A DNA stretch of 64,000 nucleotides, taken from NCBI GenBank assembly GCA_020882975.1, contig JAHRFD010000002.1, positions 380,039 through 444,038 of the forward strand, given 5' to 3'. Shown piece by piece: positions 1-64,000 of the stretch. The first letter of the stretch is position 1, and the number at the start of each line of letters is the position of its first letter. Position numbers and translations under genes: made by a program. This stretch comes from Microcoleus sp. EPA2 (GTDB lineage Bacteria; Cyanobacteriota; Cyanobacteriia; Cyanobacteriales; Microcoleaceae). The notes under the pieces were generated by a model. That model saw nothing but the letters and a program-made list of their open reading frames with translations. It had not been told where the DNA came from and did not search any database.

Positions 1-1429
1 AAGGCATAATATATGCTATATTGGCATCGCTAATGATTAGGGGCTTCGTGGCTTGATTAATCGCCTGAGCTACTTCTATTTCGGTGCGTAGCCAACCACT
101 GCCTTTATTCCACCAACTGTCTGCTTGAGCAATTATTCCCGCGGATATAATGCCGGAGGCAAACAGTGACACCATAATGAATTTCCACACATTTTGGTGC
201 TTACCACCATCGAAATTGCCACTAATTTTTATAGACAGTAGATAAGCAACTGCTAGCTGCATTCCCACATAACATGGCACTAAATATCGCGGATTTGCCG
301 ATCGCCTTCCACCTTTAAGTATATCGGGTACTGCTAAAAATAACGCCGTTGTTGCAATTGTTAACAATATCAATAGCCAAACTCGTTTTGGTGTATGTCG
401 GCACAGGAAAAAAATTGCATATCCCACCAAAGCGAGGATAATTATACTCACAGGAATTAGTGAGGCTACTTGTGTGGTACTAGCACTGCCATCAATGCCT
501 ACATCGAAAAAGGCGATGGTGACGGAACCAGCCCACCTGCTAACTAATTTTAACATATTTGCCTGTTCAGTCCAGACTGTGGTGCTTTTAATTTGATTGA
601 TGTTTTCTGAAACATTGATAACCGAAGGCATGAAAGCGATAAAGGCTACTAAAGCTGCTACATAATAGGAAATAAAGGTTTGAATATCGCGCCAGTTGGC
701 AATGATTGCGATGTAGATTGCATGGGCGGCGGCGACGCAGATAAATAACAAGTGGGTGTAAAGTCCCATTGCTAAGGTGACTGCGTAAATTATCCAGTGG
801 AAAATCAGCGAAATGGGATTGAGATTTTCCTGTACCCGCGTTGCTCGCAGCAGGGATGCCGTTGATACAATAGTAGTGACAGTCCACAAACTGTATTGTC
901 TGGCTTCTTGGGCAAACAGAATATGGTAGGGAGAAATGGCAAAAATGGCGATCGCCATCCATGCTACAGTGCTAGAGGCAAATAATTCCCAAGCTAGCCA
1001 ATAAATGGCGGGAAATACTAGCAAGCTAATCGCCACAGGTAAACTTCTCATGGCTGTGACAGAACTGCCGAACCATTGCGCCCAATATCGGGCTAGTATG
1101 TAATACAGTGGCGGGTGCTGGGGGTCTTCGGTTGCTAAAGAATTTAGGGTGTCAGTTAAATGGTGTTCGGGATTTATGTGTTGATATTTTTGTAAATCTG
1201 AGGGCGATGTTATTTGCTGGTAAGAAAAATTTTTGATCATTTCGGCTTCGGTGTAGCCGGCAACTCTCAGGGAAGTATAGGTTTCATCAATCCAGTAAAA
1301 CTTGCGATCGATATTTGCACAACGAAAAAATATACCTAGGACTAACATAACGATCATTAAAAATCGCAACCCCTTGTGCATTGGAAGATGCTGAGAAATT
1401 AGTCTATCGCCATTTTGCGTAAATTTCAT
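1..1429 (-). CDS. Membrane glycosyltransferase, GT39/ArnT-like (C-terminus cut by window edge)
   Basis: The reading frame opens with ATG at 1429 and stays open to base 1, so the gene runs off the window. The visible protein has about 476 residues. It has an N-terminal membrane segment, then a YWIDETYTSLRVAGY stretch whose acidic residues resemble the first-loop motif of dolichyl-phosphate-mannose or ArnT-type (GT-C fold) transferases. The motif PHIL-FAQEARQYSLW and many hydrophobic helices follow. Such enzymes sit in the cytoplasmic membrane and move a sugar from a polyprenyl-phosphate donor to a periplasmic acceptor; the acceptor cannot be told here. The next gene is a paralogue on the same strand. 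The first 60 bases of the two genes are almost identical although the rest has diverged, which points to tandem duplication. Confidence 0.8.
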   Translation of the reverse strand, partial: MKFTQNGDRLISQHLPMHKGLRFLMIVMLVLGIFFRCANIDRKFYWIDETYTSLRVAGYTEAEMIKNFSYQQITSPSDLQKYQHINPEHHLTDTLNSLATEDPQHPPLYYILARYWAQWFGSSVTAMRSLPVAISLLVFPAIYWLAWELFASSTVAWMAIAIFAISPYHILFAQEARQYSLWTVTTIVSTASLLRATRVQENLNPISLIFHWIIYAVTLAMGLYTHLLFICVAAAHAIYIAIIANWRDIQTFISYYVAALVAFIAFMPSVINVSENINQIKSTTVWTEQANMLKLVSRWAGSVTIAFFDVGIDGSASTTQVASLIPVSIIILALVGYAIFFLCRHTPKRVWLLILLTIATTALFLAVPDILKGGRRSANPRYLVPCYVGMQLAVAYLLSIKISGNFDGGKHQNVWKFIMVSLFASGIISAGIIAQADSWWNKGSGWLRTEIEVAQAINQATKPLIISDANIAYIMP

Positions 1430-1468
1430 TTTAAATCAACTCACTTGTGCTTGCTAGATAAATGCTCA

Positions 1469-3079
1469 TTATTTGACTATTTTCCAGAGAATTATTTCTT
1501 GACCTTGACCGTAAATCATTTGTATTTTATCTTGATAAAATTTGCGTATTTGTTTTTGTAAATCCGGGGAAATATTATACACAAGTATCGGGTCAAAATT
1601 GACAGGAAATTCAACTTTTTTAGGTGACATTATTAATAATTTAGCTGTGGGTTTTATTTGGTGACTCATACCTAGTAAATTGCCGATATTCAATACACTA
1701 TAGCCTGCCAAGTCTGTGATGATTAATGGATTAGAAGCTGAGTTGACTGTACGGGCGATCGAGTTATTAAGCACAGAACCGGATTTATTCCACCAAGTAT
1801 CTGCTGATAAATAGAGACATGATGAAATAATTCCCATTGAAAGCAGAAAAACTAGAGCAACTCTCCACAATTTTTGTAATTTAACTTGGATTATAAGTTG
1901 AGTAAAAAGAAAAGCAACAGATATCTGCATTCCTAAATAACAGGGAATCATGTAACGAGTGTTTATCGATCGAACTCCTCCTTTAATTAAGTCCGCTGGC
2001 AAGAAAAATACTGCTGTCATGCAGGTTAATGTAATCACAAATAACCAAACTCGAATTTCTTTTTTACGTAAAAGTAGATAATAAGAATACCCAACCATGA
2101 TTAAAATCATGAAAATAACTGGCAAAGTAGATATCAAATATGGTCGTGGCAACTTCCAGTAAAATCCTACGTCAAAAAACTGAGTGCTAATGTTCAGAAT
2201 CCAATTTTTTACCAATTCTAAAAGCGGTCTTCTCAAGGATAGCCAAGAAGTTTTATCGCTGGCATAGTTGAAATTTTGTATAAAAACTATAATCCAAGGC
2301 GAAAAAATTAGGATTCCTGTAATGGTCGCTAAAAAATAGCCAATAACTGTCTTGTTAATGCGGAACTTTTCCACAATGACTACATAGATACCATGTCCTA
2401 TGGCAACCATGGCAAATAGGAGGTGAGAATACATTGCCACAGCTAGTGTGGCAGCATAAATTGCCCAACTACTATTAGTTTTTAGGCGCATTGCTCGTAG
2501 CAACACTGCGCTAGACAGTAAAATTAACAAAACAAACAAACTGTAAGGTCGAGCTTCCTGAGCATAAACTACCTGAAAAGGCGATACAGCAAGGATGGCA
2601 ACTGCTAACCAAGCTGTCAGCGATGACTCAAATAACTCCAAACATAGCCAGTACATACAAGGTAATGCCAGCAAGCTAAAAACTGCCGACAAACTTCTAG
2701 TTACTGCGATGGAATCTCCAAACAGTTGCACCCAAAATCTGACTGCTACAAAATACAGCGGAGCAAGTTGAGCTTCTTCTAGTGCCAATCCTTTTACGGT
2801 GTCAAAAACGTTTTTTTCGGCATTGAGATGCTGATATTTTTGGAGGGTTTTTATTTCGTTAATTTTGCCCTCGCCTAACTCTTTAATTAATTCAGATTCT
2901 GTATAACCGGAAACTCGCAGAGAAGTGTAACCTTCGTCTATCCAGTAAACTTTATTTTCCAGATTGGCGAAACGAAAAAATATCCCTAGGACTAATATAG
3001 CTATAATTAAAAATCGCAGCCCCTTGTGCAGTGGAAGATGCTGAGAAATTAGTCGATCGCCATTTTGCCTAAATTTCAT
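1469..3079 (-). CDS. Membrane glycosyltransferase, GT39/ArnT-like, second tandem copy
   Basis: A complete 536-residue protein, paralogous to the partial gene downstream on the same strand. It has an N-terminal membrane helix (about residues 21-40), YWIDEGYTSLRVSGY with the acidic pair near residue 48, the SPFQVVYAQEARPYSLF motif near residue 165-180, and about ten hydrophobic segments. This layout fits GT-C type glycosyltransferases that use lipid-linked sugars at the outer face of the inner membrane (protein mannosyltransferase/ArnT superfamily). The C-terminal 80 residues form a small soluble domain. The two copies are separated by about 40 bases and probably cotranscribed. The substrate is unknown. 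Confident at the superfamily level only. Confidence 0.82.
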   Translation of the reverse strand: MKFRQNGDRLISQHLPLHKGLRFLIIAILVLGIFFRFANLENKVYWIDEGYTSLRVSGYTESELIKELGEGKINEIKTLQKYQHLNAEKNVFDTVKGLALEEAQLAPLYFVAVRFWVQLFGDSIAVTRSLSAVFSLLALPCMYWLCLELFESSLTAWLAVAILAVSPFQVVYAQEARPYSLFVLLILLSSAVLLRAMRLKTNSSWAIYAATLAVAMYSHLLFAMVAIGHGIYVVIVEKFRINKTVIGYFLATITGILIFSPWIIVFIQNFNYASDKTSWLSLRRPLLELVKNWILNISTQFFDVGFYWKLPRPYLISTLPVIFMILIMVGYSYYLLLRKKEIRVWLFVITLTCMTAVFFLPADLIKGGVRSINTRYMIPCYLGMQISVAFLFTQLIIQVKLQKLWRVALVFLLSMGIISSCLYLSADTWWNKSGSVLNNSIARTVNSASNPLIITDLAGYSVLNIGNLLGMSHQIKPTAKLLIMSPKKVEFPVNFDPILVYNISPDLQKQIRKFYQDKIQMIYGQGQEIILWKIVK

Positions 3080-3098
3080 AATAAATCAACTCCTATAA

Positions 3099-3170
3099 GA
3101 TGTGAAGAATAGCAAGCCAGTAAGCTTTTGAGCGATTTGGATCTTGCATTTAATTAGGTGGACTTACTTA
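3099..3170 (+). repeat. Left arm of a 72-bp inverted repeat
   Basis: Bases 3099-3170 reappear reverse-complemented at 7902-7973 with one mismatch. The arm sits in the gap between the glycosyltransferase start (3079) and the PspA-like gene (3293). The pair encloses about 4.7 kb holding the PspA-like gene, the IS607 element, the PstS-like gene and plsC. Confidence 0.9.
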
Positions 3171-3292
3171 GAATAACTGCCGATCGCCGATTCTGTCATT
3201 GAGTGAAAGGCTACAATGTTCGAGAGACCATGGGGCGGGCGACAAATCCTGATGTAGACTAGGCGTAAAAATCCAACTAATCTGGTATTCCT

Positions 3293-3991
3293 ATGAAAAA
3301 AGTCCTTTACTGGTTGATGGGCGAAAAAGCAGGCAGAACCATAGTCGGTGCCTGGAATTGGCTGTGGGGACTACCCGTAGCATCCGGCGGCGAGGTGTCG
3401 GTGGCGGTAGCCGAAGAGTCTTTGCGCTCTATGCAAGAATCAGTGCAAAAGCTAGCAACAGCCGTATCTACCCAAGTTGCAGCCTACCAGCGCGCCAAAA
3501 CTAAATATGAAGAAAAAGTCAGGGAAATGCAAACTGTAGAGCGCCAAGCCATAGCAGCCCAGCGCAACGGTAATGAAGAAGCAGCCCGCTTAGCAATGTC
3601 GAAGGTGATTCAGACAGAACAAATTTTGCCACAGTTAGAGGCGCAAGTAAAACAAGCCGAACAGTACGTCAACGCTTCCAAAGACAAGCTGAATCGAGAG
3701 CGGATGAAGCTGGAAGCCTACAAAACCGATATGCAAAATATGAAAGATATGGCCGAAATTAACGAAGCACTCGGCTCCATCGCCAAAGTCAACAACGACT
3801 TGAGTATTGATTCAGCCCGATCGCAATTTGAGCAAGCCAAAAACGCCGTCCAAGGCCGCAATCTGCAACAGCAAGCTTTAGCAGAGCTATCAGAGAACCC
3901 CCAAGAAAGACTTCAGGCAGAATTAGAAAAAATGACCATAGACGATGAAGTTAATCGCAGACTGCGGATGTTAGACAATTCAGACGTGTGA
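3293..3991 (+). CDS. PspA/IM30 family membrane-associated coiled-coil protein
   Basis: A 232-residue protein, mostly charged alpha-helix from about residue 35 to 215. Heptad-rich stretches such as VERQAIAAQRNGNEEAARLAMSK and QLEAQVKQAEQYV resemble the PspA/IM30 (ESCRT-III-like) helical hairpin. Family members bind the inner leaflet of the plasma or thylakoid membrane and form rods or rings that protect membrane integrity. The first 30 residues (MKKVLYWLMGEKAGR, then a Trp-rich stretch) form an amphipathic lead that could touch the membrane. It is shorter at the N-terminus than Vipp1 and is probably an extra paralogue rather than the essential Vipp1. It lies inside the 72-bp inverted repeat and directly upstream of the IS607 element, whose left end begins just after its stop. 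Confidence 0.75.
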   Translation: MKKVLYWLMGEKAGRTIVGAWNWLWGLPVASGGEVSVAVAEESLRSMQESVQKLATAVSTQVAAYQRAKTKYEEKVREMQTVERQAIAAQRNGNEEAARLAMSKVIQTEQILPQLEAQVKQAEQYVNASKDKLNRERMKLEAYKTDMQNMKDMAEINEALGSIAKVNNDLSIDSARSQFEQAKNAVQGRNLQQQALAELSENPQERLQAELEKMTIDDEVNRRLRMLDNSDV

Positions 3992-4081
3992 CCTAAAGGC
4001 AGTTTACACGACTTCAACGGACATAGTAGACATAACGGACAAACTCAGATAAAATCAAAAGTATTCTTCCACGAGAATGCC

Positions 4082-4744
4082 ATGCCGTATGTCACACCAA
4101 GAGAAGCAGCTAACGCTTTGGGAGTTAACCCCAGAACCCTTGCCCGATGGTCAGAAGATGGCCTCATCAAGACCATCAAAACCGAGGCAGGACAAAGACG
4201 TTACGATATCGCCGAATATCTCAAACAAAAATCCGGTACAACTGAGCTTGCTCGACCTTCTACAGTTTTGTACGCCAGAGTCTCAACATCCAGCCTCATA
4301 GACGATCTCAAAAGACAAACTGAGGCACTTACTACAAGTTACCCAGGCTGTGAAGTCATCACAGAAATTGGATCGGGACTCAATTTTAGGCGGCGAAAGC
4401 TTAACGCCATTCTGGAACGAATTATCAGCGGCGATATCCAATGTCTTGTCGTTGCCCACAAAGACCGACTTGCCCGATTTGGCTTCGACCTCATCGAATG
4501 GCTGTGTGAAAAATTCGATTGTAAACTCGTGGTTCTCTACCAGCAAAAATACAGTCCACAGGCAGAACTCGTGCAAGATATGTTGTCAGTCGTCCACTGT
4601 TTCAGCTCAAGGCTTTACGGACTCCGTAAGTACGAAAAACAACTCAGGCAAGACTCAGAAATACAAAAACAAAAAACGACACGCACAGAAATTGACAGCG
4701 AAATTAGCGCCGAACTCTGTGAAGAAAATTCGGATTTATCCTGA
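4082..4744 (+). CDS. tnpA: IS607 family serine recombinase (TnpA)
   Basis: A 220-residue protein. Residues 1-50 are a MerR-type helix-turn-helix (TPREAANALGVNPRTLARW ... QRRYD). From residue 62 a serine recombinase catalytic domain begins with LYARVST, where the serine is the predicted nucleophile. VVAHKDRLARFGFDLIEWL follows, with the conserved Arg of the active site. The order HTH-then-catalytic domain is specific to IS607-like recombinases. The enzyme cuts and rejoins the element ends. The ATG at 4082 was chosen because it starts the HTH cleanly. The 3' end overlaps the likely start of tnpB. The full length and intact motifs suggest a functional copy. Confidence 0.92.
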   Translation: MPYVTPREAANALGVNPRTLARWSEDGLIKTIKTEAGQRRYDIAEYLKQKSGTTELARPSTVLYARVSTSSLIDDLKRQTEALTTSYPGCEVITEIGSGLNFRRRKLNAILERIISGDIQCLVVAHKDRLARFGFDLIEWLCEKFDCKLVVLYQQKYSPQAELVQDMLSVVHCFSSRLYGLRKYEKQLRQDSEIQKQKTTRTEIDSEISAELCEENSDLS

Positions 4745-5831
4745 TAGCAAGCTCAACTCAATTTGGCGACATTGGTTGGCGGGTTGTCGCTTTGTTTATA
4801 ACCGCTGCATAGAGGCTTTGAAAAAGGGCTTCCGAGGTAGCAGCTACGATCTAGAAGCCCAAATCCTTAAGGATTTGCCAGCTTGGTTGAAAACAGTACC
4901 GAGACACCCCAAAGCCAACGCTGTACAAGATGCTTGCGACGCTTGGAGGCAAGCAAAAGCCAACAATGGTGAAGCAAAGTTTCGCAGTTGCCGCCAATCA
5001 GTAGCCACCATTAAATTCAAAAATGGGAATTACATCAAAGGCGTTTGGTTCCCTCAATTAACCAAAGGATGTGGGTTTGAATCTTCCCAACCACTGCCAG
5101 ATTTTTGCGGGTATGGCACTCAACTAGTCAGAGATAGACGGCGTTGGTTTGCTGTAATCCCCGAACACATTCCTGCTTCATCAACCACCCAGAATAAGGT
5201 AATTGCGCTCGATCCTGGGGTGCGAACATTTTTAACTGGTTACGACGGAGAAACGGTTTTAGAGATTGGCAAGGGAGACATAGAGCGAATCGTCAGATTA
5301 TGCTTTCACCTTGACAAATTAATTAGCCGTGCATACCAAAAACAAGTTAAAGCTAAACAACGCCGAGCTATACTTCGTGCTGCTGACAAAATCCGAATCA
5401 AGATTCGCAATTTAGTGGATGAATTGCATCGTCAAAGTGCTAGTTACTTGGTTCGCAATTACAAGGTGATTTTTATTCCCACCTTTCACACGTCAGAAAT
5501 GGTACTGAAATCAAAAAGGCGGATTAACACGCTTGTCGTACGGTCAATGCTAACTTGGAGCCATTACCGATTCAAGCAGTTGCTATTAGGTAGAGCTATT
5601 CGGCACGGGGTAATAGTGGTAGAAACTAACGAAGCTTATACTTCTAAAACCTGCGGTAGGTGCGGTCACGTTCACGCCAAGTTGGCCGGCAACAAAGTTT
5701 TTAAATGTCCCGAATGCGGTTATGTTGCCGACCGGGACGCAAACGGTGCTTTTGGCATTATGCTAAAAGCTTTGGCGGGTACCCCCTTCACCCTTGCGGG
5801 CGATGCTATCGAGGTATTTTCATGTGTCTGA
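4719..5831 (+). CDS. tnpB: TnpB RNA-guided nuclease, IS607-associated, Fanzor-like active site
   Basis: The frame is open from 4350, but the part before about 4690 overlaps tnpA and looks like a shadow. The TnpB-like sequence starts at KKIRIYPDSKLN, so GTG 4719 is used here; TTG 4692 is the alternative. RuvC-I Asp is in IALDPGVRTF (5211-5213) and RuvC-III Asp in DRDANGAFG (5736-5738). A zinc ribbon has two CxxC pairs (CGRC, CPEC). The usual RuvC-II Glu motif (IxxE-L) is absent: that region reads FIPTF. Instead a Glu precedes TSKTCGRCG (5631-5633), the rearranged layout reported for Fanzor and related TnpBs. TnpB uses a guide RNA from the element end to cut the donor or empty site and so keep the element. 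Not C-terminally truncated; probably active. Confidence 0.85.
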   Translation: MKKIRIYPDSKLNSIWRHWLAGCRFVYNRCIEALKKGFRGSSYDLEAQILKDLPAWLKTVPRHPKANAVQDACDAWRQAKANNGEAKFRSCRQSVATIKFKNGNYIKGVWFPQLTKGCGFESSQPLPDFCGYGTQLVRDRRRWFAVIPEHIPASSTTQNKVIALDPGVRTFLTGYDGETVLEIGKGDIERIVRLCFHLDKLISRAYQKQVKAKQRRAILRAADKIRIKIRNLVDELHRQSASYLVRNYKVIFIPTFHTSEMVLKSKRRINTLVVRSMLTWSHYRFKQLLLGRAIRHGVIVVETNEAYTSKTCGRCGHVHAKLAGNKVFKCPECGYVADRDANGAFGIMLKALAGTPFTLAGDAIEVFSCV

Positions 5832-5903
5832 CTTGTCCAAGATATTTGAAATGTATCGCGTAAATGTACCACAACCCAGAACTTCCCAACTAAGGAGAAT
5901 TTT

Positions 5904-6848
5904 ATGGCTAAGAGTAGCGGGCCTCCCCCGATAGTTTTTATTCTGTTATTTTTCTTGCTCGCCGGTGGCGCGTTCTTTTTTCTGAATAAACCAGCATCGC
6001 AGGATGCCCAAAATACACCCACTCCCACACCCGCACCCGATGGTGGAGCGAATCTGCCTCCCGTCGCCCCAGTACCGAGTGGAGCATCTCCCGTTGCAGC
6101 TAGTTCTTTTGCGCCTCCAACTTCTGTTGCTCCCGGTACTGTGGTGAAAATTGACGGTTCTACCAGCATGGTGACAATCAATCTCAACCTTAAGAAGGGC
6201 TTTCAAGGCAAGTTTTCTGGCACTACAGTTGATACCAAAGCAAATGGTTCTGCCAACGGAATTAAGGATTTGGTGGCTGGAACAGCCGATATTGCTGCGG
6301 TATCGCAACCTTTGACTGCCGGAGAACAAAGTCAGGGTTTGACAGCAGTACCTGTGGCCCTGGATGCGATCGCCCTTGTAGTCGGGACTAACAACCCTTT
6401 CACAGGAGGTTTAACTGTGGCTCAAGTTCAAGATATTTTCAAAGGAAATATTCAAGATTGGTCGAAAGTCGGTGGCCAGGCTGGCCCGATTAAAATCATT
6501 AATCGACCACAAGTTAGTGGCACTCACCAGACGTTTAAAGAACAGGTTCTCAAAGGCGCTAATTTTGCTACGGGGCCAAATATTACTACTCTCGATCGAG
6601 ATGCGACAACTCCCCTGCTGCAAGCTTTAGGGAATAACGGCATTGGGTATGCGACTTTCGCCCAAGTAGTCAATCAGAAAACGGTGCGGGTAGTGCCGGT
6701 AGACGGGGCGACACCGGATGCTGGTAACTATCCTTATCAGCGACAGTTGTATTACGTTTACAAAAACCCTCCTAGTCAAGCAGTCAAGGACTTCTTGGGT
6801 TATGCAACTTCCCCGGAAGGACAAAAAGCGATGCTTGCGGAAAATTGA
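5904..6848 (+). CDS. Phosphate-type (PstS-like) periplasmic binding protein, membrane-anchored
   Basis: 314 residues. An AAGGAG ribosome site lies 7 bases before the ATG. Residues 9-28 form one hydrophobic helix with no lipobox cysteine. A Pro/Thr/Ala-rich linker follows to about residue 70. The rest is a PBP-like domain: VKIDGSTSM, ANGSANGIKDLVAGTADIA, IALVVGTNNPF, IFKGNIQDWSKVGG and RPQVSGTHQTF match PstS-type phosphate binders, including the small-residue anion-binding turns (DGST, SGT). It probably binds phosphate or a similar oxyanion at the outer face of the inner membrane. No pstCAB permease genes are nearby, so this may be a stand-alone sensor or scavenger. It lies directly after the IS607 element. 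Confidence 0.85.
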   Translation: MAKSSGPPPIVFILLFFLLAGGAFFFLNKPASQDAQNTPTPTPAPDGGANLPPVAPVPSGASPVAASSFAPPTSVAPGTVVKIDGSTSMVTINLNLKKGFQGKFSGTTVDTKANGSANGIKDLVAGTADIAAVSQPLTAGEQSQGLTAVPVALDAIALVVGTNNPFTGGLTVAQVQDIFKGNIQDWSKVGGQAGPIKIINRPQVSGTHQTFKEQVLKGANFATGPNITTLDRDATTPLLQALGNNGIGYATFAQVVNQKTVRVVPVDGATPDAGNYPYQRQLYYVYKNPPSQAVKDFLGYATSPEGQKAMLAEN

Positions 6849-6868
6849 GCCGAAAGCTGATGATTTCG

Positions 6869-6990
6869 CCAGACTCAAGTCTGGCACTACACAAGCGATG
6901 TCCGCGCAACGCGACACTTAATTCTTTAGTCCGCGCAGGCGGACTTCGTTTGTGTAGGCGCGGTTTCCAACCGTAGGCCGGGTCTGATAG
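6869..6990. repeat. Intergenic palindrome cluster
   Basis: After the stop of the PstS-like gene there are two short perfect hairpins, GCCAGACTCAAGTCTGGC and GTCCGCGCAGGCGGAC, separated by an A/T-rich spacer. The second is followed by a TTCGTTTGTGTAG tail. They look like REP-type dispersed palindromes rather than a terminator, since no T-run follows the stems. Confidence 0.55.
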
Positions 6991-7028
6991 GCTAATATTC
7001 GATGTGATTTAAAATCGAAGGTTTTTCT

Positions 7029-7667
7029 GTGAGCAAAAATCGCGAACCAGTCGAGAGTTTAATTCTTTACTATTTATTCAAGTGGTCCATTGTCAGCCCG
7101 ATGTTACACCTTTATTTTCGGGGTCGCATCTACGGTGCCGAAAATGTTCCCACTTCTGGACCCCTGGTAGTAGTCAGCAATCACGCTAGCGATTTTGACC
7201 CGCCTATTTTATCTAATTGCATGAGACGACCGGTGGCATTTATGGCTAAGGAAGAGTTATTTAAAGTGCCTATTTTGAAACAGGCGATCGCCCTTTATGG
7301 TGCCTATCCAGTCAAACGGGAAAGTGCCGATCGCAGTGCGATTCGCTCGGCTCTCCAATATTTAGAAAATGGATGGGCAACAGGTGTATTTTTGCAAGGA
7401 ACTAGAACAGTAGATGGTAGAATTACCGATCCCAAATTAGGTGCTGCACTGATAGCGGCTAAGGCGAAAGCACCGCTGCTACCTGTTAGTTTGTGGGGAA
7501 CTCATGCTATAGCATCTAAGGATTCAGCACTGCCACGAGCCGTGCCGCTGACGGTGCGAATTGGCAATTTAATTGCAGCGCCGACTTCCTCGGAGCGATC
7601 GGAGTTGGAAGCATTGACTCAAAGATGCGCTCAAGAAATTAATGCCATGCACGATTTAGGACGTTGA
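7029..7667 (+). CDS. plsC: 1-acyl-sn-glycerol-3-phosphate acyltransferase (PlsC family)
   Basis: 212 residues, GTG start at 7029. The protein carries the acyltransferase H(X4)D motif as SNHASDFDPP (about residue 55), an invariant Arg region (YPVKRESADRSA), and the glycerol-phosphate motif as LQGTRTVDG in place of the usual PEGTR. PlsC adds the second acyl chain to lysophosphatidic acid in phospholipid and glycolipid synthesis at the cytoplasmic membrane. The N-terminal hydrophobic stretch around residues 12-30 is the expected membrane contact. Its length is typical for cyanobacterial PlsC homologues. Other glycerolipid acyltransferases of the same superfamily cannot be excluded. Confidence 0.85.
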   Translation: MSKNREPVESLILYYLFKWSIVSPMLHLYFRGRIYGAENVPTSGPLVVVSNHASDFDPPILSNCMRRPVAFMAKEELFKVPILKQAIALYGAYPVKRESADRSAIRSALQYLENGWATGVFLQGTRTVDGRITDPKLGAALIAAKAKAPLLPVSLWGTHAIASKDSALPRAVPLTVRIGNLIAAPTSSERSELEALTQRCAQEINAMHDLGR

Positions 7668-7901
7668 ATTTCCATTTAGGGACTTGGGACTACCCACCCA
7701 GCCCCACCCCCCTCCTGCCCCCCCCAAGGGGGGATGGGGATGGGGGAATGGGGGAATGGGGCATCGGTAACTCACAGTAATACCAAATCCTCTCTTCATC
7801 GTCCTGTATTAAACTCTCTCTTCTCGAACTTCGCGTCCTTAGCGCCTTCGCGGTTAAATCATTCCGATACAACCGGAATTGATATCAACTGTCAACTAAA
7901 T

Positions 7902-7973
7902 TAAGTAAGTCCACCTAATTAAATCCAAGATCCAAATCGCTCAAAAGCTTACTGGCTTGCTATTCTTCACATC
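7902..7973 (-). repeat. Right arm of the 72-bp inverted repeat
   Basis: Reverse complement of 3099-3170 with a single mismatch. See the left arm. It lies between plsC and the heptamer array. Confidence 0.9.
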
Positions 7974-8008
7974 GATCTTCTTCCTGAAATTCCCCCCTTG
8001 GGGGGTGA

Positions 8009-8168
8009 CTTCTAGCTTCTAGCTTCTAGCTTCTAGCTTCTAGCTTCTAGCTTCTAGCTTCTACCTTCTAGCTTCTAGCTTCTAGCTTCTACCTTCTAGC
8101 TTCTACCTTCTAGCTTCTACCTTCTACCTTCTTCCTTCTTCCTTCTTCCTTCTTCCTTCTTCCTTCTA
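8009..8168. repeat. CTTCTAG-type heptanucleotide tandem array
   Basis: About 22 head-to-tail copies of a 7-base unit. The unit is CTTCTAG in the left part, mixes with CTTCTAC in the middle, and becomes CTTCTTC or CTTCCTT-like towards 8160. The array ends 1-2 bases before the stop codon of the GGDEF-EAL gene. It resembles the STRR heptamer repeats known from filamentous cyanobacteria. The gradient of unit variants suggests expansion by slippage. Confidence 0.9.
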
Positions 8169-8169
8169 C

Positions 8170-11100
8170 TTACCATTGCAAACCCTGATTCAACAAAGCT
8201 GTAGCTGCCTCGCTATCGAGAGGTTTAGAGAAGAAGTATCCCTGACCGTACTCGCAGCCTAGGAGCCGTAATTGAGCCAATTGAACGGCGGTTTCGACAC
8301 CTTCGGCCACTACCTCCATCCCCAAACTGCGAGCTAACATGACGATCGCCCTGACGATTTCCAAATTTTCACCTGTTTCTCCGATGCGGCTGACAAAAGA
8401 GCGATCGATTTTCAAAGTATTGATCGGGAATTTATGCAAATAACTTAAAGAAGAATAACCAGTTCCGAAATCATCAATACAAAGCTCAATTCCCAAATCT
8501 CTCAAATGAGAAAGCATCGCCGCTGCCGCTTCCCCATCTTGCATCACTACACTCTCCGTAATCTCCAACTTCAACCAACGAGCATCCACCCCTGTTTCCT
8601 GCAAAACTTGTTTAATTTGTTCGATGGAATCCGGCTGTTCAAACTGTCTCCCGGAGAGATTTACAGCTATTGTTAGCGGTGAATCCTTGGCTGGTAATTG
8701 CAAATTTTGCCACTGGATAATTTGACGGCAACTTTCATTCAAAACCCACAAACCCAAGGGCATAATTAGGCCAGTTTCCTCCGCCATGGCAATGAATTCC
8801 ATCGGAGAAACCAAACCCCGTTCGGGATGCAGCCAGCGGACGAGGGACTCAAATCCTGCGACTAAGCCAGTTTTTAAACTAACAATTGGTTGGTAGTAAA
8901 CAGTAAAAGGACATTCTAATTTTTGACTAAAAATATGAGATTTTTGATGTTCTAAGGAACGATTAGTTTCGTACAGAGACGAATTTTCTCCATGACTGCC
9001 CCATCGCAAATCTAACATTGAATATTTCAAATTCAGTTCTTCTATGGACTGCCGCAAATCATTTTCCAAGTGCATCAAAGCCACAGCACGAGTGTGCATG
9101 GCACTGGTAAACACTTCATAGCGAGCTTTGCCGAGAGATTTTGCCCGGTACATGGCAATATCAGCATCTCGCAAGATATCTCCGGGCCACTGATATTCCT
9201 CACTACTCAAAGCAATGCCAATGCTAGCAGTAATAGAAACTTTATTTCCCTCTAAATGTAGGGGTCGTTCGATCGCCTTTTGAATTTGCTTGGCTTGGGT
9301 GATGGCATCTTCCACACCTTGAATTTCCTCCAATAAAATCACAAACTCATCTCCGCCCAAACGAGCTGCGGTATCACCAGGACGCAAACAAGTCAAGAGA
9401 CGGCGAGCAATGCCCAGTAGCAGCCGATCGCCCGTGCGGTGTCCCTGGCTGTCATTAATCACCTTAAACCTGTCCAAATCGAGAAACAGTACCGCAAACT
9501 GATAGTTAGGATGCCGTTTGACACGAGCAAAAGCTTGGCCCAACCGGTCTGTCAACAAAGCCCGGTTGGGTAAATCGGTCAAAGCATCATGCAAAGCATC
9601 GTGCAATAACTTATCTTCTGCCATTTTGCGCTCGGTGACATCGTGGCAGTTGACCACAATTCCCCGCACTGAAGGTTCCGCGAGTAAATTCGTCGCCACC
9701 GCTTCCAAAACGCACCAGAAACCATCCTTATGCCACACTCGATATTCTGCCAGTCCCAGGCCTACTCTTGGCATTTGGATGATACCTTTAAACACTTGAC
9801 CCACCATGGGCAATTCGTCGGGGTGAATCAGCTCAAATACAGACCTACCAAGAACTTCCGCCGTCGGATAGCCCAAAATCCGCTCTAGGGAAGGAGAGAC
9901 ATAGCGACAGAAACCTTTCTCGTCGAGAATTACAATAATATCTCTAGCATTTTCAATCAGCGATCGAAAGCGCTTCTCACTTTGTCGCAGTTCTTGCTCC
10001 GTGCGTTTGCGATCGGTAATATCGGTATTCATGTAAATCTGACCGACTATTGTCCCCGTGGAGTCTTTAATCGCATCGGCCCGCAACAACACTTGCAAAA
10101 TCTTGCCACTTTTGGTGATTTTGGTAACTTCACCACACCAAGAATAACCGTGGGCGATCGCTTCGAGCACCTCCTGGGCAACGGCCGCATCAGCAAAAAT
10201 GGTGTGTATCCCCCCAGCATTCCTGAATTCTGCTACGGTTTCGTATTCAAATAGTTGAGAAAAAGATTGATTTTGATAGATGTGAGTACCGGAGACATCG
10301 GCCATGCCGATCGCATCACTGGAACTTTCCACCGCCTTGCGAGTCAACACCAGAGCCTCTTCTGCCTGCTTGCGTTCGGTGATGTCAATCCCCACCAAAC
10401 AGGCTGCTTTGCCCCCATCGTACTTTTGAGCCACAATCAAATAATGTCCCGCCGACTGGCCATCGGTGGTTTTGACCTTGGTGGAAAGTTCTTTGACTAC
10501 TTCTGTAGCATTGCTGGCAAAAAAACCCCCCAAAAAAGAGTAAAAATCCGAACTCACGCCCAGAAAGCCGATATCTTGGCCTACGAAAGCCGAAGGCGGT
10601 AAACCGTGAAGTTTGGCTAAATGTTGATTAACCCCCAAATAGCGCAAATCCGAGCTCACCCAAGATACTGTTCCGGGAACTGCTTCCAAAATAGTTTGCA
10701 GTTGGTCATTAGTTTGCTGCAACTCCTGCTGGACTTCTATGCTTTCGGATAAGTCTGATAAAATTCCGACGAAGTGAGTCAAATACCCCCTCTCGTCTCG
10801 CACCGGAGATAGGAACAACTTATTCCAAAAAGGAGTACCGTCTTTGCGGTAGTTTTTGATCACCACCTGACATTCTAGACCTTTGGCGATCGCCTCATGG
10901 AGGTTAGCGACGGTAGCCGGATCGGTATCAGGACCTTGCAAAAAGCGACAGTTGCGCCCCAATATTTCGTGGCTAGAGTAACCTGTAATCCTTTCAAAGC
11001 CTGGATTGCAATAAATTATGGGATAGTCGGGGGCTAGAGCATCAGCAATGACAATACCATTGGTGGTAGCAGCCAAAGCTCGATCCCGAAGCCACAGTGA

Positions 11101-11178
11101 TTGTGACCCATTATTGCGATCGCCAACCTCCCCGACTCCACCTAAATTAAAAATTGACTGGTTCTCCCGATTTCCCAT
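8170..11178 (-). CDS. LOV-PAS-PAS-PAS-GGDEF-EAL cyclic-di-GMP signalling protein
   Basis: 1002 residues. Residues 33-145 form a LOV-type PAS domain with GRNCRFLQG (flavin-reactive Cys77) and NYRKDGTPFWN. Three more PAS/PAC units follow to about residue 525. The GGDEF domain has an intact ARLGGDEFVILLEE active site, and the EAL domain reads FESLVRW with later acidic residues (ITESV, DDFGTGYSS) kept. The protein may therefore both make and break c-di-GMP under blue-light control. An oddity is that the LOV glutamine expected in the F-G-x-Q strand is Leu140 (FVGILSD). In AsLOV2 that glutamine passes on the light signal. There is no membrane segment, so it is probably cytosolic. The heptamer array abuts its stop codon. 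Confidence 0.92.
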   Translation of the reverse strand: MGNRENQSIFNLGGVGEVGDRNNGSQSLWLRDRALAATTNGIVIADALAPDYPIIYCNPGFERITGYSSHEILGRNCRFLQGPDTDPATVANLHEAIAKGLECQVVIKNYRKDGTPFWNKLFLSPVRDERGYLTHFVGILSDLSESIEVQQELQQTNDQLQTILEAVPGTVSWVSSDLRYLGVNQHLAKLHGLPPSAFVGQDIGFLGVSSDFYSFLGGFFASNATEVVKELSTKVKTTDGQSAGHYLIVAQKYDGGKAACLVGIDITERKQAEEALVLTRKAVESSSDAIGMADVSGTHIYQNQSFSQLFEYETVAEFRNAGGIHTIFADAAVAQEVLEAIAHGYSWCGEVTKITKSGKILQVLLRADAIKDSTGTIVGQIYMNTDITDRKRTEQELRQSEKRFRSLIENARDIIVILDEKGFCRYVSPSLERILGYPTAEVLGRSVFELIHPDELPMVGQVFKGIIQMPRVGLGLAEYRVWHKDGFWCVLEAVATNLLAEPSVRGIVVNCHDVTERKMAEDKLLHDALHDALTDLPNRALLTDRLGQAFARVKRHPNYQFAVLFLDLDRFKVINDSQGHRTGDRLLLGIARRLLTCLRPGDTAARLGGDEFVILLEEIQGVEDAITQAKQIQKAIERPLHLEGNKVSITASIGIALSSEEYQWPGDILRDADIAMYRAKSLGKARYEVFTSAMHTRAVALMHLENDLRQSIEELNLKYSMLDLRWGSHGENSSLYETNRSLEHQKSHIFSQKLECPFTVYYQPIVSLKTGLVAGFESLVRWLHPERGLVSPMEFIAMAEETGLIMPLGLWVLNESCRQIIQWQNLQLPAKDSPLTIAVNLSGRQFEQPDSIEQIKQVLQETGVDARWLKLEITESVVMQDGEAAAAMLSHLRDLGIELCIDDFGTGYSSLSYLHKFPINTLKIDRSFVSRIGETGENLEIVRAIVMLARSLGMEVVAEGVETAVQLAQLRLLGCEYGQGYFFSKPLDSEAATALLNQGLQW

Positions 11179-11236
11179 CAGCCGAACTTTGAACCAAACC
11201 TCTACAATTTCGGAGTTTTTCTTACTTTAACGTTTT

Positions 11237-11340
11237 TCAGGACTTACGCAAGCCCAATCTTATTTCCCTACTAAAATACTCCATATTTCGCGCAGTAGCT
11301 CTAGTACGCGATGGGTAAAGCCCCCATCCCTAAAGGGAGC
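11237..11340. repeat. Solo element end and short hairpin
   Basis: AGGACTTACGCA at about 11241 matches the terminal motif of the MITE-like element at 13395-13503. A hairpin CCATCCCTAAAGGGAG near 11328 resembles the stem-loops at TnpB-element ends. Neither has a partner end nearby, so these are probably relics. Confidence 0.4.
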
Positions 11341-11549
11341 GGCTGGTATAAACCACCGGCGTTAAATACAGCGTCACAATTTGGGAAAACAGCAAACCAC
11401 CGACAACTGCAATTCCCAACGGGCGGCGGGCTGCCGAACCATCACCCAGTCCCAGGGCGATCGGCAAAGTTCCCATTGGGCAGTAAACCATAGCTCATCA
11501 AACCAAATATAACTATACCTACCATGACTAAGGTAGTCATTACTGGTTT
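11341..11549 (-). pseudogene. Remnant of an RND (AcrB/HAE1) efflux pump gene with a large internal deletion
   Basis: On the minus strand, bases 11549-11478 encode [20 protein letters not shown], the N-terminal membrane helix typical of RND pumps. After a frame change, 11476-11341 encode [20 protein letters not shown] and then [14 protein letters not shown], the motif found near the C-terminal end of the same pumps. About 900 or more residues between them are missing. No start or stop codon makes sense of the whole. An intact but different RND gene lies at 58.3-61.6 kb. Confidence 0.8.
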
Positions 11550-11658
11550 GCATAGGCGATAGCATGACCCCAGACAATTTATTAGCTGTCGCCAGATATT
11601 TACTCCAGTCATGCTACAGCCTATAGGAATATATTTGCCTAACACAGATGCACCCAAA

Positions 11659-12129
11659 CTATTTCCCTGGTTGACCGCGAGGCGGCGTAATATTAATTAG
11701 CGGCAAGCTGTTGTTTCCTCCCATGACTGTGGGAAACTTACCGTCCCATTTTTCAATTGCTTGCTGCTGCAAAATTTCTGGAGTTAATGTTAGTCGCTGC
11801 AAGCGCTGGGCTTCTGCTTGACCTTTGGCGCGGTTAATTTCGGCTTGAGCATCTTGGGTGGCTTTTTTGACTGTAAATTCTGCTTGTTTAGCTTCTTGTT
11901 CTGCTATTTGTTTAGCTTCGATGGCTTTACTAAATTCTGGAGAAAAGCCAAAATTTATCAAGGAAACATCTCTGACTATGACGCCGTAAGGTTCCAATCG
12001 CTTTTTGAGGCTGTTGTCGATTTCTGTTTTGAGTTCCGTCCGCTTAGTAATAATTTCTTCTGCTGTTTTTTTAGAGGTTGCTGCTTTATAGAGACTCAGG
12101 TTGTAACGACGTATTTTCATGGGAAACAC
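11659..12129 (-). pseudogene. Prohibitin/SPFH (band 7) protein, N-terminally truncated
   Basis: The 156-residue frame starts inside the SPFH fold: TAEEIITKRTELKTEIDNSL and GVIVRDVSLINFGFSPEFSK, then a coiled coil KQIAEQEAKQAEFTVKKA, and a C-terminal PEILQQQAIEKWDGKFP motif typical of prohibitins. A whole family member has about 270-290 residues with an N-terminal membrane helix, and roughly the first 110 are missing here. The first 15 residues (MFPMKIRRYNLSLYK) do not look like the family. It is therefore probably a 5'-truncated relic next to another relic (RND). Expression from the internal ATG cannot be excluded. Confidence 0.65.
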
Positions 12130-12443
12130 TATTTGTATAAATTTGTTAATTTGTATTAGGCTATTTAGCCCTTTAATTAAGATCGTAACTTGCGATTTAG
12201 GATATTGCCTTTCATAAATTCATTTATTTAATTCATAAAAGTCATAGGGTTGTGAGTATCTAAAATTACCTTCACAGTGTCAGTAATAAGACTCTGACTA
12301 AAAAAAATAAGGGCTATCCGATCGCCTTCAAGGGGCCAAGAAAATTTATCGCCATCAAATATAAAGAAATCAAGTTCAAAAATGCGACAGAATAGGTTAA
12401 GGTTAGATGAGAGCGGTTGAATTGATGTCAAATTGAGGTCTAA
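12130..12443. other. Gene-free stretch before endonuclease V
   Basis: The sequence is A/T rich. A minus-strand frame (about 12228-12420) encodes FDGDKFSWPLEGDRIAL, which looks protein-like but lacks a sensible start, so it may be the tail of another lost gene. No RNA gene, terminator or operator was recognised. Confidence 0.35.
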
Positions 12444-13097
12444 ATGCAGCAGCAACACCCTTGGCCAGAGACAATTGAAGAGGCGATCGCTATTCAAGAA
12501 CAACTCCGGTCATTGGTAATTGCCGAAAACCAACTGTCAACAGTGCGGTACGTTGCAGGGGTAGATGTGGGCTATCACAGTTCAGATGCGGTTTCGCAGG
12601 CTGCTGTAACGGTTCTGAGCTTTCCCGATTTACAGTTACAACAGCAGGCGACGGCTTGTAGTGTGACTGCTTTCCCTTACGTTCCCGGCTTCCTGTCTTT
12701 TCGAGAAGTGCCAGCCGTTCTCCAGGCTTTAGAAAAGCTAGATCTGATGCCAGACTTAATATTGTGCGATGGTCAAGGGTTGGCTCATCCGCGCAGGTTC
12801 GGTCTGGCCTGCCATTTGGGAGTTTTGACCTCAATTGCGACCATCGGAGTTGCTAAAACTCGATTTATTGGGGAACATTCAGAAGTAGGTTTAGAGCGGG
12901 GGAGTTGGCAGCCTTTGCAAGATTGCGGACAAACTGTAGGTGCAGCACTGAGAACTCAAACAGGAGTAAAACCGATTTATGTTTCGATCGGTCATAAGGT
13001 AGACTTAGTAAGTGCGATCGATTACGTGCTGCGCTGCGCCCTGAAATATCGCTTGCCAGAAACAACGCGATCGGCAGACCAGTTAACATCTGGATAA
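12444..13097 (+). CDS. nfi: Endonuclease V (deoxyinosine 3'-endonuclease)
   Basis: 217 residues, the usual family length. The catalytic Asp is in VAGVDVGYHS (about residue 40), the substrate-binding wedge and Glu in YVPGFLSFREVPAVL, and a further Asp in ILCDGQGLAHPRRFGLACHLG. The C-terminal part keeps GVAKTRFIG and YVSIGHKVDL. The enzyme nicks DNA one base 3' of deaminated adenine (hypoxanthine) and starts alternative excision repair in the cytosol. ATG 12444 gives the normal N-terminus. It is a stand-alone gene, and HIP1 motifs within it show it is native to the genome. Confidence 0.93.
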   Translation: MQQQHPWPETIEEAIAIQEQLRSLVIAENQLSTVRYVAGVDVGYHSSDAVSQAAVTVLSFPDLQLQQQATACSVTAFPYVPGFLSFREVPAVLQALEKLDLMPDLILCDGQGLAHPRRFGLACHLGVLTSIATIGVAKTRFIGEHSEVGLERGSWQPLQDCGQTVGAALRTQTGVKPIYVSIGHKVDLVSAIDYVLRCALKYRLPETTRSADQLTSG

Positions 13098-13670
13098 TTG
13101 GCTAGGCCGGAAGACATCGACAAAATCAAAAGTAAAAAGACAAAAAAGTATCCCTCTTTGGACTTTTGACTTTTAGTGATTGAGGTGTCGCCTGCTGTGA
13201 AAAAATCCTTTGAGTCGAGAAACATTGGGTTTTTGGTTCCATCCTTCCAGCGAAATAAAAAATGACTATACCTGAGAAAGAGGTATCAAAGTCGGGAGAT
13301 TGTTAGAGTGATTCAAAGACAGTAACTCGGTTAAAGATTGACTCAGGAAACTTACAGCGCCAAATGTGAAACATTTTTGCTTCACATTGGTAAATTAGGA
13401 CTTATGCCAGAAAAAACACAAGGAACCGGGTTTTTTAAATCTTGTCGCTGGCTGTAACGATGTTTTTTCGTAAAAAAAACCAGGCTTCTGCATAAGTCCT
13501 ATAAACTCATGAACCGATCGTCCTTCTGGTGAAACCTATGGTTTAAACTGGTATGATGACGTTTCATGATTTACGGCCACAAACCCGATCGCTGACTTGG
13601 ATTACCAACTACAGTGGCAGACTAAGGTGCGATCGATCCAAACAATTAGACAAAAAACAAGGAGACAGTC
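13098..13670. other. Gene-free stretch with a MITE-like element
   Basis: No protein or RNA gene is supported over 573 bases. The main content is the inverted-repeat element at 13395-13503. HIP1-like CGATCG cores occur at about 13515-13635. The ribosome site AAGGAG for the KGG protein lies at the right edge (about 13660). Confidence 0.6.
13395..13503. mobile_element. MITE-like element with AGGACTTATGC ends
   Basis: Terminal inverted repeats TTAGGACTTATGC and GCATAAGTCCTATAA enclose about 85 bases with no coding capacity. The inside contains a GGTTTTTT tract facing an AAAAAAAACC tract, so the whole element can fold on itself. It has the size and structure of a non-autonomous inverted-repeat element. 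A single end of the same type (AGGACTTACGCA) lies at about 11241. Confidence 0.7.
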
Positions 13671-13901
13671 ATGGCTGAAAAAAGCAAACGCGGATTCGCT
13701 TCTATGGACGCAGAAAAACAGCGCGCAATTGCTAGCAAAGGCGGAAAAGCTGCCCACGCTAAAGGTACTGCCCACGAATTTACTTCGGAAGAAGCGAGAC
13801 AAGCAGGTCAAAAAGGCGGCGAAGCTGTCAGCAGAAATCGGGAGCACATGGCTCAAATTGGTCGCGAAGGTGGCCGGAAAAGCCGCAAAACCGAAGCTTA
13901 A
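13671..13901 (+). CDS. KGG-repeat (Con-10-like) stress protein
   Basis: 76 residues, highly charged, with three GG-containing repeats: AIASKGGKAAH, EARQAGQKGGEAV and AQIGREGGRKS, plus the N-terminal RGFASMD motif. This is the KGG/Con-10 stress-induced family, also known from GsiB-like proteins, predicted to be hydrophilic and disordered. A strong AAGGAG site lies before the ATG. The molecular role is not known; relatives are induced by general stress or desiccation. It is a single gene, followed about 150 bases later by an intrinsic terminator. Confidence 0.85.
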   Translation: MAEKSKRGFASMDAEKQRAIASKGGKAAHAKGTAHEFTSEEARQAGQKGGEAVSRNREHMAQIGREGGRKSRKTEA

Positions 13902-14050
13902 GTCTGCTAGCAATCCACACACTTAAGGAAATGTGGTTTGACAGTACGATGAGTCAAGCAATTAGGCAACACTGTTGAGAGTAGAAAAAAATGCAGGCGC
14001 TAACAGCTTGCAAACACCAATTTCTCTCTCGACCAAAGTCAATCCAATAG

Positions 14051-14078
14051 AAAAAAGCCCCCCTGGTGGGGCTTTTTT
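14051..14078 (+). terminator. Rho-independent terminator
   Basis: A stem of AAAAGCCCC pairing with GGGGCTTTT around a CCCTGGT loop runs into a T-run. It lies 150 bases after the KGG gene and just before the FHA gene, and would end transcripts from the KGG gene. Confidence 0.85.
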
Positions 14079-14130
14079 GTTTGGATAATTATGGGTAAAA
14101 TTTTTCTATATCTGAGGAAGCAACAAAATC

Positions 14131-14661
14131 ATGACAAACCAGCTTACTTTAGAATGGACTGAGGCTGGGGTGCGTAAACGTCAGACCATTGAAAACGGAC
14201 AGCCGAGCAAAAATCTGGGAACGGTGAGGATCGGCCGCGACCCCGGTAAATGCGATATAATATTGTCCCATCCAACGGTATCGGGACTTCACATCGAAAT
14301 ATTTTTTAATCCCGCATCCCAGGAGTTTGAATTGCGAAATTTGCGCCCAAGCAATCCGTCACTGGTAGATGGGAAAATTCTCCCCCAAGGGGAGGCAAAA
14401 TTGAGGTCTGGTAGTCGCATCCGTTTAGGTGAAGTAGAACTGGAGGTGGTTTCGGTATCGGCAACGGAGGTTGGGATTGTGCCGACGGTGTTGCTATGGG
14501 AGAAACAGACTCAAGTTTCTGCCCAGCCCACGGTGCCTTCAACCTATGGTTTGCTCTGTCCTAAGTGTGCTCGCACTTCGCCCTATGCTCAATTGAGTGC
14601 TGGGTGTCCCTGGTGTGGTACTTCTTTGGCGGCTGCTGCTAGTGTGTTTCTTTCGCCTTAA
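14131..14661 (+). CDS. FHA domain protein with C-terminal zinc ribbon
   Basis: 176 residues. An FHA fold occupies about residues 25-105: VRIGRDPGKCDIIL, then HPTVSGLHIEIFF with the conserved Gly-Arg, Ser and His positions, and SNPSLVDG in place of the usual xNGT loop. FHA domains bind phosphothreonine peptides. Residues 140-165 hold CPKCARTSPYA and CPWCGTS, two CxxC pairs that should bind zinc. The next gene also begins with an FHA domain, so the two may share a Ser/Thr kinase input; no kinase is in the window. They are about 90 bases apart and on the same strand. The precise role is unknown. Confidence 0.85.
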   Translation: MTNQLTLEWTEAGVRKRQTIENGQPSKNLGTVRIGRDPGKCDIILSHPTVSGLHIEIFFNPASQEFELRNLRPSNPSLVDGKILPQGEAKLRSGSRIRLGEVELEVVSVSATEVGIVPTVLLWEKQTQVSAQPTVPSTYGLLCPKCARTSPYAQLSAGCPWCGTSLAAAASVFLSP

Positions 14662-14748
14662 TCGCAGTTGAAGTCAGGGGAGATTAGGGCCTAGACTTAA
14701 GTTTAAAGAATTGCAGATGCTACGATCGCGGATGTTTAAAAAATAGTA

Positions 14749-16752
14749 ATGAATTCTCAACCTTGGCGCCTGCGACTGACTTGGGTAGATACTGTTACCG
14801 GGGATCGGCGCTCCCCCATATTTGACTTACCCATCGCTTTAGGACGAGTTTTTGAAGCTATGCCTGCTACCATTAATGGCGATCGAGTTTCTCGAATTGA
14901 GCTCAAAAGCAGTCAAGTTTCTCGCTTCCACGCCGTGATTGCCTCCGAAGCCAATAGTATCGTCGTAACTGACACTGGCAGTCGCAACGGTACTTTTGTC
15001 AATGGGGTGCGCCAAACTCGGTGCGTGCTGGCCAATGGCGATATGCTACAAATAGGACCCTACGCGATCGGCATTTCTTTTGCGGTTAATTCCATAGAAA
15101 CACCCTCTGTCAATTCTCATATTTTCTTTAACCCCCAGACAAATGGCCCCGACTCCGCCATCGAACAACCTGGGGTGTCGGCACCTTCGGCCAACGTCAG
15201 TAGAGGGGAGTTTCCGCCCATCGCATTTTTGCACGCCTCTGAGGTGACAATCCGATCGATCCAATCCATGGGAGTACCCGTCGCAGAGATTGATTGGGCA
15301 GCCGTTGGAGGGGGTTTGGGCAGCTTTATTTGGGTGGATTTGCTGAGAATTTGTGGGGTGAAGAGCGATCGAATTGCGGTTTTGGGCATGGAAAATCAGC
15401 CTTACGCCCGCTACCGTCGGTTATGTCTGAATTCTCAAATTCCGCTCCACGAACGGCTTAGATCGAATTCTGACTCTTGTCCAGACAATATTTGGGGTTG
15501 GCCTCCCTATGCGCTGCGGGAAGCTGGGCAGGAATTGCTCAAGGGTCACTTGGGGGTGTCCCTGAAGTTGATGTGGCAGGTGTTTGCGGAACCGACTTTT
15601 GCTGAAACTTATACGCCTCGCGCGGGGAATGTGTTTGATTCTATTGACAGGGAGGTCGATCGCATTGGCTGGAATCAGATGTTTCGCTATGCTAGGGTGC
15701 GGGGAATTCGCAAAACAGATGACGGTAGGTACGCGATCGCTTATTCTAAATCCAATGCCCAGCAACGGGAACACGCTTTTTTGATCGCCAAATACGTGCA
15801 TTTAGCCACGGGCTATCCAGCCATTCAATTTTTGCCCGACTTGCAAGCTTATCGCGAAATCACCCAGGATTTTAAGTCCGTGGTGAATGCTTACGAAAAC
15901 CACGACGATGTTTATAAACAGTTGGAATCCCGTGGTGGAACTGTGTTGTTGCGCGGGCGGGGAATTGTGGCTTCGCGGGTGGTGCAGCGACTCTACGAAG
16001 CCAGACAACGCAACCAGAATATTCAAGTATTGCATTTGATGCGATCGCCCAAACCTGTTGGCAATACCTTTAATCTCGCACAAAGAAGCGTTGAAAATCA
16101 CTATGAATTTCAACCTTTCAATTGGCCGAAAGCTTGCTGGGGCGGAGAATTACGGGTGGTGTTGGAAAAGGCCCCAGCGGAATTGATGCCCCAGTTGCTG
16201 ACAGATTGGGGTGGGACTACTACTGCTAGCCGCAGCGACTGGCGACGTATGGTACAAGAGGGTTTGAGTCAAGGATGGTATCAGATTACCTTTGGGGAAG
16301 TGGAGCGAGTTGAGCGCGACAGTCGAAACCGCACGGTGACTTATATTCGGGAAAAAGAACTCAAGGGACAAATTCAGTTAGAGGCTGATTTTATTATTGA
16401 TGCTACGGGTTTGGATGCGAAGGTGAAAACCAGTCCTTTGCTGGAGGATTTGGTGGTGCAATACAATCTCCCACTGAATGGATTGGGACGTTTGAGCGTG
16501 CAAAAGGATTTTGAGGTATTCTCCATGCGGAATGCTTCTGGGAGTAAGGGGGATGGGCGGATGTACGCAGCGGGTGCGATTACTTTGGGGGGTCATTATG
16601 CGCCGGTGGACAGTTTTTTGGGCTTGCAGTATGCTGGTTTGCGATCGGTGGAAAGTCTCGCCAAAGCCAAGGCTCCTGGTGTTCGGAAATTGAGCGTTGT
16701 GCGATCGTTAGTACAATGGTTAAAGTGGATTTTCAATCAATCACCAGGCTAA
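14749..16752 (+). CDS. FHA domain fused to an FAD/NAD(P)-dependent oxidoreductase-like domain
   Basis: 667 residues. Residues 20-115 form an FHA domain with VSRFHAVIAS and SRNGTFVNGV, a full phosphothreonine-binding signature. From about residue 180 a long Rossmann-type part follows. WAAVGGGLGSFIWVDLLR resembles a dinucleotide-binding glycine turn, IAVLGMENQPYARYRRLC follows it, and FIIDATGLDAKV near residue 545 matches the late ATG motif of flavin monooxygenases. The C-terminus (MYAAGAITLGGHYAPVDSFLGLQYAGLRS) fits an FAD-binding closing motif. The substrate is unknown; N-hydroxylating or ferredoxin-linked oxidoreductases are distant candidates. The fusion suggests recruitment of the enzyme by phosphorylated partners. 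The start follows from the intact FHA N-terminus. Confidence 0.75.
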   Translation: MNSQPWRLRLTWVDTVTGDRRSPIFDLPIALGRVFEAMPATINGDRVSRIELKSSQVSRFHAVIASEANSIVVTDTGSRNGTFVNGVRQTRCVLANGDMLQIGPYAIGISFAVNSIETPSVNSHIFFNPQTNGPDSAIEQPGVSAPSANVSRGEFPPIAFLHASEVTIRSIQSMGVPVAEIDWAAVGGGLGSFIWVDLLRICGVKSDRIAVLGMENQPYARYRRLCLNSQIPLHERLRSNSDSCPDNIWGWPPYALREAGQELLKGHLGVSLKLMWQVFAEPTFAETYTPRAGNVFDSIDREVDRIGWNQMFRYARVRGIRKTDDGRYAIAYSKSNAQQREHAFLIAKYVHLATGYPAIQFLPDLQAYREITQDFKSVVNAYENHDDVYKQLESRGGTVLLRGRGIVASRVVQRLYEARQRNQNIQVLHLMRSPKPVGNTFNLAQRSVENHYEFQPFNWPKACWGGELRVVLEKAPAELMPQLLTDWGGTTTASRSDWRRMVQEGLSQGWYQITFGEVERVERDSRNRTVTYIREKELKGQIQLEADFIIDATGLDAKVKTSPLLEDLVVQYNLPLNGLGRLSVQKDFEVFSMRNASGSKGDGRMYAAGAITLGGHYAPVDSFLGLQYAGLRSVESLAKAKAPGVRKLSVVRSLVQWLKWIFNQSPG

Positions 16753-16772
16753 AATTCCTCATCAAAAATCCG

Positions 16773-17201
16773 ATGACTCCTACCTTATTTGGTCGCTGGC
16801 AAACTCGAATCTTGTTATTTGCAACTGTAGGCGTTTTAGCCACACTGCCTTTTTTCATGGGTTTAATTGGCTCCCAATCAGGAGCCATATTTTTCAGAAT
16901 TTTAGCCTATGTAGGCATTTTTGGCATGGGTTGGGATATTTTATATATCTACATTCAGCATTTCCGTTGGGACCGAGATTGGCCTGGTGCTTTTCAATTC
17001 CTGGCGGGAATTTGGGAAGCAATTTTTGTGTTATTTTTAATCAAAATTGTCGGTTTACCCGGCATACCTCCGCAGGATTTGGAATTGAGGGCTTTTGGTT
17101 TGCACTACAGTTTTGTCTGGCTAGCGATTTATTTGGCTTCCCAAACATTAATGCGGATTTTGTTTCCCTACTGGCGTTTTCGTGGCGGCCAGTGGCTTTG
17201 A
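16773..17201 (+). CDS. Four-helix membrane protein of unknown function
   Basis: The frame is open from ATG 16716, inside the preceding gene. The second ATG at 16773 (MTPTLFGRW) starts 20 bases after that gene's stop and is preferred. The protein of about 142 residues has four hydrophobic segments (LLFATVGVLATLPFFMGLIG, ILAYVGIFGMGWDILYIYI, FLAGIWEAIFVLFLIKIVGL, FVWLAIYLASQTLMRILF) and a basic Arg-rich end. I do not recognise the family. Its tight spacing behind the FHA-oxidoreductase suggests a common transcript, and it may serve as a membrane partner. Confidence 0.7.
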   Translation: MTPTLFGRWQTRILLFATVGVLATLPFFMGLIGSQSGAIFFRILAYVGIFGMGWDILYIYIQHFRWDRDWPGAFQFLAGIWEAIFVLFLIKIVGLPGIPPQDLELRAFGLHYSFVWLAIYLASQTLMRILFPYWRFRGGQWL

Positions 17202-17203
17202 TG

Positions 17204-17311
17204 ATATAGAGCAATCCTTCCAGGAGTCGTCAAGTTTTTTACCCCACCCCAACCCGGACCTTATTAAGGTCTGGGAGTAAGAAGTTCACAAATAATTTAG
17301 GATTGCTATAG
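17204..17311. mobile_element. Small inverted-repeat element (AGCAATCCT ends)
   Basis: GATATAGAGCAATCCTT at the left and AGGATTGCTATA at the right are inverted copies. The same AGGATTGCTATA end occurs in the larger element at 23119-23407. The inside carries a GGACCTTATTAAGGTC palindrome and no coding capacity. It lies between the membrane protein and glcD. Confidence 0.6.
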
Positions 17312-17395
17312 CAACATCGGCAACTGTTATATTTGCACAAAACTCCTAAAATTTGCCACAATATGATTAAGAACTACCCAATTTTATAATCACTA

Positions 17396-18880
17396 ATGCT
17401 CGCCATAGAAACAGAACGAACAGAACGCAACTGGAAACCCGTTATTCAAGAATTTGAAGCTATACTGGGCAAAAACGGCGTTGTCAAGCGCCGGGAAGAA
17501 TTGCTGGTTTATGAGTGCGACGGACTCGCTAGCTACCGCCAGCGACCGGCCTTGGTGGTATTGCCCCGAACTACGGAAGAAGTGGCACAGGTGGTCAAAA
17601 TATGCGATCGCCACTCAATTCCCTGGGTAGCCAGAGGTGCTGGTACGGGGCTTTCTGGTGGCGCTTTACCAGTCGAAAACTGCGTATTAATTGTTACCGC
17701 CATGATGCGCAAAATCCTGAAAGTAGACTTAGAAAATCAGCAAGTAGTCGTACAACCAGGAGTAATTAATAACTGGGTAACTCAAGCAGTTAGCGGTGCC
17801 GGTTTCTACTATGCACCAGACCCTTCTAGTCAAATTGTTTGCTCCGTTGGCGGCAACGTTGCCGAAAATTCCGGTGGCGTTCATTGCCTCAAATACGGAG
17901 TCACAACTAATCACGTTTTAGGATTAAAATTGGTACTACCCGATGGTTCCATTGTGGATGTGGGTGGCGAAATTCCTGAGATGCCCGGTTATGATTTAAC
18001 AGGTGTATTTGTCGGTTCCGAAGGCACTTTGGGTATAGCAACAGAAGTTACTTTAAGAATTCTAAAATCCCCCGAATCTATTTGCGTTCTTCTGGCTGAT
18101 TTTTCCAGTATTGAAGCCGCGGGAGAATCGGTTTCAGATATTATCAGCGCTGGCATTATTCCGGGTGGCATGGAAATCATGGATAACATCAGCATCAATG
18201 CTGTAGAAGATGTTGTAGCTACAGGCTGCTACCCCCGTGATGCGGCGGCAATTTTGTTAGTAGAAATCGATGGTTTAGAGGTAGAAGTTGCCGCCAATAA
18301 ACAACGAATTACTGAAATTTGCAAGCAGAATGGAGCGCGGGAAATCACCACAGCTCATGACCCAGAAACCCGGATGAAAATTTGGAAAGGACGGAAAGCC
18401 GCCTTTGCCGCCGCAGGTCATTTGAGTCCTGATTATTATGTACAAGATGGTGTAATTCCTCGTACACAAATGGCATTTGTCCTCAAGGAAATTGAGGGTT
18501 TAAGTGAAAAATACGGCTATCGGATTGCGAATGTTTTTCATGCGGGAGATGGGAATTTACACCCGCTGATTCTGTACGATAATTCCGTGGAAGGAGCGCT
18601 GGAAAAGGTAGAGGAATTGGGTGGAGAAATTCTGAAACTTTGTGTGAAAGTCGGAGGTAGTCTTTCGGGAGAACACGGTATTGGTGCTGATAAAAAATGT
18701 TTTATGCCAGATATGTTTTCGGAGGTAGATTTGGAGACAATGCAGTGGGTACGCGAGGTGTTTAATCCGAAGGGTTTGGCGAATCCCGGAAAGATGTTTC
18801 CCACTCCTAAAAGTTGCGGAGAGGCGGCGAGGGCCAAGGTGGAAACTGTGAAGAATTTCGATGGTGTTGAGGTGTTTTAA
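17396..18880 (+). CDS. glcD: Glycolate dehydrogenase/oxidase subunit GlcD, FAD-linked
   Basis: 494 residues, typical length. The PCMH-type FAD-binding domain has PWVARGAGTGLSGGALP (about residue 80), DPSSQIVCSVGGNVAENSGG and GVFVGSEGTLGIATEVTLR. The C-terminal cap has VFHAGDGNLHPLILYD and SGEHGIGADKKCFM, both typical of GlcD/D-lactate dehydrogenase enzymes. In cyanobacteria GlcD oxidises photorespiratory glycolate to glyoxylate, passing electrons to the membrane chain rather than to oxygen. No glcE or glcF lies next to it. D-lactate dehydrogenase is the main alternative within the family. Confidence 0.92.
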   Translation: MLAIETERTERNWKPVIQEFEAILGKNGVVKRREELLVYECDGLASYRQRPALVVLPRTTEEVAQVVKICDRHSIPWVARGAGTGLSGGALPVENCVLIVTAMMRKILKVDLENQQVVVQPGVINNWVTQAVSGAGFYYAPDPSSQIVCSVGGNVAENSGGVHCLKYGVTTNHVLGLKLVLPDGSIVDVGGEIPEMPGYDLTGVFVGSEGTLGIATEVTLRILKSPESICVLLADFSSIEAAGESVSDIISAGIIPGGMEIMDNISINAVEDVVATGCYPRDAAAILLVEIDGLEVEVAANKQRITEICKQNGAREITTAHDPETRMKIWKGRKAAFAAAGHLSPDYYVQDGVIPRTQMAFVLKEIEGLSEKYGYRIANVFHAGDGNLHPLILYDNSVEGALEKVEELGGEILKLCVKVGGSLSGEHGIGADKKCFMPDMFSEVDLETMQWVREVFNPKGLANPGKMFPTPKSCGEAARAKVETVKNFDGVEVF

Positions 18881-19112
18881 TATCAAATCCGTTGACATCG
18901 GAATTATTATTTCTCTCTTCTCTTTCTCTGTGTCCTCTGTGTCCTCTGTGGTTTAATAATTCCGATACAACCGGAATTAATATAAGTTGTGATTCCTGCT
19001 ATTTGTAGTGAGGACTTTCGTCCTCTCTCTCTCTCGGTGTTGAATTACTCAGGACTAAACTCCTGAGTAAAAACCACTTTGACCATCGTAATTGTTTTTG
19101 GTCATGCTTGAT
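18881..19112. repeat. Repeat-rich gap between glcD and the LOV kinase
   Basis: It contains a pyrimidine-rich tract with two TGTCCTCTG copies, a copy of the dispersed ATTCCGATACAACCGG repeat (about 18957), and a hairpin ACTCAGGACTAAACTCCTGAGT (about 19048-19069) that could slow transcription between the convergent genes. Confidence 0.5.
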
Positions 19113-21029
19113 TTATTGTTTGATAGGGATTCTGATAATAAAGGTTGTTCCTTTCCCTAACTCGGAAATACAATCTAATTCTCCTTGGTGTTTTTCTACT
19201 ACTATTTGATGGCTAATTGACAAACCCATGCCCGTGCCTTTCCCAATGGGTTTTGTAGTAAAAAAGCTATCAAATATGTGCTGTTTGACTTCTTCGCTCA
19301 TTCCTGGGCCACTGTCGGTAATGGTGATTTCTGCAAAATTGGGTGCAAGGAAGCGATCGCCAACCGTATCTCTCACTTTTGTGCTAATTTTAATCTGGCT
19401 GGGATTGCCTCGGATTTCTGCTAACCCTCGCTGTTGATTCCAATCATCTAAAGCATCGATCGCATTACTGAGAATATTCATAAATACTTGGTTGATTGGC
19501 CCGGAAAAACATTTGACATTGGGTAAATCTCCGTATTCTTTGATGATTTGAATCGGTGGTATTTCTCCTTTTCCTTTCAAGCGGTGATTGAGAATTAACA
19601 GCGTGCTGTCAATTCCTTCATGAAGATTAATCGGTTTCATTTCTGAATTGTCGTTTCGCGAGAAGTTTCGCAGGGATTGGACAATTTGGGAAATGCGCTC
19701 AACTCCCACATTCATTGAAGATAGTATTTGCGGTAAGTCTTCAGCTATAAAATCTAGTTCAATCGCCTCTGCTTCTGCTTGAATTTCTGCTGCGGGTTCG
19801 GGATATTGCTGTTGGTAAAGTTCGAGAATGTGTAGCAAGTCTTGAGTATAGTTATTCAGATGGCCGAGATTGCATGAAATGAAACTGATGGGGTTATTAA
19901 TTTCGTGGGCGACACCCGCAATGAGCAATCCCAAACTAGACATTTTGTCACTCTGCACTAATTGGCTATGAGTTTCTTTGACTTCCTGAAGTGCTGCTAC
20001 TAATTTAGTAGCTTGTTCTCTACTTTGTGCTTCGGAAATCTGCAAATCTTCCTCAGCTTTTTTGCGCTCTGTAATGTCTCTCTGCACACCGATAAAATGA
20101 GTTAGTTTTCCGGTGCGATCGCGTACTGGAGATATGGACAAAGCATTCCAGAAAGCTGTTCCGTCTTTGCGATAATTTTTTAAAATTACTTGACATTCAC
20201 TTTGGGTTTGTAAGGCTTGGCGAATTATTGCTAAGGCTGCTGGATCGGTATCAATTCCCTGCAAAAAACGGCAGTTTTTGCCCAAGATTTCCTGCCGTCG
20301 ATAGCCTGTGATGCTTTCAAATGCGGGATTGCAATATACTATGGGATGTTCGGGTTTAGTCGCGTCAGAAATCACAATCCCGGTGCTAGTGGCCGCCATC
20401 GCCCGATCGTACAACCAGAGGATTTCTTGTGTGCGTTTGCGATCGGTAATATCCCGCAACGTAGCCAAATAAGCGATTTCCCCTTCCCATTCCGTTTCCA
20501 CCACCCGCATTTCTACCACAGCATTTTCTTTGTCCTTGCGAATAGCTTTCACTTCTGTTTGCACCACACGCATTCCTGTTTTATCTGTATTCCCAACTTG
20601 GGGAATAATATCTGCCTCCATCTCAATATCGCAAGCAGAACCTTCTACTACCAAAACACCAAAAAACTCTTTCCCTAAAAGTTCCTCCGCCTTGCAGTTA
20701 AACAGTGCTTCTGCTGATGGGTTGACAAAGGCAACAAGTCCTCGTTTATTGACAATTGCCATGCCATCTGCATTTTTTTCAATCGCATTCCTAAACCTCG
20801 ATTCACTAGCTTTTAAATCTTGCTTTAATTGTTCTATTGCTTTTTCCATCTGCTGCAATTCGCACAAATTAAAACTATAAGCTTCTGACATTTGGCTAGG
20901 TACTGAAGTATTTCCTACACCTTTTGAAAGTAGAGATTTGGAACTCAAACCACTATTTTTAGCTACTGTGTTTGATAAAATGCTAATATTATTACTAGGA
21001 TGGCCTTGCTCTGTATCTTTAGAAAACAT
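19113..21029 (-). CDS. PAS-LOV sensor histidine kinase
   Basis: 638 residues, no membrane helix. PAS domain at about 75-195; LOV domain at 203-322 with GKNCRFLQG (Cys253), NYRKDGTAFWN and the expected Gln316 in HFIGVQRDIT. The kinase core has AGVAHEINNP (phosphorylated His375), N-box FMNILSNAIDAL, G1 DSGPGMSEEV and G2 GKGTGMGLSIS. All the signs point to a blue-light-sensing kinase with FMN as cofactor. No response regulator is adjacent. The LOV domain is closely similar to that of the GGDEF-EAL protein at 8.2-11.2 kb. In the absence of light data the flavin binding is inferred from motifs. Confidence 0.92.
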   Translation of the reverse strand: MFSKDTEQGHPSNNISILSNTVAKNSGLSSKSLLSKGVGNTSVPSQMSEAYSFNLCELQQMEKAIEQLKQDLKASESRFRNAIEKNADGMAIVNKRGLVAFVNPSAEALFNCKAEELLGKEFFGVLVVEGSACDIEMEADIIPQVGNTDKTGMRVVQTEVKAIRKDKENAVVEMRVVETEWEGEIAYLATLRDITDRKRTQEILWLYDRAMAATSTGIVISDATKPEHPIVYCNPAFESITGYRRQEILGKNCRFLQGIDTDPAALAIIRQALQTQSECQVILKNYRKDGTAFWNALSISPVRDRTGKLTHFIGVQRDITERKKAEEDLQISEAQSREQATKLVAALQEVKETHSQLVQSDKMSSLGLLIAGVAHEINNPISFISCNLGHLNNYTQDLLHILELYQQQYPEPAAEIQAEAEAIELDFIAEDLPQILSSMNVGVERISQIVQSLRNFSRNDNSEMKPINLHEGIDSTLLILNHRLKGKGEIPPIQIIKEYGDLPNVKCFSGPINQVFMNILSNAIDALDDWNQQRGLAEIRGNPSQIKISTKVRDTVGDRFLAPNFAEITITDSGPGMSEEVKQHIFDSFFTTKPIGKGTGMGLSISHQIVVEKHQGELDCISELGKGTTFIIRIPIKQ

Positions 21030-21433
21030 CTTTAATACCTCTCACAAATTTTAAATTAAATTAAGCTTTTGAAATTGCTCCCTGGTCAATAATCTTGATG
21101 AAGAGAACAATTTACCAGAGATACTAGCACACGGATTCGAGTAATCATGCAAATTTATTATTAAATAAAATTAAGGTAAATTTTTAACTTTGACGGTTTG
21201 CTCATTATCTATCATCACCCATCAGCTATTTTCAAGACTATTTAAAAAACTACTCAACATAAATTAGTATAGTTTTATGAAGATATTATGAAGATATGTA
21301 GGGATTAACAAGCTCATCATTAAAAATATAAATCAAAAATAATCAGAAATTGGCCATGATTAAATCCTAGCGACGCAGCCAAAGTTGATCTAGAATGTAA
21401 CCTGTCTATTTTTGCGATCGCAACTTCAAACCA
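21030..21433. other. A/T-rich divergent promoter region
   Basis: This 404-base gap separates the start of the LOV kinase (minus) from purH (plus), so it should hold both promoters. It is very A/T rich with ATTAAATTAA and TTTAACTTTGAC stretches. I see no gene, strong hairpin or known operator. Confidence 0.5.
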
Positions 21434-22978
21434 ATGGCACGTCTAGCACTTCTGAGCGTCTCGAACAAAACCGGGCTAATTGACTTAGCACGGACTTTAG
21501 TAGCAGAATTTGAATTTGACATCATTAGCAGCGGCGGAACAGCGGCAGCTCTCAAAGCAGCAGGAATCCCCGTCACAAAAGTTGCAGAATATACCGGTTC
21601 TCCCGAAATTTTGGGAGGGCGAGTCAAAACCCTCCACCCACGCATCCATGGCGGTATTTTAGCACGTAGGGATGTATCAGAAGACCTCACAGATTTAGCC
21701 GAAAATCAGATTCGCCCCATTGATTTAGTGGTTGTCAATCTGTATCCATTTGAACAGACAATTGCGAAGGATGGAGTTACCCTAGCAGACGCCATTGAGC
21801 AGATAGATATCGGCGGACCTGCCATGCTGAGAGCATCGGCTAAAAACCACGCTCATCTCACAGTTTTGTGCAATCCAGACCAGTACAATACTTATTTAGA
21901 AGAACTGCGGCAAAATGGAGGAGCAGCTTCCTTAGAATTTAGGCAAAAATGTGCCCTAGAAACCTTCAAACATACAGCCAACTACGACAGCGCGATCGCA
22001 GCTTATCTCAGCAGTCAATACCCTGAAAATTCCTCGCCAATCACCGACTTTAATGTTTCAGGAAAAGAACTGCAAACTCTGCGGTATGGCGAAAATCCCC
22101 ACCAAGCCGCAAGCTGGTATCAAAGCGGAATTACACCCACAGGCTGGACGACGAGCACTATCCTACAAGGTAAAGAATTAAGCTACAATAACCTAGTAGA
22201 TTTAGAAGCAGCAAGGAGACTAATTGTCGAATTTCCCAACAGTCCCGCGGCGGCTATTCTCAAACATACAAATCCCTGTGGTACAGCCTTGGGAACCACT
22301 ATTGCTGAAGCTTATCAAAAAGCATTTGACACGGATTCAGTATCGGCTTTTGGTGGCATTGTAGCACTAAATCGCCCGATTGATGCAGCTACAGCCACAG
22401 CATTAACTCAGACATTTTTAGAATGTATTGTCGCTCCTGGATGCGAACCGGAAGCGGAAGAAATTATCAAGAAAAAGGCAAAAGTGCGAGTGTTAATTTT
22501 GCCAGACTTGACCCAAGGACCTCCGCAAACTGTTAAAATAATTGCTGGTGGTTTGCTGGTGCAAGACTCTGATAATGTAGTAGAAAATACGAGTAAATGG
22601 CGCGTAGTTACTGAGAAACAGCCGACAGCACCAGAGTTAGCAGAATTGCTGTTTGCTTGGAAAGTCGCCAAACACGTTAAATCAAATGCGATCGTGGTGA
22701 CGCGAAATTGCACGACAATCGGTGTTGGTGCGGGACAAATGAATCGTGTCGGTTCGGTGAAACTAGCTTTAGAACAAGCGGGAGAACAAGCCAAAGGAGC
22801 AGTTTTAGCTAGCGATGGTTTCTTCCCCTTCGATGATTCAGTAAAAACGGCGGCGGCTGCGGGAATAAGTGCGATCGTCCAACCGGGAGGAAGTATGCGC
22901 GATCGAGATTCGATCGACTGCGCGAACCAACTCGGAATCACAATGGTTTTCACCGACGTGCGCCACTTTTTGCATTAA
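21434..22978 (+). CDS. purH: Bifunctional AICAR transformylase/IMP cyclohydrolase
   Basis: 514 residues, full family length. The N-terminal MGS-like domain (IMP cyclohydrolase) has LLSVSNKTGLIDLA, SSGGTAAAL, GGRVKTLHPRIHGGIL and DLVVVNLYPFE. The C-terminal transformylase has LRYGENPHQAA, LKHTNPCGTALG (Lys-His pair) and DGFFPFDDSV. It performs the last two steps of purine synthesis, adding a formyl group from 10-formyl-THF and closing the ring to IMP, in the cytosol. purC lies about 9 kb away on the same strand and is not in the same operon. Start fixed by MARLALLSVSNK. Confidence 0.97.
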   Translation: MARLALLSVSNKTGLIDLARTLVAEFEFDIISSGGTAAALKAAGIPVTKVAEYTGSPEILGGRVKTLHPRIHGGILARRDVSEDLTDLAENQIRPIDLVVVNLYPFEQTIAKDGVTLADAIEQIDIGGPAMLRASAKNHAHLTVLCNPDQYNTYLEELRQNGGAASLEFRQKCALETFKHTANYDSAIAAYLSSQYPENSSPITDFNVSGKELQTLRYGENPHQAASWYQSGITPTGWTTSTILQGKELSYNNLVDLEAARRLIVEFPNSPAAAILKHTNPCGTALGTTIAEAYQKAFDTDSVSAFGGIVALNRPIDAATATALTQTFLECIVAPGCEPEAEEIIKKKAKVRVLILPDLTQGPPQTVKIIAGGLLVQDSDNVVENTSKWRVVTEKQPTAPELAELLFAWKVAKHVKSNAIVVTRNCTTIGVGAGQMNRVGSVKLALEQAGEQAKGAVLASDGFFPFDDSVKTAAAAGISAIVQPGGSMRDRDSIDCANQLGITMVFTDVRHFLH

Positions 22979-23118
22979 TATAGCAACCTCCAAGGCTGTT
23001 AAGACGCCAGTGATATCAATTTCGGTTGTATCGGAATGATTTAACCGCGAAGGCGCTCTTGACACGAAGGAAGAGAAGAGAGGGTGTTATATGATATCAA
23101 TTTCAGTACCACGGAAAT

Positions 23119-23407
23119 TGATATAGCAATCCTAAATCATTTGTATAGTTTCTTGTAGGGGCAATCCCCCCGTGGTTGCCCTTAGCTGCTGGGGTAGGCA
23201 CGCAGGGCTGTTTCATTCTCTTGTAGGGGCAGCCCCCCGTGGCTGCCCCAATCTCTGAAATGACGGAAAATGGTTGGTGGGGGGGTAGGCACGCACCATC
23301 CACTACCCCTACAAACCCCTCGTTTTTTGGAGAATGAAACAGCCCTGGGTAGGCACGGGGGCACTACCCCTACAAATCTTCATTAATCATTTAAGATTGC
23401 TATATCA
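23119..23407. mobile_element. MITE-like element with 23-bp inverted ends and nested palindromes
   Basis: The arms 23119-23141 and 23385-23407 are inverted copies with about two mismatches and contain GATATAGCAATC. Inside are several TGTAGGGGCA and CCCTACAAA blocks, plus an inverted GGGCTGTTTCATTCT pair (about 23206 and 23331). No coding capacity. The element fills the gap between the convergent purH and methyltransferase genes and carries the same end as the 17.2-kb element. Confidence 0.75.
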
Positions 23408-23408
23408 A

Positions 23409-25709
23409 TCATTCTCTCTCTTTTTTCCCATCCTCTGTGCTCTGGGCGTCCTCTGTGGTTCCTTCCATCTTTCCCCCATGCACATAAATTTTGGATGAGT
23501 GACGTTGCGACGCAGCTTTTTGCAACATTTTCAACTTTTCTGGGTCAGCATTCGATCGCCAAAACAAGCTATGACCCTTAATTTTTACACAATTTTCCTC
23601 CAAACACTTCTGCCATTCCTGATGCTTCTGAACTAAGCAACTATCCAGAATGCCTAATTTTTGTTCTTGGCGAGTCAGTTTATCGAACTTGGCGTAATGG
23701 GGATAATTAGAAGTGACAAAGGCTTCTTTTCTCACTAAAATAGGCGGGTTAGATAAATTATAAAATTTCTGATATTTTACCGAAAGGTCCCGTAAATCTA
23801 TGTGCATGACTGTGTGCAATGGGGGATGGGGATTAGCATCAAAATCAGGATAAAATAAATAGGAAATCTGAGGTTTATCAGCGTAAAATTTGATAATTGT
23901 AGCACCGTCTAGACGACCAATGGTACGGTTAGCTAAGCCTTCATAGAGTCGCAATAAAGGGTCTAGTTCTGCTAATGCAGAGACGTGAACTGAAAGGGAA
24001 CCTGGTTGTTTGTAGCCGATCGCACTATCTTCGCAACAATCACCAATAATCTCACTTTTCCCTAAACTATATAGCATTAAATCTGCCAAAGTGCAAGCTT
24101 TTTGATAATTATCAAACAAACCTTTGATGTCGTTACGAATTTGAGCCGGGAGTTGACGAAGAGAAGGTCGATCGCCCAAACCGTTGAGAGCGAGATAGAC
24201 TAACAAATCCTGGCGGCGTTTGTCGGCGATTGTCTCCCAATCATCCGCATCCGTAGCTTGCAAAATCACCCTCCAAGCCCGATTAAAACTGTGAAATTCC
24301 CCCTTAATCGCGGCTTCTGAAGCTAATTCGCCTTTGACGGGAAGGCGGCCGCGATCGCTCACAAAAGCCATCAAAGGAGCCAGAATATCGGCGTAATCTT
24401 CAAAACGCTTCACTTGCGATCGCACTCTAGGCGTCAATAAGTGCGATCGAAACCGAGCAGCCCGAAAACCTTCACCTGTAGCCACATCCCGAAACACAAA
24501 ATAAATCCCTAAAGCCACAGGAATTGCATCAACATTTAAAACTTGGTCAATATAAATTTTCAACTCTTCCTGTTCGTAATACTTCTGAAAAGTATTGCGA
24601 GAAGTAATCACCCCATCCCCATAAGCAATTTGACCTCGATCCGTATCATCAATTAATACCTGAGCCGCCACCACCAATATTTTTTTAGTCAATTCCCAAG
24701 CATTCAGCAAAGCTTCTCGCCGTTCCCCCAAAGACTCAATGACATTAATTACATAACCAATATTCACAATATCTGCCTGAACTAGCACAGTATCTGGTTG
24801 ATAATAAGGGTCCCATCCCGAAGCAGCATAACCTTCTTCAGTAATATGTTTAATATCCCCACCGTAACCACAACCATAATCAAAAAAAGTATCGCCATCA
24901 ATAAATAAATCAGATTCTAAAACCAAACGCACAGGTTTAGAAAGAGAATTTCGCAGCATCGCAGCCTTGTGTCGCTCAATCTTCGGCATTGATAACTGAC
25001 TATTCTCCTCTTTCTCACGTTCAACCACAGCATGATCTTGAATTTTCACACCGCAATAGCCCAAATATTTCAGCCAACCTTCGCGAGTTCCAATAACGCT
25101 AGTATTGTCAAGGAGTCCCCATTTTTCTTCGGAGTTAGTCAGTTGAGCAAACTTCTGGTAATGGGGATAATCCGCCGTCACAAAAGTTTCTTTACGGTGC
25201 AAAACAGGTGGATTTTCACTAGCGCTGTAGTCGATACATTTAACTTCTCCGGTTTCCAGATTAATTTGGATACTTTTTTGTAAAGCCGGGTGAGCATCCG
25301 TATCAAAATCTGGGTAAAAAAGATAAGAGATTTTCGGTTGACGAAGCTGAAATTTAATTACAGTTGCTTCATCAATATTTGGGAGATTTTCTCTGGCACA
25401 TTTTTCATAAATTCTGACAACAGGATGGAGTGCTGCTAAAGCCGAAACATGAACATAAAAAGCCGTGGGTAATTTTTTGCCAACGGGGCTTTTCTGACAG
25501 CAGCGAGCCACTTTTTCCACCAGAAACTCCACCCCAACTCCCTCGTTACCCAGAATCACCTGATTTTCTTGATTACCAGGCTCTACCTGCTCTTGATGCA
25601 GCAACAATTCCCGATAAAAAGCGATGAGAGGTAGAGGTGTCAGTAATTCGGGATTATTTTCTAAGGGTGCGATCGGGGAAATAATGTTGAGTTCGGATTC
25701 ATAAGTCAT
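23409..25709 (-). CDS. DNA phosphorothioation-associated methyltransferase-like protein, with duplicated flanking domains
   Basis: 766 residues. The middle (about 240-400) is a Rossmann methyltransferase: KAAMLRNSLSKPVRLVLE, FDYGCGYGGDIKHI (SAM-binding), ASGWDPYY, VNIGYVINVIE, and TRNTFQKYYEQEELK. This pattern is that of the family annotated as DNA phosphorothioation-associated putative methyltransferase. The N-terminal part (LPTAFYVHVSALAALHPVVRIYEKC ... KISYLFYPDFD ... ETFVTADYPHYQKF) recurs at the C-terminus (SLSVHVSALAELDPLLRLYEGL ... QISYLFYPDFD ... EAFVTSNYPHYAKF), so one unknown module flanks the methyltransferase on both sides. No dndA-E or sspA-D genes are in the window. The enzyme may be orphan defence or regulation. 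The substrate is unproven. Confidence 0.8.
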   Translation of the reverse strand: MTYESELNIISPIAPLENNPELLTPLPLIAFYRELLLHQEQVEPGNQENQVILGNEGVGVEFLVEKVARCCQKSPVGKKLPTAFYVHVSALAALHPVVRIYEKCARENLPNIDEATVIKFQLRQPKISYLFYPDFDTDAHPALQKSIQINLETGEVKCIDYSASENPPVLHRKETFVTADYPHYQKFAQLTNSEEKWGLLDNTSVIGTREGWLKYLGYCGVKIQDHAVVEREKEENSQLSMPKIERHKAAMLRNSLSKPVRLVLESDLFIDGDTFFDYGCGYGGDIKHITEEGYAASGWDPYYQPDTVLVQADIVNIGYVINVIESLGERREALLNAWELTKKILVVAAQVLIDDTDRGQIAYGDGVITSRNTFQKYYEQEELKIYIDQVLNVDAIPVALGIYFVFRDVATGEGFRAARFRSHLLTPRVRSQVKRFEDYADILAPLMAFVSDRGRLPVKGELASEAAIKGEFHSFNRAWRVILQATDADDWETIADKRRQDLLVYLALNGLGDRPSLRQLPAQIRNDIKGLFDNYQKACTLADLMLYSLGKSEIIGDCCEDSAIGYKQPGSLSVHVSALAELDPLLRLYEGLANRTIGRLDGATIIKFYADKPQISYLFYPDFDANPHPPLHTVMHIDLRDLSVKYQKFYNLSNPPILVRKEAFVTSNYPHYAKFDKLTRQEQKLGILDSCLVQKHQEWQKCLEENCVKIKGHSLFWRSNADPEKLKMLQKAASQRHSSKIYVHGGKMEGTTEDAQSTEDGKKERE

Positions 25710-25725
25710 CAGAAAAATGGGTAGA

Positions 25726-27056
25726 AACCCCGTCCTTTTAGGACGGCTTTACTTGAAGTTTTGTTAAAACCTGCTATTTCACACGGGACTTGCTAGAGTG
25801 TGAAAGTAACGCGCTCAAGGTGAGCATGACACTAAAAGCCTTCAGCTATCGATTCTACCCAACGCCGGAACAAGAAAGTTTGTTGCGACGCACACTGGGC
25901 TGTACCCGTTTGGTCTATAACCGTGCTTTAGTCGCAAGGACCCAAGGATGGTATGAAGATCAAAAGAGAATCGGCTATGCTGAAACTTCTAGTATGTTAA
26001 CCGAATGGAAGAAAACGGAAGAACTGGATTTTCTTAATGAAGTTAGCTGCGTGCCATTGCAGCAATGTTTGCGACACCTGCAAACAGCTTATACTAACTT
26101 CTTTGATGGGCGAGCGAAATACCCCAATTTTAAGAAAAAGCGGAATGGCGGTAGCGCAGAGTTTACCAAATCTGCTTTTAAGTTTAAAAACGGACAAGTT
26201 TACTTAGCAAAGTGCGCGCAAGCACTGCCTATTCGCTGGAGTCGAACACTGCCGAGCGGTGCGACACCATCAACCTTAAGTGTGAAGCTTGCACCGTCTG
26301 GTAGGTGGTCAGTCTCTCTCTTGGTAGATGTTGAGATTAAGACGTTACCCTCCTGCGACAATCAAGTTGGCATTGACTTAGGAATTGCGAGTTTACTCAC
26401 TCTGGACACTGGTGAAAAAATTACCAATCCCAAAGGATTTAAGGCAAAGTATCGAAAACTCAGGAGAGCGCAGAAATCTTTAAGCCGAAAGCAAAAAGGG
26501 TCTAACAACCGCCACAAAGCACGACTCAAAGTAGCGAGAGTGCATCAAGAAATTACTGATGCAAGAAAAGATAACCTTCACAAACTAACCACTCAACTGG
26601 TGCGCGAAAACCAAACAATTGCCATTGAGGACTTAGCTGTGAAAAACATGGTTACAAATCGGAAACTCGCCCTAGCTATCAATGATGCAAGTTGGGGTGA
26701 ATTGGTCAGACAACTTGAATACAAGTGCAAGTGGTACGGCCGTACTTTAATCAAGATTGACCGATGGTTTCCGAGTTCAAAACGATGTGGCAATTGTGGC
26801 CACATCGTTGAAAAGATGCCGTTGAATATCCGGGAATGGGATTGTCCTAATTGCGGGACGCACCATGACCGAGACATCAATGCAGCAAAGAACATTTTGG
26901 CGGCTGGGCTTGCCGTTGCAGTCTGTGGAGCGACCGTAAGACCCGAACAGAGTAAATCTGTGAAGGCTGGTGCGAAACCCCGTCAGGGACAGAAGCAGAA
27001 ACCTAAATCGTAAGGTTTGGGAATCCCCATGCGTTCACGCCGGGGAGGATGTCAAA
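25726..27056 (+). mobile_element. IS1341-type element (tnpB only, IS200/IS605 group)
   Basis: A single tnpB gene sits between two hairpins. On the left is CCGTCCTTTTAGGACGG (about 25730-25747). On the right is GAATCCCCATGCG...CGCCGGGGAGG followed by ATGTCAAA (27021-27056), the classic subterminal stem-loop of IS605-group ends. There is no tnpA, so it would need a transposase in trans. A solo copy of the same right end is at 41180-41213. Confidence 0.8.
25826..27013 (+). CDS. tnpB: TnpB (IS200/IS605 OrfB) RNA-guided nuclease
   Basis: The frame is open from TTG 25790, but the family start MTLKAFSYRFYPTPEQ begins at ATG 25826 (395 residues). The RuvC triad is complete and canonical: Asp in IGIDLGIASLL (26375-26377), Glu in IAIEDLAVKNMV (26627-26629) and Asp in DRDINAAKNIL (26873-26875). 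A zinc ribbon CGNC...CPNC lies between the last two. The enzyme uses an RNA derived from the right end of the element to cut DNA next to a short target motif. It looks intact. The other TnpB in the window (4.7-5.8 kb) has a different Glu arrangement, so the two come from separate lineages. Confidence 0.95.
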   Translation: MTLKAFSYRFYPTPEQESLLRRTLGCTRLVYNRALVARTQGWYEDQKRIGYAETSSMLTEWKKTEELDFLNEVSCVPLQQCLRHLQTAYTNFFDGRAKYPNFKKKRNGGSAEFTKSAFKFKNGQVYLAKCAQALPIRWSRTLPSGATPSTLSVKLAPSGRWSVSLLVDVEIKTLPSCDNQVGIDLGIASLLTLDTGEKITNPKGFKAKYRKLRRAQKSLSRKQKGSNNRHKARLKVARVHQEITDARKDNLHKLTTQLVRENQTIAIEDLAVKNMVTNRKLALAINDASWGELVRQLEYKCKWYGRTLIKIDRWFPSSKRCGNCGHIVEKMPLNIREWDCPNCGTHHDRDINAAKNILAAGLAVAVCGATVRPEQSKSVKAGAKPRQGQKQKPKS

Positions 27057-27141
27057 GCTAAAATTAATGCCATTTCTTAATTTTGAGCCTATTGTATACC
27101 AACTGCATCAAATTTCTGGATAAATTAGAGTTTGAGAAGCT

Positions 27142-30100
27142 TTAAATTCCATCTCCTTTTAACATGATACTTTCTATAAATTGCTGAACTCGTAATAAGT
27201 AATTTGACAAACTCCCTAGGATGCGATCGATACCATCATTTTTTTCCCATTTGACATTTGGTTGCTGAGACTGAAAACTGCGAGCGTGAACCTCTAATTG
27301 TGCTGCTAAATCCGACATCAAGGTAACTCCCACATTGGCAGAACTTCCTTTAATACGGTGAGCTTGATATTCCACAACTTGCCAATCTTTAGCTAGGACG
27401 GCATTTTGGGCAAATTCTAAATCTACTTTTACATTTTCCACAAATGATTGCAAAATTCGCTGAGGCAATTTAATATTAACTCGTCCAAGTTGCTCCAATC
27501 TTTGCTGGTCAAACAGTCCGTCGCAGTCTCCATATTCCCAAGTTTGAACTGCGATTTGGTGTTCTGGCGACACAGCCGAAACTAGCTGTTTTGGCAATGG
27601 GTTGGTAAATATTGTGGTTGAATTATCGTCGCTTTTGTCATCAATATTGTTATTTTTCGAGAGATTTCTTTCTACTTGATAAGTGTTGATAGCAGCCGCT
27701 AAGGCAGCCAAATCTACTGGTTTGCTGAGGTAATCATCCATGCCGATCGCCAGACACTTTTCTCGTTCTCCCGGCATGGCATGAGCAGTTAAAGCAATCA
27801 CAAAAGTGTGTCGATCGCCCTTTTCTTGTTCCCGCAATTTTTGGGTGGTTTCATAACCATCAAGGATGGGCATTTGACAATCCATCAGCACCAAATCGTA
27901 GCTGTTAGCAGCCAGCAAATCCAGTGCTTCTTTCCCATTACTAGCGCAGTCAGCCTGATGGCCTAAAACCGCCAATTGTGCGAGAATAACTTGTTGGTTG
28001 ATCTGGTGGTCTTCCGCTAGCAAAATTTTGAGGGGTGACTGGGAATTAGTGGGATTAAAAGATGGAGAATTAACCACCGACAAATCGCAAGTATTGGTTG
28101 CAAAAACGCTCCCAAAATCTCCTCTACCATTCACTGCCCACAGCAGGGCCGGAAGGAGCCGAGAAGCCATCACAGGCTTCATTAAATAGCCGCTAAAGCC
28201 TCGATCGCAAAGCGCTTCAGCTTTGGGTTGTGTGCCCAAAGAGGCGATCGCGATTAACGGTCCAATTGCCGAGAGCGATCGCACTTGGGCAACAAATTCC
28301 TCCGCCTCCAAATCCGGCATTTGTAAATCTACAAACACGACATCGCAGCAGTTTTCCCCCGCTTCCAACTGCGAAGACATCCGGCTATGGGCACTTGTCA
28401 ACCAAGTCAAAGCAGCAGCAGCAGTTTCTGCTTCATCGCAGCGAGCTCCCCAAGTTTGAGCAAAGGCTCGTACTGCGGCTCTCATCAAAGCGCTTCCAGA
28501 GACTACTAATAGCTTTTTACCAACAAGTTCAGGATGAGTTTGTTCGGCTTGCCATTGTTTTTCCAAAGGTATAGAAAACCAAAAAGTCGAACCACTACCG
28601 AGGGAACTCCGCACCCCAATTTCACCTTCCATCCTATCCACTAACTGCTTGCAAATAGCCAAACCCAAACCCGTGCCACCATATTGTCTAGCCGCCGAAC
28701 TGTCTACTTGAGAAAAAGATTGAAACAGCTTTGTCTGCCCTTCGGGGGAAATTCCAATGCCAGTATCCCGCACTGAAAATAATAATTTATCTCCTTGCCG
28801 ATTATCTTGATTTTGTTTATCGCGTTTAACACTTACGTAAATTAAAATTTGACCACCATCGGTAAATTTAATGGCATTTCCGGTCAAATTCAGCAATATT
28901 TGCTTCAATCTGTTAGAGTCTCCTACCAATTTTCTAGGTACTGAACTTTCAACTACCATATTTAATTCAATACCTTTCTCCTCGACTAAAGATGCCACCA
29001 TTTCTATTACTGATTCCAGGCAGTTATCCAAGTCAAAATTTTCCTTTGCCAACCGCATTTCTCCCGCTTCTATTTTAGAGAAGTCGAGGATGTCATTAAT
29101 TACCATCAGCAAATGTTCTGCACTGCGGTAAATAGTTTGAGCGAGTTCTCGCTGTTTTGGTTCCAGGGGAGTACGTACCAATAATTCAGCCATCCCCAAA
29201 ACTCCATTCATGGGAGTGCGAATTTCATGACTCATATTTGCCAAGAATTGCGACTTAATCAAGCTGGCTTTCAGAGCAGTTTCTCGCGCTTCTACCAACT
29301 CATTAATCTTGTCAGCAACCATCACCATTCCCCCGACTTGGCCATCGGCACTATACCAAGGGTGGGCGGCCCAACGCAGGATTAAAATAGAGCCATCGGC
29401 TCGTTCCCAAGCATCTTCGCTACGAGAAACTATTTCGCCTGTTAACACTTGTTGATACAACATTTTCCACCCATCGGGGAGATCGGGAAACAAGTTGTAA
29501 TGGCTTAAGTTACTCAGGGATGGTAAGTTTAAATTAAATTGAGTCAGCCATCTGTCGGAGTGAGCTAAATAGCGCATTTCTGTATCGAACATCGCCATTG
29601 CTACAGGCACGCAAGTAATAATTTGTCTCAGTTGCTGCCGTTCTCTTTCTAGAGCATCTTCTGCGTTTTTGCGATCGGTAATGTCGCTAATCATGCCTGC
29701 CATCCGCACTGCTTTTCCTTGGGAATTCCGTTGAGCTTTTCCTTGGGAAGTGCAGTAACGGTAAGCACCGTTCGAGTGCAGCAGCCGAAATTGTACGTTA
29801 TAGTCTATTTCTGCTTCCAAGTGAGCTTCGATCGCCTGGATAATATCGTCTTTGTCTTCGGGGTGAAGTCGCGTGTATAGAGCTTCCATAGTATGACCAA
29901 ATTGCGATCGCCCCAAACCGATCATCTCCAACAGGCGATCGTTCCAATAAACTTCATTTTTACTTAAATCCCAATCCCAAATTCCATCGTTAACTCCATC
30001 TAAAACTAACCTGTAGCGTTCTTCACTTTCCTTGAGTTTTTGATTGGTATAAAAGGCATGAGATTCGGCGCGATAAACCCGAATAGCATTGTAAAAACTG

Positions 30101-30567
30101 CGGGCTAAACTATCTGAAGACAGCTTGCCTTTAACGATATAATCAGAAGCTCCCGCCTTCATCAATTCCACAGCAATTTGTTCATCACCTTGACCTGTAA
30201 GCACAATTAAGGGAACTTTGAAACCCACTACCCTAATATCTTGTACCAACGTCAGTGCGTCTCCATCTGGCAATCGGTAATCTAGGAATACGCAGTCAAA
30301 TTTACAGTCAAATATCTGATTGGAGAACAGGGGATTTTCTGTATTCTCAACCTCCATCGGCTTTTGAGATTGCTCCTGTTTAGAGAGTCTGGCCGCCGCG
30401 ATATCATTTTGGTCGATCGATAATTTTTCTAGGGCACTGGCGCAGTCTTCGGCTTCAGAAATTTCCACCACAACGCCGGCAGATTTGAGCGATCGCCTGA
30501 CTTTCATCCGATCGACTTCATCATCATCAACTATCAGAATTTTGAACCCTGTTTTCATAACAACCAA
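27142..30567 (-). CDS. Hybrid histidine kinase: REC-PAS-PAS-HisKA-HATPase-REC-REC-HPt
   Basis: 1141 residues, soluble. The N-terminal receiver has KILIVDDDEVDRMKVRRSL and FLDYRLPDGDAL; then two PAS/PAC units; then FLANMSHEIRTPMNG (H-box) and an ATPase with NAIKFTDGG, DTGIGISPEG and GGTGLGLAIC. The following receiver has lost its acidic pair (LLVVSGSALM) but keeps FVDLQMP and LMKPV. The next receiver is intact (ILLAEDHQINQ, VLMDCQMPILDG, LSKPVD). A C-terminal HPt has YQAHRIKGSSANVG. This is a complete internal phosphorelay. The CheY-like gene just upstream on the same strand (about 100 bases) shares the DDEVD-MxVRR start and is probably its input or output partner. The stimulus is unknown. Confidence 0.92.
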   Translation of the reverse strand: MVVMKTGFKILIVDDDEVDRMKVRRSLKSAGVVVEISEAEDCASALEKLSIDQNDIAAARLSKQEQSQKPMEVENTENPLFSNQIFDCKFDCVFLDYRLPDGDALTLVQDIRVVGFKVPLIVLTGQGDEQIAVELMKAGASDYIVKGKLSSDSLARSFYNAIRVYRAESHAFYTNQKLKESEERYRLVLDGVNDGIWDWDLSKNEVYWNDRLLEMIGLGRSQFGHTMEALYTRLHPEDKDDIIQAIEAHLEAEIDYNVQFRLLHSNGAYRYCTSQGKAQRNSQGKAVRMAGMISDITDRKNAEDALERERQQLRQIITCVPVAMAMFDTEMRYLAHSDRWLTQFNLNLPSLSNLSHYNLFPDLPDGWKMLYQQVLTGEIVSRSEDAWERADGSILILRWAAHPWYSADGQVGGMVMVADKINELVEARETALKASLIKSQFLANMSHEIRTPMNGVLGMAELLVRTPLEPKQRELAQTIYRSAEHLLMVINDILDFSKIEAGEMRLAKENFDLDNCLESVIEMVASLVEEKGIELNMVVESSVPRKLVGDSNRLKQILLNLTGNAIKFTDGGQILIYVSVKRDKQNQDNRQGDKLLFSVRDTGIGISPEGQTKLFQSFSQVDSSAARQYGGTGLGLAICKQLVDRMEGEIGVRSSLGSGSTFWFSIPLEKQWQAEQTHPELVGKKLLVVSGSALMRAAVRAFAQTWGARCDEAETAAAALTWLTSAHSRMSSQLEAGENCCDVVFVDLQMPDLEAEEFVAQVRSLSAIGPLIAIASLGTQPKAEALCDRGFSGYLMKPVMASRLLPALLWAVNGRGDFGSVFATNTCDLSVVNSPSFNPTNSQSPLKILLAEDHQINQQVILAQLAVLGHQADCASNGKEALDLLAANSYDLVLMDCQMPILDGYETTQKLREQEKGDRHTFVIALTAHAMPGEREKCLAIGMDDYLSKPVDLAALAAAINTYQVERNLSKNNNIDDKSDDNSTTIFTNPLPKQLVSAVSPEHQIAVQTWEYGDCDGLFDQQRLEQLGRVNIKLPQRILQSFVENVKVDLEFAQNAVLAKDWQVVEYQAHRIKGSSANVGVTLMSDLAAQLEVHARSFQSQQPNVKWEKNDGIDRILGSLSNYLLRVQQFIESIMLKGDGI

Positions 30568-30668
30568 ATTGTGGATTACTCTGAAATAACTGACAGTCGT
30601 GAATAAAAATTTAAAATTTATATTTGTACAATAAAAATAATACTTTTTTTATGGGGATTTATTTTTTT

Positions 30669-31100
30669 TTATGGTATCTCGTTTAACATCCAGTATTTGT
30701 TCAGCGTAGACATAACATCCACAAAATTAGAAAAAGTGACTGGTTTAAGAATATAGCCAGCCACATTTAAATTATAAGCTTCTACCTTATCTCTATCTTC
30801 ATTGGAAGTTGTGAGGACGATCACCGGAATCGACCTCAAATTTGTATCGAGGCGCAATTCTCGCAAAAATTCAATCCCGTTCATTCTGGGCATATTCAAG
30901 TCTAACAAAATCAATCGGCGGTCTAGAGGCATTGCTGGATCTATTTTAGCTTCTCCCCGCAAAATAGCAAGAGCCTCTAATCCATTTCCAGCGATATAAA
31001 GAGGGTTAGGGATATTATTTTTTTTGAACGCACGGCGGACGTTCATCACATCAACCTCATCATCTTCAACCAAGAGGATATTAATTTTTTTGTCTTGCAT
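30669..31100 (-). CDS. CheY-like single-domain response regulator (Rcp1 type)
   Basis: 143 residues, one receiver domain. Acidic pair in ILLVEDDEVDVMNVRRAF, phosphorylated Asp in ILLDLNMPRMNGIEFL, Thr/Ser in IVLTTSNEDRD and Lys in GYILKPVTF. The loop after beta-2 (YIAGNGLEALAILRGEAK ... PMPLDRRLILLDL) is characteristic of Rcp1-type regulators of phytochromes and other cyanobacterial kinases. No output domain, so it acts by protein contact or phosphotransfer. It is cotranscribed with the hybrid kinase downstream. Both share a related N-terminal sequence, which suggests the kinase's own receiver arose from such a gene. Confidence 0.93.
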   Translation of the reverse strand: MQDKKINILLVEDDEVDVMNVRRAFKKNNIPNPLYIAGNGLEALAILRGEAKIDPAMPLDRRLILLDLNMPRMNGIEFLRELRLDTNLRSIPVIVLTTSNEDRDKVEAYNLNVAGYILKPVTFSNFVDVMSTLNKYWMLNEIP

Positions 31101-31454
31101 AAATCTGCCTTTTTATAGATTTTTTGTGTGCAGCATTAGTTGTAGCATCCCCAACAATCCGATGTCACAAGACGCAAAATCTATCACAGCAATAGTTTCA
31201 GCCATTAATCCTGTGTGGTCCAACCGAGAAACTAACGTAACTATAAGTATTGTGGAATTGTGGAACAGACTGTGGAGCCTGTAAAGCAACACTGGAACAA
31301 GTTATGTATTTTATTGTACATTCTGTTTTCTAGATTATTGTGCCGATCGGACCCAAGGCCAAAATCCAGAGGATTCAGAGGAGGGAAAAAACTCGTCAAT
31401 CAAGGCCGATCGAGCTAGTGTAAAATCTAAAACTCATCTAAATTATTCATCGCC
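31101..31454. other. Divergent intergenic region before purC
   Basis: This 354-base region lies between the response regulator start (minus) and purC (plus). It contains a few CGATCG cores (about 31342 and 31408) and A/T-rich stretches that could hold two promoters. No gene, strong terminator or known RNA is seen. Confidence 0.5.
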
Positions 31455-32183
31455 ATGTCAGCCGATCGCAAACTCTACGAAGGCAAAGCCAAAATCCTCT
31501 ACTCCACCGAAGACAGCGAAATTTTGCTGACTTACTTCAAAGACGACGCCACAGCCTTTAACGCCCAGAAACGGGGTAGCATCATCGGCAAAGGCGAAAT
31601 CAACAATGCCATATCCGCCCACCTGTTTCGGATGCTAGAAGCCAAAGGTATTCCCACCCACTTCATCGACACCCCAGCGCCCAACCAGATGCGAGTTTGT
31701 CGCGTCCAAATCTTACCCTTAGAAGTCGTAGTCAGAAACATCGCGGCCGGTAGTCTGTGCAAACAAACCGGATTGGCGATCGGCACAATTGTCAATCCCC
31801 CATTAGTAGAGTTTTATTACAAAAACGACGATTTGGGAGACCCGCTGCTGACACGGGACAGACTGCTGCTGATGCAGCTAGCCACTCCCGAACAAGTAAA
31901 CCAGCTAGAAACCGCCGCCAGAGAAATCAACGAAATTCTCAAAGAATTTTTCAGCCAGTGTGGCATCACCCTGGTAGACTTCAAACTGGAATTCGGTATA
32001 GACCAACATCAAAACCTGATCCTTGCCGACGAAATCAGTCCCGATACTTGCCGACTTTGGGACAACGCAGAAACCGATCCCGATGCCCGTGTGATGGACA
32101 AAGACCGATTCCGCCGCGACTTGGGTTCAGTAGAAAGCGCTTACCAGCAAGTTCTCCAGCGAGTTCTAGCTCAGAAAGTCTAG
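31455..32183 (+). CDS. purC: SAICAR synthase (phosphoribosylaminoimidazole-succinocarboxamide synthase)
   Basis: 242 residues. It has MSADRKLYEGKAKILY, TYFKDDATAFNAQKRG, GIPTHFID, EVVVRNIAAGSL, LVDFKLEFG and DEISPDTCRLWD, all standard PurC motifs. The ATP-dependent enzyme joins aspartate to CAIR in the cytosolic purine pathway. The usual length and start are present. It leads the block purC - Omp85 - lpxC - fabZ - lpxA - lpxB. This order is conserved in cyanobacteria, although the next gene is 180 bases away across a heptamer repeat. Confidence 0.97.
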   Translation: MSADRKLYEGKAKILYSTEDSEILLTYFKDDATAFNAQKRGSIIGKGEINNAISAHLFRMLEAKGIPTHFIDTPAPNQMRVCRVQILPLEVVVRNIAAGSLCKQTGLAIGTIVNPPLVEFYYKNDDLGDPLLTRDRLLLMQLATPEQVNQLETAAREINEILKEFFSQCGITLVDFKLEFGIDQHQNLILADEISPDTCRLWDNAETDPDARVMDKDRFRRDLGSVESAYQQVLQRVLAQKV

Positions 32184-32269
32184 AGGCCTTGGCAATGCGC
32201 TAAAATTGCACAGTTTGTCACGGACATTCAGCACTCAGCAGTCAACAGTTAGCATTCAGCGGCAAATTC

Positions 32270-32331
32270 AAGCTACTCAATAACTAATGACTAATGACTA
32301 ATGACTGATGACTGATGACTGATGACTAATG
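32270..32331. repeat. ACTAATG/ACTGATG heptamer array
   Basis: About eight tandem 7-base units, first ACTAATG, then ACTGATG, ending in ACTAATG. It lies 32 bases upstream of the Omp85 start codon, so it is probably in its leader. Confidence 0.85.
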
Positions 32332-32362
32332 TGGTGTGTGGATTCCAAACAAGTGAACAAAA

Positions 32363-34774
32363 ATGCGTTTATCTGCTGTATTGGTGGCAGTTTTAACTGT
32401 CTCAGCAACATTCGGGCTCTCAAATTCTGCTTCCGGCCAAACATCCTACTCTGAATCTACAGAGAAAATATCGGCCGCCATTCCTCCCGTGGAGGCGATC
32501 GAATCGCCCGATCGAAACCAGGGAGAATTAACCGAAAATCCTCCTCAAAACCGGGCTGTGGCCAAAGCCACTAAAATAGAAGCCCTCAAAATAGTGGCGG
32601 CCGCCCCTAGGAGGGGAGAAGACGACCGCGAACCCCCAAACGGACTCACAGAACCGTCGCCCCCCATGGCGACTCCCAGCTTAGACCCCAAAGCCGATGG
32701 AGAATCCAATCCCGGACTCCCATCTAGCAGCCAAAATCAAGGGGCAGAGGCTCCACAGGAACCCAACCAACTCCCCCCCTCGGAAGCAGCGGTTTTGCCA
32801 GCCTCAGTCGCAGTAGACCAGGTGAAACCAGAGGAATCGGGGGGGATAGAAAACGCCCAAATTCCAGCTAGACCAGCCCCGGCCAGACCGACCCAGACCA
32901 GGCCAGCCCCAGCCACACCAGAACCTAACAGAATTCCTGCTTTGCCCCCCGGCGCACCGCAGCCCAGACCAACCCCCGCGCCCACAGGGCCAGCCCAGCC
33001 CCAGGTGCTAGTGGCAGAAGTGGTAGTCAGCGGGGTGACGGGAGACCTGCAAAGCGAAATTTACCGAGTCATCACCACTCAACCGGGACGGACAACCAAC
33101 CGTACCCAACTGCAACAAGACATCAACGCTATTTTTGCCACAGGCTTTTTCAAAAATGTGCGCGCAGTACCGGAAGACACCCCTTTGGGCGTGCGAGTTA
33201 CCTTCATCGTCCAGGCAAATCCAGTGCTGCGAGGAGTCACCATCGTCGGTCAGCAAGTGCTTCCCCAAAGCGTTGTGGACGAAAGCTTCCGGGATCAGTA
33301 TGGCAAAACTCTCAACCTCCGCCGCTTTGAGGAGGGAGTCAAAAAAATTAATACCTGGTATCAAGACAACGGCTTTGTTTTGGGTCAAATTACCGAAGCA
33401 CCCCAAGTCGCAGATGACGGGACAGTCACGCTGCAAGTGGCAGAAGGTCAGATCGAATCCATTGATGTTCGCTTCCTCAACAAGGAAGGAGAAGCAACGG
33501 ATGCGACTGGTCAGCCCATTGGTGGGAATACCCGCCGCTATGTGATTACCCGCGAAGTAGAACAAAAACCTGGAGATATATTCAACCGCACCAAGGCGGA
33601 AAGGGATTTGAGAAGGGTGTTTGGTTTGGGGATTTTTGAAGACGTCCGGCTGGCTTTGGAACCGGGAACGGCTGACCCCCGTAAGGCAAGGGTAATTGTT
33701 AATGTGATTGAGAAAAATACTGGTTCTCTCGCCGCGGGTGCGGGTTTGAGTTCCGCTACGGGTTTGTTCGGTACGGTGAGTTACCAGCAGCAAAATTTGG
33801 GCGGTAGGAACCAGAAGTTGGGGGCGGAGGTACAAATCGGGGAACGTCAAAATCTGTTTGATGTGAGTTTTACAGACCCCTGGATTGCTGGCGATCCTTA
33901 TCGGACTTCTTACACGATTAATGTGTTTAGAAGACGATCGATCAGCGTGATTTTTGATGGTGGAGACCAGGAAGTGTATCTACCCAATGGCGATCGACCC
34001 CGGATTAATCGCACCGGTGCCGCCATCAATTTTACCCGTCCCCTGTCGCGGAATCTTTTTGCCGACTCTGAATGGACGGCTTCTGTGGGCTTGCAGTACC
34101 AGCGGATTGCCATTACCGATCGCAAAGGCCGACGGGAATCGGAGGACGAACTAGGCAATCTGTTGAGTTTTAGCAATTCCGGTTCCGATGACTTGACAAC
34201 ATTGCAAGCAGGTGCTGTGCGCGATCGACGCAACGACCCCCTGCGCCCCACCAGCGGTTCCCTGCTCAGATTTGGGGTCGAACAATCAATTCCTGTCGGT
34301 TCCGGCAGCATCCTGCTCAACCGCCTGCGAGCCAGTTACAGCTTTTACCTCCCAGTCAAGTACACCAACTTTACCCCAGGCCCTCAAACCTTGGCATTTA
34401 GTTTTAAAGCCGGCACCATCTTCGGAGATTTGCCTCCCTACGAAGCCTTTGCCTTGGGCGGCGCTAACTCTGTCCGGGGATACAACGAAGGGGACATGGG
34501 GGCTGGTCGCAGTTTCCTAGAAGCCAGTGTTGAGTACCGTTTCCCGATTATTTCGTTTATCGGTGGTGCCCTATTTATTGACGCGGGTACGGACTTGGGA
34601 ACGGGTAAAGATGTCCCCGGCGATCCGGCTGGTATCAGGAGAAAACCCGGTAGTGGCTATGGCTACGGCCTCGGCGTGCGGATTCAATCTCCGTTAGGTC
34701 CGATCCGAATCGATTACGGTATCAATGACAGTGGTGACAATCAAATTCACTTTGGGATTGGAGAGAGATTCTAA
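32363..34774 (+). CDS. Omp85/BamA family outer-membrane protein assembly factor
   Basis: 803 residues. Signal peptide at 1-27 (AVLVAVLTVSATFGLSNSASG). A Pro/Ala/Thr-rich linker extends to about residue 212, with runs such as PARPAPARP. Three POTRA repeats follow: VLVAEVVVSGVTGDLQ; VNPVLRGVTIVGQQVLP-like; and QIESIDVRF. The beta-barrel has VRGYNEGDMGAGRSFLEASVEYRF and ends in a terminal Phe (GIGERF), the outer-membrane sorting signal. Cyanobacterial Omp85 has three POTRA domains and is the relative of chloroplast Toc75. It inserts beta-barrel proteins. Immediately followed by the lipid A genes. The long Pro-rich linker, probably crossing peptidoglycan, is the main departure from the E. coli type. 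Confidence 0.95.
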   Translation: MRLSAVLVAVLTVSATFGLSNSASGQTSYSESTEKISAAIPPVEAIESPDRNQGELTENPPQNRAVAKATKIEALKIVAAAPRRGEDDREPPNGLTEPSPPMATPSLDPKADGESNPGLPSSSQNQGAEAPQEPNQLPPSEAAVLPASVAVDQVKPEESGGIENAQIPARPAPARPTQTRPAPATPEPNRIPALPPGAPQPRPTPAPTGPAQPQVLVAEVVVSGVTGDLQSEIYRVITTQPGRTTNRTQLQQDINAIFATGFFKNVRAVPEDTPLGVRVTFIVQANPVLRGVTIVGQQVLPQSVVDESFRDQYGKTLNLRRFEEGVKKINTWYQDNGFVLGQITEAPQVADDGTVTLQVAEGQIESIDVRFLNKEGEATDATGQPIGGNTRRYVITREVEQKPGDIFNRTKAERDLRRVFGLGIFEDVRLALEPGTADPRKARVIVNVIEKNTGSLAAGAGLSSATGLFGTVSYQQQNLGGRNQKLGAEVQIGERQNLFDVSFTDPWIAGDPYRTSYTINVFRRRSISVIFDGGDQEVYLPNGDRPRINRTGAAINFTRPLSRNLFADSEWTASVGLQYQRIAITDRKGRRESEDELGNLLSFSNSGSDDLTTLQAGAVRDRRNDPLRPTSGSLLRFGVEQSIPVGSGSILLNRLRASYSFYLPVKYTNFTPGPQTLAFSFKAGTIFGDLPPYEAFALGGANSVRGYNEGDMGAGRSFLEASVEYRFPIISFIGGALFIDAGTDLGTGKDVPGDPAGIRRKPGSGYGYGLGVRIQSPLGPIRIDYGINDSGDNQIHFGIGERF

Positions 34775-34846
34775 TTAGTCATTAGTCAGTAGTCATTAGT
34801 CAGTAGTCATTAGTTATTGGTTATTGGTTATTGGTTATTAGTTTAA
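34775..34846. repeat. TAGTCAT/TTGGTTA heptamer arrays
   Basis: About six units of the TAGTCAT/TAGTCAG type followed by about four of TTGGTTA directly after the Omp85 stop. The two unit types meet at about 34810. Confidence 0.85.
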
Positions 34847-34849
34847 TTG

Positions 34850-34875
34850 GTTCCCAGGCTATACCTGAGAACCAG
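34850..34875. repeat. GGTTCCC...GGAACC palindrome, first copy
   Basis: GGTTCCCAGGCTATACCTGAGAACC forms a hairpin by itself, with related copies at about 35241-35265 and 35330-35355 (GTTACCAGGCAGAGCCTGGTAAC). A dispersed palindrome family. Confidence 0.6.
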
Positions 34876-34879
34876 TTAA

Positions 34880-35239
34880 GTGACAATCTTGTGGCTGCTA
34901 CAATCCTATATAACCTTACACCAGCACAAGATGAGTCTATTTTTTTCGATGCTGTTATTGCAATTTACTCAAATGACAGAAACTAGCTCTTGTCATACTG
35001 TCGGACCGTCGGAATTAATCGCGATCATTGCTCTAATGGGGGGACTTTTAACCTTTGCTGCTACAGCTAGTGTGCCATCTATGTCAATTATGATACCCGC
35101 CGCAGTAGTAAAGGTTCTAGGAGGTCTTGCAATTGGAGCTAGCATCACCTCGATAATAGTGCCATTCCAGTCATTTTTAGATATCGCGGCTGTGGTGGCT
35201 GTAGTCGAGGGCATTAAGCACATCTTAGGATGTGGCTAA
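34880..35239 (+). CDS. Small hydrophobic protein of unknown function
   Basis: The frame gives 119 residues from its first start. ATG 34973 (MTETSSCHTVGPSELIAI) gives a likelier 88-residue form. It is very rich in Ala, Val, Ile and Gly, with three predicted membrane or amphipathic helices (IIALMGGLLTFAATASV, AAVVKVLGGLAIGASITSI, LDIAAVVAVVEGIKHIL) and a C-terminal GCG. The size and composition recall small hydrophobic peptides such as circular bacteriocins, but no processing or transport gene is near. It is enclosed by palindromes. It may be a chance frame. No function is claimed. Confidence 0.35.
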   Translation: MTILWLLQSYITLHQHKMSLFFSMLLLQFTQMTETSSCHTVGPSELIAIIALMGGLLTFAATASVPSMSIMIPAAVVKVLGGLAIGASITSIIVPFQSFLDIAAVVAVVEGIKHILGCG

Positions 35240-35240
35240 C

Positions 35241-35358
35241 TGGTTCCCTGGCTCTGCCTGGGAACCGATGTCTAGAGGCTCTGCCTCGCGTGGCTAGGGG
35301 GAAATGGAGGCAGAGCCTCCGGATCTGCGTTACCAGGCAGAGCCTGGTAACGAGTAGA
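35241..35358. repeat. Cluster of three palindromes
   Basis: In a row: GGTTCCCTGGCTCTGCCTGGGAACC, then GAGGCTCTGCCTC ... GAGGCAGAGCCTC facing each other, then GTTACCAGGCAGAGCCTGGTAAC. All share a GGCAGAGCC core. They look like modular versions of one mobile palindrome. Confidence 0.7.
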
Positions 35359-35412
35359 CTTCCATTTTCCATCTTCCTTCTTCCAAATGACTATTCACAC
35401 CGTAAAAGTAGT

Positions 35413-35494
35413 GTAGGTTGGGTTGAGGTTTTGGGAAAACCCAACTCTTTCAAATTAATTTGTTGGGTTTCGCAAAGCTTCAACCCAACCTACG
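35413..35494. mobile_element. MITE-like element with GTAGGTTGGGTT ends in the lpxC leader
   Basis: GTAGGTTGGGTTGA at the left and TTCAACCCAACCTAC at the right are inverted copies enclosing about 55 bases, including an AAAACCCAAC/GTTGGGTTT pair. A sequence nearly identical to the first 20 bases of lpxC lies just left of it (35389). See findings. Confidence 0.75.
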
Positions 35495-35497
35495 AAA

Positions 35498-35541
35498 TCT
35501 AATAACTAATAACTAATGACTAATGACTAATAACTAATGAC
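35498..35541. repeat. TAATGAC/TAATAAC heptamer array running into the lpxC start
   Basis: About six 7-base units (AACTAAT, GACTAAT). The last unit includes the lpxC ATG itself (ACTA-ATG-ACT). No purine-rich ribosome site precedes the start. Confidence 0.85.
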
Positions 35542-36379
35542 TATTCACACCCTAAAATCTGAATTTGAACTGTCGGGAGTTGGTTTGCACAGTGGCGAAC
35601 AGACTCGCGTCCGAATATTGCCCGCGGAAGTCGGTGAAGGTCGCTATTTTGTGAGAACTGACTTGCCCGGTGCTCCAATTATTCCTGCAAAAGTTGAAGC
35701 CGTATCTCAGACTGCTCTTTCCACAGAACTGACAGGTACAGGTGATGCTCAAATTCGCACTGTAGAGCATCTGTTAGCGGCTTTGGCTGGCATGGGAGTG
35801 GATAATGCTCGCATTGAGGTTGATGGCCCGGAAGTGCCTCTGCTTGACGGTTCTGCCCTGGTTTGGGTGGAGGCGATCGCCGCTGCCGGATTAGTCGCCC
35901 AAGAATTGGTGCATCCTTCAGAAAACCCCCAACTTTCACCCGTCGAGAATCCGGTTTGGGTGCGTCACGGGGATGCTTTTGTGGCTGCTTTGCCTGCGGC
36001 GGAAACTCGGTTTAGCTACGGGATTGATTTTGAGGAACCTGCGATCGGCAATCAATGGTACAGTTGGTCGCCAGAGACAGAAAGTTTTGCTAGTGCGATC
36101 GCCCCGGCTCGGACTTTTGGACTGGCTCGCCAAGTTGACCAATTGCGACAAGCAGGTTTGATTAAAGGTGGTAGCCTAGACAACGCCTTAGTTTGCGATC
36201 GCTCCGGCTGGCTCAACCCGCCCTTGAGATTTACAAATGAACCAGTACGCCATAAAATCCTAGACTTAGTAGGCGATCTCAGTCTGCTGGGAACTTGGCC
36301 AACAGCTCACTACTTGGCTTACAAAGCCAGTCACAATTTACACGTCCAACTTGGCTTAGCTCTGAGATTGCCAGCTTGA
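35537..36379 (+). CDS. lpxC: UDP-3-O-acyl-N-acetylglucosamine deacetylase
   Basis: 280 residues. [19 protein letters not shown] and [34 protein letters not shown] carry the first zinc-ligand His. [16 protein letters not shown] has the second His and the Asp ligand, and [13 protein letters not shown] the catalytic His. This is the committed step of lipid A synthesis in the cytosol. The ATG lies within a heptamer repeat, and the upstream 150 bases appear remodelled by a MITE insertion, so translation initiation may be unusual. Overlap or tight spacing with fabZ (36383) suggests one transcript. Confidence 0.96.
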
Positions 36380-36382
36380 TCC

Positions 36383-36958
36383 ATGCTCAAGATCTCCGTT
36401 ACCACTCACCATCTAACACGCGATTTAATGTCTACGTTCACTGAAATTAACGAAATTAACACCCCCAATCATACTAATTCTGCATCTGTTCTCACCGAGA
36501 ATGGTCAGGATTCTGCGATCGTTAAATCCACTTTTACTGTGGAAGAAATTCAGCAATTGTTGCCTCACCGCTATCCTTTTGCACTGGTAGACAAGATTAT
36601 TGATTACGTGCCGGGAGTGCGGGCTGTAGGGATTAAAAATGTCACTTTCAACGAACCGCATTTTCAAGGGCATTTTCCAGGAAGACCGGTGATGCCGGGG
36701 GTATTAATTGTGGAAGCGATGGCTCAAGTGGGCGGTATTGTTCTGGCTCAATTGCCTGATGTTGAGCAAGGATTGTGGATGTTTACTGGCATCGATCAAG
36801 TTAAGTTCCGCCGTCAGGTTGTACCGGGCGATCGGTTGCTGATGACTGTAGAATTGTTGTGGGTAAAACGCCGACGCTTCGCCAAAATGCAGGCGATGGC
36901 TGAAGTGGACGGACAAAAAGCTTGTGCAGGGGAATTGATGTTTTCGATGGTAGATTAA
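36383..36958 (+). CDS. fabZ: 3-hydroxyacyl-ACP dehydratase FabZ
   Basis: 191 residues from the first ATG; ATG 36428 ([11 protein letters not shown]) gives a likelier length of 176. The hot-dog fold has [44 protein letters not shown] (catalytic His and Glu) and [12 protein letters not shown]. It removes water from 3-hydroxyacyl-ACP in fatty-acid elongation in the cytosol. In this cluster it shares the hydroxyacyl-ACP pool with LpxA. The 50-residue N-terminal extension is poorly conserved. It begins 3 bases after lpxC, which supports cotranscription. Confidence 0.96.
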
Positions 36959-37039
36959 ATTGGGGAATGGGAAATGGTTCATGGGGCCTAGGGCCTAGGG
37001 CATTGGTAATAGCTAACAACTAAGAGTGGTTGATTGAAT

Positions 37040-37210
37040 CAGCAATAACTAATCAGTAATCACTAATCAGTAATCAGTAATCAGTAATCACTAATCACTA
37101 ATCACTAATCACCGATTCCCAATTCACCGATTCCCGATTCCCAATTCCCCATTCCCAATTCACCGATTCCCGATTCCCAATTCCCGATTCCCAATTCCCC
37201 ATTCCCAATT
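37040..37210. repeat. Two adjoining heptamer arrays upstream of lpxA
   Basis: First about ten units of AGTAATC/ACTAATC (37040-37110), then about fourteen of the GATTCCC/AATTCCC/CATTCCC type with AATTCAC variants (37111-37210). The array ends 18 bases before the lpxA ATG. Both are tandem 7-mers with different consensus. Confidence 0.9.
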
Positions 37211-37228
37211 ACTATAAAAAACTGAAAA

Positions 37229-38023
37229 ATGCTGACATTGATTCACCCAACTGCTGTGATTCATCCCCGCGCTGAACTTCACTCTACTGTAGAAGTGGGA
37301 GCTTATGCTGTAATTGGGGAAAGAGTGAAAATCGGACCACAAACTAAGATTGGCGCTCATGCAATTATCGATGGGCTCACAGAAATAGGTGCTCGTAATC
37401 AAATTTTTCCCGGCGCAGCTATTGGTTTGGAACCTCAAGATTTAAAATATGAGGGTTCTCTAACTAGGGTGGACATTGGCGACGATAATTTAATTCGGGA
37501 ATATGTGACTATTAATCGGGCTACCCAACCGGGAGAAAGCACGACCATCGGCAATCATAATCTATTGATGGCTTATGTTCACGTTGGGCATAATTGTTCG
37601 ATCGCCGATCGAGTAATTATAGCTAATGCCGTGGCTTTGGCCGGACACGTTAAAATAGAGTCTCAGGCTCGATTGAGCGGTGTTTTGGGGGTTCACCAAT
37701 TTGTCCATATCGGCCGGCTGTCTATGGTGGGCGGATTGAGCAGAATCGATCGAGATGTCCCTCCTTATATGTTAATCGAGGGGAATCCTTCGAGAGTGCG
37801 ATCGCTTAACAAAATTGGTCTCCAACGGGCTGGTTTGACACCAGAAGATTTAGATCTTTTGAAGAAGACGTTTCGGATTTTATACCGATCCGGCTATACT
37901 CTGAATCAAGCTTTGGCAGAGTTGGATTTATTACCGGAAAATCACCACTTGCAGCATCTGCGGAAATTTGTGCAAGAGTCTGTTACCAAACCCAGACGCG
38001 GTTTGATTCCAGGAAAAAAATGA
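37229..38023 (+). CDS. lpxA: UDP-N-acetylglucosamine O-acyltransferase
   Basis: 264 residues. A left-handed beta-helix of hexapeptide repeats ([33 protein letters not shown]) with the catalytic His in [18 protein letters not shown], then [19 protein letters not shown] and a C-terminal helical domain. It transfers a hydroxyacyl chain from ACP to UDP-GlcNAc, the first step of lipid A synthesis, in the cytosol. The order lpxC-fabZ-lpxA is conserved. An unrelated Uma2 gene separates it from lpxB. Confidence 0.96.
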
Positions 38024-38064
38024 ATGAGGTAGAATAAGTCTATGAACTAGGTAAATCTTTTCCT

Positions 38065-38667
38065 ATGAATGTATACACTTTAGCAAAATCTACATCCCAT
38101 GAAACAGAACAAGATGGCTCCATTATGTTCTACGATGTTAGCTGGGAGCAATTTGAAGCGATAGAGATAGCTTTTAAAGATCTGAGGCGTGTAAAATTTT
38201 TCTATCTCGATCGAATACTGCAAATTATGACAGTCTCTCCCGAACATGAAATAATCAAGAAAACCCTCTGTATGCTGCTAGAGGCATATATGAGAGCAAA
38301 GGGCATTAGATTTTATGGTAAGGGCGGGCCAACTCTGGGTGACAGAGAATTAGGCGGTAGAAAAGAGCCGGATGATTCCTATGACATAGGCACCCAAAAA
38401 ACAGTCCCAGATATTGCTATCGAAGTGGTAATTACCAGTGGCGGTATAAATACTCTAGAATTATACAAAAGGTTGGGGATTCGGGAAGTCTGGTTTTGGC
38501 AAAATAGTCAGTTATCTCTCTACGATTTAAGAGGTGAAAATTATGAGCAGATTGCCAGGAGTACATTCCTTCCCAATCTGGACTTAGAATTACTACTACG
38601 CTGTGCTAATATGCCGGATCAATATGATGCTGTTACGGAGTTATTAGCCAACATCTCACCTGTTTAA
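38065..38667 (+). CDS. Uma2 family endonuclease-like protein (DUF820)
   Basis: 200 residues. It has a PD-(D/E)XK-like core: the acidic VPDIAIEVVITSGGINTLELYKRLGIREVWFW motif is typical of the Uma2 family, as is a preceding RKEPDDSYDIG. Members are extremely numerous in cyanobacteria, and their function is not established. It is inserted between lpxA and lpxB, with a 10-base gap to lpxB, so it rides on the lipid A transcript. No antitoxin partner is seen. Confidence 0.9.
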   Translation: MNVYTLAKSTSHETEQDGSIMFYDVSWEQFEAIEIAFKDLRRVKFFYLDRILQIMTVSPEHEIIKKTLCMLLEAYMRAKGIRFYGKGGPTLGDRELGGRKEPDDSYDIGTQKTVPDIAIEVVITSGGINTLELYKRLGIREVWFWQNSQLSLYDLRGENYEQIARSTFLPNLDLELLLRCANMPDQYDAVTELLANISPV

Positions 38668-38676
38668 ATTCAGAAT

Positions 38677-39849
38677 ATGAAAATTTTTATTAGCACTGGT
38701 GAGGTTTCGGGCGATTTGCAAGGGGCTTTGTTAATTAGTGCCATAAAACGTCACGCAGCTACCGCTGGTTTAGAGTTAGAAATTGTCGGATTGGGCGGGC
38801 AGCGGATGGCGGAAGCTGGCGCTACTATTTTAGCCGATACTGTGGCTATTGGTTCCATGGGACTTATCGAATCAGTCCCCTATATTTGGCCAACTATCCA
38901 AGTTCAGAAAAAAGCTAAACAATACCTAAAAAATTCTCCGCCCGATGTAGTTGTATTGATTGATTATTTAACTCCAAATTTAGGTATTGGTAGCTACATC
39001 CGTCGCTGTTTGCCTTCGTTGCCGGTACTTTGGTATATTGCTCCTCAAGAGTGGGTTTGGTCTATTTCTCCTCGGAATACTTCTTTGATTGTCAATATTT
39101 GCGATCGCATATTAGCCATTTTTCCCGAAGAAGCTACTTATTTTGAAAAAAAAGGCGCCCAAGTCAGTTGGGTTGGTCATCCTTTGGTGGATAGAATGCA
39201 GGCTGCGCCCAGTCGCGAAGTTGCCCGCAAAACTTTGGGAATTCCATCGGAACAGGTGCCAGTGGCTCTAATTCCGGCCTCTAGAGGCCAAGAGTTGAAG
39301 TACCTGATGCCTGTCATTTTTGAGGCTGCTCAAATTATTCAAGCTAAATTGCCGGCAGTTCATTTCTGGATTCCTTTGTCTCAATCTGCTTTCCGCAGCC
39401 AAATCGAAGCAGCTATTGCAGATTTTGGTTTGCGCGCTACTCTACTAGAAAATCAAACTCTGGAAATTTTGGCGGCTGCGGATCTGGCGATCGCTAAATC
39501 TGGTACTGTTAATTTGGAGTTGGCTTTGCTGGATGTTCCCCAAGTTGTCCTCTATCGCGTCAGTCGAATTACGGCGATTATTGCCCAGTATTTGCTGAAA
39601 TTTTCGATTCCTTTTATGTCTCCGCCCAATTTGGTGCAAATGAAGCCGATCGTCCCTGAGTTGCTGCAAGACGAGGCGACTGCGGAAAATATAGTCTTTC
39701 ACGGGCTGGAATTGCTGCAAAATGGCGATCGACGACAACAGACTTTGGACGGTTATCGGGAAATGCGGGAACATTTGGGAGAGGTGGGGGTGTGCGATCG
39801 CGCTGCTGCGGAAATTATGAAATATCTGAAATTAAACGTAGCAAATTAA
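38677..39849 (+). CDS. lpxB: Lipid A disaccharide synthase
   Basis: 390 residues, family length. It has MKIFISTGEVSGDLQGALL (UDP-sugar site), GGQRMAEAGA, VLIDYLTPNLGI, LWYIAPQEWVWSISPR, WVGHPLVDRM, LIPASRGQELKYL and AKSGTVNLELALLDVPQVVLYRVS, all LpxB/GT19 signatures. The enzyme joins UDP-2,3-diacylglucosamine to lipid X at the inner face of the membrane. The start is fixed by the N-terminal motif. Confidence 0.97.
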   Translation: MKIFISTGEVSGDLQGALLISAIKRHAATAGLELEIVGLGGQRMAEAGATILADTVAIGSMGLIESVPYIWPTIQVQKKAKQYLKNSPPDVVVLIDYLTPNLGIGSYIRRCLPSLPVLWYIAPQEWVWSISPRNTSLIVNICDRILAIFPEEATYFEKKGAQVSWVGHPLVDRMQAAPSREVARKTLGIPSEQVPVALIPASRGQELKYLMPVIFEAAQIIQAKLPAVHFWIPLSQSAFRSQIEAAIADFGLRATLLENQTLEILAAADLAIAKSGTVNLELALLDVPQVVLYRVSRITAIIAQYLLKFSIPFMSPPNLVQMKPIVPELLQDEATAENIVFHGLELLQNGDRRQQTLDGYREMREHLGEVGVCDRAAAEIMKYLKLNVAN

Positions 39850-39872
39850 CATAAATTTGGTTCTAAAAGGTT

Positions 39873-41198
39873 ATGCCAAGCAATCGGAAAAAGCGACCGA
39901 TCGCTGTTGATTTATTTGCAGGTGCCGGTGGCATGACACTGGGTTTTGAACAAGCAGGTTTTGATGTACTTGCCTCTGTGGAAATTGACCCTATTCATTG
40001 TGCTACCCACCAGTTTAATTTCCCTAAGTGTTCTATTTTGTGTAAAGATGTAGCACTATTAACCGGAGCGGAAATTCGGAAAAATTCTCCCATTGGTAAG
40101 CGCCAAATAGACGTAGTGATCAGTGGTTCGCCCTGTCAAGGATTCTCGATGATGGGCAAGCGCGATGTAGATGACCCGCGCAATTCTTTAATTTTTCACT
40201 TTCAACGCTTGGTTTTGGAGCTAAAACCCAAGTTTTTTGTCATGGAAAATGTACCGGGAATCAAGGCAGGAGAACATAAGGAACTTCTGCATCTTTTAAT
40301 TAGTTCTTTTATAGCATCAGGCTATCAAGTAGAAGAAAATTATCAAGTTCTCAATAGCGCTCACTACGGAGTTCCCCAAGCTCGCAAAAGATTGTTTCTC
40401 CTGGGTTCTAAGGCTGGTTGTGAATTACCAAAATATCCTCCACCCATTACTTTACTGCCCAAATTAAATCAGAAAATCGCTCCTAGCCAGCGGAAAAGAA
40501 AAGGTAAAAATAATCCTGATTTACCTCTTGTCCCAACAGTTATGGAGGCTATTGGAGATTTGCCAGAAGTGGAACTATACAGCGAGTTGCTGTACCGAGA
40601 TTGGGTAATGGCGGAGTATGGAAAATCTAGTGACTACGCGAGTATCATGCGCGGCATTGATGCTTCAGATGATGATTATTCCTACCCTCGCGAGTACGAT
40701 AGACAAATCCTCTCTTCTAGTTGGCGCACCAAACATTCCCAGGAATGTATCGAAAGGTTTAGGGCGGCAAAACACGGCGAAAAAGAGCCGATCAGCCGTT
40801 TTTACAAGCTGCACCCCGACGGAGTTTGCAACACTCTCAGAGCAGGAACAGACAGGGCTAGAGGGGCTTATACTTCGCCGAGGCCGATTCACCCCATCGC
40901 ACCGAGGTGTATTACGGTTAGGGAAGCAGCGCGACTACATTCTTATCCTGACTGGTTTAGATTTCACGTCACCAAATGGCACGGTTTTCGTCAAGTCGGA
41001 AATTCTGTACCACCCCTATTAGCCAAGGCTGTGGCGGCCCAAATTATTCGTGCTTTGGGCGTTCAGGTAATTAAACCCACTGCTAAGCTGACATGGGGAG
41101 ATGATGGTTTGCTAAAACTGAATTGGTTGGAAGCCGAAAAATATTATCAAAATAGAGATTATCAAAATAGAGGGGGGGAAGAATCCCCACGCCTTTAG
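39873..41198 (+). CDS. DNA (cytosine-5) methyltransferase, orphan
   Basis: 441 residues. Motif I VDLFAGAGGMTLGFEQAGF, motif IV GSPCQGFSMMG with the catalytic Cys, motif VI FVMENVPGI, motif VIII GVPQARKRLFLLG and motifs IX-X near VTKWHGFRQVGNSVPPLLA. No restriction enzyme or other R-M gene is adjacent. In cyanobacteria a solitary enzyme of this type methylates the HIP1 core CGATCG (M.Ssp6803I type), which is plausible here given the HIP1 density, but the target is not proven. The last seven codons (GEESPRL) and stop lie in a transposon-end relic, so the natural C-terminus was altered. Confidence 0.93.
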   Translation: MPSNRKKRPIAVDLFAGAGGMTLGFEQAGFDVLASVEIDPIHCATHQFNFPKCSILCKDVALLTGAEIRKNSPIGKRQIDVVISGSPCQGFSMMGKRDVDDPRNSLIFHFQRLVLELKPKFFVMENVPGIKAGEHKELLHLLISSFIASGYQVEENYQVLNSAHYGVPQARKRLFLLGSKAGCELPKYPPPITLLPKLNQKIAPSQRKRKGKNNPDLPLVPTVMEAIGDLPEVELYSELLYRDWVMAEYGKSSDYASIMRGIDASDDDYSYPREYDRQILSSSWRTKHSQECIERFRAAKHGEKEPISRFYKLHPDGVCNTLRAGTDRARGAYTSPRPIHPIAPRCITVREAARLHSYPDWFRFHVTKWHGFRQVGNSVPPLLAKAVAAQIIRALGVQVIKPTAKLTWGDDGLLKLNWLEAEKYYQNRDYQNRGGEESPRL

Positions 41199-41215
41199 GC
41201 TGGGGAGTGTCAAAA
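41174..41215. mobile_element. Solo right end of an IS605-type (TnpB) element
   Basis: GAATCCCCACGC-TTTA-GGCTGGGGAG followed by TGTCAAA matches the right end of the TnpB element at 27021-27056. No tnpB is attached. It contains the stop codons of both convergent genes, the methyltransferase (41196-41198) and the cyclase (41210-41212). Confidence 0.8.
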
Positions 41216-42553
41216 TCTTTCTTTCAATAAATAAGCAGGCATCCTTCCTTTACCTTTGACGGTGATTAAACCACGTTCTTGAAACTGATACTGATTTTTT
41301 AATAATAAGTAAGTAGCTTCAGTAATTTGAATTTCATCTGCTATACCGTGAGATTCCATGCGCGCCGCAGTATTTACTGTATCTCCCCACAAATCATAAA
41401 TAAACTTCTTTGTGCCGATGATTCCGGCGACAACAGGCCCGGAATGAATGCCGATACGAATCCTGAGTTCAGAGTCAATCTGTTTTCTATATTTGGCGAT
41501 GGCTTTTTGCATATCCAGGGCCATTTCTGCGATCGCTTCTGCATGATCGGCTCTAGGATAGGGTAGTCCTGCTACTACCATATAAGAGTCACCAATGGTC
41601 TTAATTTTTTCTAAACCGTGATTGTGGGCTAGTCGATCGAATTTGGAAAATATGTCGTTTAGCAAATGTACTAATGCTTTTGGGGATATGGAAGCTGAAA
41701 GTTGAGTAAAGCCCACAATATCCGCAAACATGACGGTAACTGCTGCGAATTCATCGGCAATGATACCTTCTTGTTTTTTTAATCTTTCGGCAATTACTTC
41801 TGGTAATATATTTAGCAGCAACTTCTGGGATTTTTGTTGTTCTATTTCTAATTTTGCTAAATAATCCTGCATGGTTTGATAAGCAAGATTCCTTTCTACC
41901 AAATTAATATAAGCTTGGGAATGGTATCTAATTCTAGCGAGTAACTCCACTTGATGCGGCAATTTTACCAAATAATCATTGGCTCCCAAGGAAAATGCTC
42001 GCGCTTTCATTTCGGCTTCTTCTTTGCTGGAAAGCACGATCATAGGAATGTCTCTTGTCAAAGAATTGGCTCGGAAAAAACGCAACAATTGCAATCCATC
42101 TATTTCCGGCATTACTAAATCTTGGAGAATTACGGTTGGCTTTACCTCTAAGGCTTTATGAATTGCTTGAGCTGGATCGCTACAGTAATGAAAGATAATG
42201 TCTTTTTCATCGGCGAGCATTCTGCTTACCGCCTCGCCGATCATTTCCTGGTCGTCAATAAGTAGGACTGTGACAGGATATGGTGTATGTTCTGTCACGT
42301 TGGATGGCTTTTTGCTTTCTGAATTTAAGGGTGAATTTAAGTCAAGACGGTGGTGGCTGTTTTGGAACTCGCTCTGCTTGGGATATGGGATATCTGTTGG
42401 TGTAAGTGGGGGATTGCGACCATTTCCCCTATCTTTGAGCTTAAATGTTACCAAGTTGCCATTGAATTCTGGGTTTTCTAGTGGATTGATTGCGTGAGAG
42501 CGATCGAATTGAATAGTTCCAGAGTTGGTTAACTTCATAATTGCATCAGACAA
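41210..42553 (-). CDS. Response regulator-adenylate cyclase (WspR-like receiver plus class III cyclase)
   Basis: 447 residues. Residues 1-90 look disordered. Residues 94-215 are a receiver: VTVLLIDDQEMIGEAVSRML, VILQDLVMPEIDGLQLL (Asp145), IPMIVLSSKEEAEMK, ANDYLVKLP and RIRYHSQAY. This closely follows the receiver of Pseudomonas WspR. A coiled helix (220-255) leads to a class III cyclase with metal Asp278 (FADIVGF) and Asp322 (GDSYM), the ATP-specifying Lys in EKIKTIG, and YDLWGDTVNTAAR with Asp387 and Arg398. It is predicted to make cAMP in the cytosol. It follows cheB in the Wsp-like cluster on the same strand, 400 bases away. The stop codon lies in a transposon-end relic. Confidence 0.92.
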   Translation of the reverse strand: MSDAIMKLTNSGTIQFDRSHAINPLENPEFNGNLVTFKLKDRGNGRNPPLTPTDIPYPKQSEFQNSHHRLDLNSPLNSESKKPSNVTEHTPYPVTVLLIDDQEMIGEAVSRMLADEKDIIFHYCSDPAQAIHKALEVKPTVILQDLVMPEIDGLQLLRFFRANSLTRDIPMIVLSSKEEAEMKARAFSLGANDYLVKLPHQVELLARIRYHSQAYINLVERNLAYQTMQDYLAKLEIEQQKSQKLLLNILPEVIAERLKKQEGIIADEFAAVTVMFADIVGFTQLSASISPKALVHLLNDIFSKFDRLAHNHGLEKIKTIGDSYMVVAGLPYPRADHAEAIAEMALDMQKAIAKYRKQIDSELRIRIGIHSGPVVAGIIGTKKFIYDLWGDTVNTAARMESHGIADEIQITEATYLLLKNQYQFQERGLITVKGKGRMPAYLLKERF

Positions 42554-42955
42554 CGGCTATTGTTTGCTGAGGGTTAAAGCTTTTACTTCATAAATTCATA
42601 ATTACCAATAGCGACCCGGATATTTGGCAGTAAGTTTACTCAGTAATAATACTAAACGTGTCAAGCTTTGACCGCTCATCTTTGTGAAATCTTTACAAAT
42701 GTTAGCGCGCTTGAGATATTTTGCCAAAGTTACGGGTGCTAGGTTTGGGAGCGACGGGCTTGGTGCTTTCTAGCATTTGCCTTGGCCGGGAAATTTAGAG
42801 ATGCAGCAGTGAATCTACGGTATTTAACAGTATAAAATGCACCATTAAATCGAGCGGAATTCTACAATGACATGATCTTCTAAGGGTAGTCGATGTTTCA
42901 TCGGTCATTGTGCTCAAGCTTCTAAGCAATATGGCTCAAACATCTGGAATAAGTT
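42554..42955. other. Gap between cheB and the cyclase gene
   Basis: This 402-base stretch carries no gene, clear terminator or recognised repeat. Since the two genes run in the same direction, it should hold a separate promoter for the cyclase gene or a long leader. A few A/T-rich blocks (about 42640-42710) are candidates. Confidence 0.5.
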
Positions 42956-43975
42956 CTACAATAGATGATTGAGGCAGGCTGAGCCGATCGCCTCCAAGGA
43001 CAAAATCTGTACTGCCGCATCTAGCTCGGCCGCCGCTTTTGGCATCCCGTAAACTACTGAGCTGTGGCGATCCTGGGCGATGGTGTGCCACCCCATTGCT
43101 CGCAAAACTTTCAGTCCTTTGGCACCGTCTTTACCCATACCTGTTAACAGCACTGCTACCCCTTTTCCCGGCCAGTATTGGGCTACACTATAAAAAAAAC
43201 TGTCCACGGAAGGGCGGTAGGGATAGTCTGAGGGTTCTTTCGTATACTTAAGTGTAAGATTCGATTGTAATACCAAATGGTCGTTAGTGGCGGCAATTAC
43301 CACTTTACCGGGTTCCAGGGGGCGACCGGCGATCGCCACACTCACCGAAAACGGAGTTTTTTGACTCAGCCATTGGGCCAAGCCCGGAGCAAATTCAGCA
43401 TCTATGTGTTGCACGATCGCCACAGGTACTGATAAATTTACTGGCAAAGCCGATAGCAAAGTTACCAAAGCCTGGGGACCACCAGTGGAAGAGCCGATCG
43501 CCAGCAACGGGGAATTCCGAGATTTAGGGCCAGCAGTTGGGGAGCGAGAATTATGGTTATTTTTGGCGATCGATCTAGCAACTTTAGAAATAGTTCTTAA
43601 CAGCTCACTCCCCCCTGTTTGAGAATTGCCACTCGCTCCCAAAATCGGCGTATTAATAGCATCAAAAGCTCCATATCCCATCGCTTCAAAAACCCTGCCA
43701 GCATTAGCTGTCACAGAAGAAGTGACAACCAGAATTGCACAGGGAGATTTCTGCATAATCTGTCGCGTCGCCTCCACCCCATCCATCACCGGCATAATCA
43801 AATCCATCAAAATCAAATCAGGAGTATCCCCAGCACATTTTTCTACAGCCTGTGCCCCATTTCCAGCTATCCAAGCAATCTCATACTCCGGTACTGTCAC
43901 CAAAACTCGACGCAGCGCTTCGGCGGCAATTAGCGTATCATTAACTATAGCTATTCTCATCTTGATAGTGCCCAT
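42956..43975 (-). CDS. cheB: CheB-type protein-glutamate methylesterase (WspF-like)
   Basis: 339 residues; the family start is MRIAIVND at 43960 (the first ATG adds five residues). The receiver has [13 protein letters not shown]. The C-terminal esterase has the triad Ser in [10 protein letters not shown], His in VQHIDAEFA and Asp in [12 protein letters not shown]. It removes methyl groups from receptor glutamates when phosphorylated by CheA. Position after the CheA gene matches WspF. In Wsp, loss of WspF activates signalling. The acidic pair is degenerate (VND). Confidence 0.94.
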
Positions 43976-43997
43976 AGTTTACCTCAGTCAGTCATTC

Positions 43998-46877
43998 TTA
44001 AGGTTCACCGATTAAATCCACAACCGCATTTAACAGCGTATCATCGTGAAAACTGCTTTTAGTTAAATAATAATCTGCTCCCACAGATAAACCTCGCAGT
44101 CGATCTTCCTGACGGTCTTTATAAGAAACAATAATTACGGGAATTGAATTTAAAGTAGCATGATTTTTAATCTGACTTACCAACTCGATGCCAGTCATTC
44201 CCGGCATATCCACATCACTGATTACTAAGTCGTACTGAGCGCTACGCAGAGCATTCCAACCATCTATACCATTGACGGCTATGTCTACTCTATATCCTTG
44301 ATTTTCTAAAATTTTTCGCTCAAATTCTCGGACTGTAATCGAATCTTCTACTATCAAAAGACGCTTGGCAATTTTTGAGTCCTCAGTTTTGGTAGTTTCA
44401 CTTACCTTCTTTAAGCTAGTTCTAGCTAGGAGTCGATCGGTCGATCGCACCAGGTATTCAACATCAATAATCAGCACCGGCGAACCATCTTCCATGAAAG
44501 CAGCAGCACTGATATCTGGTATTTTACCCAAACGGGGATCTAAAGGTCTGACAACTAAATCCCGTTCGCCCAGAATTTTATCTACTGCTAAACCATAACT
44601 GTTCGATCGAGCGCTGACAATAATCACCGGTAGCAAATCTAGTTTCCGATTAGGCGCCGCCAACTCCAGCACTTGATAAGCATTCACCAAACCAATATTT
44701 TCATCGTCTAAAGTAAAATACTGTCGATTTTCAGCGATCGCAATCTCAGAAGTTTCAACCAAAACCAGGCGATCGATCCGCGTCAGAGGAAAAGCATAAG
44801 GTTCCCCAGAAATTTCTACCAACAAAGTGCGAATTACTGACAGCGTTAGCGGCAATTGCAAGTAAAAACTCATACCTTTTTCCGGTTGAGATATAGCCCG
44901 GAGAATACCACCAACCTCCTGCACCATACTCTGCACAATATCCAACCCCACACCACGGCCCGAAATTTCAGTAACTTGACTAGCAGTAGAAAATCCCGGC
45001 AAAAACAGAAAATCCATCAATTCTGATTCTGTCAGTTTAGCAGCCATTTCTGCACTGACCATCTCTTTACTAACAATTTTTTCACGCAGTTTATCTAATT
45101 CGATTCCCTTACCGTCATCCGAGACAACAATAGAGAGCATCCCGCCACGGTGACTAGCTTCCAGCCTAATAGTACCTTGTGGAGATTTCCCCGCAGCCAA
45201 ACGTGCTTCGGGAGGCTCTATCCCATGGTCGAGAGCGTTTCGCAAAATATGAGTCAGCGGTGCTTCTAATTTTTCTAAAATATCGCGATCGACTTGAGTT
45301 GACTTACCAACAACTTCAAATTTTACTTGTTTGCTTAACTGTCTTGCTAAATCTCGGAGCATTCGCGGAAAACCTTGAATACCATCGGCGAAAGGTCGCA
45401 TATTACTAGCAATAACTTCTCGATACAAGCGCTCAGACAAATTAGCATAACGCCGCGAAAAAAACTCTAATTCATTAATTCTATCTGACAAAACATGGGA
45501 ACATTCATTGGCGGCTTTTATGGCGCCGATCAAATAATCCTCCGACCGCCTATCCAGCACCGTATCGCTTAAGGAATCCTGCAATTTTTCCAATAAACTA
45601 TATAGTTTATTTTGGTGTTTTCTCAGGATGGATAACGAATCTCCAAAGGGTTGCAGCCATTTAGTTTCTACTAAGGATTCGCTAGCTAAGCCCATAATTT
45701 TGTTTAAATTTTCGGCATTGACTCTAATGGTCCGATCGGATTGTTTTTGCTGATTTTCTTTATTTTTGAATTTTAAATTTTCCGATTTTCCCCGGATTTT
45801 TTCGGGAGAATGCTGCTGTAAATCCAAGGTTGGTTCACCAGAATTTGAGGCAGGTTTTGCGTCTGGTAAGTCGGTCGATTGCTTAGTTGTTTTTGGTGGC
45901 TGGGATGCAGTTGTTTTGACATTGGTTTTTTTGCGAGATGCTTTTGAGGGAACTAATGTCGGCATTGCTGATTGTGAAATCAAATTTATCAGATTGACTA
46001 TATTATCTATTTCGGGCTCTATTTTAATCAGCCAATCTTCCACCTGTCTGGCAGGAATTTTCATAAGTGTTATAAAAATATTTACTCCGGCCAGCAGACT
46101 TTCAACTTGAATTTCATTTAAACTAGCTTTGTATTTTGCCACCGCCAACAATGTATTTTCTATGACCACCGCCAGTTTAATAATTTGATGGAAATGAAGT
46201 ATTTTAGCTGCACTTTGAATTAAATGAGCAGATTTGACTAGGGATTCTAAGTCTAAGTCTAAATTGAGATTATTTTTGAGTAATAATAAATTTTCTTGTA
46301 ATAATAATGATTGAGATTCAACTTCTTCTACAAATAAAGATAGCATCGACAAATCAGTCTTAATTTGTCTATCTTCCCAAGTCTCATTAGTATTATTTAA
46401 AGGTAAACTAGGGATGACTTCTATCTCTAGATTGTCGTCATTAGTAGTGGGTTTTGCCTCGATTTTGCTATTGATAATAGCTAAGATGATAGTTTCTAGG
46501 TTGTCAATTTCTGACTGATTGGTAGAGAGCCAATTTTCGATTTCTGTGGCCGGTATTTGGCTGAGGCGGGAAAGTAAGTCGATCGCCCCTAGTATCACAT
46601 CAATTTTATCTGGTGAATCCAGGGCGATCGCCCCAGACTGAGCAGCCACAAAGCAATCTTCCATAACATGGGTGATTTGGACAGCAGCATCAAGTCCGAC
46701 AATCCGTGCAGCACCCTTGAGCGAGTGAGCCGCCCGCATCAAAGATTCTAGTTCAACAGGGGAATTGGGGTTATTTTCCAATGCCAAAATGTTCTCATTT
46801 AATATCACTACTTGGGTTTCTGTCTCCATCCGAAATAAATCCATCATGGAGAAATCACTCATATCTCGATCGCTCAT
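43998..46877 (-). CDS. cheA: CheA-type hybrid kinase (WspE-like): HPt-HPt-HATPase-CheW-REC
   Basis: 959 residues. The first HPt has MRAAHSLKGAARIVG (phospho-His near 50). A second HPt-like domain (about 190-300) has VKSAHLIQSAAKI. After a basic linker the ATPase has HILRNALDHGIEPPEARL, DDGKGIELDKL and GRGVGLDIVQSM. A CheW domain (SVIRTLLVEISGEPYAFP) and a receiver (RLLIVEDSITVREFER, VISDVDMPGMTG) complete it. The HPt-kinase-CheW-REC layout matches WspE, except for the second HPt. It phosphorylates CheB and probably the cyclase regulator. Encoded between two CheW-type genes. Confidence 0.95.
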   Translation of the reverse strand: MSDRDMSDFSMMDLFRMETETQVVILNENILALENNPNSPVELESLMRAAHSLKGAARIVGLDAAVQITHVMEDCFVAAQSGAIALDSPDKIDVILGAIDLLSRLSQIPATEIENWLSTNQSEIDNLETIILAIINSKIEAKPTTNDDNLEIEVIPSLPLNNTNETWEDRQIKTDLSMLSLFVEEVESQSLLLQENLLLLKNNLNLDLDLESLVKSAHLIQSAAKILHFHQIIKLAVVIENTLLAVAKYKASLNEIQVESLLAGVNIFITLMKIPARQVEDWLIKIEPEIDNIVNLINLISQSAMPTLVPSKASRKKTNVKTTASQPPKTTKQSTDLPDAKPASNSGEPTLDLQQHSPEKIRGKSENLKFKNKENQQKQSDRTIRVNAENLNKIMGLASESLVETKWLQPFGDSLSILRKHQNKLYSLLEKLQDSLSDTVLDRRSEDYLIGAIKAANECSHVLSDRINELEFFSRRYANLSERLYREVIASNMRPFADGIQGFPRMLRDLARQLSKQVKFEVVGKSTQVDRDILEKLEAPLTHILRNALDHGIEPPEARLAAGKSPQGTIRLEASHRGGMLSIVVSDDGKGIELDKLREKIVSKEMVSAEMAAKLTESELMDFLFLPGFSTASQVTEISGRGVGLDIVQSMVQEVGGILRAISQPEKGMSFYLQLPLTLSVIRTLLVEISGEPYAFPLTRIDRLVLVETSEIAIAENRQYFTLDDENIGLVNAYQVLELAAPNRKLDLLPVIIVSARSNSYGLAVDKILGERDLVVRPLDPRLGKIPDISAAAFMEDGSPVLIIDVEYLVRSTDRLLARTSLKKVSETTKTEDSKIAKRLLIVEDSITVREFERKILENQGYRVDIAVNGIDGWNALRSAQYDLVISDVDMPGMTGIELVSQIKNHATLNSIPVIIVSYKDRQEDRLRGLSVGADYYLTKSSFHDDTLLNAVVDLIGEP

Positions 46878-46958
46878 TTTTCCTCACTTCTATTTAATCT
46901 AAATTCTCCCATCTTAACTGGTCATTTACCACATTCACGATGCCCTATTCCCCATGTT

Positions 46959-47624
46959 TTATATGATTTTATTATTCAAACTATCAAACAGCAAATCATC
47001 ATTCAGATAACAAACATTTTGACCTTGCCAAGTGATGATTCCCTTGGTATAAGTTTGAGGAACTTTAGAAACTGTAGCCGGGACATTTCTTAATTCTTCT
47101 AAATTTATGCGGTGAATTCCGTGCATTTCATCCACCACAAACACCCAGCGACTACCTTCTTTCTCAACAACTACCATCCGTTCGTAAACAACCAGACTGA
47201 CATTCTTGCGGTGAGAATCTGCTGTTTCTAGTCCCAGAAGTGATGTTAAGGAAATGCACAATTGGAGTTCGCCGCGAATATTTACCAACCCAATAAGTAT
47301 AGGATTGCTGCGGTGTGGCAAAGTGTGAGTCACAGATAGCTGTGTCACTTCTTTAAACAAGGCCGCTGGTAAAGCCAGCCATTCATCCCTGAGCCTAAAA
47401 ATACCTACGGATATAGTATCTGTAGTCTTAGGGTTAGTTACTTCTGGAGTCGAACGCAGTACCTGAGTCCACTCATCGAGATATCCCCCAGGTAATTCTT
47501 GTTCCAACAAACTGCGGCCACCGTCGGCATAAACAGGACAATTGCGACAGTGAATATATTTTTTTAGTTGGCGACAAGTGCGATCGCCCGCTATACCAAT
47601 TTGATTCCAACAATCATCAGTCAT
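46959..47624 (-). CDS. CheW-type coupling protein with N-terminal Cys motif (WspD-like)
   Basis: 221 residues. The N-terminal DCWNQIGIAGDRTCRQL, then HCRNCPVYADGG, is a four-Cys pattern typical of WspD. It is followed by a CheW beta-barrel (FRLRDEWLALPAALFKEV, HRSNPILIGLVNIRGEL, WVFVVDEMHGIHRI). It links receptor to CheA at the membrane array. The Cys residues may bind a metal. It starts 15 bases from the MCP stop on the same strand. The presence of this rare type is the best single marker that the cluster is Wsp-like. Confidence 0.92.
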   Translation of the reverse strand: MTDDCWNQIGIAGDRTCRQLKKYIHCRNCPVYADGGRSLLEQELPGGYLDEWTQVLRSTPEVTNPKTTDTISVGIFRLRDEWLALPAALFKEVTQLSVTHTLPHRSNPILIGLVNIRGELQLCISLTSLLGLETADSHRKNVSLVVYERMVVVEKEGSRWVFVVDEMHGIHRINLEELRNVPATVSKVPQTYTKGIITWQGQNVCYLNDDLLFDSLNNKII

Positions 47625-47638
47625 TCGATTTTACATTT

Positions 47639-49231
47639 TTACTTTAAAAAAGCTAGCATTTCTTGACGTAAACCGATTGTAGCCTCATTAACTTGCCCGA
47701 TCGCGCCATTGATTTCCCTGAGCGCCTCAGCCGTTTGCGAAGAAGCTTCACTCAACTGCACCATTGCTTCGCTGATTTGCACAGCACCCTGAGATTGTGC
47801 ATCCATCCCTTCATTCACCTCTGCAAAACGGGGAGTGAGAGCTTGTACCCGTTGGATGATCGATTCTAACTGTAAACTAATACTTTGGACATCTTCCACT
47901 CCCCGCCGCACTTGATTGGTAAACTTATCCATTTCCATGACACCAACTCCCACCGCCGATTGCATTTCTTTCACCATACTTTCAATATCCAAAGTAGCTA
48001 CTGCTGTTTGATCGGCTAGTCGGCGAATTTCTCTCGCCACCACTGCAAATCCTAGTCCGTACTCTCCCGCTTTTTCCGCTTCAATAGATGCGTTTAGGGA
48101 TAGCAAGTTAGTTTGATCTGCTACTTTAGTAATCGTGGTGATAATACTGTTAATGTTATTGGCTTTTTCAGTAATTGCTCCCAATTTCCCTGATATAGTA
48201 ATCGTGGATTCTGCTAATTTATTCATTGTGGATTCCATGCGCTGAATTTGTTCCTTGCCGCCCCCAGCCGATTGAGCAGCTTCCTGAGACATTTCTGCAA
48301 CTTCATCCATGGTTCTCGCCAGTTGCATCGCAGTGGCAGCAATTTCTTTGGCTGTAGCTACGACTTCATTGGTCGAGGCAAATTGTTGGTTCATGGTCGC
48401 TTCTAATTGTTTCCCAGAAGTAGCAATTTGGTTGGTAGAACCACTAATTTTAATTCCCGATAGATTCACTTGATTTTCCACAGTTTGGGAAATTGCTTTC
48501 GTGAGAAATACCCCGAACAGTCCCGCAGTCAGCGGTCCCAATATCATCCCCACAACCACCCAAAATGTAGTTTGACTAATATCTTGATTTGCTTCTTTTT
48601 TGGCTATTTCCGCTACATCTTCATTAATTTTTAAAATTTTAATTAACAAAGAAGTAAGTTCTTCAAAGGGCTGTTGATTAACTTTAGCTTTGGCATTCAA
48701 TTGATTGTAAACTACTCCGGCTTTCCTGGCTAGTTCCATCTCTGGTGATGCTGCTTTGCCTTGGTTCATCAGTTCAATCTGCCTTTTAAAAGGGTTGATG
48801 ATTCCAAAATTTTCAAAAGTTTTATTAAACTCTAAAAAAGATTCATGGTTTTTTTTCCATATTTTCCATTTTTCCAGAAACTCTTGGTATAGCTTGTCTT
48901 CTTCCGGTGTTCTTAACGCAGGTTCATACTGTTTAAAACCATCGTCAATCTGCTGCCATGCTTGCTGGATTTTTGTCAATTGAGCAGTCTTTTCAGCGGG
49001 AGTGAATTCGATATTTACCAAGGCTCTTTCTGAAGCTTCAATTTGAGTTTTCCCTTCATTAATTTTCCACAAACCAAGCACACTTGGTAGGGCAATATTC
49101 GTAAAAGTATCAATATGTCCCGTGAGCCTCGCATTGCCTCTCCATCCGATAAAAGCTACACCTAAGACAAGGATAGCTAGAAAGATAAATGCAGCATTTA
49201 ACCGCTTCTTAAAGCTGAGATTATTAAACAT
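47639..49231 (-). CDS. Methyl-accepting chemotaxis protein (WspA-like receptor)
   Basis: 530 residues. TM1 at about 12-30 ([19 protein letters not shown]), a four-helix periplasmic sensor of about 180 residues (4HB type), and TM2 at about 211-232 ([21 protein letters not shown]). There is little or no HAMP before the long cytoplasmic coiled coil. The signalling tip is [37 protein letters not shown]. Gln/Glu methylation sites are likely in the [14 protein letters not shown] and [14 protein letters not shown] regions. In Wsp the receptor senses surface contact. Its partners are the two CheW proteins, CheR and CheB around it. Confidence 0.95.
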
Positions 49232-49318
49232 TTTTTATGCCTTTGTGCTGAATTAACATCTATTTTTTAAACATACCGAGCTGGCGAGCAATCGCTCAGT
49301 TAAGATCTAGCTATGAGG

Positions 49319-50629
49319 CTATTTTTCTAGACGCTGGATGCGCTGACGAAGGATAGTTGCACCGCGAATATCTGCGCGTTCTTCTTTGAGCAAAGCTAGG
49401 TGAATTAGTGCTTCATAGTGATTTGGTTCGAGGTAGGTTGCTTTGTGGAAAGATTGCTCTGCTTGAAAGCGATCGCCTGTGGCTTGGTAGATTTCACCTA
49501 ATAACACGTAAGCGTCAGCATTGGTGGGATTTTGACTGAGATAAGTTTGGCACAGTTTGGTTGCTTCTGGCAATTCTCCCCGATCGGCTAAATGACGGGC
49601 TGTGTCTAAATCCGCATTTGCCGGCTGGGTATTTGCTGTTTCAGGTGCGATCGATCGAACCGACAACATCTCGGAAGCATCGCCACCGACAAATTTTCCC
49701 TGGGAAGTGGAGAATCTACTTGGCCACCTTGGGGATGTATTACTTCTACTTTCAGCACCTTTCGATTCCCGAACAAATTCTGAAATATTCGTTTTGTTTG
49801 TATCTTTTTTTACTAGCACAGATGCGCGATCGGCCATGTCAGTTTTGCGGTAAGCAAATGCTAGGGGGTGACGCACAGAAGCAAATTCAGGAGGCAGTTT
49901 TTGTCCGCTTTCCGAGTGACCTAAAAATAATATACCAGGTGTTTTCAACCAGTTATTCAACAATTGAATTGCTTGATTAATACTGGGTTGGTCTAGATAA
50001 ATTAACAGGTTTTTACAGAAAATTAAATCGTAATAATTAGGGGGGATTAAACAATTAGGTTCTCGGATATTAGCTTGAATAAAATTAACTTTTTGTTTGA
50101 CGAATTCTTGCAAGTGATACAAATCTCCGGTGTTCGTAAAATAGCGTTCCCGAAAGTCTAAGTTTTGGCCGCGAAAAGAGTTTTTACCGTAAATTCCTTG
50201 CTGGGCAACTTGGAGAGCAACTTTGCTGATGTCTGCGGCATCGATGCTGAAGTTGAAGGAACTTAAACCAGCTTCTAGCAGGGCGATCGCGATCGAATAA
50301 GGTTCCTCCCCTGTAGAACAAGGAAAGCTCAACACGCGGAGGGTTTTGCCGAGATTTTTTGGCCACCACTCAGAAATCACGTAGTTGCTCAAAAAAACAA
50401 AGGGTGCTCGATCGCGAAAAAACCAAGTTTCCGGTATGACTACAATCTCTATTAATTCTTGCAATTCCTGGGGCGAAGACTGCAATCTGGTCAAGTAGAT
50501 ATTGATGTCTGTTAAACCGCAATTGGCCATGCGTCGGTGCACCGCCCTAGTAATGGTGCTAGAACCAATTGTCATGGCATCCAAGCCAATTTTTTGTCTG
50601 AGAAAAGCTTCAATTGCTGCTTGTGTCAT
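49319..50629 (-). CDS. cheR: CheR methyltransferase with C-terminal TPR (WspC-like)
   Basis: 436 residues. CheR N-terminal helices (about 1-60), then SAM domain PETWFFRDRAPFVFL, RVLSFPCSTGEEPYSIAIALLEAG, ADISKVALQVAQQGIYGKNSFRG and YDLIFCKNLLIYLD. After a Ser-rich linker (about 290-340) TPR repeats follow (ARHLADRGELPEATKLCQTYLSQNP, DAYVLLGEIYQATGDRFQAEQSF). It methylates receptor glutamates. The CheR-TPR fusion is the WspC layout. Its ATG overlaps the stop of the upstream CheW by four bases (ATGA, 50626-50629), so the two are translationally coupled. Confidence 0.95.
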   Translation of the reverse strand: MTQAAIEAFLRQKIGLDAMTIGSSTITRAVHRRMANCGLTDINIYLTRLQSSPQELQELIEIVVIPETWFFRDRAPFVFLSNYVISEWWPKNLGKTLRVLSFPCSTGEEPYSIAIALLEAGLSSFNFSIDAADISKVALQVAQQGIYGKNSFRGQNLDFRERYFTNTGDLYHLQEFVKQKVNFIQANIREPNCLIPPNYYDLIFCKNLLIYLDQPSINQAIQLLNNWLKTPGILFLGHSESGQKLPPEFASVRHPLAFAYRKTDMADRASVLVKKDTNKTNISEFVRESKGAESRSNTSPRWPSRFSTSQGKFVGGDASEMLSVRSIAPETANTQPANADLDTARHLADRGELPEATKLCQTYLSQNPTNADAYVLLGEIYQATGDRFQAEQSFHKATYLEPNHYEALIHLALLKEERADIRGATILRQRIQRLEK

Positions 50630-51114
50630 TTGGCTGGCGGGAGCAGTAAATAAGTTTTTTGAGTTTCTGACAGCAGATGTTCTACTCTAAGAAATTGAAT
50701 CATACCGCGATCGTCAGTAATTATTTCTCCTAAATAAGGAGTGCTGTCAACCTTCAGGCTGGGACTAAGAAATTCTGTTTCAGGTTTCTTGAGAGTTTCT
50801 GTCATCCGTTCTGCGATCAGTCCTAAAATGAGAGGGCCGTGTAAAATATCACCATTACTCTCAGTCGTATCTGGTAATTCGCAATTGACTAAGACAATGC
50901 GAGTGCTCAGGTAAGCACGGGCTGGTTTACCTTGTATCATTTGGCATAGATCGATCGCTGGTACTAGGTGTCCCCGGTAGTTAAACAAACCGGGAATGTA
51001 TTCTGGTGCCCCGTGGAGTTTTTGGAGAGTGACAGTGGGCACTACTTCAATGACGCGCTTGGTATCCAGGGCGTAGCGATCGTCGTCCCCTATATAAAAC
51101 AGCAACATCAACAT
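50626..51114 (-). CDS. cheW: CheW coupling protein (WspB-like)
   Basis: 162 residues, a lone CheW domain: MLMLLFYIGDDDRYALDTKRVIEVVP, LHGAPEYIPGLFNYRGHLVPAIDLCQMI, and MIQFLRVEHLLSETQ. It connects the receptor to the kinase. It is the first gene of the minus-strand cluster, and the promoter should lie between 51114 and 51224 (divergent BON gene). It overlaps cheR by four bases. Confidence 0.93.
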   Translation of the reverse strand: MLMLLFYIGDDDRYALDTKRVIEVVPTVTLQKLHGAPEYIPGLFNYRGHLVPAIDLCQMIQGKPARAYLSTRIVLVNCELPDTTESNGDILHGPLILGLIAERMTETLKKPETEFLSPSLKVDSTPYLGEIITDDRGMIQFLRVEHLLSETQKTYLLLPPAK

Positions 51115-51223
51115 AATTCAAAAACAGAAAAAATCGGTCTCAAGATGAGTTTTAGCAAATTTTTTGGTTTTTGGTAATTCTAAAGTTATCTTATAAAAAA
51201 CTGTATTTTCAGGAGAATCTACA

Positions 51224-51568
51224 ATGGGTTGGTTCAAAAGACTGTTCGGACTTGAAAAGCCTCAACCCCAGGCTCAGCCGATGACACAAGTAGTGCAGCA
51301 AGCGGCACAGTCCCAATCGATCGCTCCTGCGAAGGTAGGTCCAGACGGGAATTTTGACGAAAGCGGGCTCGCAAAGCGAGTTGCTTTAGCTTTTGACGAA
51401 GACTCCGAAGTTGCTGACATTGAGACCGTATGGGTGGCTCAACTCAGCGGTACTGTGGTTCTCAAGGGCCAGGTTCCCAGTCAAGAAATTCTCGACAAGT
51501 TAGTGAAGATCGCCTCTGCCGAAGAGGGCGCCACGGGGGTGCAAACCGATCAAGTAACAGTGGGCTAG
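51224..51568 (+). CDS. BON domain small protein
   Basis: 114 residues. Residues 1-45 are a Gln/Pro-rich lead (MGWFKRLFGLEKPQPQAQP) with a basic amphipathic start. Residues 48-113 have the BON fold: LAKRVALAFDEDSEVADIETVWVAQLSGTVVLKGQVPSQEILDKLVKIASAEEG. BON domains bind phospholipid or link to envelope and stress functions; the exact role is not known. AGGAG lies 9 bases before the ATG. A terminator follows about 110 bases after the stop. Confidence 0.85.
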   Translation: MGWFKRLFGLEKPQPQAQPMTQVVQQAAQSQSIAPAKVGPDGNFDESGLAKRVALAFDEDSEVADIETVWVAQLSGTVVLKGQVPSQEILDKLVKIASAEEGATGVQTDQVTVG

Positions 51569-51673
51569 AGGCTTTTCTCTAAGCTGTGTTACCGCTAACT
51601 TCCTATTTTAACGAAACCACTAGGAAGTCACCTATTGATTGACTGGGGGTCGATCGACCCCCAGCAAACCCTT

Positions 51674-51700
51674 AGAGCCCGCTACAGCGGGCTTTTTTTT
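51674..51700 (+). terminator. Rho-independent terminator after the BON gene
   Basis: Stem AGCCCGC/GCGGGCT with an ACA-type loop, followed by eight T. It ends transcripts from the BON gene. Confidence 0.9.
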
Positions 51701-51852
51701 GCGGTTTGGCAGATTAAATATTAAGTTTTGTTAATTTTCCTGGTTATTTGGGAAAACGGTAAAATACAATACAGAAAGTAAGATTTTTTTGAATAGCAAA
51801 AAGCAAACCAGAGCTGACTACCCTTTTTATCGACCTATAAGGATCAAAAAAT

Positions 51853-52251
51853 ATGAAACTCGCTTATCGCGGTGCTAACTACGACTACGACATTCCGACA
51901 GTTGATATGATTGAAGGCTCCGTAGCGGGCAAATATCGGGGTCAAAACTGGAACTATCGTTATCCAAGACATATTCCGATGCCTCAGCACCCCCAGGATT
52001 TGCAGTACCGTGCCGCACACTACAGGAGCGATCGACCATCTCCGAAAATAGAAGAGGACGTAGCGGTTGATACCGCAGTCACGATGGCGATCGCAGCGGC
52101 TCCATCCTATCCAAAAGCTGAGGAAGTGGCAACAGTCCACCGGGCGCATATCTGCAATATTCTCGATCGCAGACAGCAAATAGCCAGGGCTAAAGGTGAT
52201 GAAAGACTGCTGCGCTTGCTAGAAAAAGAGTCGCGACAGATGGCTTGCTAG
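51853..52251 (+). CDS. DUF4278 family protein
   Basis: 132 residues. The N-terminal 45 residues match the cyanobacterial DUF4278 motif (KLAYRGANYDYD ... GKYRGQNWNYRYPRH). The rest is a charged tail with VHRAHICNILDRRQQIARAKGDERLLRLLEKESRQMAC. The function is unknown; relatives are often stress-inducible. ATAAGGA lies 9 bases before the ATG (51853). It is followed by a terminator that also serves the next, convergent small gene. Confidence 0.85.
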   Translation: MKLAYRGANYDYDIPTVDMIEGSVAGKYRGQNWNYRYPRHIPMPQHPQDLQYRAAHYRSDRPSPKIEEDVAVDTAVTMAIAAAPSYPKAEEVATVHRAHICNILDRRQQIARAKGDERLLRLLEKESRQMAC

Positions 52252-52282
52252 AGAAAAAGCTCAGAAAGTCGAATATTTGTCA

Positions 52283-52322
52283 AGAGGGGGAAGTTGAGTT
52301 AAGCTCAATTTCCCCTTTTTAA
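52283..52322. terminator. Bidirectional hairpin terminator
   Basis: A 12-bp stem GGGGAAGTTGAG/CTCAATTTCCCC with a TTAAG loop, one G-T pair, and a T-run on the plus side. It lies between the DUF4278 stop and the stop of the small minus-strand gene. Confidence 0.8.
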
Positions 52323-52541
52323 CTACTTTTTACTACGATTAGCTTTGAGGACTAACTCAATACCTTGAAAGATCATTGCCTGGATAATATCAAGGGTGGG
52401 TTTACCAGATTGCACATCGAGATTTCCCTTGAGGCCGATAATCATGGCTTGCAGGATAAATGCGATCGCGATCGCATGGTGGATGAACTTTTGTCGATCG
52501 CTTTGGCTGTTGTTTTTCATGTTCTTATATTTCTGCTGCAT
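52323..52541 (-). CDS. Small hypothetical protein with one hydrophobic helix
   Basis: 72 residues. MQQKYKNMKNNSQSDRQKF is hydrophilic, HHAIAIAFILQAMIIGLKG could be one short membrane helix, and the C-terminus (IIQAMIFQGIELVLKANRSKK) is amphipathic and basic. I do not recognise the family. The frame ends at the shared terminator, which supports a real gene, but codon evidence is weak. No clear ribosome site. Confidence 0.4.
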   Translation of the reverse strand: MQQKYKNMKNNSQSDRQKFIHHAIAIAFILQAMIIGLKGNLDVQSGKPTLDIIQAMIFQGIELVLKANRSKK

Positions 52542-52677
52542 TCAGCATTCAATTGGTTGTTAATACCATTGAAAATCACCAGGATAATTAAGTCAGTTCC
52601 CAATAGTTTCTACTTGAATTAGAAGCAAGTAGAAATATTCTTCTACTTGGCAATCTTTGAAGTAGACGGATGGCTTC

Positions 52678-52822
52678 ATACCAATTTTTCATGAAGCTGC
52701 ATAGAATTCGATCCCCCCTAACCCCCCTTCAGAAGGGGGGGACAAGAGTCCAATCAAAGTCCCCCTTCTTAAGGGGGATTTAGGGGGATCGGAATATGTG
52801 TAAATTCACATTAAATTGGTAT
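52678..52822. mobile_element. MITE-like hairpin, ATACCAATTT ends (copy 1)
   Basis: ATACCAATTT and AAATTGGTAT close a long imperfect hairpin whose inside has GATCCCCC, AACCCCCC, then GGGGGGAC, and on the other arm CCCCCTTC and GGGGGATC. No coding capacity. It lies 52 bases before the NACHT gene frame. Confidence 0.8.
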
Positions 52823-52951
52823 CAAGCATAGAGTCCAGACACGGCATCAGTCAGTTGTGAAGCTAATCCGAAGATGATTGAATGCCTTGCCTCTACCGAT
52901 CTTTCCAGTCAGTGCGTGTATAATTTAAATATCTTGCTGAACCGATTAATT

Positions 52952-55900
52952 ATGGAATCGTGGCATCACTGGGATGACTTTCTAAAAATAATCTCCCGCG
53001 ACCATCAGTTGACTGATGCTGAAACTGAATCTTTTTTATTACAATTTGCTAGACAGAATCTGGGCCAACGCTTAGAAGAAATTTCTGCCCAACTGCCACT
53101 GACGGAAAATCCGCTGGCAAATCATAAAAAGCGGATGTCCGAGGTATATGATAAATTCTCTCAGAATGGCATTGAACTAAAGCCAAAAAACAACAAATCC
53201 AGACCTTTACTGAAATGGCTGGAAACTGAGTATTCTCAATGGTTGCTTGTTCAAGACTCTGATTCTGCCTTATCATCTGCTACAACAGATAAAAGCATCG
53301 ACTGGCGCGATATCTGCGGCAAAGTTTTAGAAACACAACAACTGCGCCGCCAAGCAACAGCACAACAATATGAATTAAATATTTACGTTCCCTTGGGATT
53401 AATGGAACGTCCCAAAACACCAAACCCCAGACAAAATCCCACTGGGGAAGAGTCACAACCGCAGAAAGAACCAGAACTGCAAATCGTCGAAACTTATAAA
53501 GATGATGCTTTTTTCCAGAAAGTTATTGCCGAAAATAACACAGAAAAAGGCAAGCATATCGCGATTATTGGCGAACCGGGTGCGGGGAAAACTACCCTGT
53601 TAGGAGAACTGGCGGAACAGTTGCCGAAAAATTCCCCGGATTTTCCGATTTGTATTCGACTGGCAGATTTACGGGAAAGCACAATAAAAGATTATTTAGT
53701 CAATAATTGGCTGGAGAAAGCACTGGAACATATAGAACCTGTTCCCCAGAGTGTCACTCCAGAAATTATAGAATCTCTTAAACAACTGTTCCGTCAAGGT
53801 AAGGTGTGGTTGCTGTTGGATGGGGTGGATGAAATGGTGGCCGAATCCCCCGTGCAGGCGTTGGCGAAAATTCGGGAACAACTGACTGACTGGGTGGGTA
53901 AAGCGCGGGTGGTGCTAACTTGCCGTTTGAATGTTTGGGATGCGGCGATTAGCAATACCCTGACGGATTTTGAGACTTATAAAACTTTGGAATTTGAACC
54001 TGACGATGTAAATGAGTTTATTCGCCAGTGGTTTGAGGAAGCGAGTCAGGATGAGAAACGGCGCAATTCTGGGCATGAAACTTTTTGGCGGGAACAGGGA
54101 AACCGCTTGCAGCAAGAGTTAAAAGAACCGGGAAAAGAGCGAATTCGGGAACTGGTACGCAATCCCCTACGGTTATCGATGTTGTGTCAGTCTTGGTGCG
54201 TACCCAAACAGGATTTGCCGGAAACGAAGGCGGCACTTTACGAGCAGTTTACCACTTATTTCTTTGAGTGGAAACAAAAGGAATTCCAGGAAAAGCACCG
54301 AGTATTAAAGGAAACGGATAAAGAAAAGATTCAAGAAGCTTTGGCAAACTTGGCTTTAGCGGCTATGGAAAGCGCTAATCGGTTTCGGATTGAGAAAAAA
54401 TTTGCGATCAAGCAGATGGAGGAAGAGTGGTTTAATTTAGCTGGTGAATTGGGATGGTTGGTTTTAGTTGACAGGGATACCCGCACGAAGAAGCCTGTTT
54501 ACGCTTTCTACCATCCCACGTTTCAGGAATATTTCGCTGCTTGTGCAATTGGGGATTGGCACTTTTTCTTAAATCACATTCCTGACAACCCTAAAGATTC
54601 TAAAGCAAATTACCGGATTTTTGATAACCAGTGGAAAGAAGTTATTTTATTCTGGCTGGGGCGTGAAGATTTACGAACAGAATGTAAAGAATCATTTATT
54701 AAAGCTTTGGTTGAATTTCAAGATGGATGTCAGGAGTATATTTTAGAGAGTAAAGGTTTTTATGAGTACCGATCGTATTTTTTAGCAGCCCTAGGTATTG
54801 CTGAGTTTAAGGAATGTAGCTGTGCTGATGCAATCCTATCGGAATTGATTAGATGGGGATATGGTGATTTCAATTTAAAGATGCAGATGTGGGTTGGGAA
54901 AAGACGTTCTATTTCAGAAGTAGCGAGGGCTGCATTCCAAGAGAGCGATCGCTCTAGAACTATTCCTGCTTTAATTAACGTGATGCTTAACAGTACCACT
55001 GATGCCACTAATACTTTATTGGCAAATATGGTTGAGAGTTTGGGGCAAATTGGAACTGGCAACCAACAAGCGATCGAAGCACTGCTTAATGTGATTAGTA
55101 CAACTTCCAATCTTTATCCTCTGATTGAAGGGCATTATCTCATTGATAAAGCATTTAATAGCTTAGGACTCATAGGTCAGAACAATCAGGAATTGATTGA
55201 TGAACTTAATAAGATCATGCAAAGCAGCCAACATGAATACACCTGTGTAAAGGCTGCTGAATGTTTGGGAACTATAGTTTTCGGTAATGAGCAAGCGATC
55301 GCAAGGTTAGTGGATGTGATAGAAAAAAGTGCTGGTGATTTTATGCGTAGTAGTGAAGCACATCTTAGCTTAGCAAAAATTGCACCCGATCATCCTCAAG
55401 CTGGCATAATTCATGAAAAAAGAACTGTATTTGAAGTAGCTCGGCATTTATTTAACTGGTTATTTGAAGAAAAAACAACCTCTAATGATGAGTTAAAACG
55501 GAGATGGGCAGAAGAAACATTGGAGCATATTTTCTCTAAATCACCAAAAGCAATTAAACCACTTATTGATATAATAAAAAACAGCCCCAATGAATATATC
55601 CTTCTCGATACCATCAGAATTTTTGGAGAATTTAGCAGGAATGATACCGAAGCAGTATCACTACTAATTGAGTTGAGTCGCAACAGCCAAAACTTTGTAA
55701 TTTGTAGATGGGCAGTTGGATATTTGGCTGAGGTTAACGTAATGCACGAAGAAGTAATCAATGTCTTAATCGATATACTTTACAGCGATAGAGATATTCG
55801 CGCTCATGTAGCTTATAGTTTAGGAATAATACTCAAAAGGTTTCCAATGTCATCAGTGGTCTCAAATTTAAAAAATTATATGCAAAGTCAAATATCTACC

Positions 55901-56479
55901 GATCGAGATTTCGACCTTTATTGTAAGTTATACGATATTCTGTGGCACTGCGCCCAAAATCTGCCCTACCCCGACTTCTATCAAGCTTGGCATCAAGACA
56001 CTCTTACCAACTCCGCAACAGCAAGCCTCAACTTAGCCAACTTACCTCAAGACCTTGCCGACGCTATTAACGATCGACCCGATTTATGCAACAAAGTAAA
56101 GCTAATTTGCATTGATAGTTACAAATTCGGTAATCCCGAAAATCCCGCTACAAAAATTTACAATGAAATGCGCTTACAAGGTTGTGACAAAAGTGAAGAT
56201 GGCAAACCAAAAACAATGGCAGAACTACAAGATTACTGGGATGAATTAAGGATAGAAAGCGAAATTCCCCTGTTTTTCCTCTGCTACGATTCCACTGCAC
56301 TCTCAGCCACACCCACAGGATTTAGCGAGCCATTTCTGAAAGCTTTAAGCAAATTCGATCGCGCGATTTGTGTGGTGTGCGAACCAGGGGATATTCCGCT
56401 GCAAACTTTTTCACCCCAACAAAAAGACTTGGTAGCAAATATTGTACAATGGATTGAAAAAGTAATAACCGAAAATTGA
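52952..56479 (+). CDS. NACHT-domain STAND NTPase with HEAT-like repeats
   Basis: The frame opens at 52874, but ATG 52952 (MESWHHWDDFLK) is a more natural start. With the longer numbering, residues 27-130 form a helical N-terminal domain, the NACHT has Walker A IIGEPGAGKTTLL (233-240), Walker B VWLLLDGVDEM and sensor VLTCRLNVWD, and PVYAFYHPTFQEYFAACAIG ends the NTPase part. From about residue 590 to 950 HEAT-type repeats recur (AIEALLNVIST, AIARLVDVIEK, AVSLLIELSRN). The C-terminal 150 residues form a separate alpha/beta domain. NACHT-repeat proteins in bacteria include anti-phage sensors, so defence is plausible but not proven. No partner effector gene. Confidence 0.88.
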   Translation: MESWHHWDDFLKIISRDHQLTDAETESFLLQFARQNLGQRLEEISAQLPLTENPLANHKKRMSEVYDKFSQNGIELKPKNNKSRPLLKWLETEYSQWLLVQDSDSALSSATTDKSIDWRDICGKVLETQQLRRQATAQQYELNIYVPLGLMERPKTPNPRQNPTGEESQPQKEPELQIVETYKDDAFFQKVIAENNTEKGKHIAIIGEPGAGKTTLLGELAEQLPKNSPDFPICIRLADLRESTIKDYLVNNWLEKALEHIEPVPQSVTPEIIESLKQLFRQGKVWLLLDGVDEMVAESPVQALAKIREQLTDWVGKARVVLTCRLNVWDAAISNTLTDFETYKTLEFEPDDVNEFIRQWFEEASQDEKRRNSGHETFWREQGNRLQQELKEPGKERIRELVRNPLRLSMLCQSWCVPKQDLPETKAALYEQFTTYFFEWKQKEFQEKHRVLKETDKEKIQEALANLALAAMESANRFRIEKKFAIKQMEEEWFNLAGELGWLVLVDRDTRTKKPVYAFYHPTFQEYFAACAIGDWHFFLNHIPDNPKDSKANYRIFDNQWKEVILFWLGREDLRTECKESFIKALVEFQDGCQEYILESKGFYEYRSYFLAALGIAEFKECSCADAILSELIRWGYGDFNLKMQMWVGKRRSISEVARAAFQESDRSRTIPALINVMLNSTTDATNTLLANMVESLGQIGTGNQQAIEALLNVISTTSNLYPLIEGHYLIDKAFNSLGLIGQNNQELIDELNKIMQSSQHEYTCVKAAECLGTIVFGNEQAIARLVDVIEKSAGDFMRSSEAHLSLAKIAPDHPQAGIIHEKRTVFEVARHLFNWLFEEKTTSNDELKRRWAEETLEHIFSKSPKAIKPLIDIIKNSPNEYILLDTIRIFGEFSRNDTEAVSLLIELSRNSQNFVICRWAVGYLAEVNVMHEEVINVLIDILYSDRDIRAHVAYSLGIILKRFPMSSVVSNLKNYMQSQISTDRDFDLYCKLYDILWHCAQNLPYPDFYQAWHQDTLTNSATASLNLANLPQDLADAINDRPDLCNKVKLICIDSYKFGNPENPATKIYNEMRLQGCDKSEDGKPKTMAELQDYWDELRIESEIPLFFLCYDSTALSATPTGFSEPFLKALSKFDRAICVVCEPGDIPLQTFSPQQKDLVANIVQWIEKVITEN

Positions 56480-56497
56480 TGTGAAAAAAATAGAATA

Positions 56498-56601
56498 ATA
56501 CCATTTCTCTAAAATCGTGCAACAATCTTTGACCCCCCCTAACCCCCCCTTATAAAGGGGAGGGACAAGACTACTATTGCATTGTTTTTTAAAATTGGTA
56601 T
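56498..56601. mobile_element. MITE-like hairpin, ATACCA/TTGGTAT ends (copy 2)
   Basis: ATACCATTTCTC at the left and AAAATTGGTAT at the right close a hairpin with CCCCCCCTAACCCCCCC inside and GGGGAGGG opposite. It is the same family as the copy at 52678, placed 19 bases after the NACHT stop. Confidence 0.75.
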
Positions 56602-56667
56602 AAATTCGCGATCGATTCCAAGCCGGTCAATTTGAATTTAGCCGCCATGCTTTTAGGCGTTTTGATA

Positions 56668-57849
56668 TCACCCCTTGACACAAAGAACCTGCTTCAAAGT
56701 CGCCACAACTTCCACCAAATCCGACTGCTGACTCATCACCTCATCAATAGGCTTATAAGCCCCCGGAATCTCATCTAAAAACTGCTCATCTTTCCGACAC
56801 TCAACCCCCTCAGTCTGACGCACAAAATCATCCAGAGTAAACACATTCTTCGCTTGAGTTCGAGACATCAACCGCCCCGCACCGTGAGAACAAGAACAGT
56901 AACTTTCCACATTACCTTTCCCCTTCACAATAAAAGACTTCGCCCCCATGGAACCCGGAATAATCCCGTAATCCTGTACATTTGCCCGTACAGCACCCTT
57001 GCGAGTCACATACACATCTTCGCCAAAATGCACCTCTTTTTCTGCATAATTGTGATGGCAATTCACCTTTAACAAAGGCTTAGTAGGTTTGCCACCCGCA
57101 ACGTGCTTTTCCACAATGTGCTTAAACCGATTCATCATCACATCGCGATTAAAACGAGCATAATCTTGCGCCCACTGCAAATCGTGCCAATAAGTCGCAA
57201 ACTCCTTTGTACCTGTGACAAAATAAGCTAAATCTTGGTCAGGTAGACTAATTTCTGCCAGTTTAGCTAAATTTTTAGCAGTATCGATATGATGTTGGGC
57301 GAGCAAATTTCCAATGCCGCGAGAACCGGAGTGCAACATCAGCCAAACAAAGTCCTCGGTATCAACACAAACCTCAATAAAATGATTGCCGCCACCGAGG
57401 GAACCCATTTGTTTGAGGGCTTTACTTTCTTGGTGTTGTACGCCCGGATGAAGTTCCTTAAACTCGCGCCATTCTTGCCAGTTGGTGACTGTTCTTTCGA
57501 CTTCTTTGTTTTCAGCAAATCCCACAGGAATTGCTGCTTCGATATCGAGGCGAATTTGTTTGAGTTTGCCTTCTAATTTGTGAGCCTTGAATGGCATTTT
57601 AATGGCAGACATACCGCAACCCACATCAACGCCCACAGCCGCCGGAATAATCGCTTCTTTTGTGGCAATTACTGAACCGACTAAAGCACCTTTGCCTAAA
57701 TGTACGTCGGGCATTAGGGCGACGTGTTTGAATACAAATGGCAAAGATGCTACATTTTTTGCCATATTGGTTTCTTTGGGGCCCAGGGCGTGATTTGCCC
57801 AAGATAGGACGGGTTTTGGGGTTGATATTTCTAATTTTTCGTAGGGCAT
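56668..57849 (-). CDS. rtcB: RtcB family RNA ligase
   Basis: 393 residues. VGVDVGCGMSAIK (metal Asp and Cys), GGGNHFIEVCVD, HSGSRGIGNLLAQHH, VNCHHNY and CSCSHGAGRLMSR (the His that takes GMP) are all present. RtcB joins 2',3'-cyclic phosphate or 3'-phosphate RNA ends to 5'-OH ends with Mn2+ and GTP in the cytosol, for tRNA repair. No archease or rtcA is near. It is convergent with the NACHT gene. At 393 residues it is shorter than E. coli RtcB but typical of this bacterial subfamily. Confidence 0.95.
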   Translation of the reverse strand: MPYEKLEISTPKPVLSWANHALGPKETNMAKNVASLPFVFKHVALMPDVHLGKGALVGSVIATKEAIIPAAVGVDVGCGMSAIKMPFKAHKLEGKLKQIRLDIEAAIPVGFAENKEVERTVTNWQEWREFKELHPGVQHQESKALKQMGSLGGGNHFIEVCVDTEDFVWLMLHSGSRGIGNLLAQHHIDTAKNLAKLAEISLPDQDLAYFVTGTKEFATYWHDLQWAQDYARFNRDVMMNRFKHIVEKHVAGGKPTKPLLKVNCHHNYAEKEVHFGEDVYVTRKGAVRANVQDYGIIPGSMGAKSFIVKGKGNVESYCSCSHGAGRLMSRTQAKNVFTLDDFVRQTEGVECRKDEQFLDEIPGAYKPIDEVMSQQSDLVEVVATLKQVLCVKG

Positions 57850-57989
57850 TTTTGTTTAATTTTATTTTGTCTGTTTACTTTGTAGTATATTTGTAACATA
57901 ATTATATGATAGTGTCAAATGTACCTTACTTGCTGATTTTATTAGGGTGCGTCAGCTTAACATCAAATGCAGTAGGGATATTGTTTGTG

Positions 57990-58150
57990 AGTCCGAGAGT
58001 ACGACAGTCCGAGAGTCCCAGAGTCCGAGAGTCCCAGAGTCCGACAGTCCGACAGTCCGACAGTCCGAGAGTCCGAGAGTCCCAGACTCCAACAGTCCGA
58101 CAGTCCGAGAGTCCGAGAGTCCCAGACTCCAACAGTCCGACAGTCCGACA
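57990..58150. repeat. AGTCCGAC/AGTCCGAG octamer array
   Basis: About twenty 8-base units in which CAGTCCGA, GAGTCCGA and GAGTCCCA alternate, with two longer blocks repeated (CCCAGACTCCAACAGTCCGA occurs twice). A short inverted part (GGACTGTCGGACTG) lies at 58280-58293, so the array and its partner face each other across the inverted element. Confidence 0.85.
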
Positions 58151-58161
58151 GGGAATGAATT

Positions 58162-58264
58162 CCCTGTCTCATAGCGAAAGTCCTCTAAAAGAGGACTGAA
58201 ATAGATCGTATTTTTCCTCTAAATCTACAGTCGGTTTTTAACCGACTTTCGCTATGAGGCAGGG
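58162..58264. mobile_element. Inverted-repeat element, CATAGCGAAAGTC ends
   Basis: The 21-base arms at 58162-58182 and 58244-58264 match with one mismatch (GTCTCATAGCGAAAGTC and its complement). The centre holds two smaller hairpins (AGTCCTCTAAAAGAGGACT and AGTCGGTTTTTAACCGACT). It has a MITE-like structure. Confidence 0.75.
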
Positions 58265-58326
58265 GTTTCAACCCCTGCCGGACTGTCGGACTGCACCGAA
58301 AGCGCGTATTTGCTGGCACTAAATTA

Positions 58327-61300
58327 TTACAAATTCGCATTCTTTCTCGTCGCCTTCTGCACCGGAATAGCCACCGCCTGCGGCTTCTGCTTCGCTGCAA
58401 ACATCCCGAAGAAATCGTGCAGCAAAATATAGAAACAGGGGATAATAAACAGCGTCAGCAAAGTAGCTAGCGACAAACCAGAAAACACCACCACACCCAA
58501 AGGTTGCAGAAACTCCGAACCCTCTCCAATCCCCAAAGCTAGGGGAAACAAACCCAAAACTGTGGTGATAGTTGTCATCAAAATCGGACGCAAACGTTGA
58601 GGTGCAGCCCTGAGAATTGCTGTGGTGCGATCGACTCCTTCCTCTTCCCGAATTTGGTTCGCCAACTCCACCATAATAATGCCGTTATTCACGATAATTC
58701 CCACGAGCAAAATTGCCCCGATCATCACCGTCGCCCCGATCGCAGTTTTGGTAACATACAGCCCGAAAATACCCGCAGTCAACGCCAGCGGCACCGTCAG
58801 CAAAATCACCAACGGGTCAACCAGAGAATTGTACTGCACCGCCATCGCCACAAATACTAAAAACGTCGCCAACCCGCCCAAAAGTTTCAGCGAAGTTTGC
58901 AATTGATCGTTAGTTTCCGCAGCCGAACTAGGCACAATTCTGACTCCAGGCGGCAACTTCAATTCTGACAAAGCTGCATCGACTTGTTTGACAGCATCGC
59001 CCAAACTTGCACCCCGATTTAAGTTTCCCACAACTAAGAAAACTTGGCGCTGGTTGAGACGCTGAATTTCTCCTGGGGCTTGGCCGATCGCAATTTTTGC
59101 CACATCGCTCAAACGGACAATGCTATTATTGCCAGATAAGGGAATTTGTTCCAGTTGGGCGATATTTTTTACAGAAGTGCGATCGAACTGCACGCGCACG
59201 TCCACCAAGCGGTTTCCCCGCTGCACTTGAGTTGGAACAGTACCTTCAATGGCTGTCTGAATTGTCTCCCCAATGTCTTGAGCACTGAGCCCGTACAAAG
59301 ATGCCCTTTCCCAATCTGGACGAATTTGGACCTCTGACTGCGGCGCGTCTCCATCCGGCCGAAACCGGGCTAATTTTACCTTCTCATCTAACTCTTTTAA
59401 TATCTGACGACCTGCTTCCTGCAATACTTGTTCATTTGGGCCTTGAAGTATGACATCAATTTCGCCGCCCCTGACTGGAGAATTAGTTAAAACTAAACCT
59501 CTAATCCCTTCTGGAACTAAGCGCAGGCGAGTGCCTTTCGGAACGTCGATTTTCTTCAATTCCTCACTCATTCTTTCGGTAAAGGCGATCGTATTCGTAC
59601 CTGATTTTAGGGTAATCGTGCTGCTTCCCCTGAGCAAATTCTCGATCGTATTGTTGCCGAACAGCAGCCCACCCGCTGTGGTTAAAGTATACTCGGTTTC
59701 TGGCTGTGCTAACAGAAGTTTATCGGCGGCAGCCACTACTTTTTGATTGGTTTCTAAGTTAGTTCCGGGAGGAAACAAAGCAAATAATCTGGCTTGACTT
59801 GTATTAACTCTTGGCAAGATTTCTTGGGGGATTTGACCAGCCATCACCCAAGTTCCGCCGCCTAAAATCACAAAAGCGAGTACAATAATAATTAGTCGCA
59901 AACCCAGCACTTTTGATAGCACCGAACTGTAGGCGCGCGTACCGTTTTCAAAGCCTCGATTGAAATATTTAATCGGTCCGAACTTATTAATCCCACTGGA
60001 ATAAGACATTCCCATCAAGCGAGAAGTGAGCATCGGCACTATAGTTAAAGCTACTAGCAAAGATGCGGCTACGGCAAAGCAAATTGTTAAAATTAATTCG
60101 CTAAATAGCAGGGAAAAAAAGCCACCAATTAGCAAGAATGGCAGGACTGATACTAAGTTAGCAGCAGTGGAAGCAACCATGGCTGATTCTACTTCTTGAC
60201 TCCGCATCACAGATTCTTCGATGGTGCGTTCTTTGCGGTCTTTGAGTCGGCCTTTTTTCAGATGAGGGTTGTTGTCTAGACCGACTACAATATTTTCTAA
60301 AATAACGACGCTGGTGTCGATCGCCTGACCGATTCCCAAGGCTAAACCCCCTAAACTAAACAAGTTCAGCGATAAGCCGAACAGCCGCATTAAAATAATG
60401 GCTGCTAGAGTACACAGGGGAATCGTCAGAGAGATAATCAGGGTTTGTCTGAGGGAACCTAAAAAGAACAAAACGGCGATCGCAGCCAACACTGCCCCGG
60501 AAATTCCCGCATTGGCCACATCGGCTAAGGAATTGCGGATAAATCGGGATTCGTCTAAGGTCGTAACTACTTTCATGTCTGCCGAAATTAAGCCGGAGTC
60601 CTGCATTTCTTTGAGGCGATTTTTCACTCCGTCCACAACCGTAATCGTGTTGGCATCCGGCTGTTTCAAGATGCTAATTTTAACGGCTGGTTTTTGATTC
60701 AGAAAAACTTTAACTCGCTGTTCTTCCGTGCCGTCATTGACTGTGGCAAAGTCGCGCAGGTAAACTCGTTTGGGCGGGTTGGAACCGGATATTTGAAAGG
60801 AAATGTTGTTAATTTCGGCGGCTGTTTTAAAGCGGCCGACTGTGCGCGTCAGCGGTTCGTTGGATTCTTGCCGCAATCTACCGCCGGAAGTATCTAAGTT
60901 GCGCGATCGCAAAGCATTAAAAACGTCGTTAAGATTAACTCCTAAACTTTGCAGGCGATTCAAGTCAATATTCACTTGAATTTCTTCTTGAACACCGCCC
61001 GAAACGTCAACAGAAGCTACTCCGGGAATCACGTTAATTTCCCTGGCTAATTCGTCATCGGCAAATACCCGCAAATCTACGCCTTGGCGCGAGTCTGAAG
61101 TCAGCGCAAATTCATAAACTGGCTGTTGGGAAGGGTCAAATTTAAACAGAGTTGGCGATTCAACAGTATCGGGAAGTCGGTTACGAATGCGGTTAACGGA
61201 GGCTGTGGCGTCGTTGAGGGCTTGATTGATGTCTCCGCCCGGTCTGAAGAATAAATCGACGCTGACTTGTCCTTCGCGGGTGCGGGAGAACACTTGGGTG

Positions 61301-61551
61301 ACGCCTTCTGTGGCTGAAAGTCCTTGTTCGAGGGGGCGGGTAATTTCGTCAACTGCGACTTCTGGAGAAACTCCGGGGGCGTCTAGGCGCACGCTGATCC
61401 GGGGATAGGTGATGGAGGGTAGCAAATCAACGGGTAGTTGGGTGATGTAAAAAATCCCCACGACTATAATTGCTAGTGTCAGCATCAGGGTGCCGATGTG
61501 GCGGCGAATCGCGATCGCGCTAATGCTAAATCCGGTTTTATCGGCTGTCAT
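58327..61551 (-). CDS. RND (HAE1/AcrB) efflux pump inner-membrane subunit
   Basis: The frame opens 12 codons upstream, but ATG 61551 (MTADKTGFSISAIAIRRHIG) is the likely start; 1074 residues. TM1 has MLTLAIIVVGIFYITQLPVD. The porter domain has GVSPEVAVDEITRPLEQGL. The TM4 proton relay is VLFFLGSLRQTLII ... SLGGLALGIGQAIDTSVVILENI, where Asp is kept in the second half. C-terminal LALTAGIFGLYVTKTAIGATVMIGAILLVGIIVNNGI and LRPILMTTITTVLGLFPLALG complete the signature. It exports drugs, lipids or metal-linked compounds by proton antiport with a TolC-like channel. No membrane-fusion protein is adjacent, so partners are elsewhere. Confidence 0.95.
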   Translation of the reverse strand: MTADKTGFSISAIAIRRHIGTLMLTLAIIVVGIFYITQLPVDLLPSITYPRISVRLDAPGVSPEVAVDEITRPLEQGLSATEGVTQVFSRTREGQVSVDLFFRPGGDINQALNDATASVNRIRNRLPDTVESPTLFKFDPSQQPVYEFALTSDSRQGVDLRVFADDELAREINVIPGVASVDVSGGVQEEIQVNIDLNRLQSLGVNLNDVFNALRSRNLDTSGGRLRQESNEPLTRTVGRFKTAAEINNISFQISGSNPPKRVYLRDFATVNDGTEEQRVKVFLNQKPAVKISILKQPDANTITVVDGVKNRLKEMQDSGLISADMKVVTTLDESRFIRNSLADVANAGISGAVLAAIAVLFFLGSLRQTLIISLTIPLCTLAAIILMRLFGLSLNLFSLGGLALGIGQAIDTSVVILENIVVGLDNNPHLKKGRLKDRKERTIEESVMRSQEVESAMVASTAANLVSVLPFLLIGGFFSLLFSELILTICFAVAASLLVALTIVPMLTSRLMGMSYSSGINKFGPIKYFNRGFENGTRAYSSVLSKVLGLRLIIIVLAFVILGGGTWVMAGQIPQEILPRVNTSQARLFALFPPGTNLETNQKVVAAADKLLLAQPETEYTLTTAGGLLFGNNTIENLLRGSSTITLKSGTNTIAFTERMSEELKKIDVPKGTRLRLVPEGIRGLVLTNSPVRGGEIDVILQGPNEQVLQEAGRQILKELDEKVKLARFRPDGDAPQSEVQIRPDWERASLYGLSAQDIGETIQTAIEGTVPTQVQRGNRLVDVRVQFDRTSVKNIAQLEQIPLSGNNSIVRLSDVAKIAIGQAPGEIQRLNQRQVFLVVGNLNRGASLGDAVKQVDAALSELKLPPGVRIVPSSAAETNDQLQTSLKLLGGLATFLVFVAMAVQYNSLVDPLVILLTVPLALTAGIFGLYVTKTAIGATVMIGAILLVGIIVNNGIIMVELANQIREEEGVDRTTAILRAAPQRLRPILMTTITTVLGLFPLALGIGEGSEFLQPLGVVVFSGLSLATLLTLFIIPCFYILLHDFFGMFAAKQKPQAVAIPVQKATRKNANL

Positions 61552-61652
61552 GTGATTTGATATTTTAGAATATTTACTGACCCACATTACGAGTAGTATA
61601 ATGAATTTTAATAAATTCTCAAAAACATTTTTTTGAATATGCCTTAAGAGGT

Positions 61653-61698
61653 AGTCGATCGCCGAAAATAGAGAACGATATCAGCGGCGATCGGCTTT
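61653..61698. terminator. CGATCG-type hairpin between RND and WYL genes
   Basis: GTCGATCGCCG pairs with CGGCGATCGGC across a 22-base loop, with T residues on the plus side. As an intrinsic terminator for the minus-strand WYL gene it would lack a T-run. Weak support. Confidence 0.4.
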
Positions 61699-61723
61699 TT
61701 TATCCTCTGTCAACAATTTGGAT

Positions 61724-62905
61724 TTACAAATTGTAGCGATCGCACAAATCTTTCGCTGCTTGTCGGTGTTTTTCTACCAAACTCGGCGGGGAAAGCACTT
61801 GGGCGTTTTCCATATATTTGTTAACCCATAGACTAAATTCCTTCAAAGAGCGATCGGGCAAATCGATCTGATAATCCACATATAGCAGATTGCCAAAACT
61901 ATCCCTTGGGCCTTCCTGAATCTTTTTTTGTCGCGGATGTCGCCGATCGCCCTCTAGAATAAATCCAACTACCTTCTGAAAAAATCGCACCTTCACTTTT
62001 TGCAACTTCAGCGTACCTTCCAATTCTGCCTGCTGTTGCTCTAGATTGCCCAAGAACAGCCCCCAGCCGTTTTTTAACAATTTGTGAGCTATTTTCAGAC
62101 TTTGTAACTGTGGGGCTAAACCACGTCCTTCTGCATCGATAATTTCGCAGTAGTCGGTGAAGCGATTCACTCGTTCTACTTTCAAATGCCCGTCGTCGCA
62201 ATATTCGGAAATCAGGTACCAGGCGATGTCATGATAAATCAGTTGCAGAGGCCAGATTCGCCGGAAACCGACATTGCCTTTACCATAATAATCGCGATCG
62301 CGGTAAACTTCGATCGCCTGGCCTCGAACTATGGCTGTTTCTACCATTTCTAGTTTGTGAAATAGGGTATGGCGATATTCTTGGCGATCGAGCATTTCGA
62401 CAGGATCGGTGTAAATAATCGCGCGATTCAGGTGTTCGCGAACCGGATAAAACAATTGGCCTTTGAGTTCGATATCCAATCCGCGCAACAGTTTTGTGAG
62501 TTTTTCACAAATTCTGCGGGCTTGGGGATTTCCTTGATATTTAGCTTGAGATGCGATCGCTTGAAATGCGAATAGTAGTTCTTCGCGAGTCATGGCGCCG
62601 GTGCCGAGATAGTAACCGAATCGATACATTCGTTTGTCTAGGATTCCGTAGTGTCGCAAAGTTTCTAAGTCTTTGCGAATGGTTGGAGTTGCGGGATAGT
62701 TTTCGGGAAATGCGATGTTGAATTCGGCGGCAATTTTCTGCAATTGAGATTGGACTTCTAGTAAAGCGTCGTGATATTTACTGTCGGAGGTTTCGGTGTC
62801 GGAATGTCCGATTCCGGGATGGTTTACTAATGTGGCAATTAGGAGCATGATGCGATCGAACGTTAGTCGATCGGCGTAGGGGTGAGGGGTTGGTTTTTTG
62901 GCCAT
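61724..62905 (-). CDS. WYL-domain transcriptional regulator
   Basis: 393 residues. N-terminal helical part with a possible HTH (TIRKDLETLRHYGILDK, about 105-125), a WYL core (IWPLQLIYHDIAWYLISEYCDDGHLKVERVNRFTD) and a C-terminal WCX-like part. WYL proteins bind nucleic acid or nucleotide ligands and often regulate CRISPR-Cas and other defence genes in cyanobacteria. It is divergent from the cmr2 gene, with a 250-base gap holding both promoters. A role as regulator of the Cmr locus is inferred from position. The start at 62905 gives a normal N-terminus. Confidence 0.88.
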   Translation of the reverse strand: MAKKPTPHPYADRLTFDRIMLLIATLVNHPGIGHSDTETSDSKYHDALLEVQSQLQKIAAEFNIAFPENYPATPTIRKDLETLRHYGILDKRMYRFGYYLGTGAMTREELLFAFQAIASQAKYQGNPQARRICEKLTKLLRGLDIELKGQLFYPVREHLNRAIIYTDPVEMLDRQEYRHTLFHKLEMVETAIVRGQAIEVYRDRDYYGKGNVGFRRIWPLQLIYHDIAWYLISEYCDDGHLKVERVNRFTDYCEIIDAEGRGLAPQLQSLKIAHKLLKNGWGLFLGNLEQQQAELEGTLKLQKVKVRFFQKVVGFILEGDRRHPRQKKIQEGPRDSFGNLLYVDYQIDLPDRSLKEFSLWVNKYMENAQVLSPPSLVEKHRQAAKDLCDRYNL

Positions 62906-63156
62906 GATGGGTGTATATCAGTAAGTTGCTGAAATCTCAAGTAAAAGACAATATTGACATAAAAATATATAATTGTCTGGATATCTTTATTTACAAGACT
63001 TTAGGTCTCGCAATAACTTTGATAAATATTGTGAATTTGAAGACTTGAAGCTGGCTCGGCTGGTATATTGAGTTCAGTAGGACTTAAGCAGTTTAGCTAC
63101 TTGAGACACTACCAGCAGCATTCAGGTGGGCATGGTCCGCCTTAAAATTTAATTTA

Positions 63157-64000
63157 TGTCTGCATATACCGCGATCGCCTTTGCACCCGTCCAGGGTTTT
63201 ATTGAAAAATCTCGTAAACTCAGAGATTTGTATGGGGCTTCACTGATTCTGTCTTATCTGAGTTACAAGCTAGTAAAGCAAGCCGAAAAATCAGGTTTCA
63301 ATGTCATTTCTCCCGGTTCCCCGAACATCCAGAAAGGAATGCCCAATCGGATACTTCTGAAAGGCGAAGGGGCATTTTCCAGGAATGATGTGACGAATAC
63401 CCTTCGGAAATCATGGCAAGAAATATTAAATGAATGTCGAGTTTGGATAGAACGAGAAGTACCTCCTAAAGAGCAATACTTTTGGCAGCAAGAGTGGATG
63501 CGATGGGGTTTGTACACTTGGGAAATATTTTGGGGGCACGGAGATTGCATAGAATGTGCGATGAAGAATTTAGAAACTCGCAAATTGCGGCGAGATTGGA
63601 CGGCGATTAATTGGATTGGCGACAGTTCTAGTTTGACTGGCACGGATGCGATAGCCTGGCCGCGTTTAGGTTTGGAACATTCAAATCCAGGGAGGCAACT
63701 ATCCGATCCAGAAAAAGCTGAACTTAAGGATTTCTATCAGCGTCTTTCCTGTGTTTTAGAGAATCTTCCCCCAGATGGCAAACCCGAAGGAAAATTTCTT
63801 GCACCTAATGAAAGATTGAGTATTCCTGAGTTAGTTAAGCGATTGGTAACTCGTGACGAAGATATTGCCAGAAATATTGGTATTTCTCCCCTTGAAACAG
63901 GATTTAGCGATATTATTCGTGAATCAGAACACTGGACTGGTTGGTTTATGGGAGACGGTGATAAAGTTGGCAAAAAACTTCAGGAAATTGCTAAAGAAAA
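63157..64000 (+). CDS. cmr2: Type III-B CRISPR protein Cmr2/Cas10 (C-terminus cut by window edge)
   Basis: ATG 63157; 281 codons are visible with no stop. The motif PVQGFIEKSRKLRDLYGASLILSYLSY begins at residue 12, typical of the first cyclase-like region of Cmr2. Residues 254-272 (WTGWFMGDGDKVGKKL) match the Cmr2 GDGD motif. A zinc-like CIECAMKN occurs at about residue 128. The protein lacks the HD nuclease domain that precedes this region in many Cas10 proteins. Cas10 is the large subunit of the RNA-targeting complex and can make cyclic oligoadenylates if its later GGDD motif, beyond the edge, is intact. No spacers are in the window. Confidence 0.9.

Follow-up and report, generated by a model that had tools for sequence, protein, structure and literature searches.

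A cyanobacterial Wsp-type chemosensory cluster whose final regulator joins a WspR-type receiver to a predicted class III adenylyl cyclase

The Wsp system is the model of bacterial surface sensing through c-di-GMP. We describe a cluster of Microcoleus sp. EPA2 that we read, with a probability of about 0.7, as a chemosensory system of Wsp type that has a class III adenylyl cyclase fused to a WspR-type receiver as its final regulator, works through the signalling chain proposed below and belongs to a platform with several outputs. The window, that is the whole stretch of DNA analysed, comprises 64,000 nt of contig JAHRFD010000002.1 (positions 380,039–444,038, forward strand), and all coordinates are window positions.

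Results

Gene content of the cluster

Seven genes lie on the minus strand, encoding CheW, CheR-TPR, an MCP, a four-Cys CheW, HPt-CheA-REC, CheB and a REC-class III cyclase protein. All seven lie at the places that a first-pass annotation of this DNA had given them, and Pfam recovers the domains named there. The WspA–F gene content is present in one cluster. The features are as follows.

50626..51114, minus strand: WspB counterpart, a CheW coupling protein of 162 aa; Pfam CheW 70.8 bits
49319..50629, minus strand: CheR methyltransferase with TPR (WspC counterpart), 436 aa; Pfam CheR 135 bits, TPR matches
47639..49231, minus strand: WspA counterpart, a chemoreceptor of 530 aa whose sensor is a four-helix bundle; Pfam MCPsignal 119.5 bits, 4HB_MCP_1 56.2 bits
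46959..47624, minus strand: second CheW, with four N-terminal Cys at 5, 17, 26 and 29 (WspD counterpart), 221 aa; Pfam CheW 71.3 bits
43998..46877, minus strand: hybrid CheA (WspE counterpart), 959 aa; HPt (two stretches), HATPase, CheW and REC (Pfam)
42956..43975, minus strand: WspF counterpart, a receiver-bearing CheB methylesterase of 339 aa; NCBIfam CheB subfamily 444.7 bits (cut-off 342)
42554..42955, minus strand: intergenic region from cheB to the regulator, 402 bp
41210..42553, minus strand: regulator of 447 aa (counted from TTG), in which a WspR-type receiver and a class III nucleotidyl cyclase are fused; Pfam Response_reg 70.4 bits, Guanylate_cyc 224.8 bits
41909..42274, minus strand: WspR-type receiver, regulator residues 94–215, with phospho-acceptor D145 and K197
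41807..41953, minus strand: single continuous predicted helix, residues 201–249, in which the last receiver helix extends into the cyclase; AlphaFold2, block pLDDT 88–96
41222..41755, minus strand: class III cyclase catalytic domain, residues 267–444 (Pfam), with D278, D322, K316, D387, N394 and R398

The WspD counterpart has two more Cys, at 123 and 205. For the regulator, the ATG at 42538 is a more likely start than the TTG at 42553. Because the regulator lies 402 bp from cheB it may be transcribed separately, and the intergenic region is partly conserved across 10 aligned loci (the window and nine of the genus). The regulator occupies the same place after cheB in 12 further loci, 11 from the genus and one from the order. 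A scan of the window for known RNA families and tRNAs found none at the thresholds used.

Kinship to the Wsp systems of Pseudomonadota

That the core is Wsp, as first annotated, is borne out by reciprocal best matches: a Pseudomonas-like WspE query found the cluster CheA as its top match in the Microcoleus genome (591 bits, the second match scoring 267), and the cluster CheA had the Wsp CheA as its best match in all six Pseudomonadota genomes tried. With the Pseudomonas-like locus L221 as reference (its receiver is 90% identical to 3i5a), in place of the reference strains of PMC8552884, every core protein reached the threshold of at least 30% identity used in that study (BLAST: MCP 35, CheW 39, CheR 35, WspD 35, CheA 43 and CheB 52%). 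The full core set and the reciprocal CheA pairing are thus common to the cluster and to the Pseudomonas WspR system of WspA–F plus a REC-GGDEF protein, whereas the output is a class III cyclase in Microcoleus and GGDEF in Pseudomonas. The gene order also differs: A-B-C-D-E-F-R in Pseudomonas, B-C-A-D-E-F-R here, with D-E-F kept and the regulator set off from cheB by the intergenic region.

The receiver is of WspR type

When the receiver was compared with 177,635 PDB sequences by phmmer, WspR (3bre and 3i5a) scored 175.8 and 175.6 bits and the next family, PleD, 60.7 bits; the WspR motifs claimed for the receiver in the first-pass annotation are present, and far above chance. A generic receiver is ruled out by this gap of 115 bits and by comparison with other REC-adenylyl cyclases of this genome and its relatives. 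These likewise combine REC with a class III cyclase, and their cyclase domains are 58–69% identical to that of the regulator, but those examined have receivers just 27–35% identical to WspR, as against 63% identity of the regulator's receiver to the 3bre segment, and most of their cyclase domains branch elsewhere in the cyclase tree. D145 and K197 are kept in all 131 proteins of the receiver-cyclase architecture. Within its own genome the window receiver scores 321 bits and the runner-up 62 (148/148 candidates scored), and none of these 148 is a second WspR-type receiver; this search was keyed on the receiver and not on GGDEF domains. Two findings that had been named in advance as telling against the annotation, another WspR elsewhere and grouping of the receiver with unrelated REC-cyclases, were thus absent in so far as the sequences and this search can reveal them.

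The linker and the cyclase domain

The linker lengths of the 131 receiver-cyclase proteins vary by multiples of seven: the distance H211–P251 is 40 in 119 proteins, 33 in 11 and 54 in one. The following piece, P251–D278, measures 27 in 127 of the 131 and 30 in the other four. The GGDEF linker of locus L218 is an exception to the multiple-of-seven rule, and the rule does not hold for the linkers of kinase and PP2C outputs.

The output domain of the regulator is Guanylate_cyc, and Pfam found in it neither a GGDEF domain nor a histidine kinase output of the WspH kind. The motifs EKIKTIG (K316) and YDLWG (D387) stand in the regulator as first described, K316 being present in 130 and D387 in all of the 131 proteins with its architecture; we take the two to be the ATP-type Lys/Asp pair. 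D278, D322, N394 and R398 are conserved in 131/131, presumably as the two metal-binding Asp and the transition-state Asn and Arg, and the domain aligns with the C2 half of adenylate cyclase 9. The enzyme is most likely, to judge by these residues, one that would make cAMP from ATP. With 34 class III cyclase matches in the genome, the regulator may supply only a small share of the cAMP.

Outputs of WspR-type receivers across genomes

The regulator and WspD (at least 68% identity) occur in the same 13 of 59 genomes, the regulator of G010 being a contig-end piece. Across 388 cyanobacterial genomes, with the 10 best candidates scored per genome, the receiver was found in 59 and WspD in 54; both occur in 48, the receiver alone in 11 and WspD alone in six (Fisher p 8e-44, relatedness ignored). 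The first-pass reading, in which the regulator belongs with the Wsp core, is supported by this co-occurrence. Four genomes (G017, G025, G080 and G162) have Wsp cores that lack a linked WspR-type regulator.

These 388 genomes yielded 63 WspR-type receivers, of which 29 carry a cyclase, 24 a kinase, six PP2C, three GGDEF and one no output. The cyclases fall into two distant subtypes, CYCa (the type of the window) and CYCb. Further CYCa proteins, numbered P, came from a similarity search with the regulator itself as query (120 of 6509 listed, with 7996 candidates scored), so that the frequency of CYCa is to be read from the 388-genome sample and not from the number of these proteins. Some receiver-cyclase proteins carry planctomycete or acidobacterial labels. 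A comparison of plasmid records with the CYCa protein P0046 gave 138 records, those listed covering most of the query at ∼37–46% identity. GGDEF is the output in 17 of 20 Pseudomonadota loci, which are 20 of the 23 best-scoring among 70 genomes with a match.

Changes of output

A single quick tree of CheA plus CheB was built from the 66 of 95 loci having both genes; in 24 of 74 cyanobacterial loci the fetched stretch, which in some cases stops at a contig end, held no CheA plus CheB. Parsimony counts eight output changes on this tree, and our count rests on it rather than on the receiver-only tree, which gives 17 changes from few columns (P rows thinned at 82% identity; L132, L143, P0079 and P0092 omitted). 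In AU tests, with 15 of the 66 rows dropped, a single clade of CYCa and CYCb was rejected (p 0.0008), one origin of the kinase outputs was weakly rejected (p 0.035), and one origin of the GGDEF outputs failed to be rejected (p 0.148). Given the weak or failed single-origin tests for kinase and GGDEF, the eight changes are to be read as a parsimony count. Kinase, PP2C and GGDEF clusters are placed between the CYCa and CYCb clusters. From the tree no ancestral output can be assigned, and GGDEF outputs are a small minority in the census; the description of the cyclase as a rewiring, with GGDEF first and cyclase later, is therefore not borne out as it stands.

CYCa and CYCb are also very distant in the cyclase tree. 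Recent fusion with a local paralogue was considered for the window's domain and rejected on this tree, whose backbone support is weak: the domain groups with WspR-type cyclases from the genus in a clade of 12 rows, and two changes suffice for the other 27 cyclase rows (a few being one gene reached from two loci). The divergent cyclase of a Thioploca cluster, which we label CYCc, scores 71 bits with the CYCb profile and 61 bits with that of CYCa, and joins the CYCb side through a long branch.

A cyclic-nucleotide channel beside CYCb clusters

In 7 of 17 CYCb clusters, but in none of 26 non-cyclase clusters (12 cyanobacterial, 14 Pseudomonadota), the gene next to cheW, on the same strand and 54–376 bp upstream, encodes an MscS-type channel that carries a cyclic-nucleotide domain; these counts required a detected cheW, at least 1200 bases upstream of it and matches above 100 bits, and related loci among them are not independent. 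Matches below threshold (55–88 bits) at L114, L100 and L077 were left uncounted. The channel was absent upstream of cheW in the one CYCa and one Thioploca locus with room for it. No cNMP-binding match was found in 10 neighbouring ORFs scanned around the window's cluster, nor among the first 25 of the 30 protein families in the CYCa flanks, beyond which a single match could lie (one flank set was without one of 91 long ORFs). The window's genome has 11 cNMP-binding matches, of which two fall within proteins of the MscS family.

Discussion

We consider the following chain the most likely, and infer its phosphotransfer, product, stimulus, receptor and physiological effect. An array of four-helix-bundle chemoreceptors, with two CheW proteins as couplers and with CheR-TPR and CheB to tune it, would control the hybrid CheA, which would phosphorylate the receiver at D145. 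As a dimer, the receiver could then act through one rigid helix (residues 201–249) on the cyclase pair, which would turn ATP into cAMP, and the cAMP may act on cyclic-nucleotide-binding proteins of Crp or MscS type encoded elsewhere in the genome.

A Wsp set ending in a cyclase is not new. In the part of a 2016 report available to us (PMC4971617), the genes of Phormidesmis priestleyi BC1401 run wspB-C-A-D-E-F, and a class 3 adenylate cyclase likewise takes the place of WspR; a Wsp set is also reported there for Leptolyngbya boryana, a filamentous cyanobacterium. That part does not describe the BC1401 receiver as WspR-type, and WspR was sought elsewhere; it also places a cyclic-nucleotide-binding gene before wspB, as in the seven CYCb clusters, whereas none was seen beside the cluster in the window. 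Burkholderia, with its WspH system (a REC-histidine kinase; PMC8552884), likewise combines a Wsp core, a WspR-like receiver and a non-GGDEF output, but there the output is a kinase and in the Microcoleus cluster a cyclase. A 2021 survey held Wsp to be exclusive to beta- and gammaproteobacteria, with WspR or WspH as the only outputs; the Wsp core and receiver in cyanobacteria contradict this exclusivity. As far as our searches show, the pattern of interchangeable outputs on one receiver is new.

The regulator might be an independent cyclase gene that merely lies beside the Wsp core and answers to another kinase, while the core uses another regulator. The intergenic gap and its conserved sequence suggest a promoter of its own, and Wsp cores without a linked regulator do exist; we nevertheless regard this as quite improbable, since the receiver is WspR-type, unlike those of other REC-cyclases, the genome offers no other such receiver among the candidates scored, the regulator co-occurs with the core, and its position after cheB is kept. 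It is unlikely, too, that the enzyme makes cGMP, or that its messenger serves a role outside motility and surfaces, such as responses to nutrients or desiccation. Domain names alone do not settle the product, and cyanobacterial cAMP has also been linked to nutrient deficiency and rehydration in the part of PMC4284465 available to us, but the conserved ATP-type pair and the alignment with adenylate cyclase 9 argue for cAMP.

A simple vertical history, in which a GGDEF WspR was swapped once for a cyclase in the cyanobacterial ancestor and the variety arose by later change, would suit the predominance of GGDEF in the Pseudomonadota loci. It seems to us very improbable: CYCa and CYCb are very distant cyclases, a single origin of their clusters is rejected, and clusters with other outputs lie between them. 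We lean instead, on balance, towards three propositions taken jointly: that Wsp is an old platform, of Cyanobacteria and Pseudomonadota at least, whose receiver plugs into at least five output types; that cyclase outputs were gained at least twice and perhaps three times (CYCa, CYCb and Thioploca) and outnumber c-di-GMP outputs in cyanobacteria; and that one lineage has the MscS-cNMP channel as a likely effector, so that a single gene set would hold a relay in which a surface sensor signals through a cyclic nucleotide to an ion channel.

The presence of several outputs on the same conserved receiver (two cyclase types, kinase, PP2C and a minority of GGDEF) suggests that the cyanobacterial Wsp core is a sensing platform with swappable outputs. 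The census makes two questions testable: whether surface contact raises cAMP through Wsp in filamentous cyanobacteria, and by what means a single receiver switches enzymes as different as these. For the second, the multiple-of-seven rule of the linker would be a concrete mechanical hypothesis.

A Wsp-type cluster with a cyclase output

The domains named in the first-pass annotation are all present in seven minus-strand ORFs of the window, within a 6.26 Mb genome. The cluster and its surroundings comprise:

37229–41198, convergent with the cyclase gene: lpxA-like acyltransferase, Uma2 protein, lpxB and C-5 cytosine methylase
41210–51114, minus strand: the whole cluster
41210–42553, minus strand: regulator, with a WspR-type receiver, linker and class III cyclase
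42681–42699, cheB–cyclase gap: conserved imperfect palindrome TTTGTAAAGATTTCACAAA
42898–42935, same gap, just past cheB: conserved block starting GCCATATTGCTTAGAAG
43998–46877, minus strand: CheA, with two HPt stretches, kinase, CheW and REC
52874–56479, adjoining the cluster: 1201-aa NACHT/STAND protein with HEAT repeats and an NCAB1 tail

The two conserved stretches are possible parts of a promoter, operator or terminator, and the NACHT/STAND protein is possibly a defence or signalling NTPase. Among 49 ORFs flanking 12 loci with the window-type cyclase (CYCa), LpxB and the methylase had 9 matches each. The second CheW of the window carries four N-terminal cysteines, and the predicted HPt histidines of CheA lie near residue 51, the usual place, and near residue 218, in the second stretch.

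The regulator, whose closest matches among named genomes are from Microcoleus, Tychonema and Oscillatoriales, likely starts at ATG 42538; its first 90 residues, modelled with low confidence, are likely to be disordered. All the residues to which we ascribe metal, transition-state and ATP-type roles are present in its cyclase.

Against PDB sequences the receiver scored 175.8 and 175.6 bits with two WspR entries and 60.7 with the next entry. As outcomes that would refute its interpretation, the first-pass annotation had named a receiver grouping with unrelated REC-cyclases and a GGDEF WspR partner linked elsewhere. Neither is the case, since the receivers of other REC-cyclases in this genome and its relatives are only 27–35% identical to WspR and, in a search by receiver in which 148 of 148 candidates were scored, the window receiver reached 321 bits and the runner-up 62.

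The remaining core is also of Wsp type. WspE from a Pseudomonas-like locus (L221), whose receiver is 90% identical to WspR entry 3i5a, found the window CheA as its top match in the whole genome (591 bits; second match, 267), and in the reverse search the top match of the window CheA was the Wsp CheA in all six Pseudomonadota genomes tried. The regulator (at least 74% identity) occurs in 13 of 59 related genomes, and WspD, the four-cysteine CheW (at least 68% identity), in exactly the same 13. Across 388 genomes of the class, a WspR-type receiver occurs in 59, WspD in 54 and both in 48 (Fisher p 8e-44, kinship ignored).

Four genomes, G017 and G025 (of the same genus as the window), G080 and G162, have a Wsp core with no linked WspR-type regulator within the fetched stretches (L228, L229, L232 and L233); in L232, cheB is followed by two similar membrane proteins. 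In L138 the MCP and CheA genes are in pieces and the CheR and WspD ORFs short, with the regulator open, and in the Thioploca locus L208 CheA is split over two ORFs; these broken genes reflect decay or sequencing error.

Outputs on WspR-type receivers

The census comprised 63 receivers of the 388-genome class sample, the window included, and 12 orthologues from related genomes. By profile class, a distant second cyclase type, CYCb, is the output of 27 of the 63 and a kinase that of 24, one of them a PAS hybrid; six carry PP2C/SpoIIE, three GGDEF, two CYCa and one none. Pfam assignments for 74 of the 75 loci agreed: Guanylate_cyc 40, HATPase_c 24, SpoIIE 6 and GGDEF 3. A 256-aa WspR-type receiver protein (L089:9383-10153) has no output domain recognized by profile class.

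Twenty Pseudomonadota loci, among the best-scoring of the 70 genomes with a match out of 398, gave GGDEF (17), kinase (2) and a divergent cyclase (1), the last with a full cluster in a genome titled Thioploca. CheA and CheB lay inside the fetched stretch at 50 of 74 cyanobacterial and 16 of 20 Pseudomonadota loci. Five Pseudomonadota genomes (G449, G476, G520, G528 and G544) have 4–6 receivers each, about 39–53% identical to the query, many of them within long proteins (600–1300 aa); this set is possibly an expanded sister group.

Among the matches listed, 119 of 120 homologues of the window regulator have both domains by precomputed annotation, and the receivers of those 119 are 53–72% identical to WspR. 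Some listed homologues are labelled Planctomycetes or Acidobacteriota, where they are known from the protein alone.

On a tree of CheA and CheB alone (66 loci, regulator columns excluded), parsimony requires eight output changes. The CYCa and CYCb clusters each group in a clade of their own; a single clade of both was rejected (AU p 0.0008), and the two cyclase domains are very distant from each other. A single clade was rejected weakly for kinase outputs (p 0.035) and was not rejected for GGDEF outputs (p 0.148).

Linker length

In the predicted model, residues 201–249 form one helix running from the last receiver helix through to the cyclase. The distance from H211 to P251 of the window regulator is 40 in 119 of 131 CYCa proteins, 33 in 11 and 54 in one, differing by multiples of 7, with four changes on the tree; between P251 and D278, 127 proteins have 27 and the other 4 have 30. 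CYCb linkers measure 119 (15 proteins) or 126 (10), with one unparsed, and GGDEF linkers 36 (15), 50 (2), 22 (2) or 62 (1), the last an exception to the rule. The rule does not extend to kinase or PP2C linkers. The linker would be a dimeric coiled coil, its phase kept for cyclase and GGDEF outputs.

A linked MscS channel

In the flanks of 20 CYCb clusters (90 ORFs), the commonest families were cNMP_binding (8) and then MscS channel (7), the two being joined in seven proteins. The MscS–cNMP genes share the strand of cheW and precede it by 54–376 bp. This arrangement occurs at 7 of the 17 CYCb clusters with enough upstream sequence, as against 0 of 26 such non-cyclase clusters (Fisher p 0.0006, kinship ignored). 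The gene is absent from the one CYCa and one Thioploca locus with enough upstream sequence, and none of 10 ORFs scanned beside the window cluster encodes such a channel; elsewhere in the window genome, two proteins (515 and 529 aa) hold both domains in the same open frames. According to PMC4971617, a cyclic-nucleotide-binding gene precedes wspB in P. priestleyi, matching this placement. The linkage provides independent evidence for cyclic-nucleotide signalling by the CYCb clusters that have it.

Discussion

Judged from sequence, the first-pass interpretation, that Wsp input has been rewired to cAMP, appears right in outline, but its simplest form was already known; PMC4971617 (2016) describes a wspB-C-A-D-E-F set in which WspR is replaced by a class 3 adenylate cyclase. 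PMC8552884 (2021) states that Wsp is exclusive to beta- and gammaproteobacteria, with WspR or WspH as the only outputs; our census disagrees. A CheR-TPR survey (PMC3447774) reports many output domains in such clusters generally, mononucleotidyl cyclases included, and a review (PMC4284465) links cAMP in cyanobacteria with motility by gliding and by pili. Titles and abstracts, with few subscription journals among them, gave no description of a WspR receiver with exchangeable outputs or of a Wsp–channel linkage. The interest lies in this wider pattern of outputs, beyond the confirmed observation of a single cluster.
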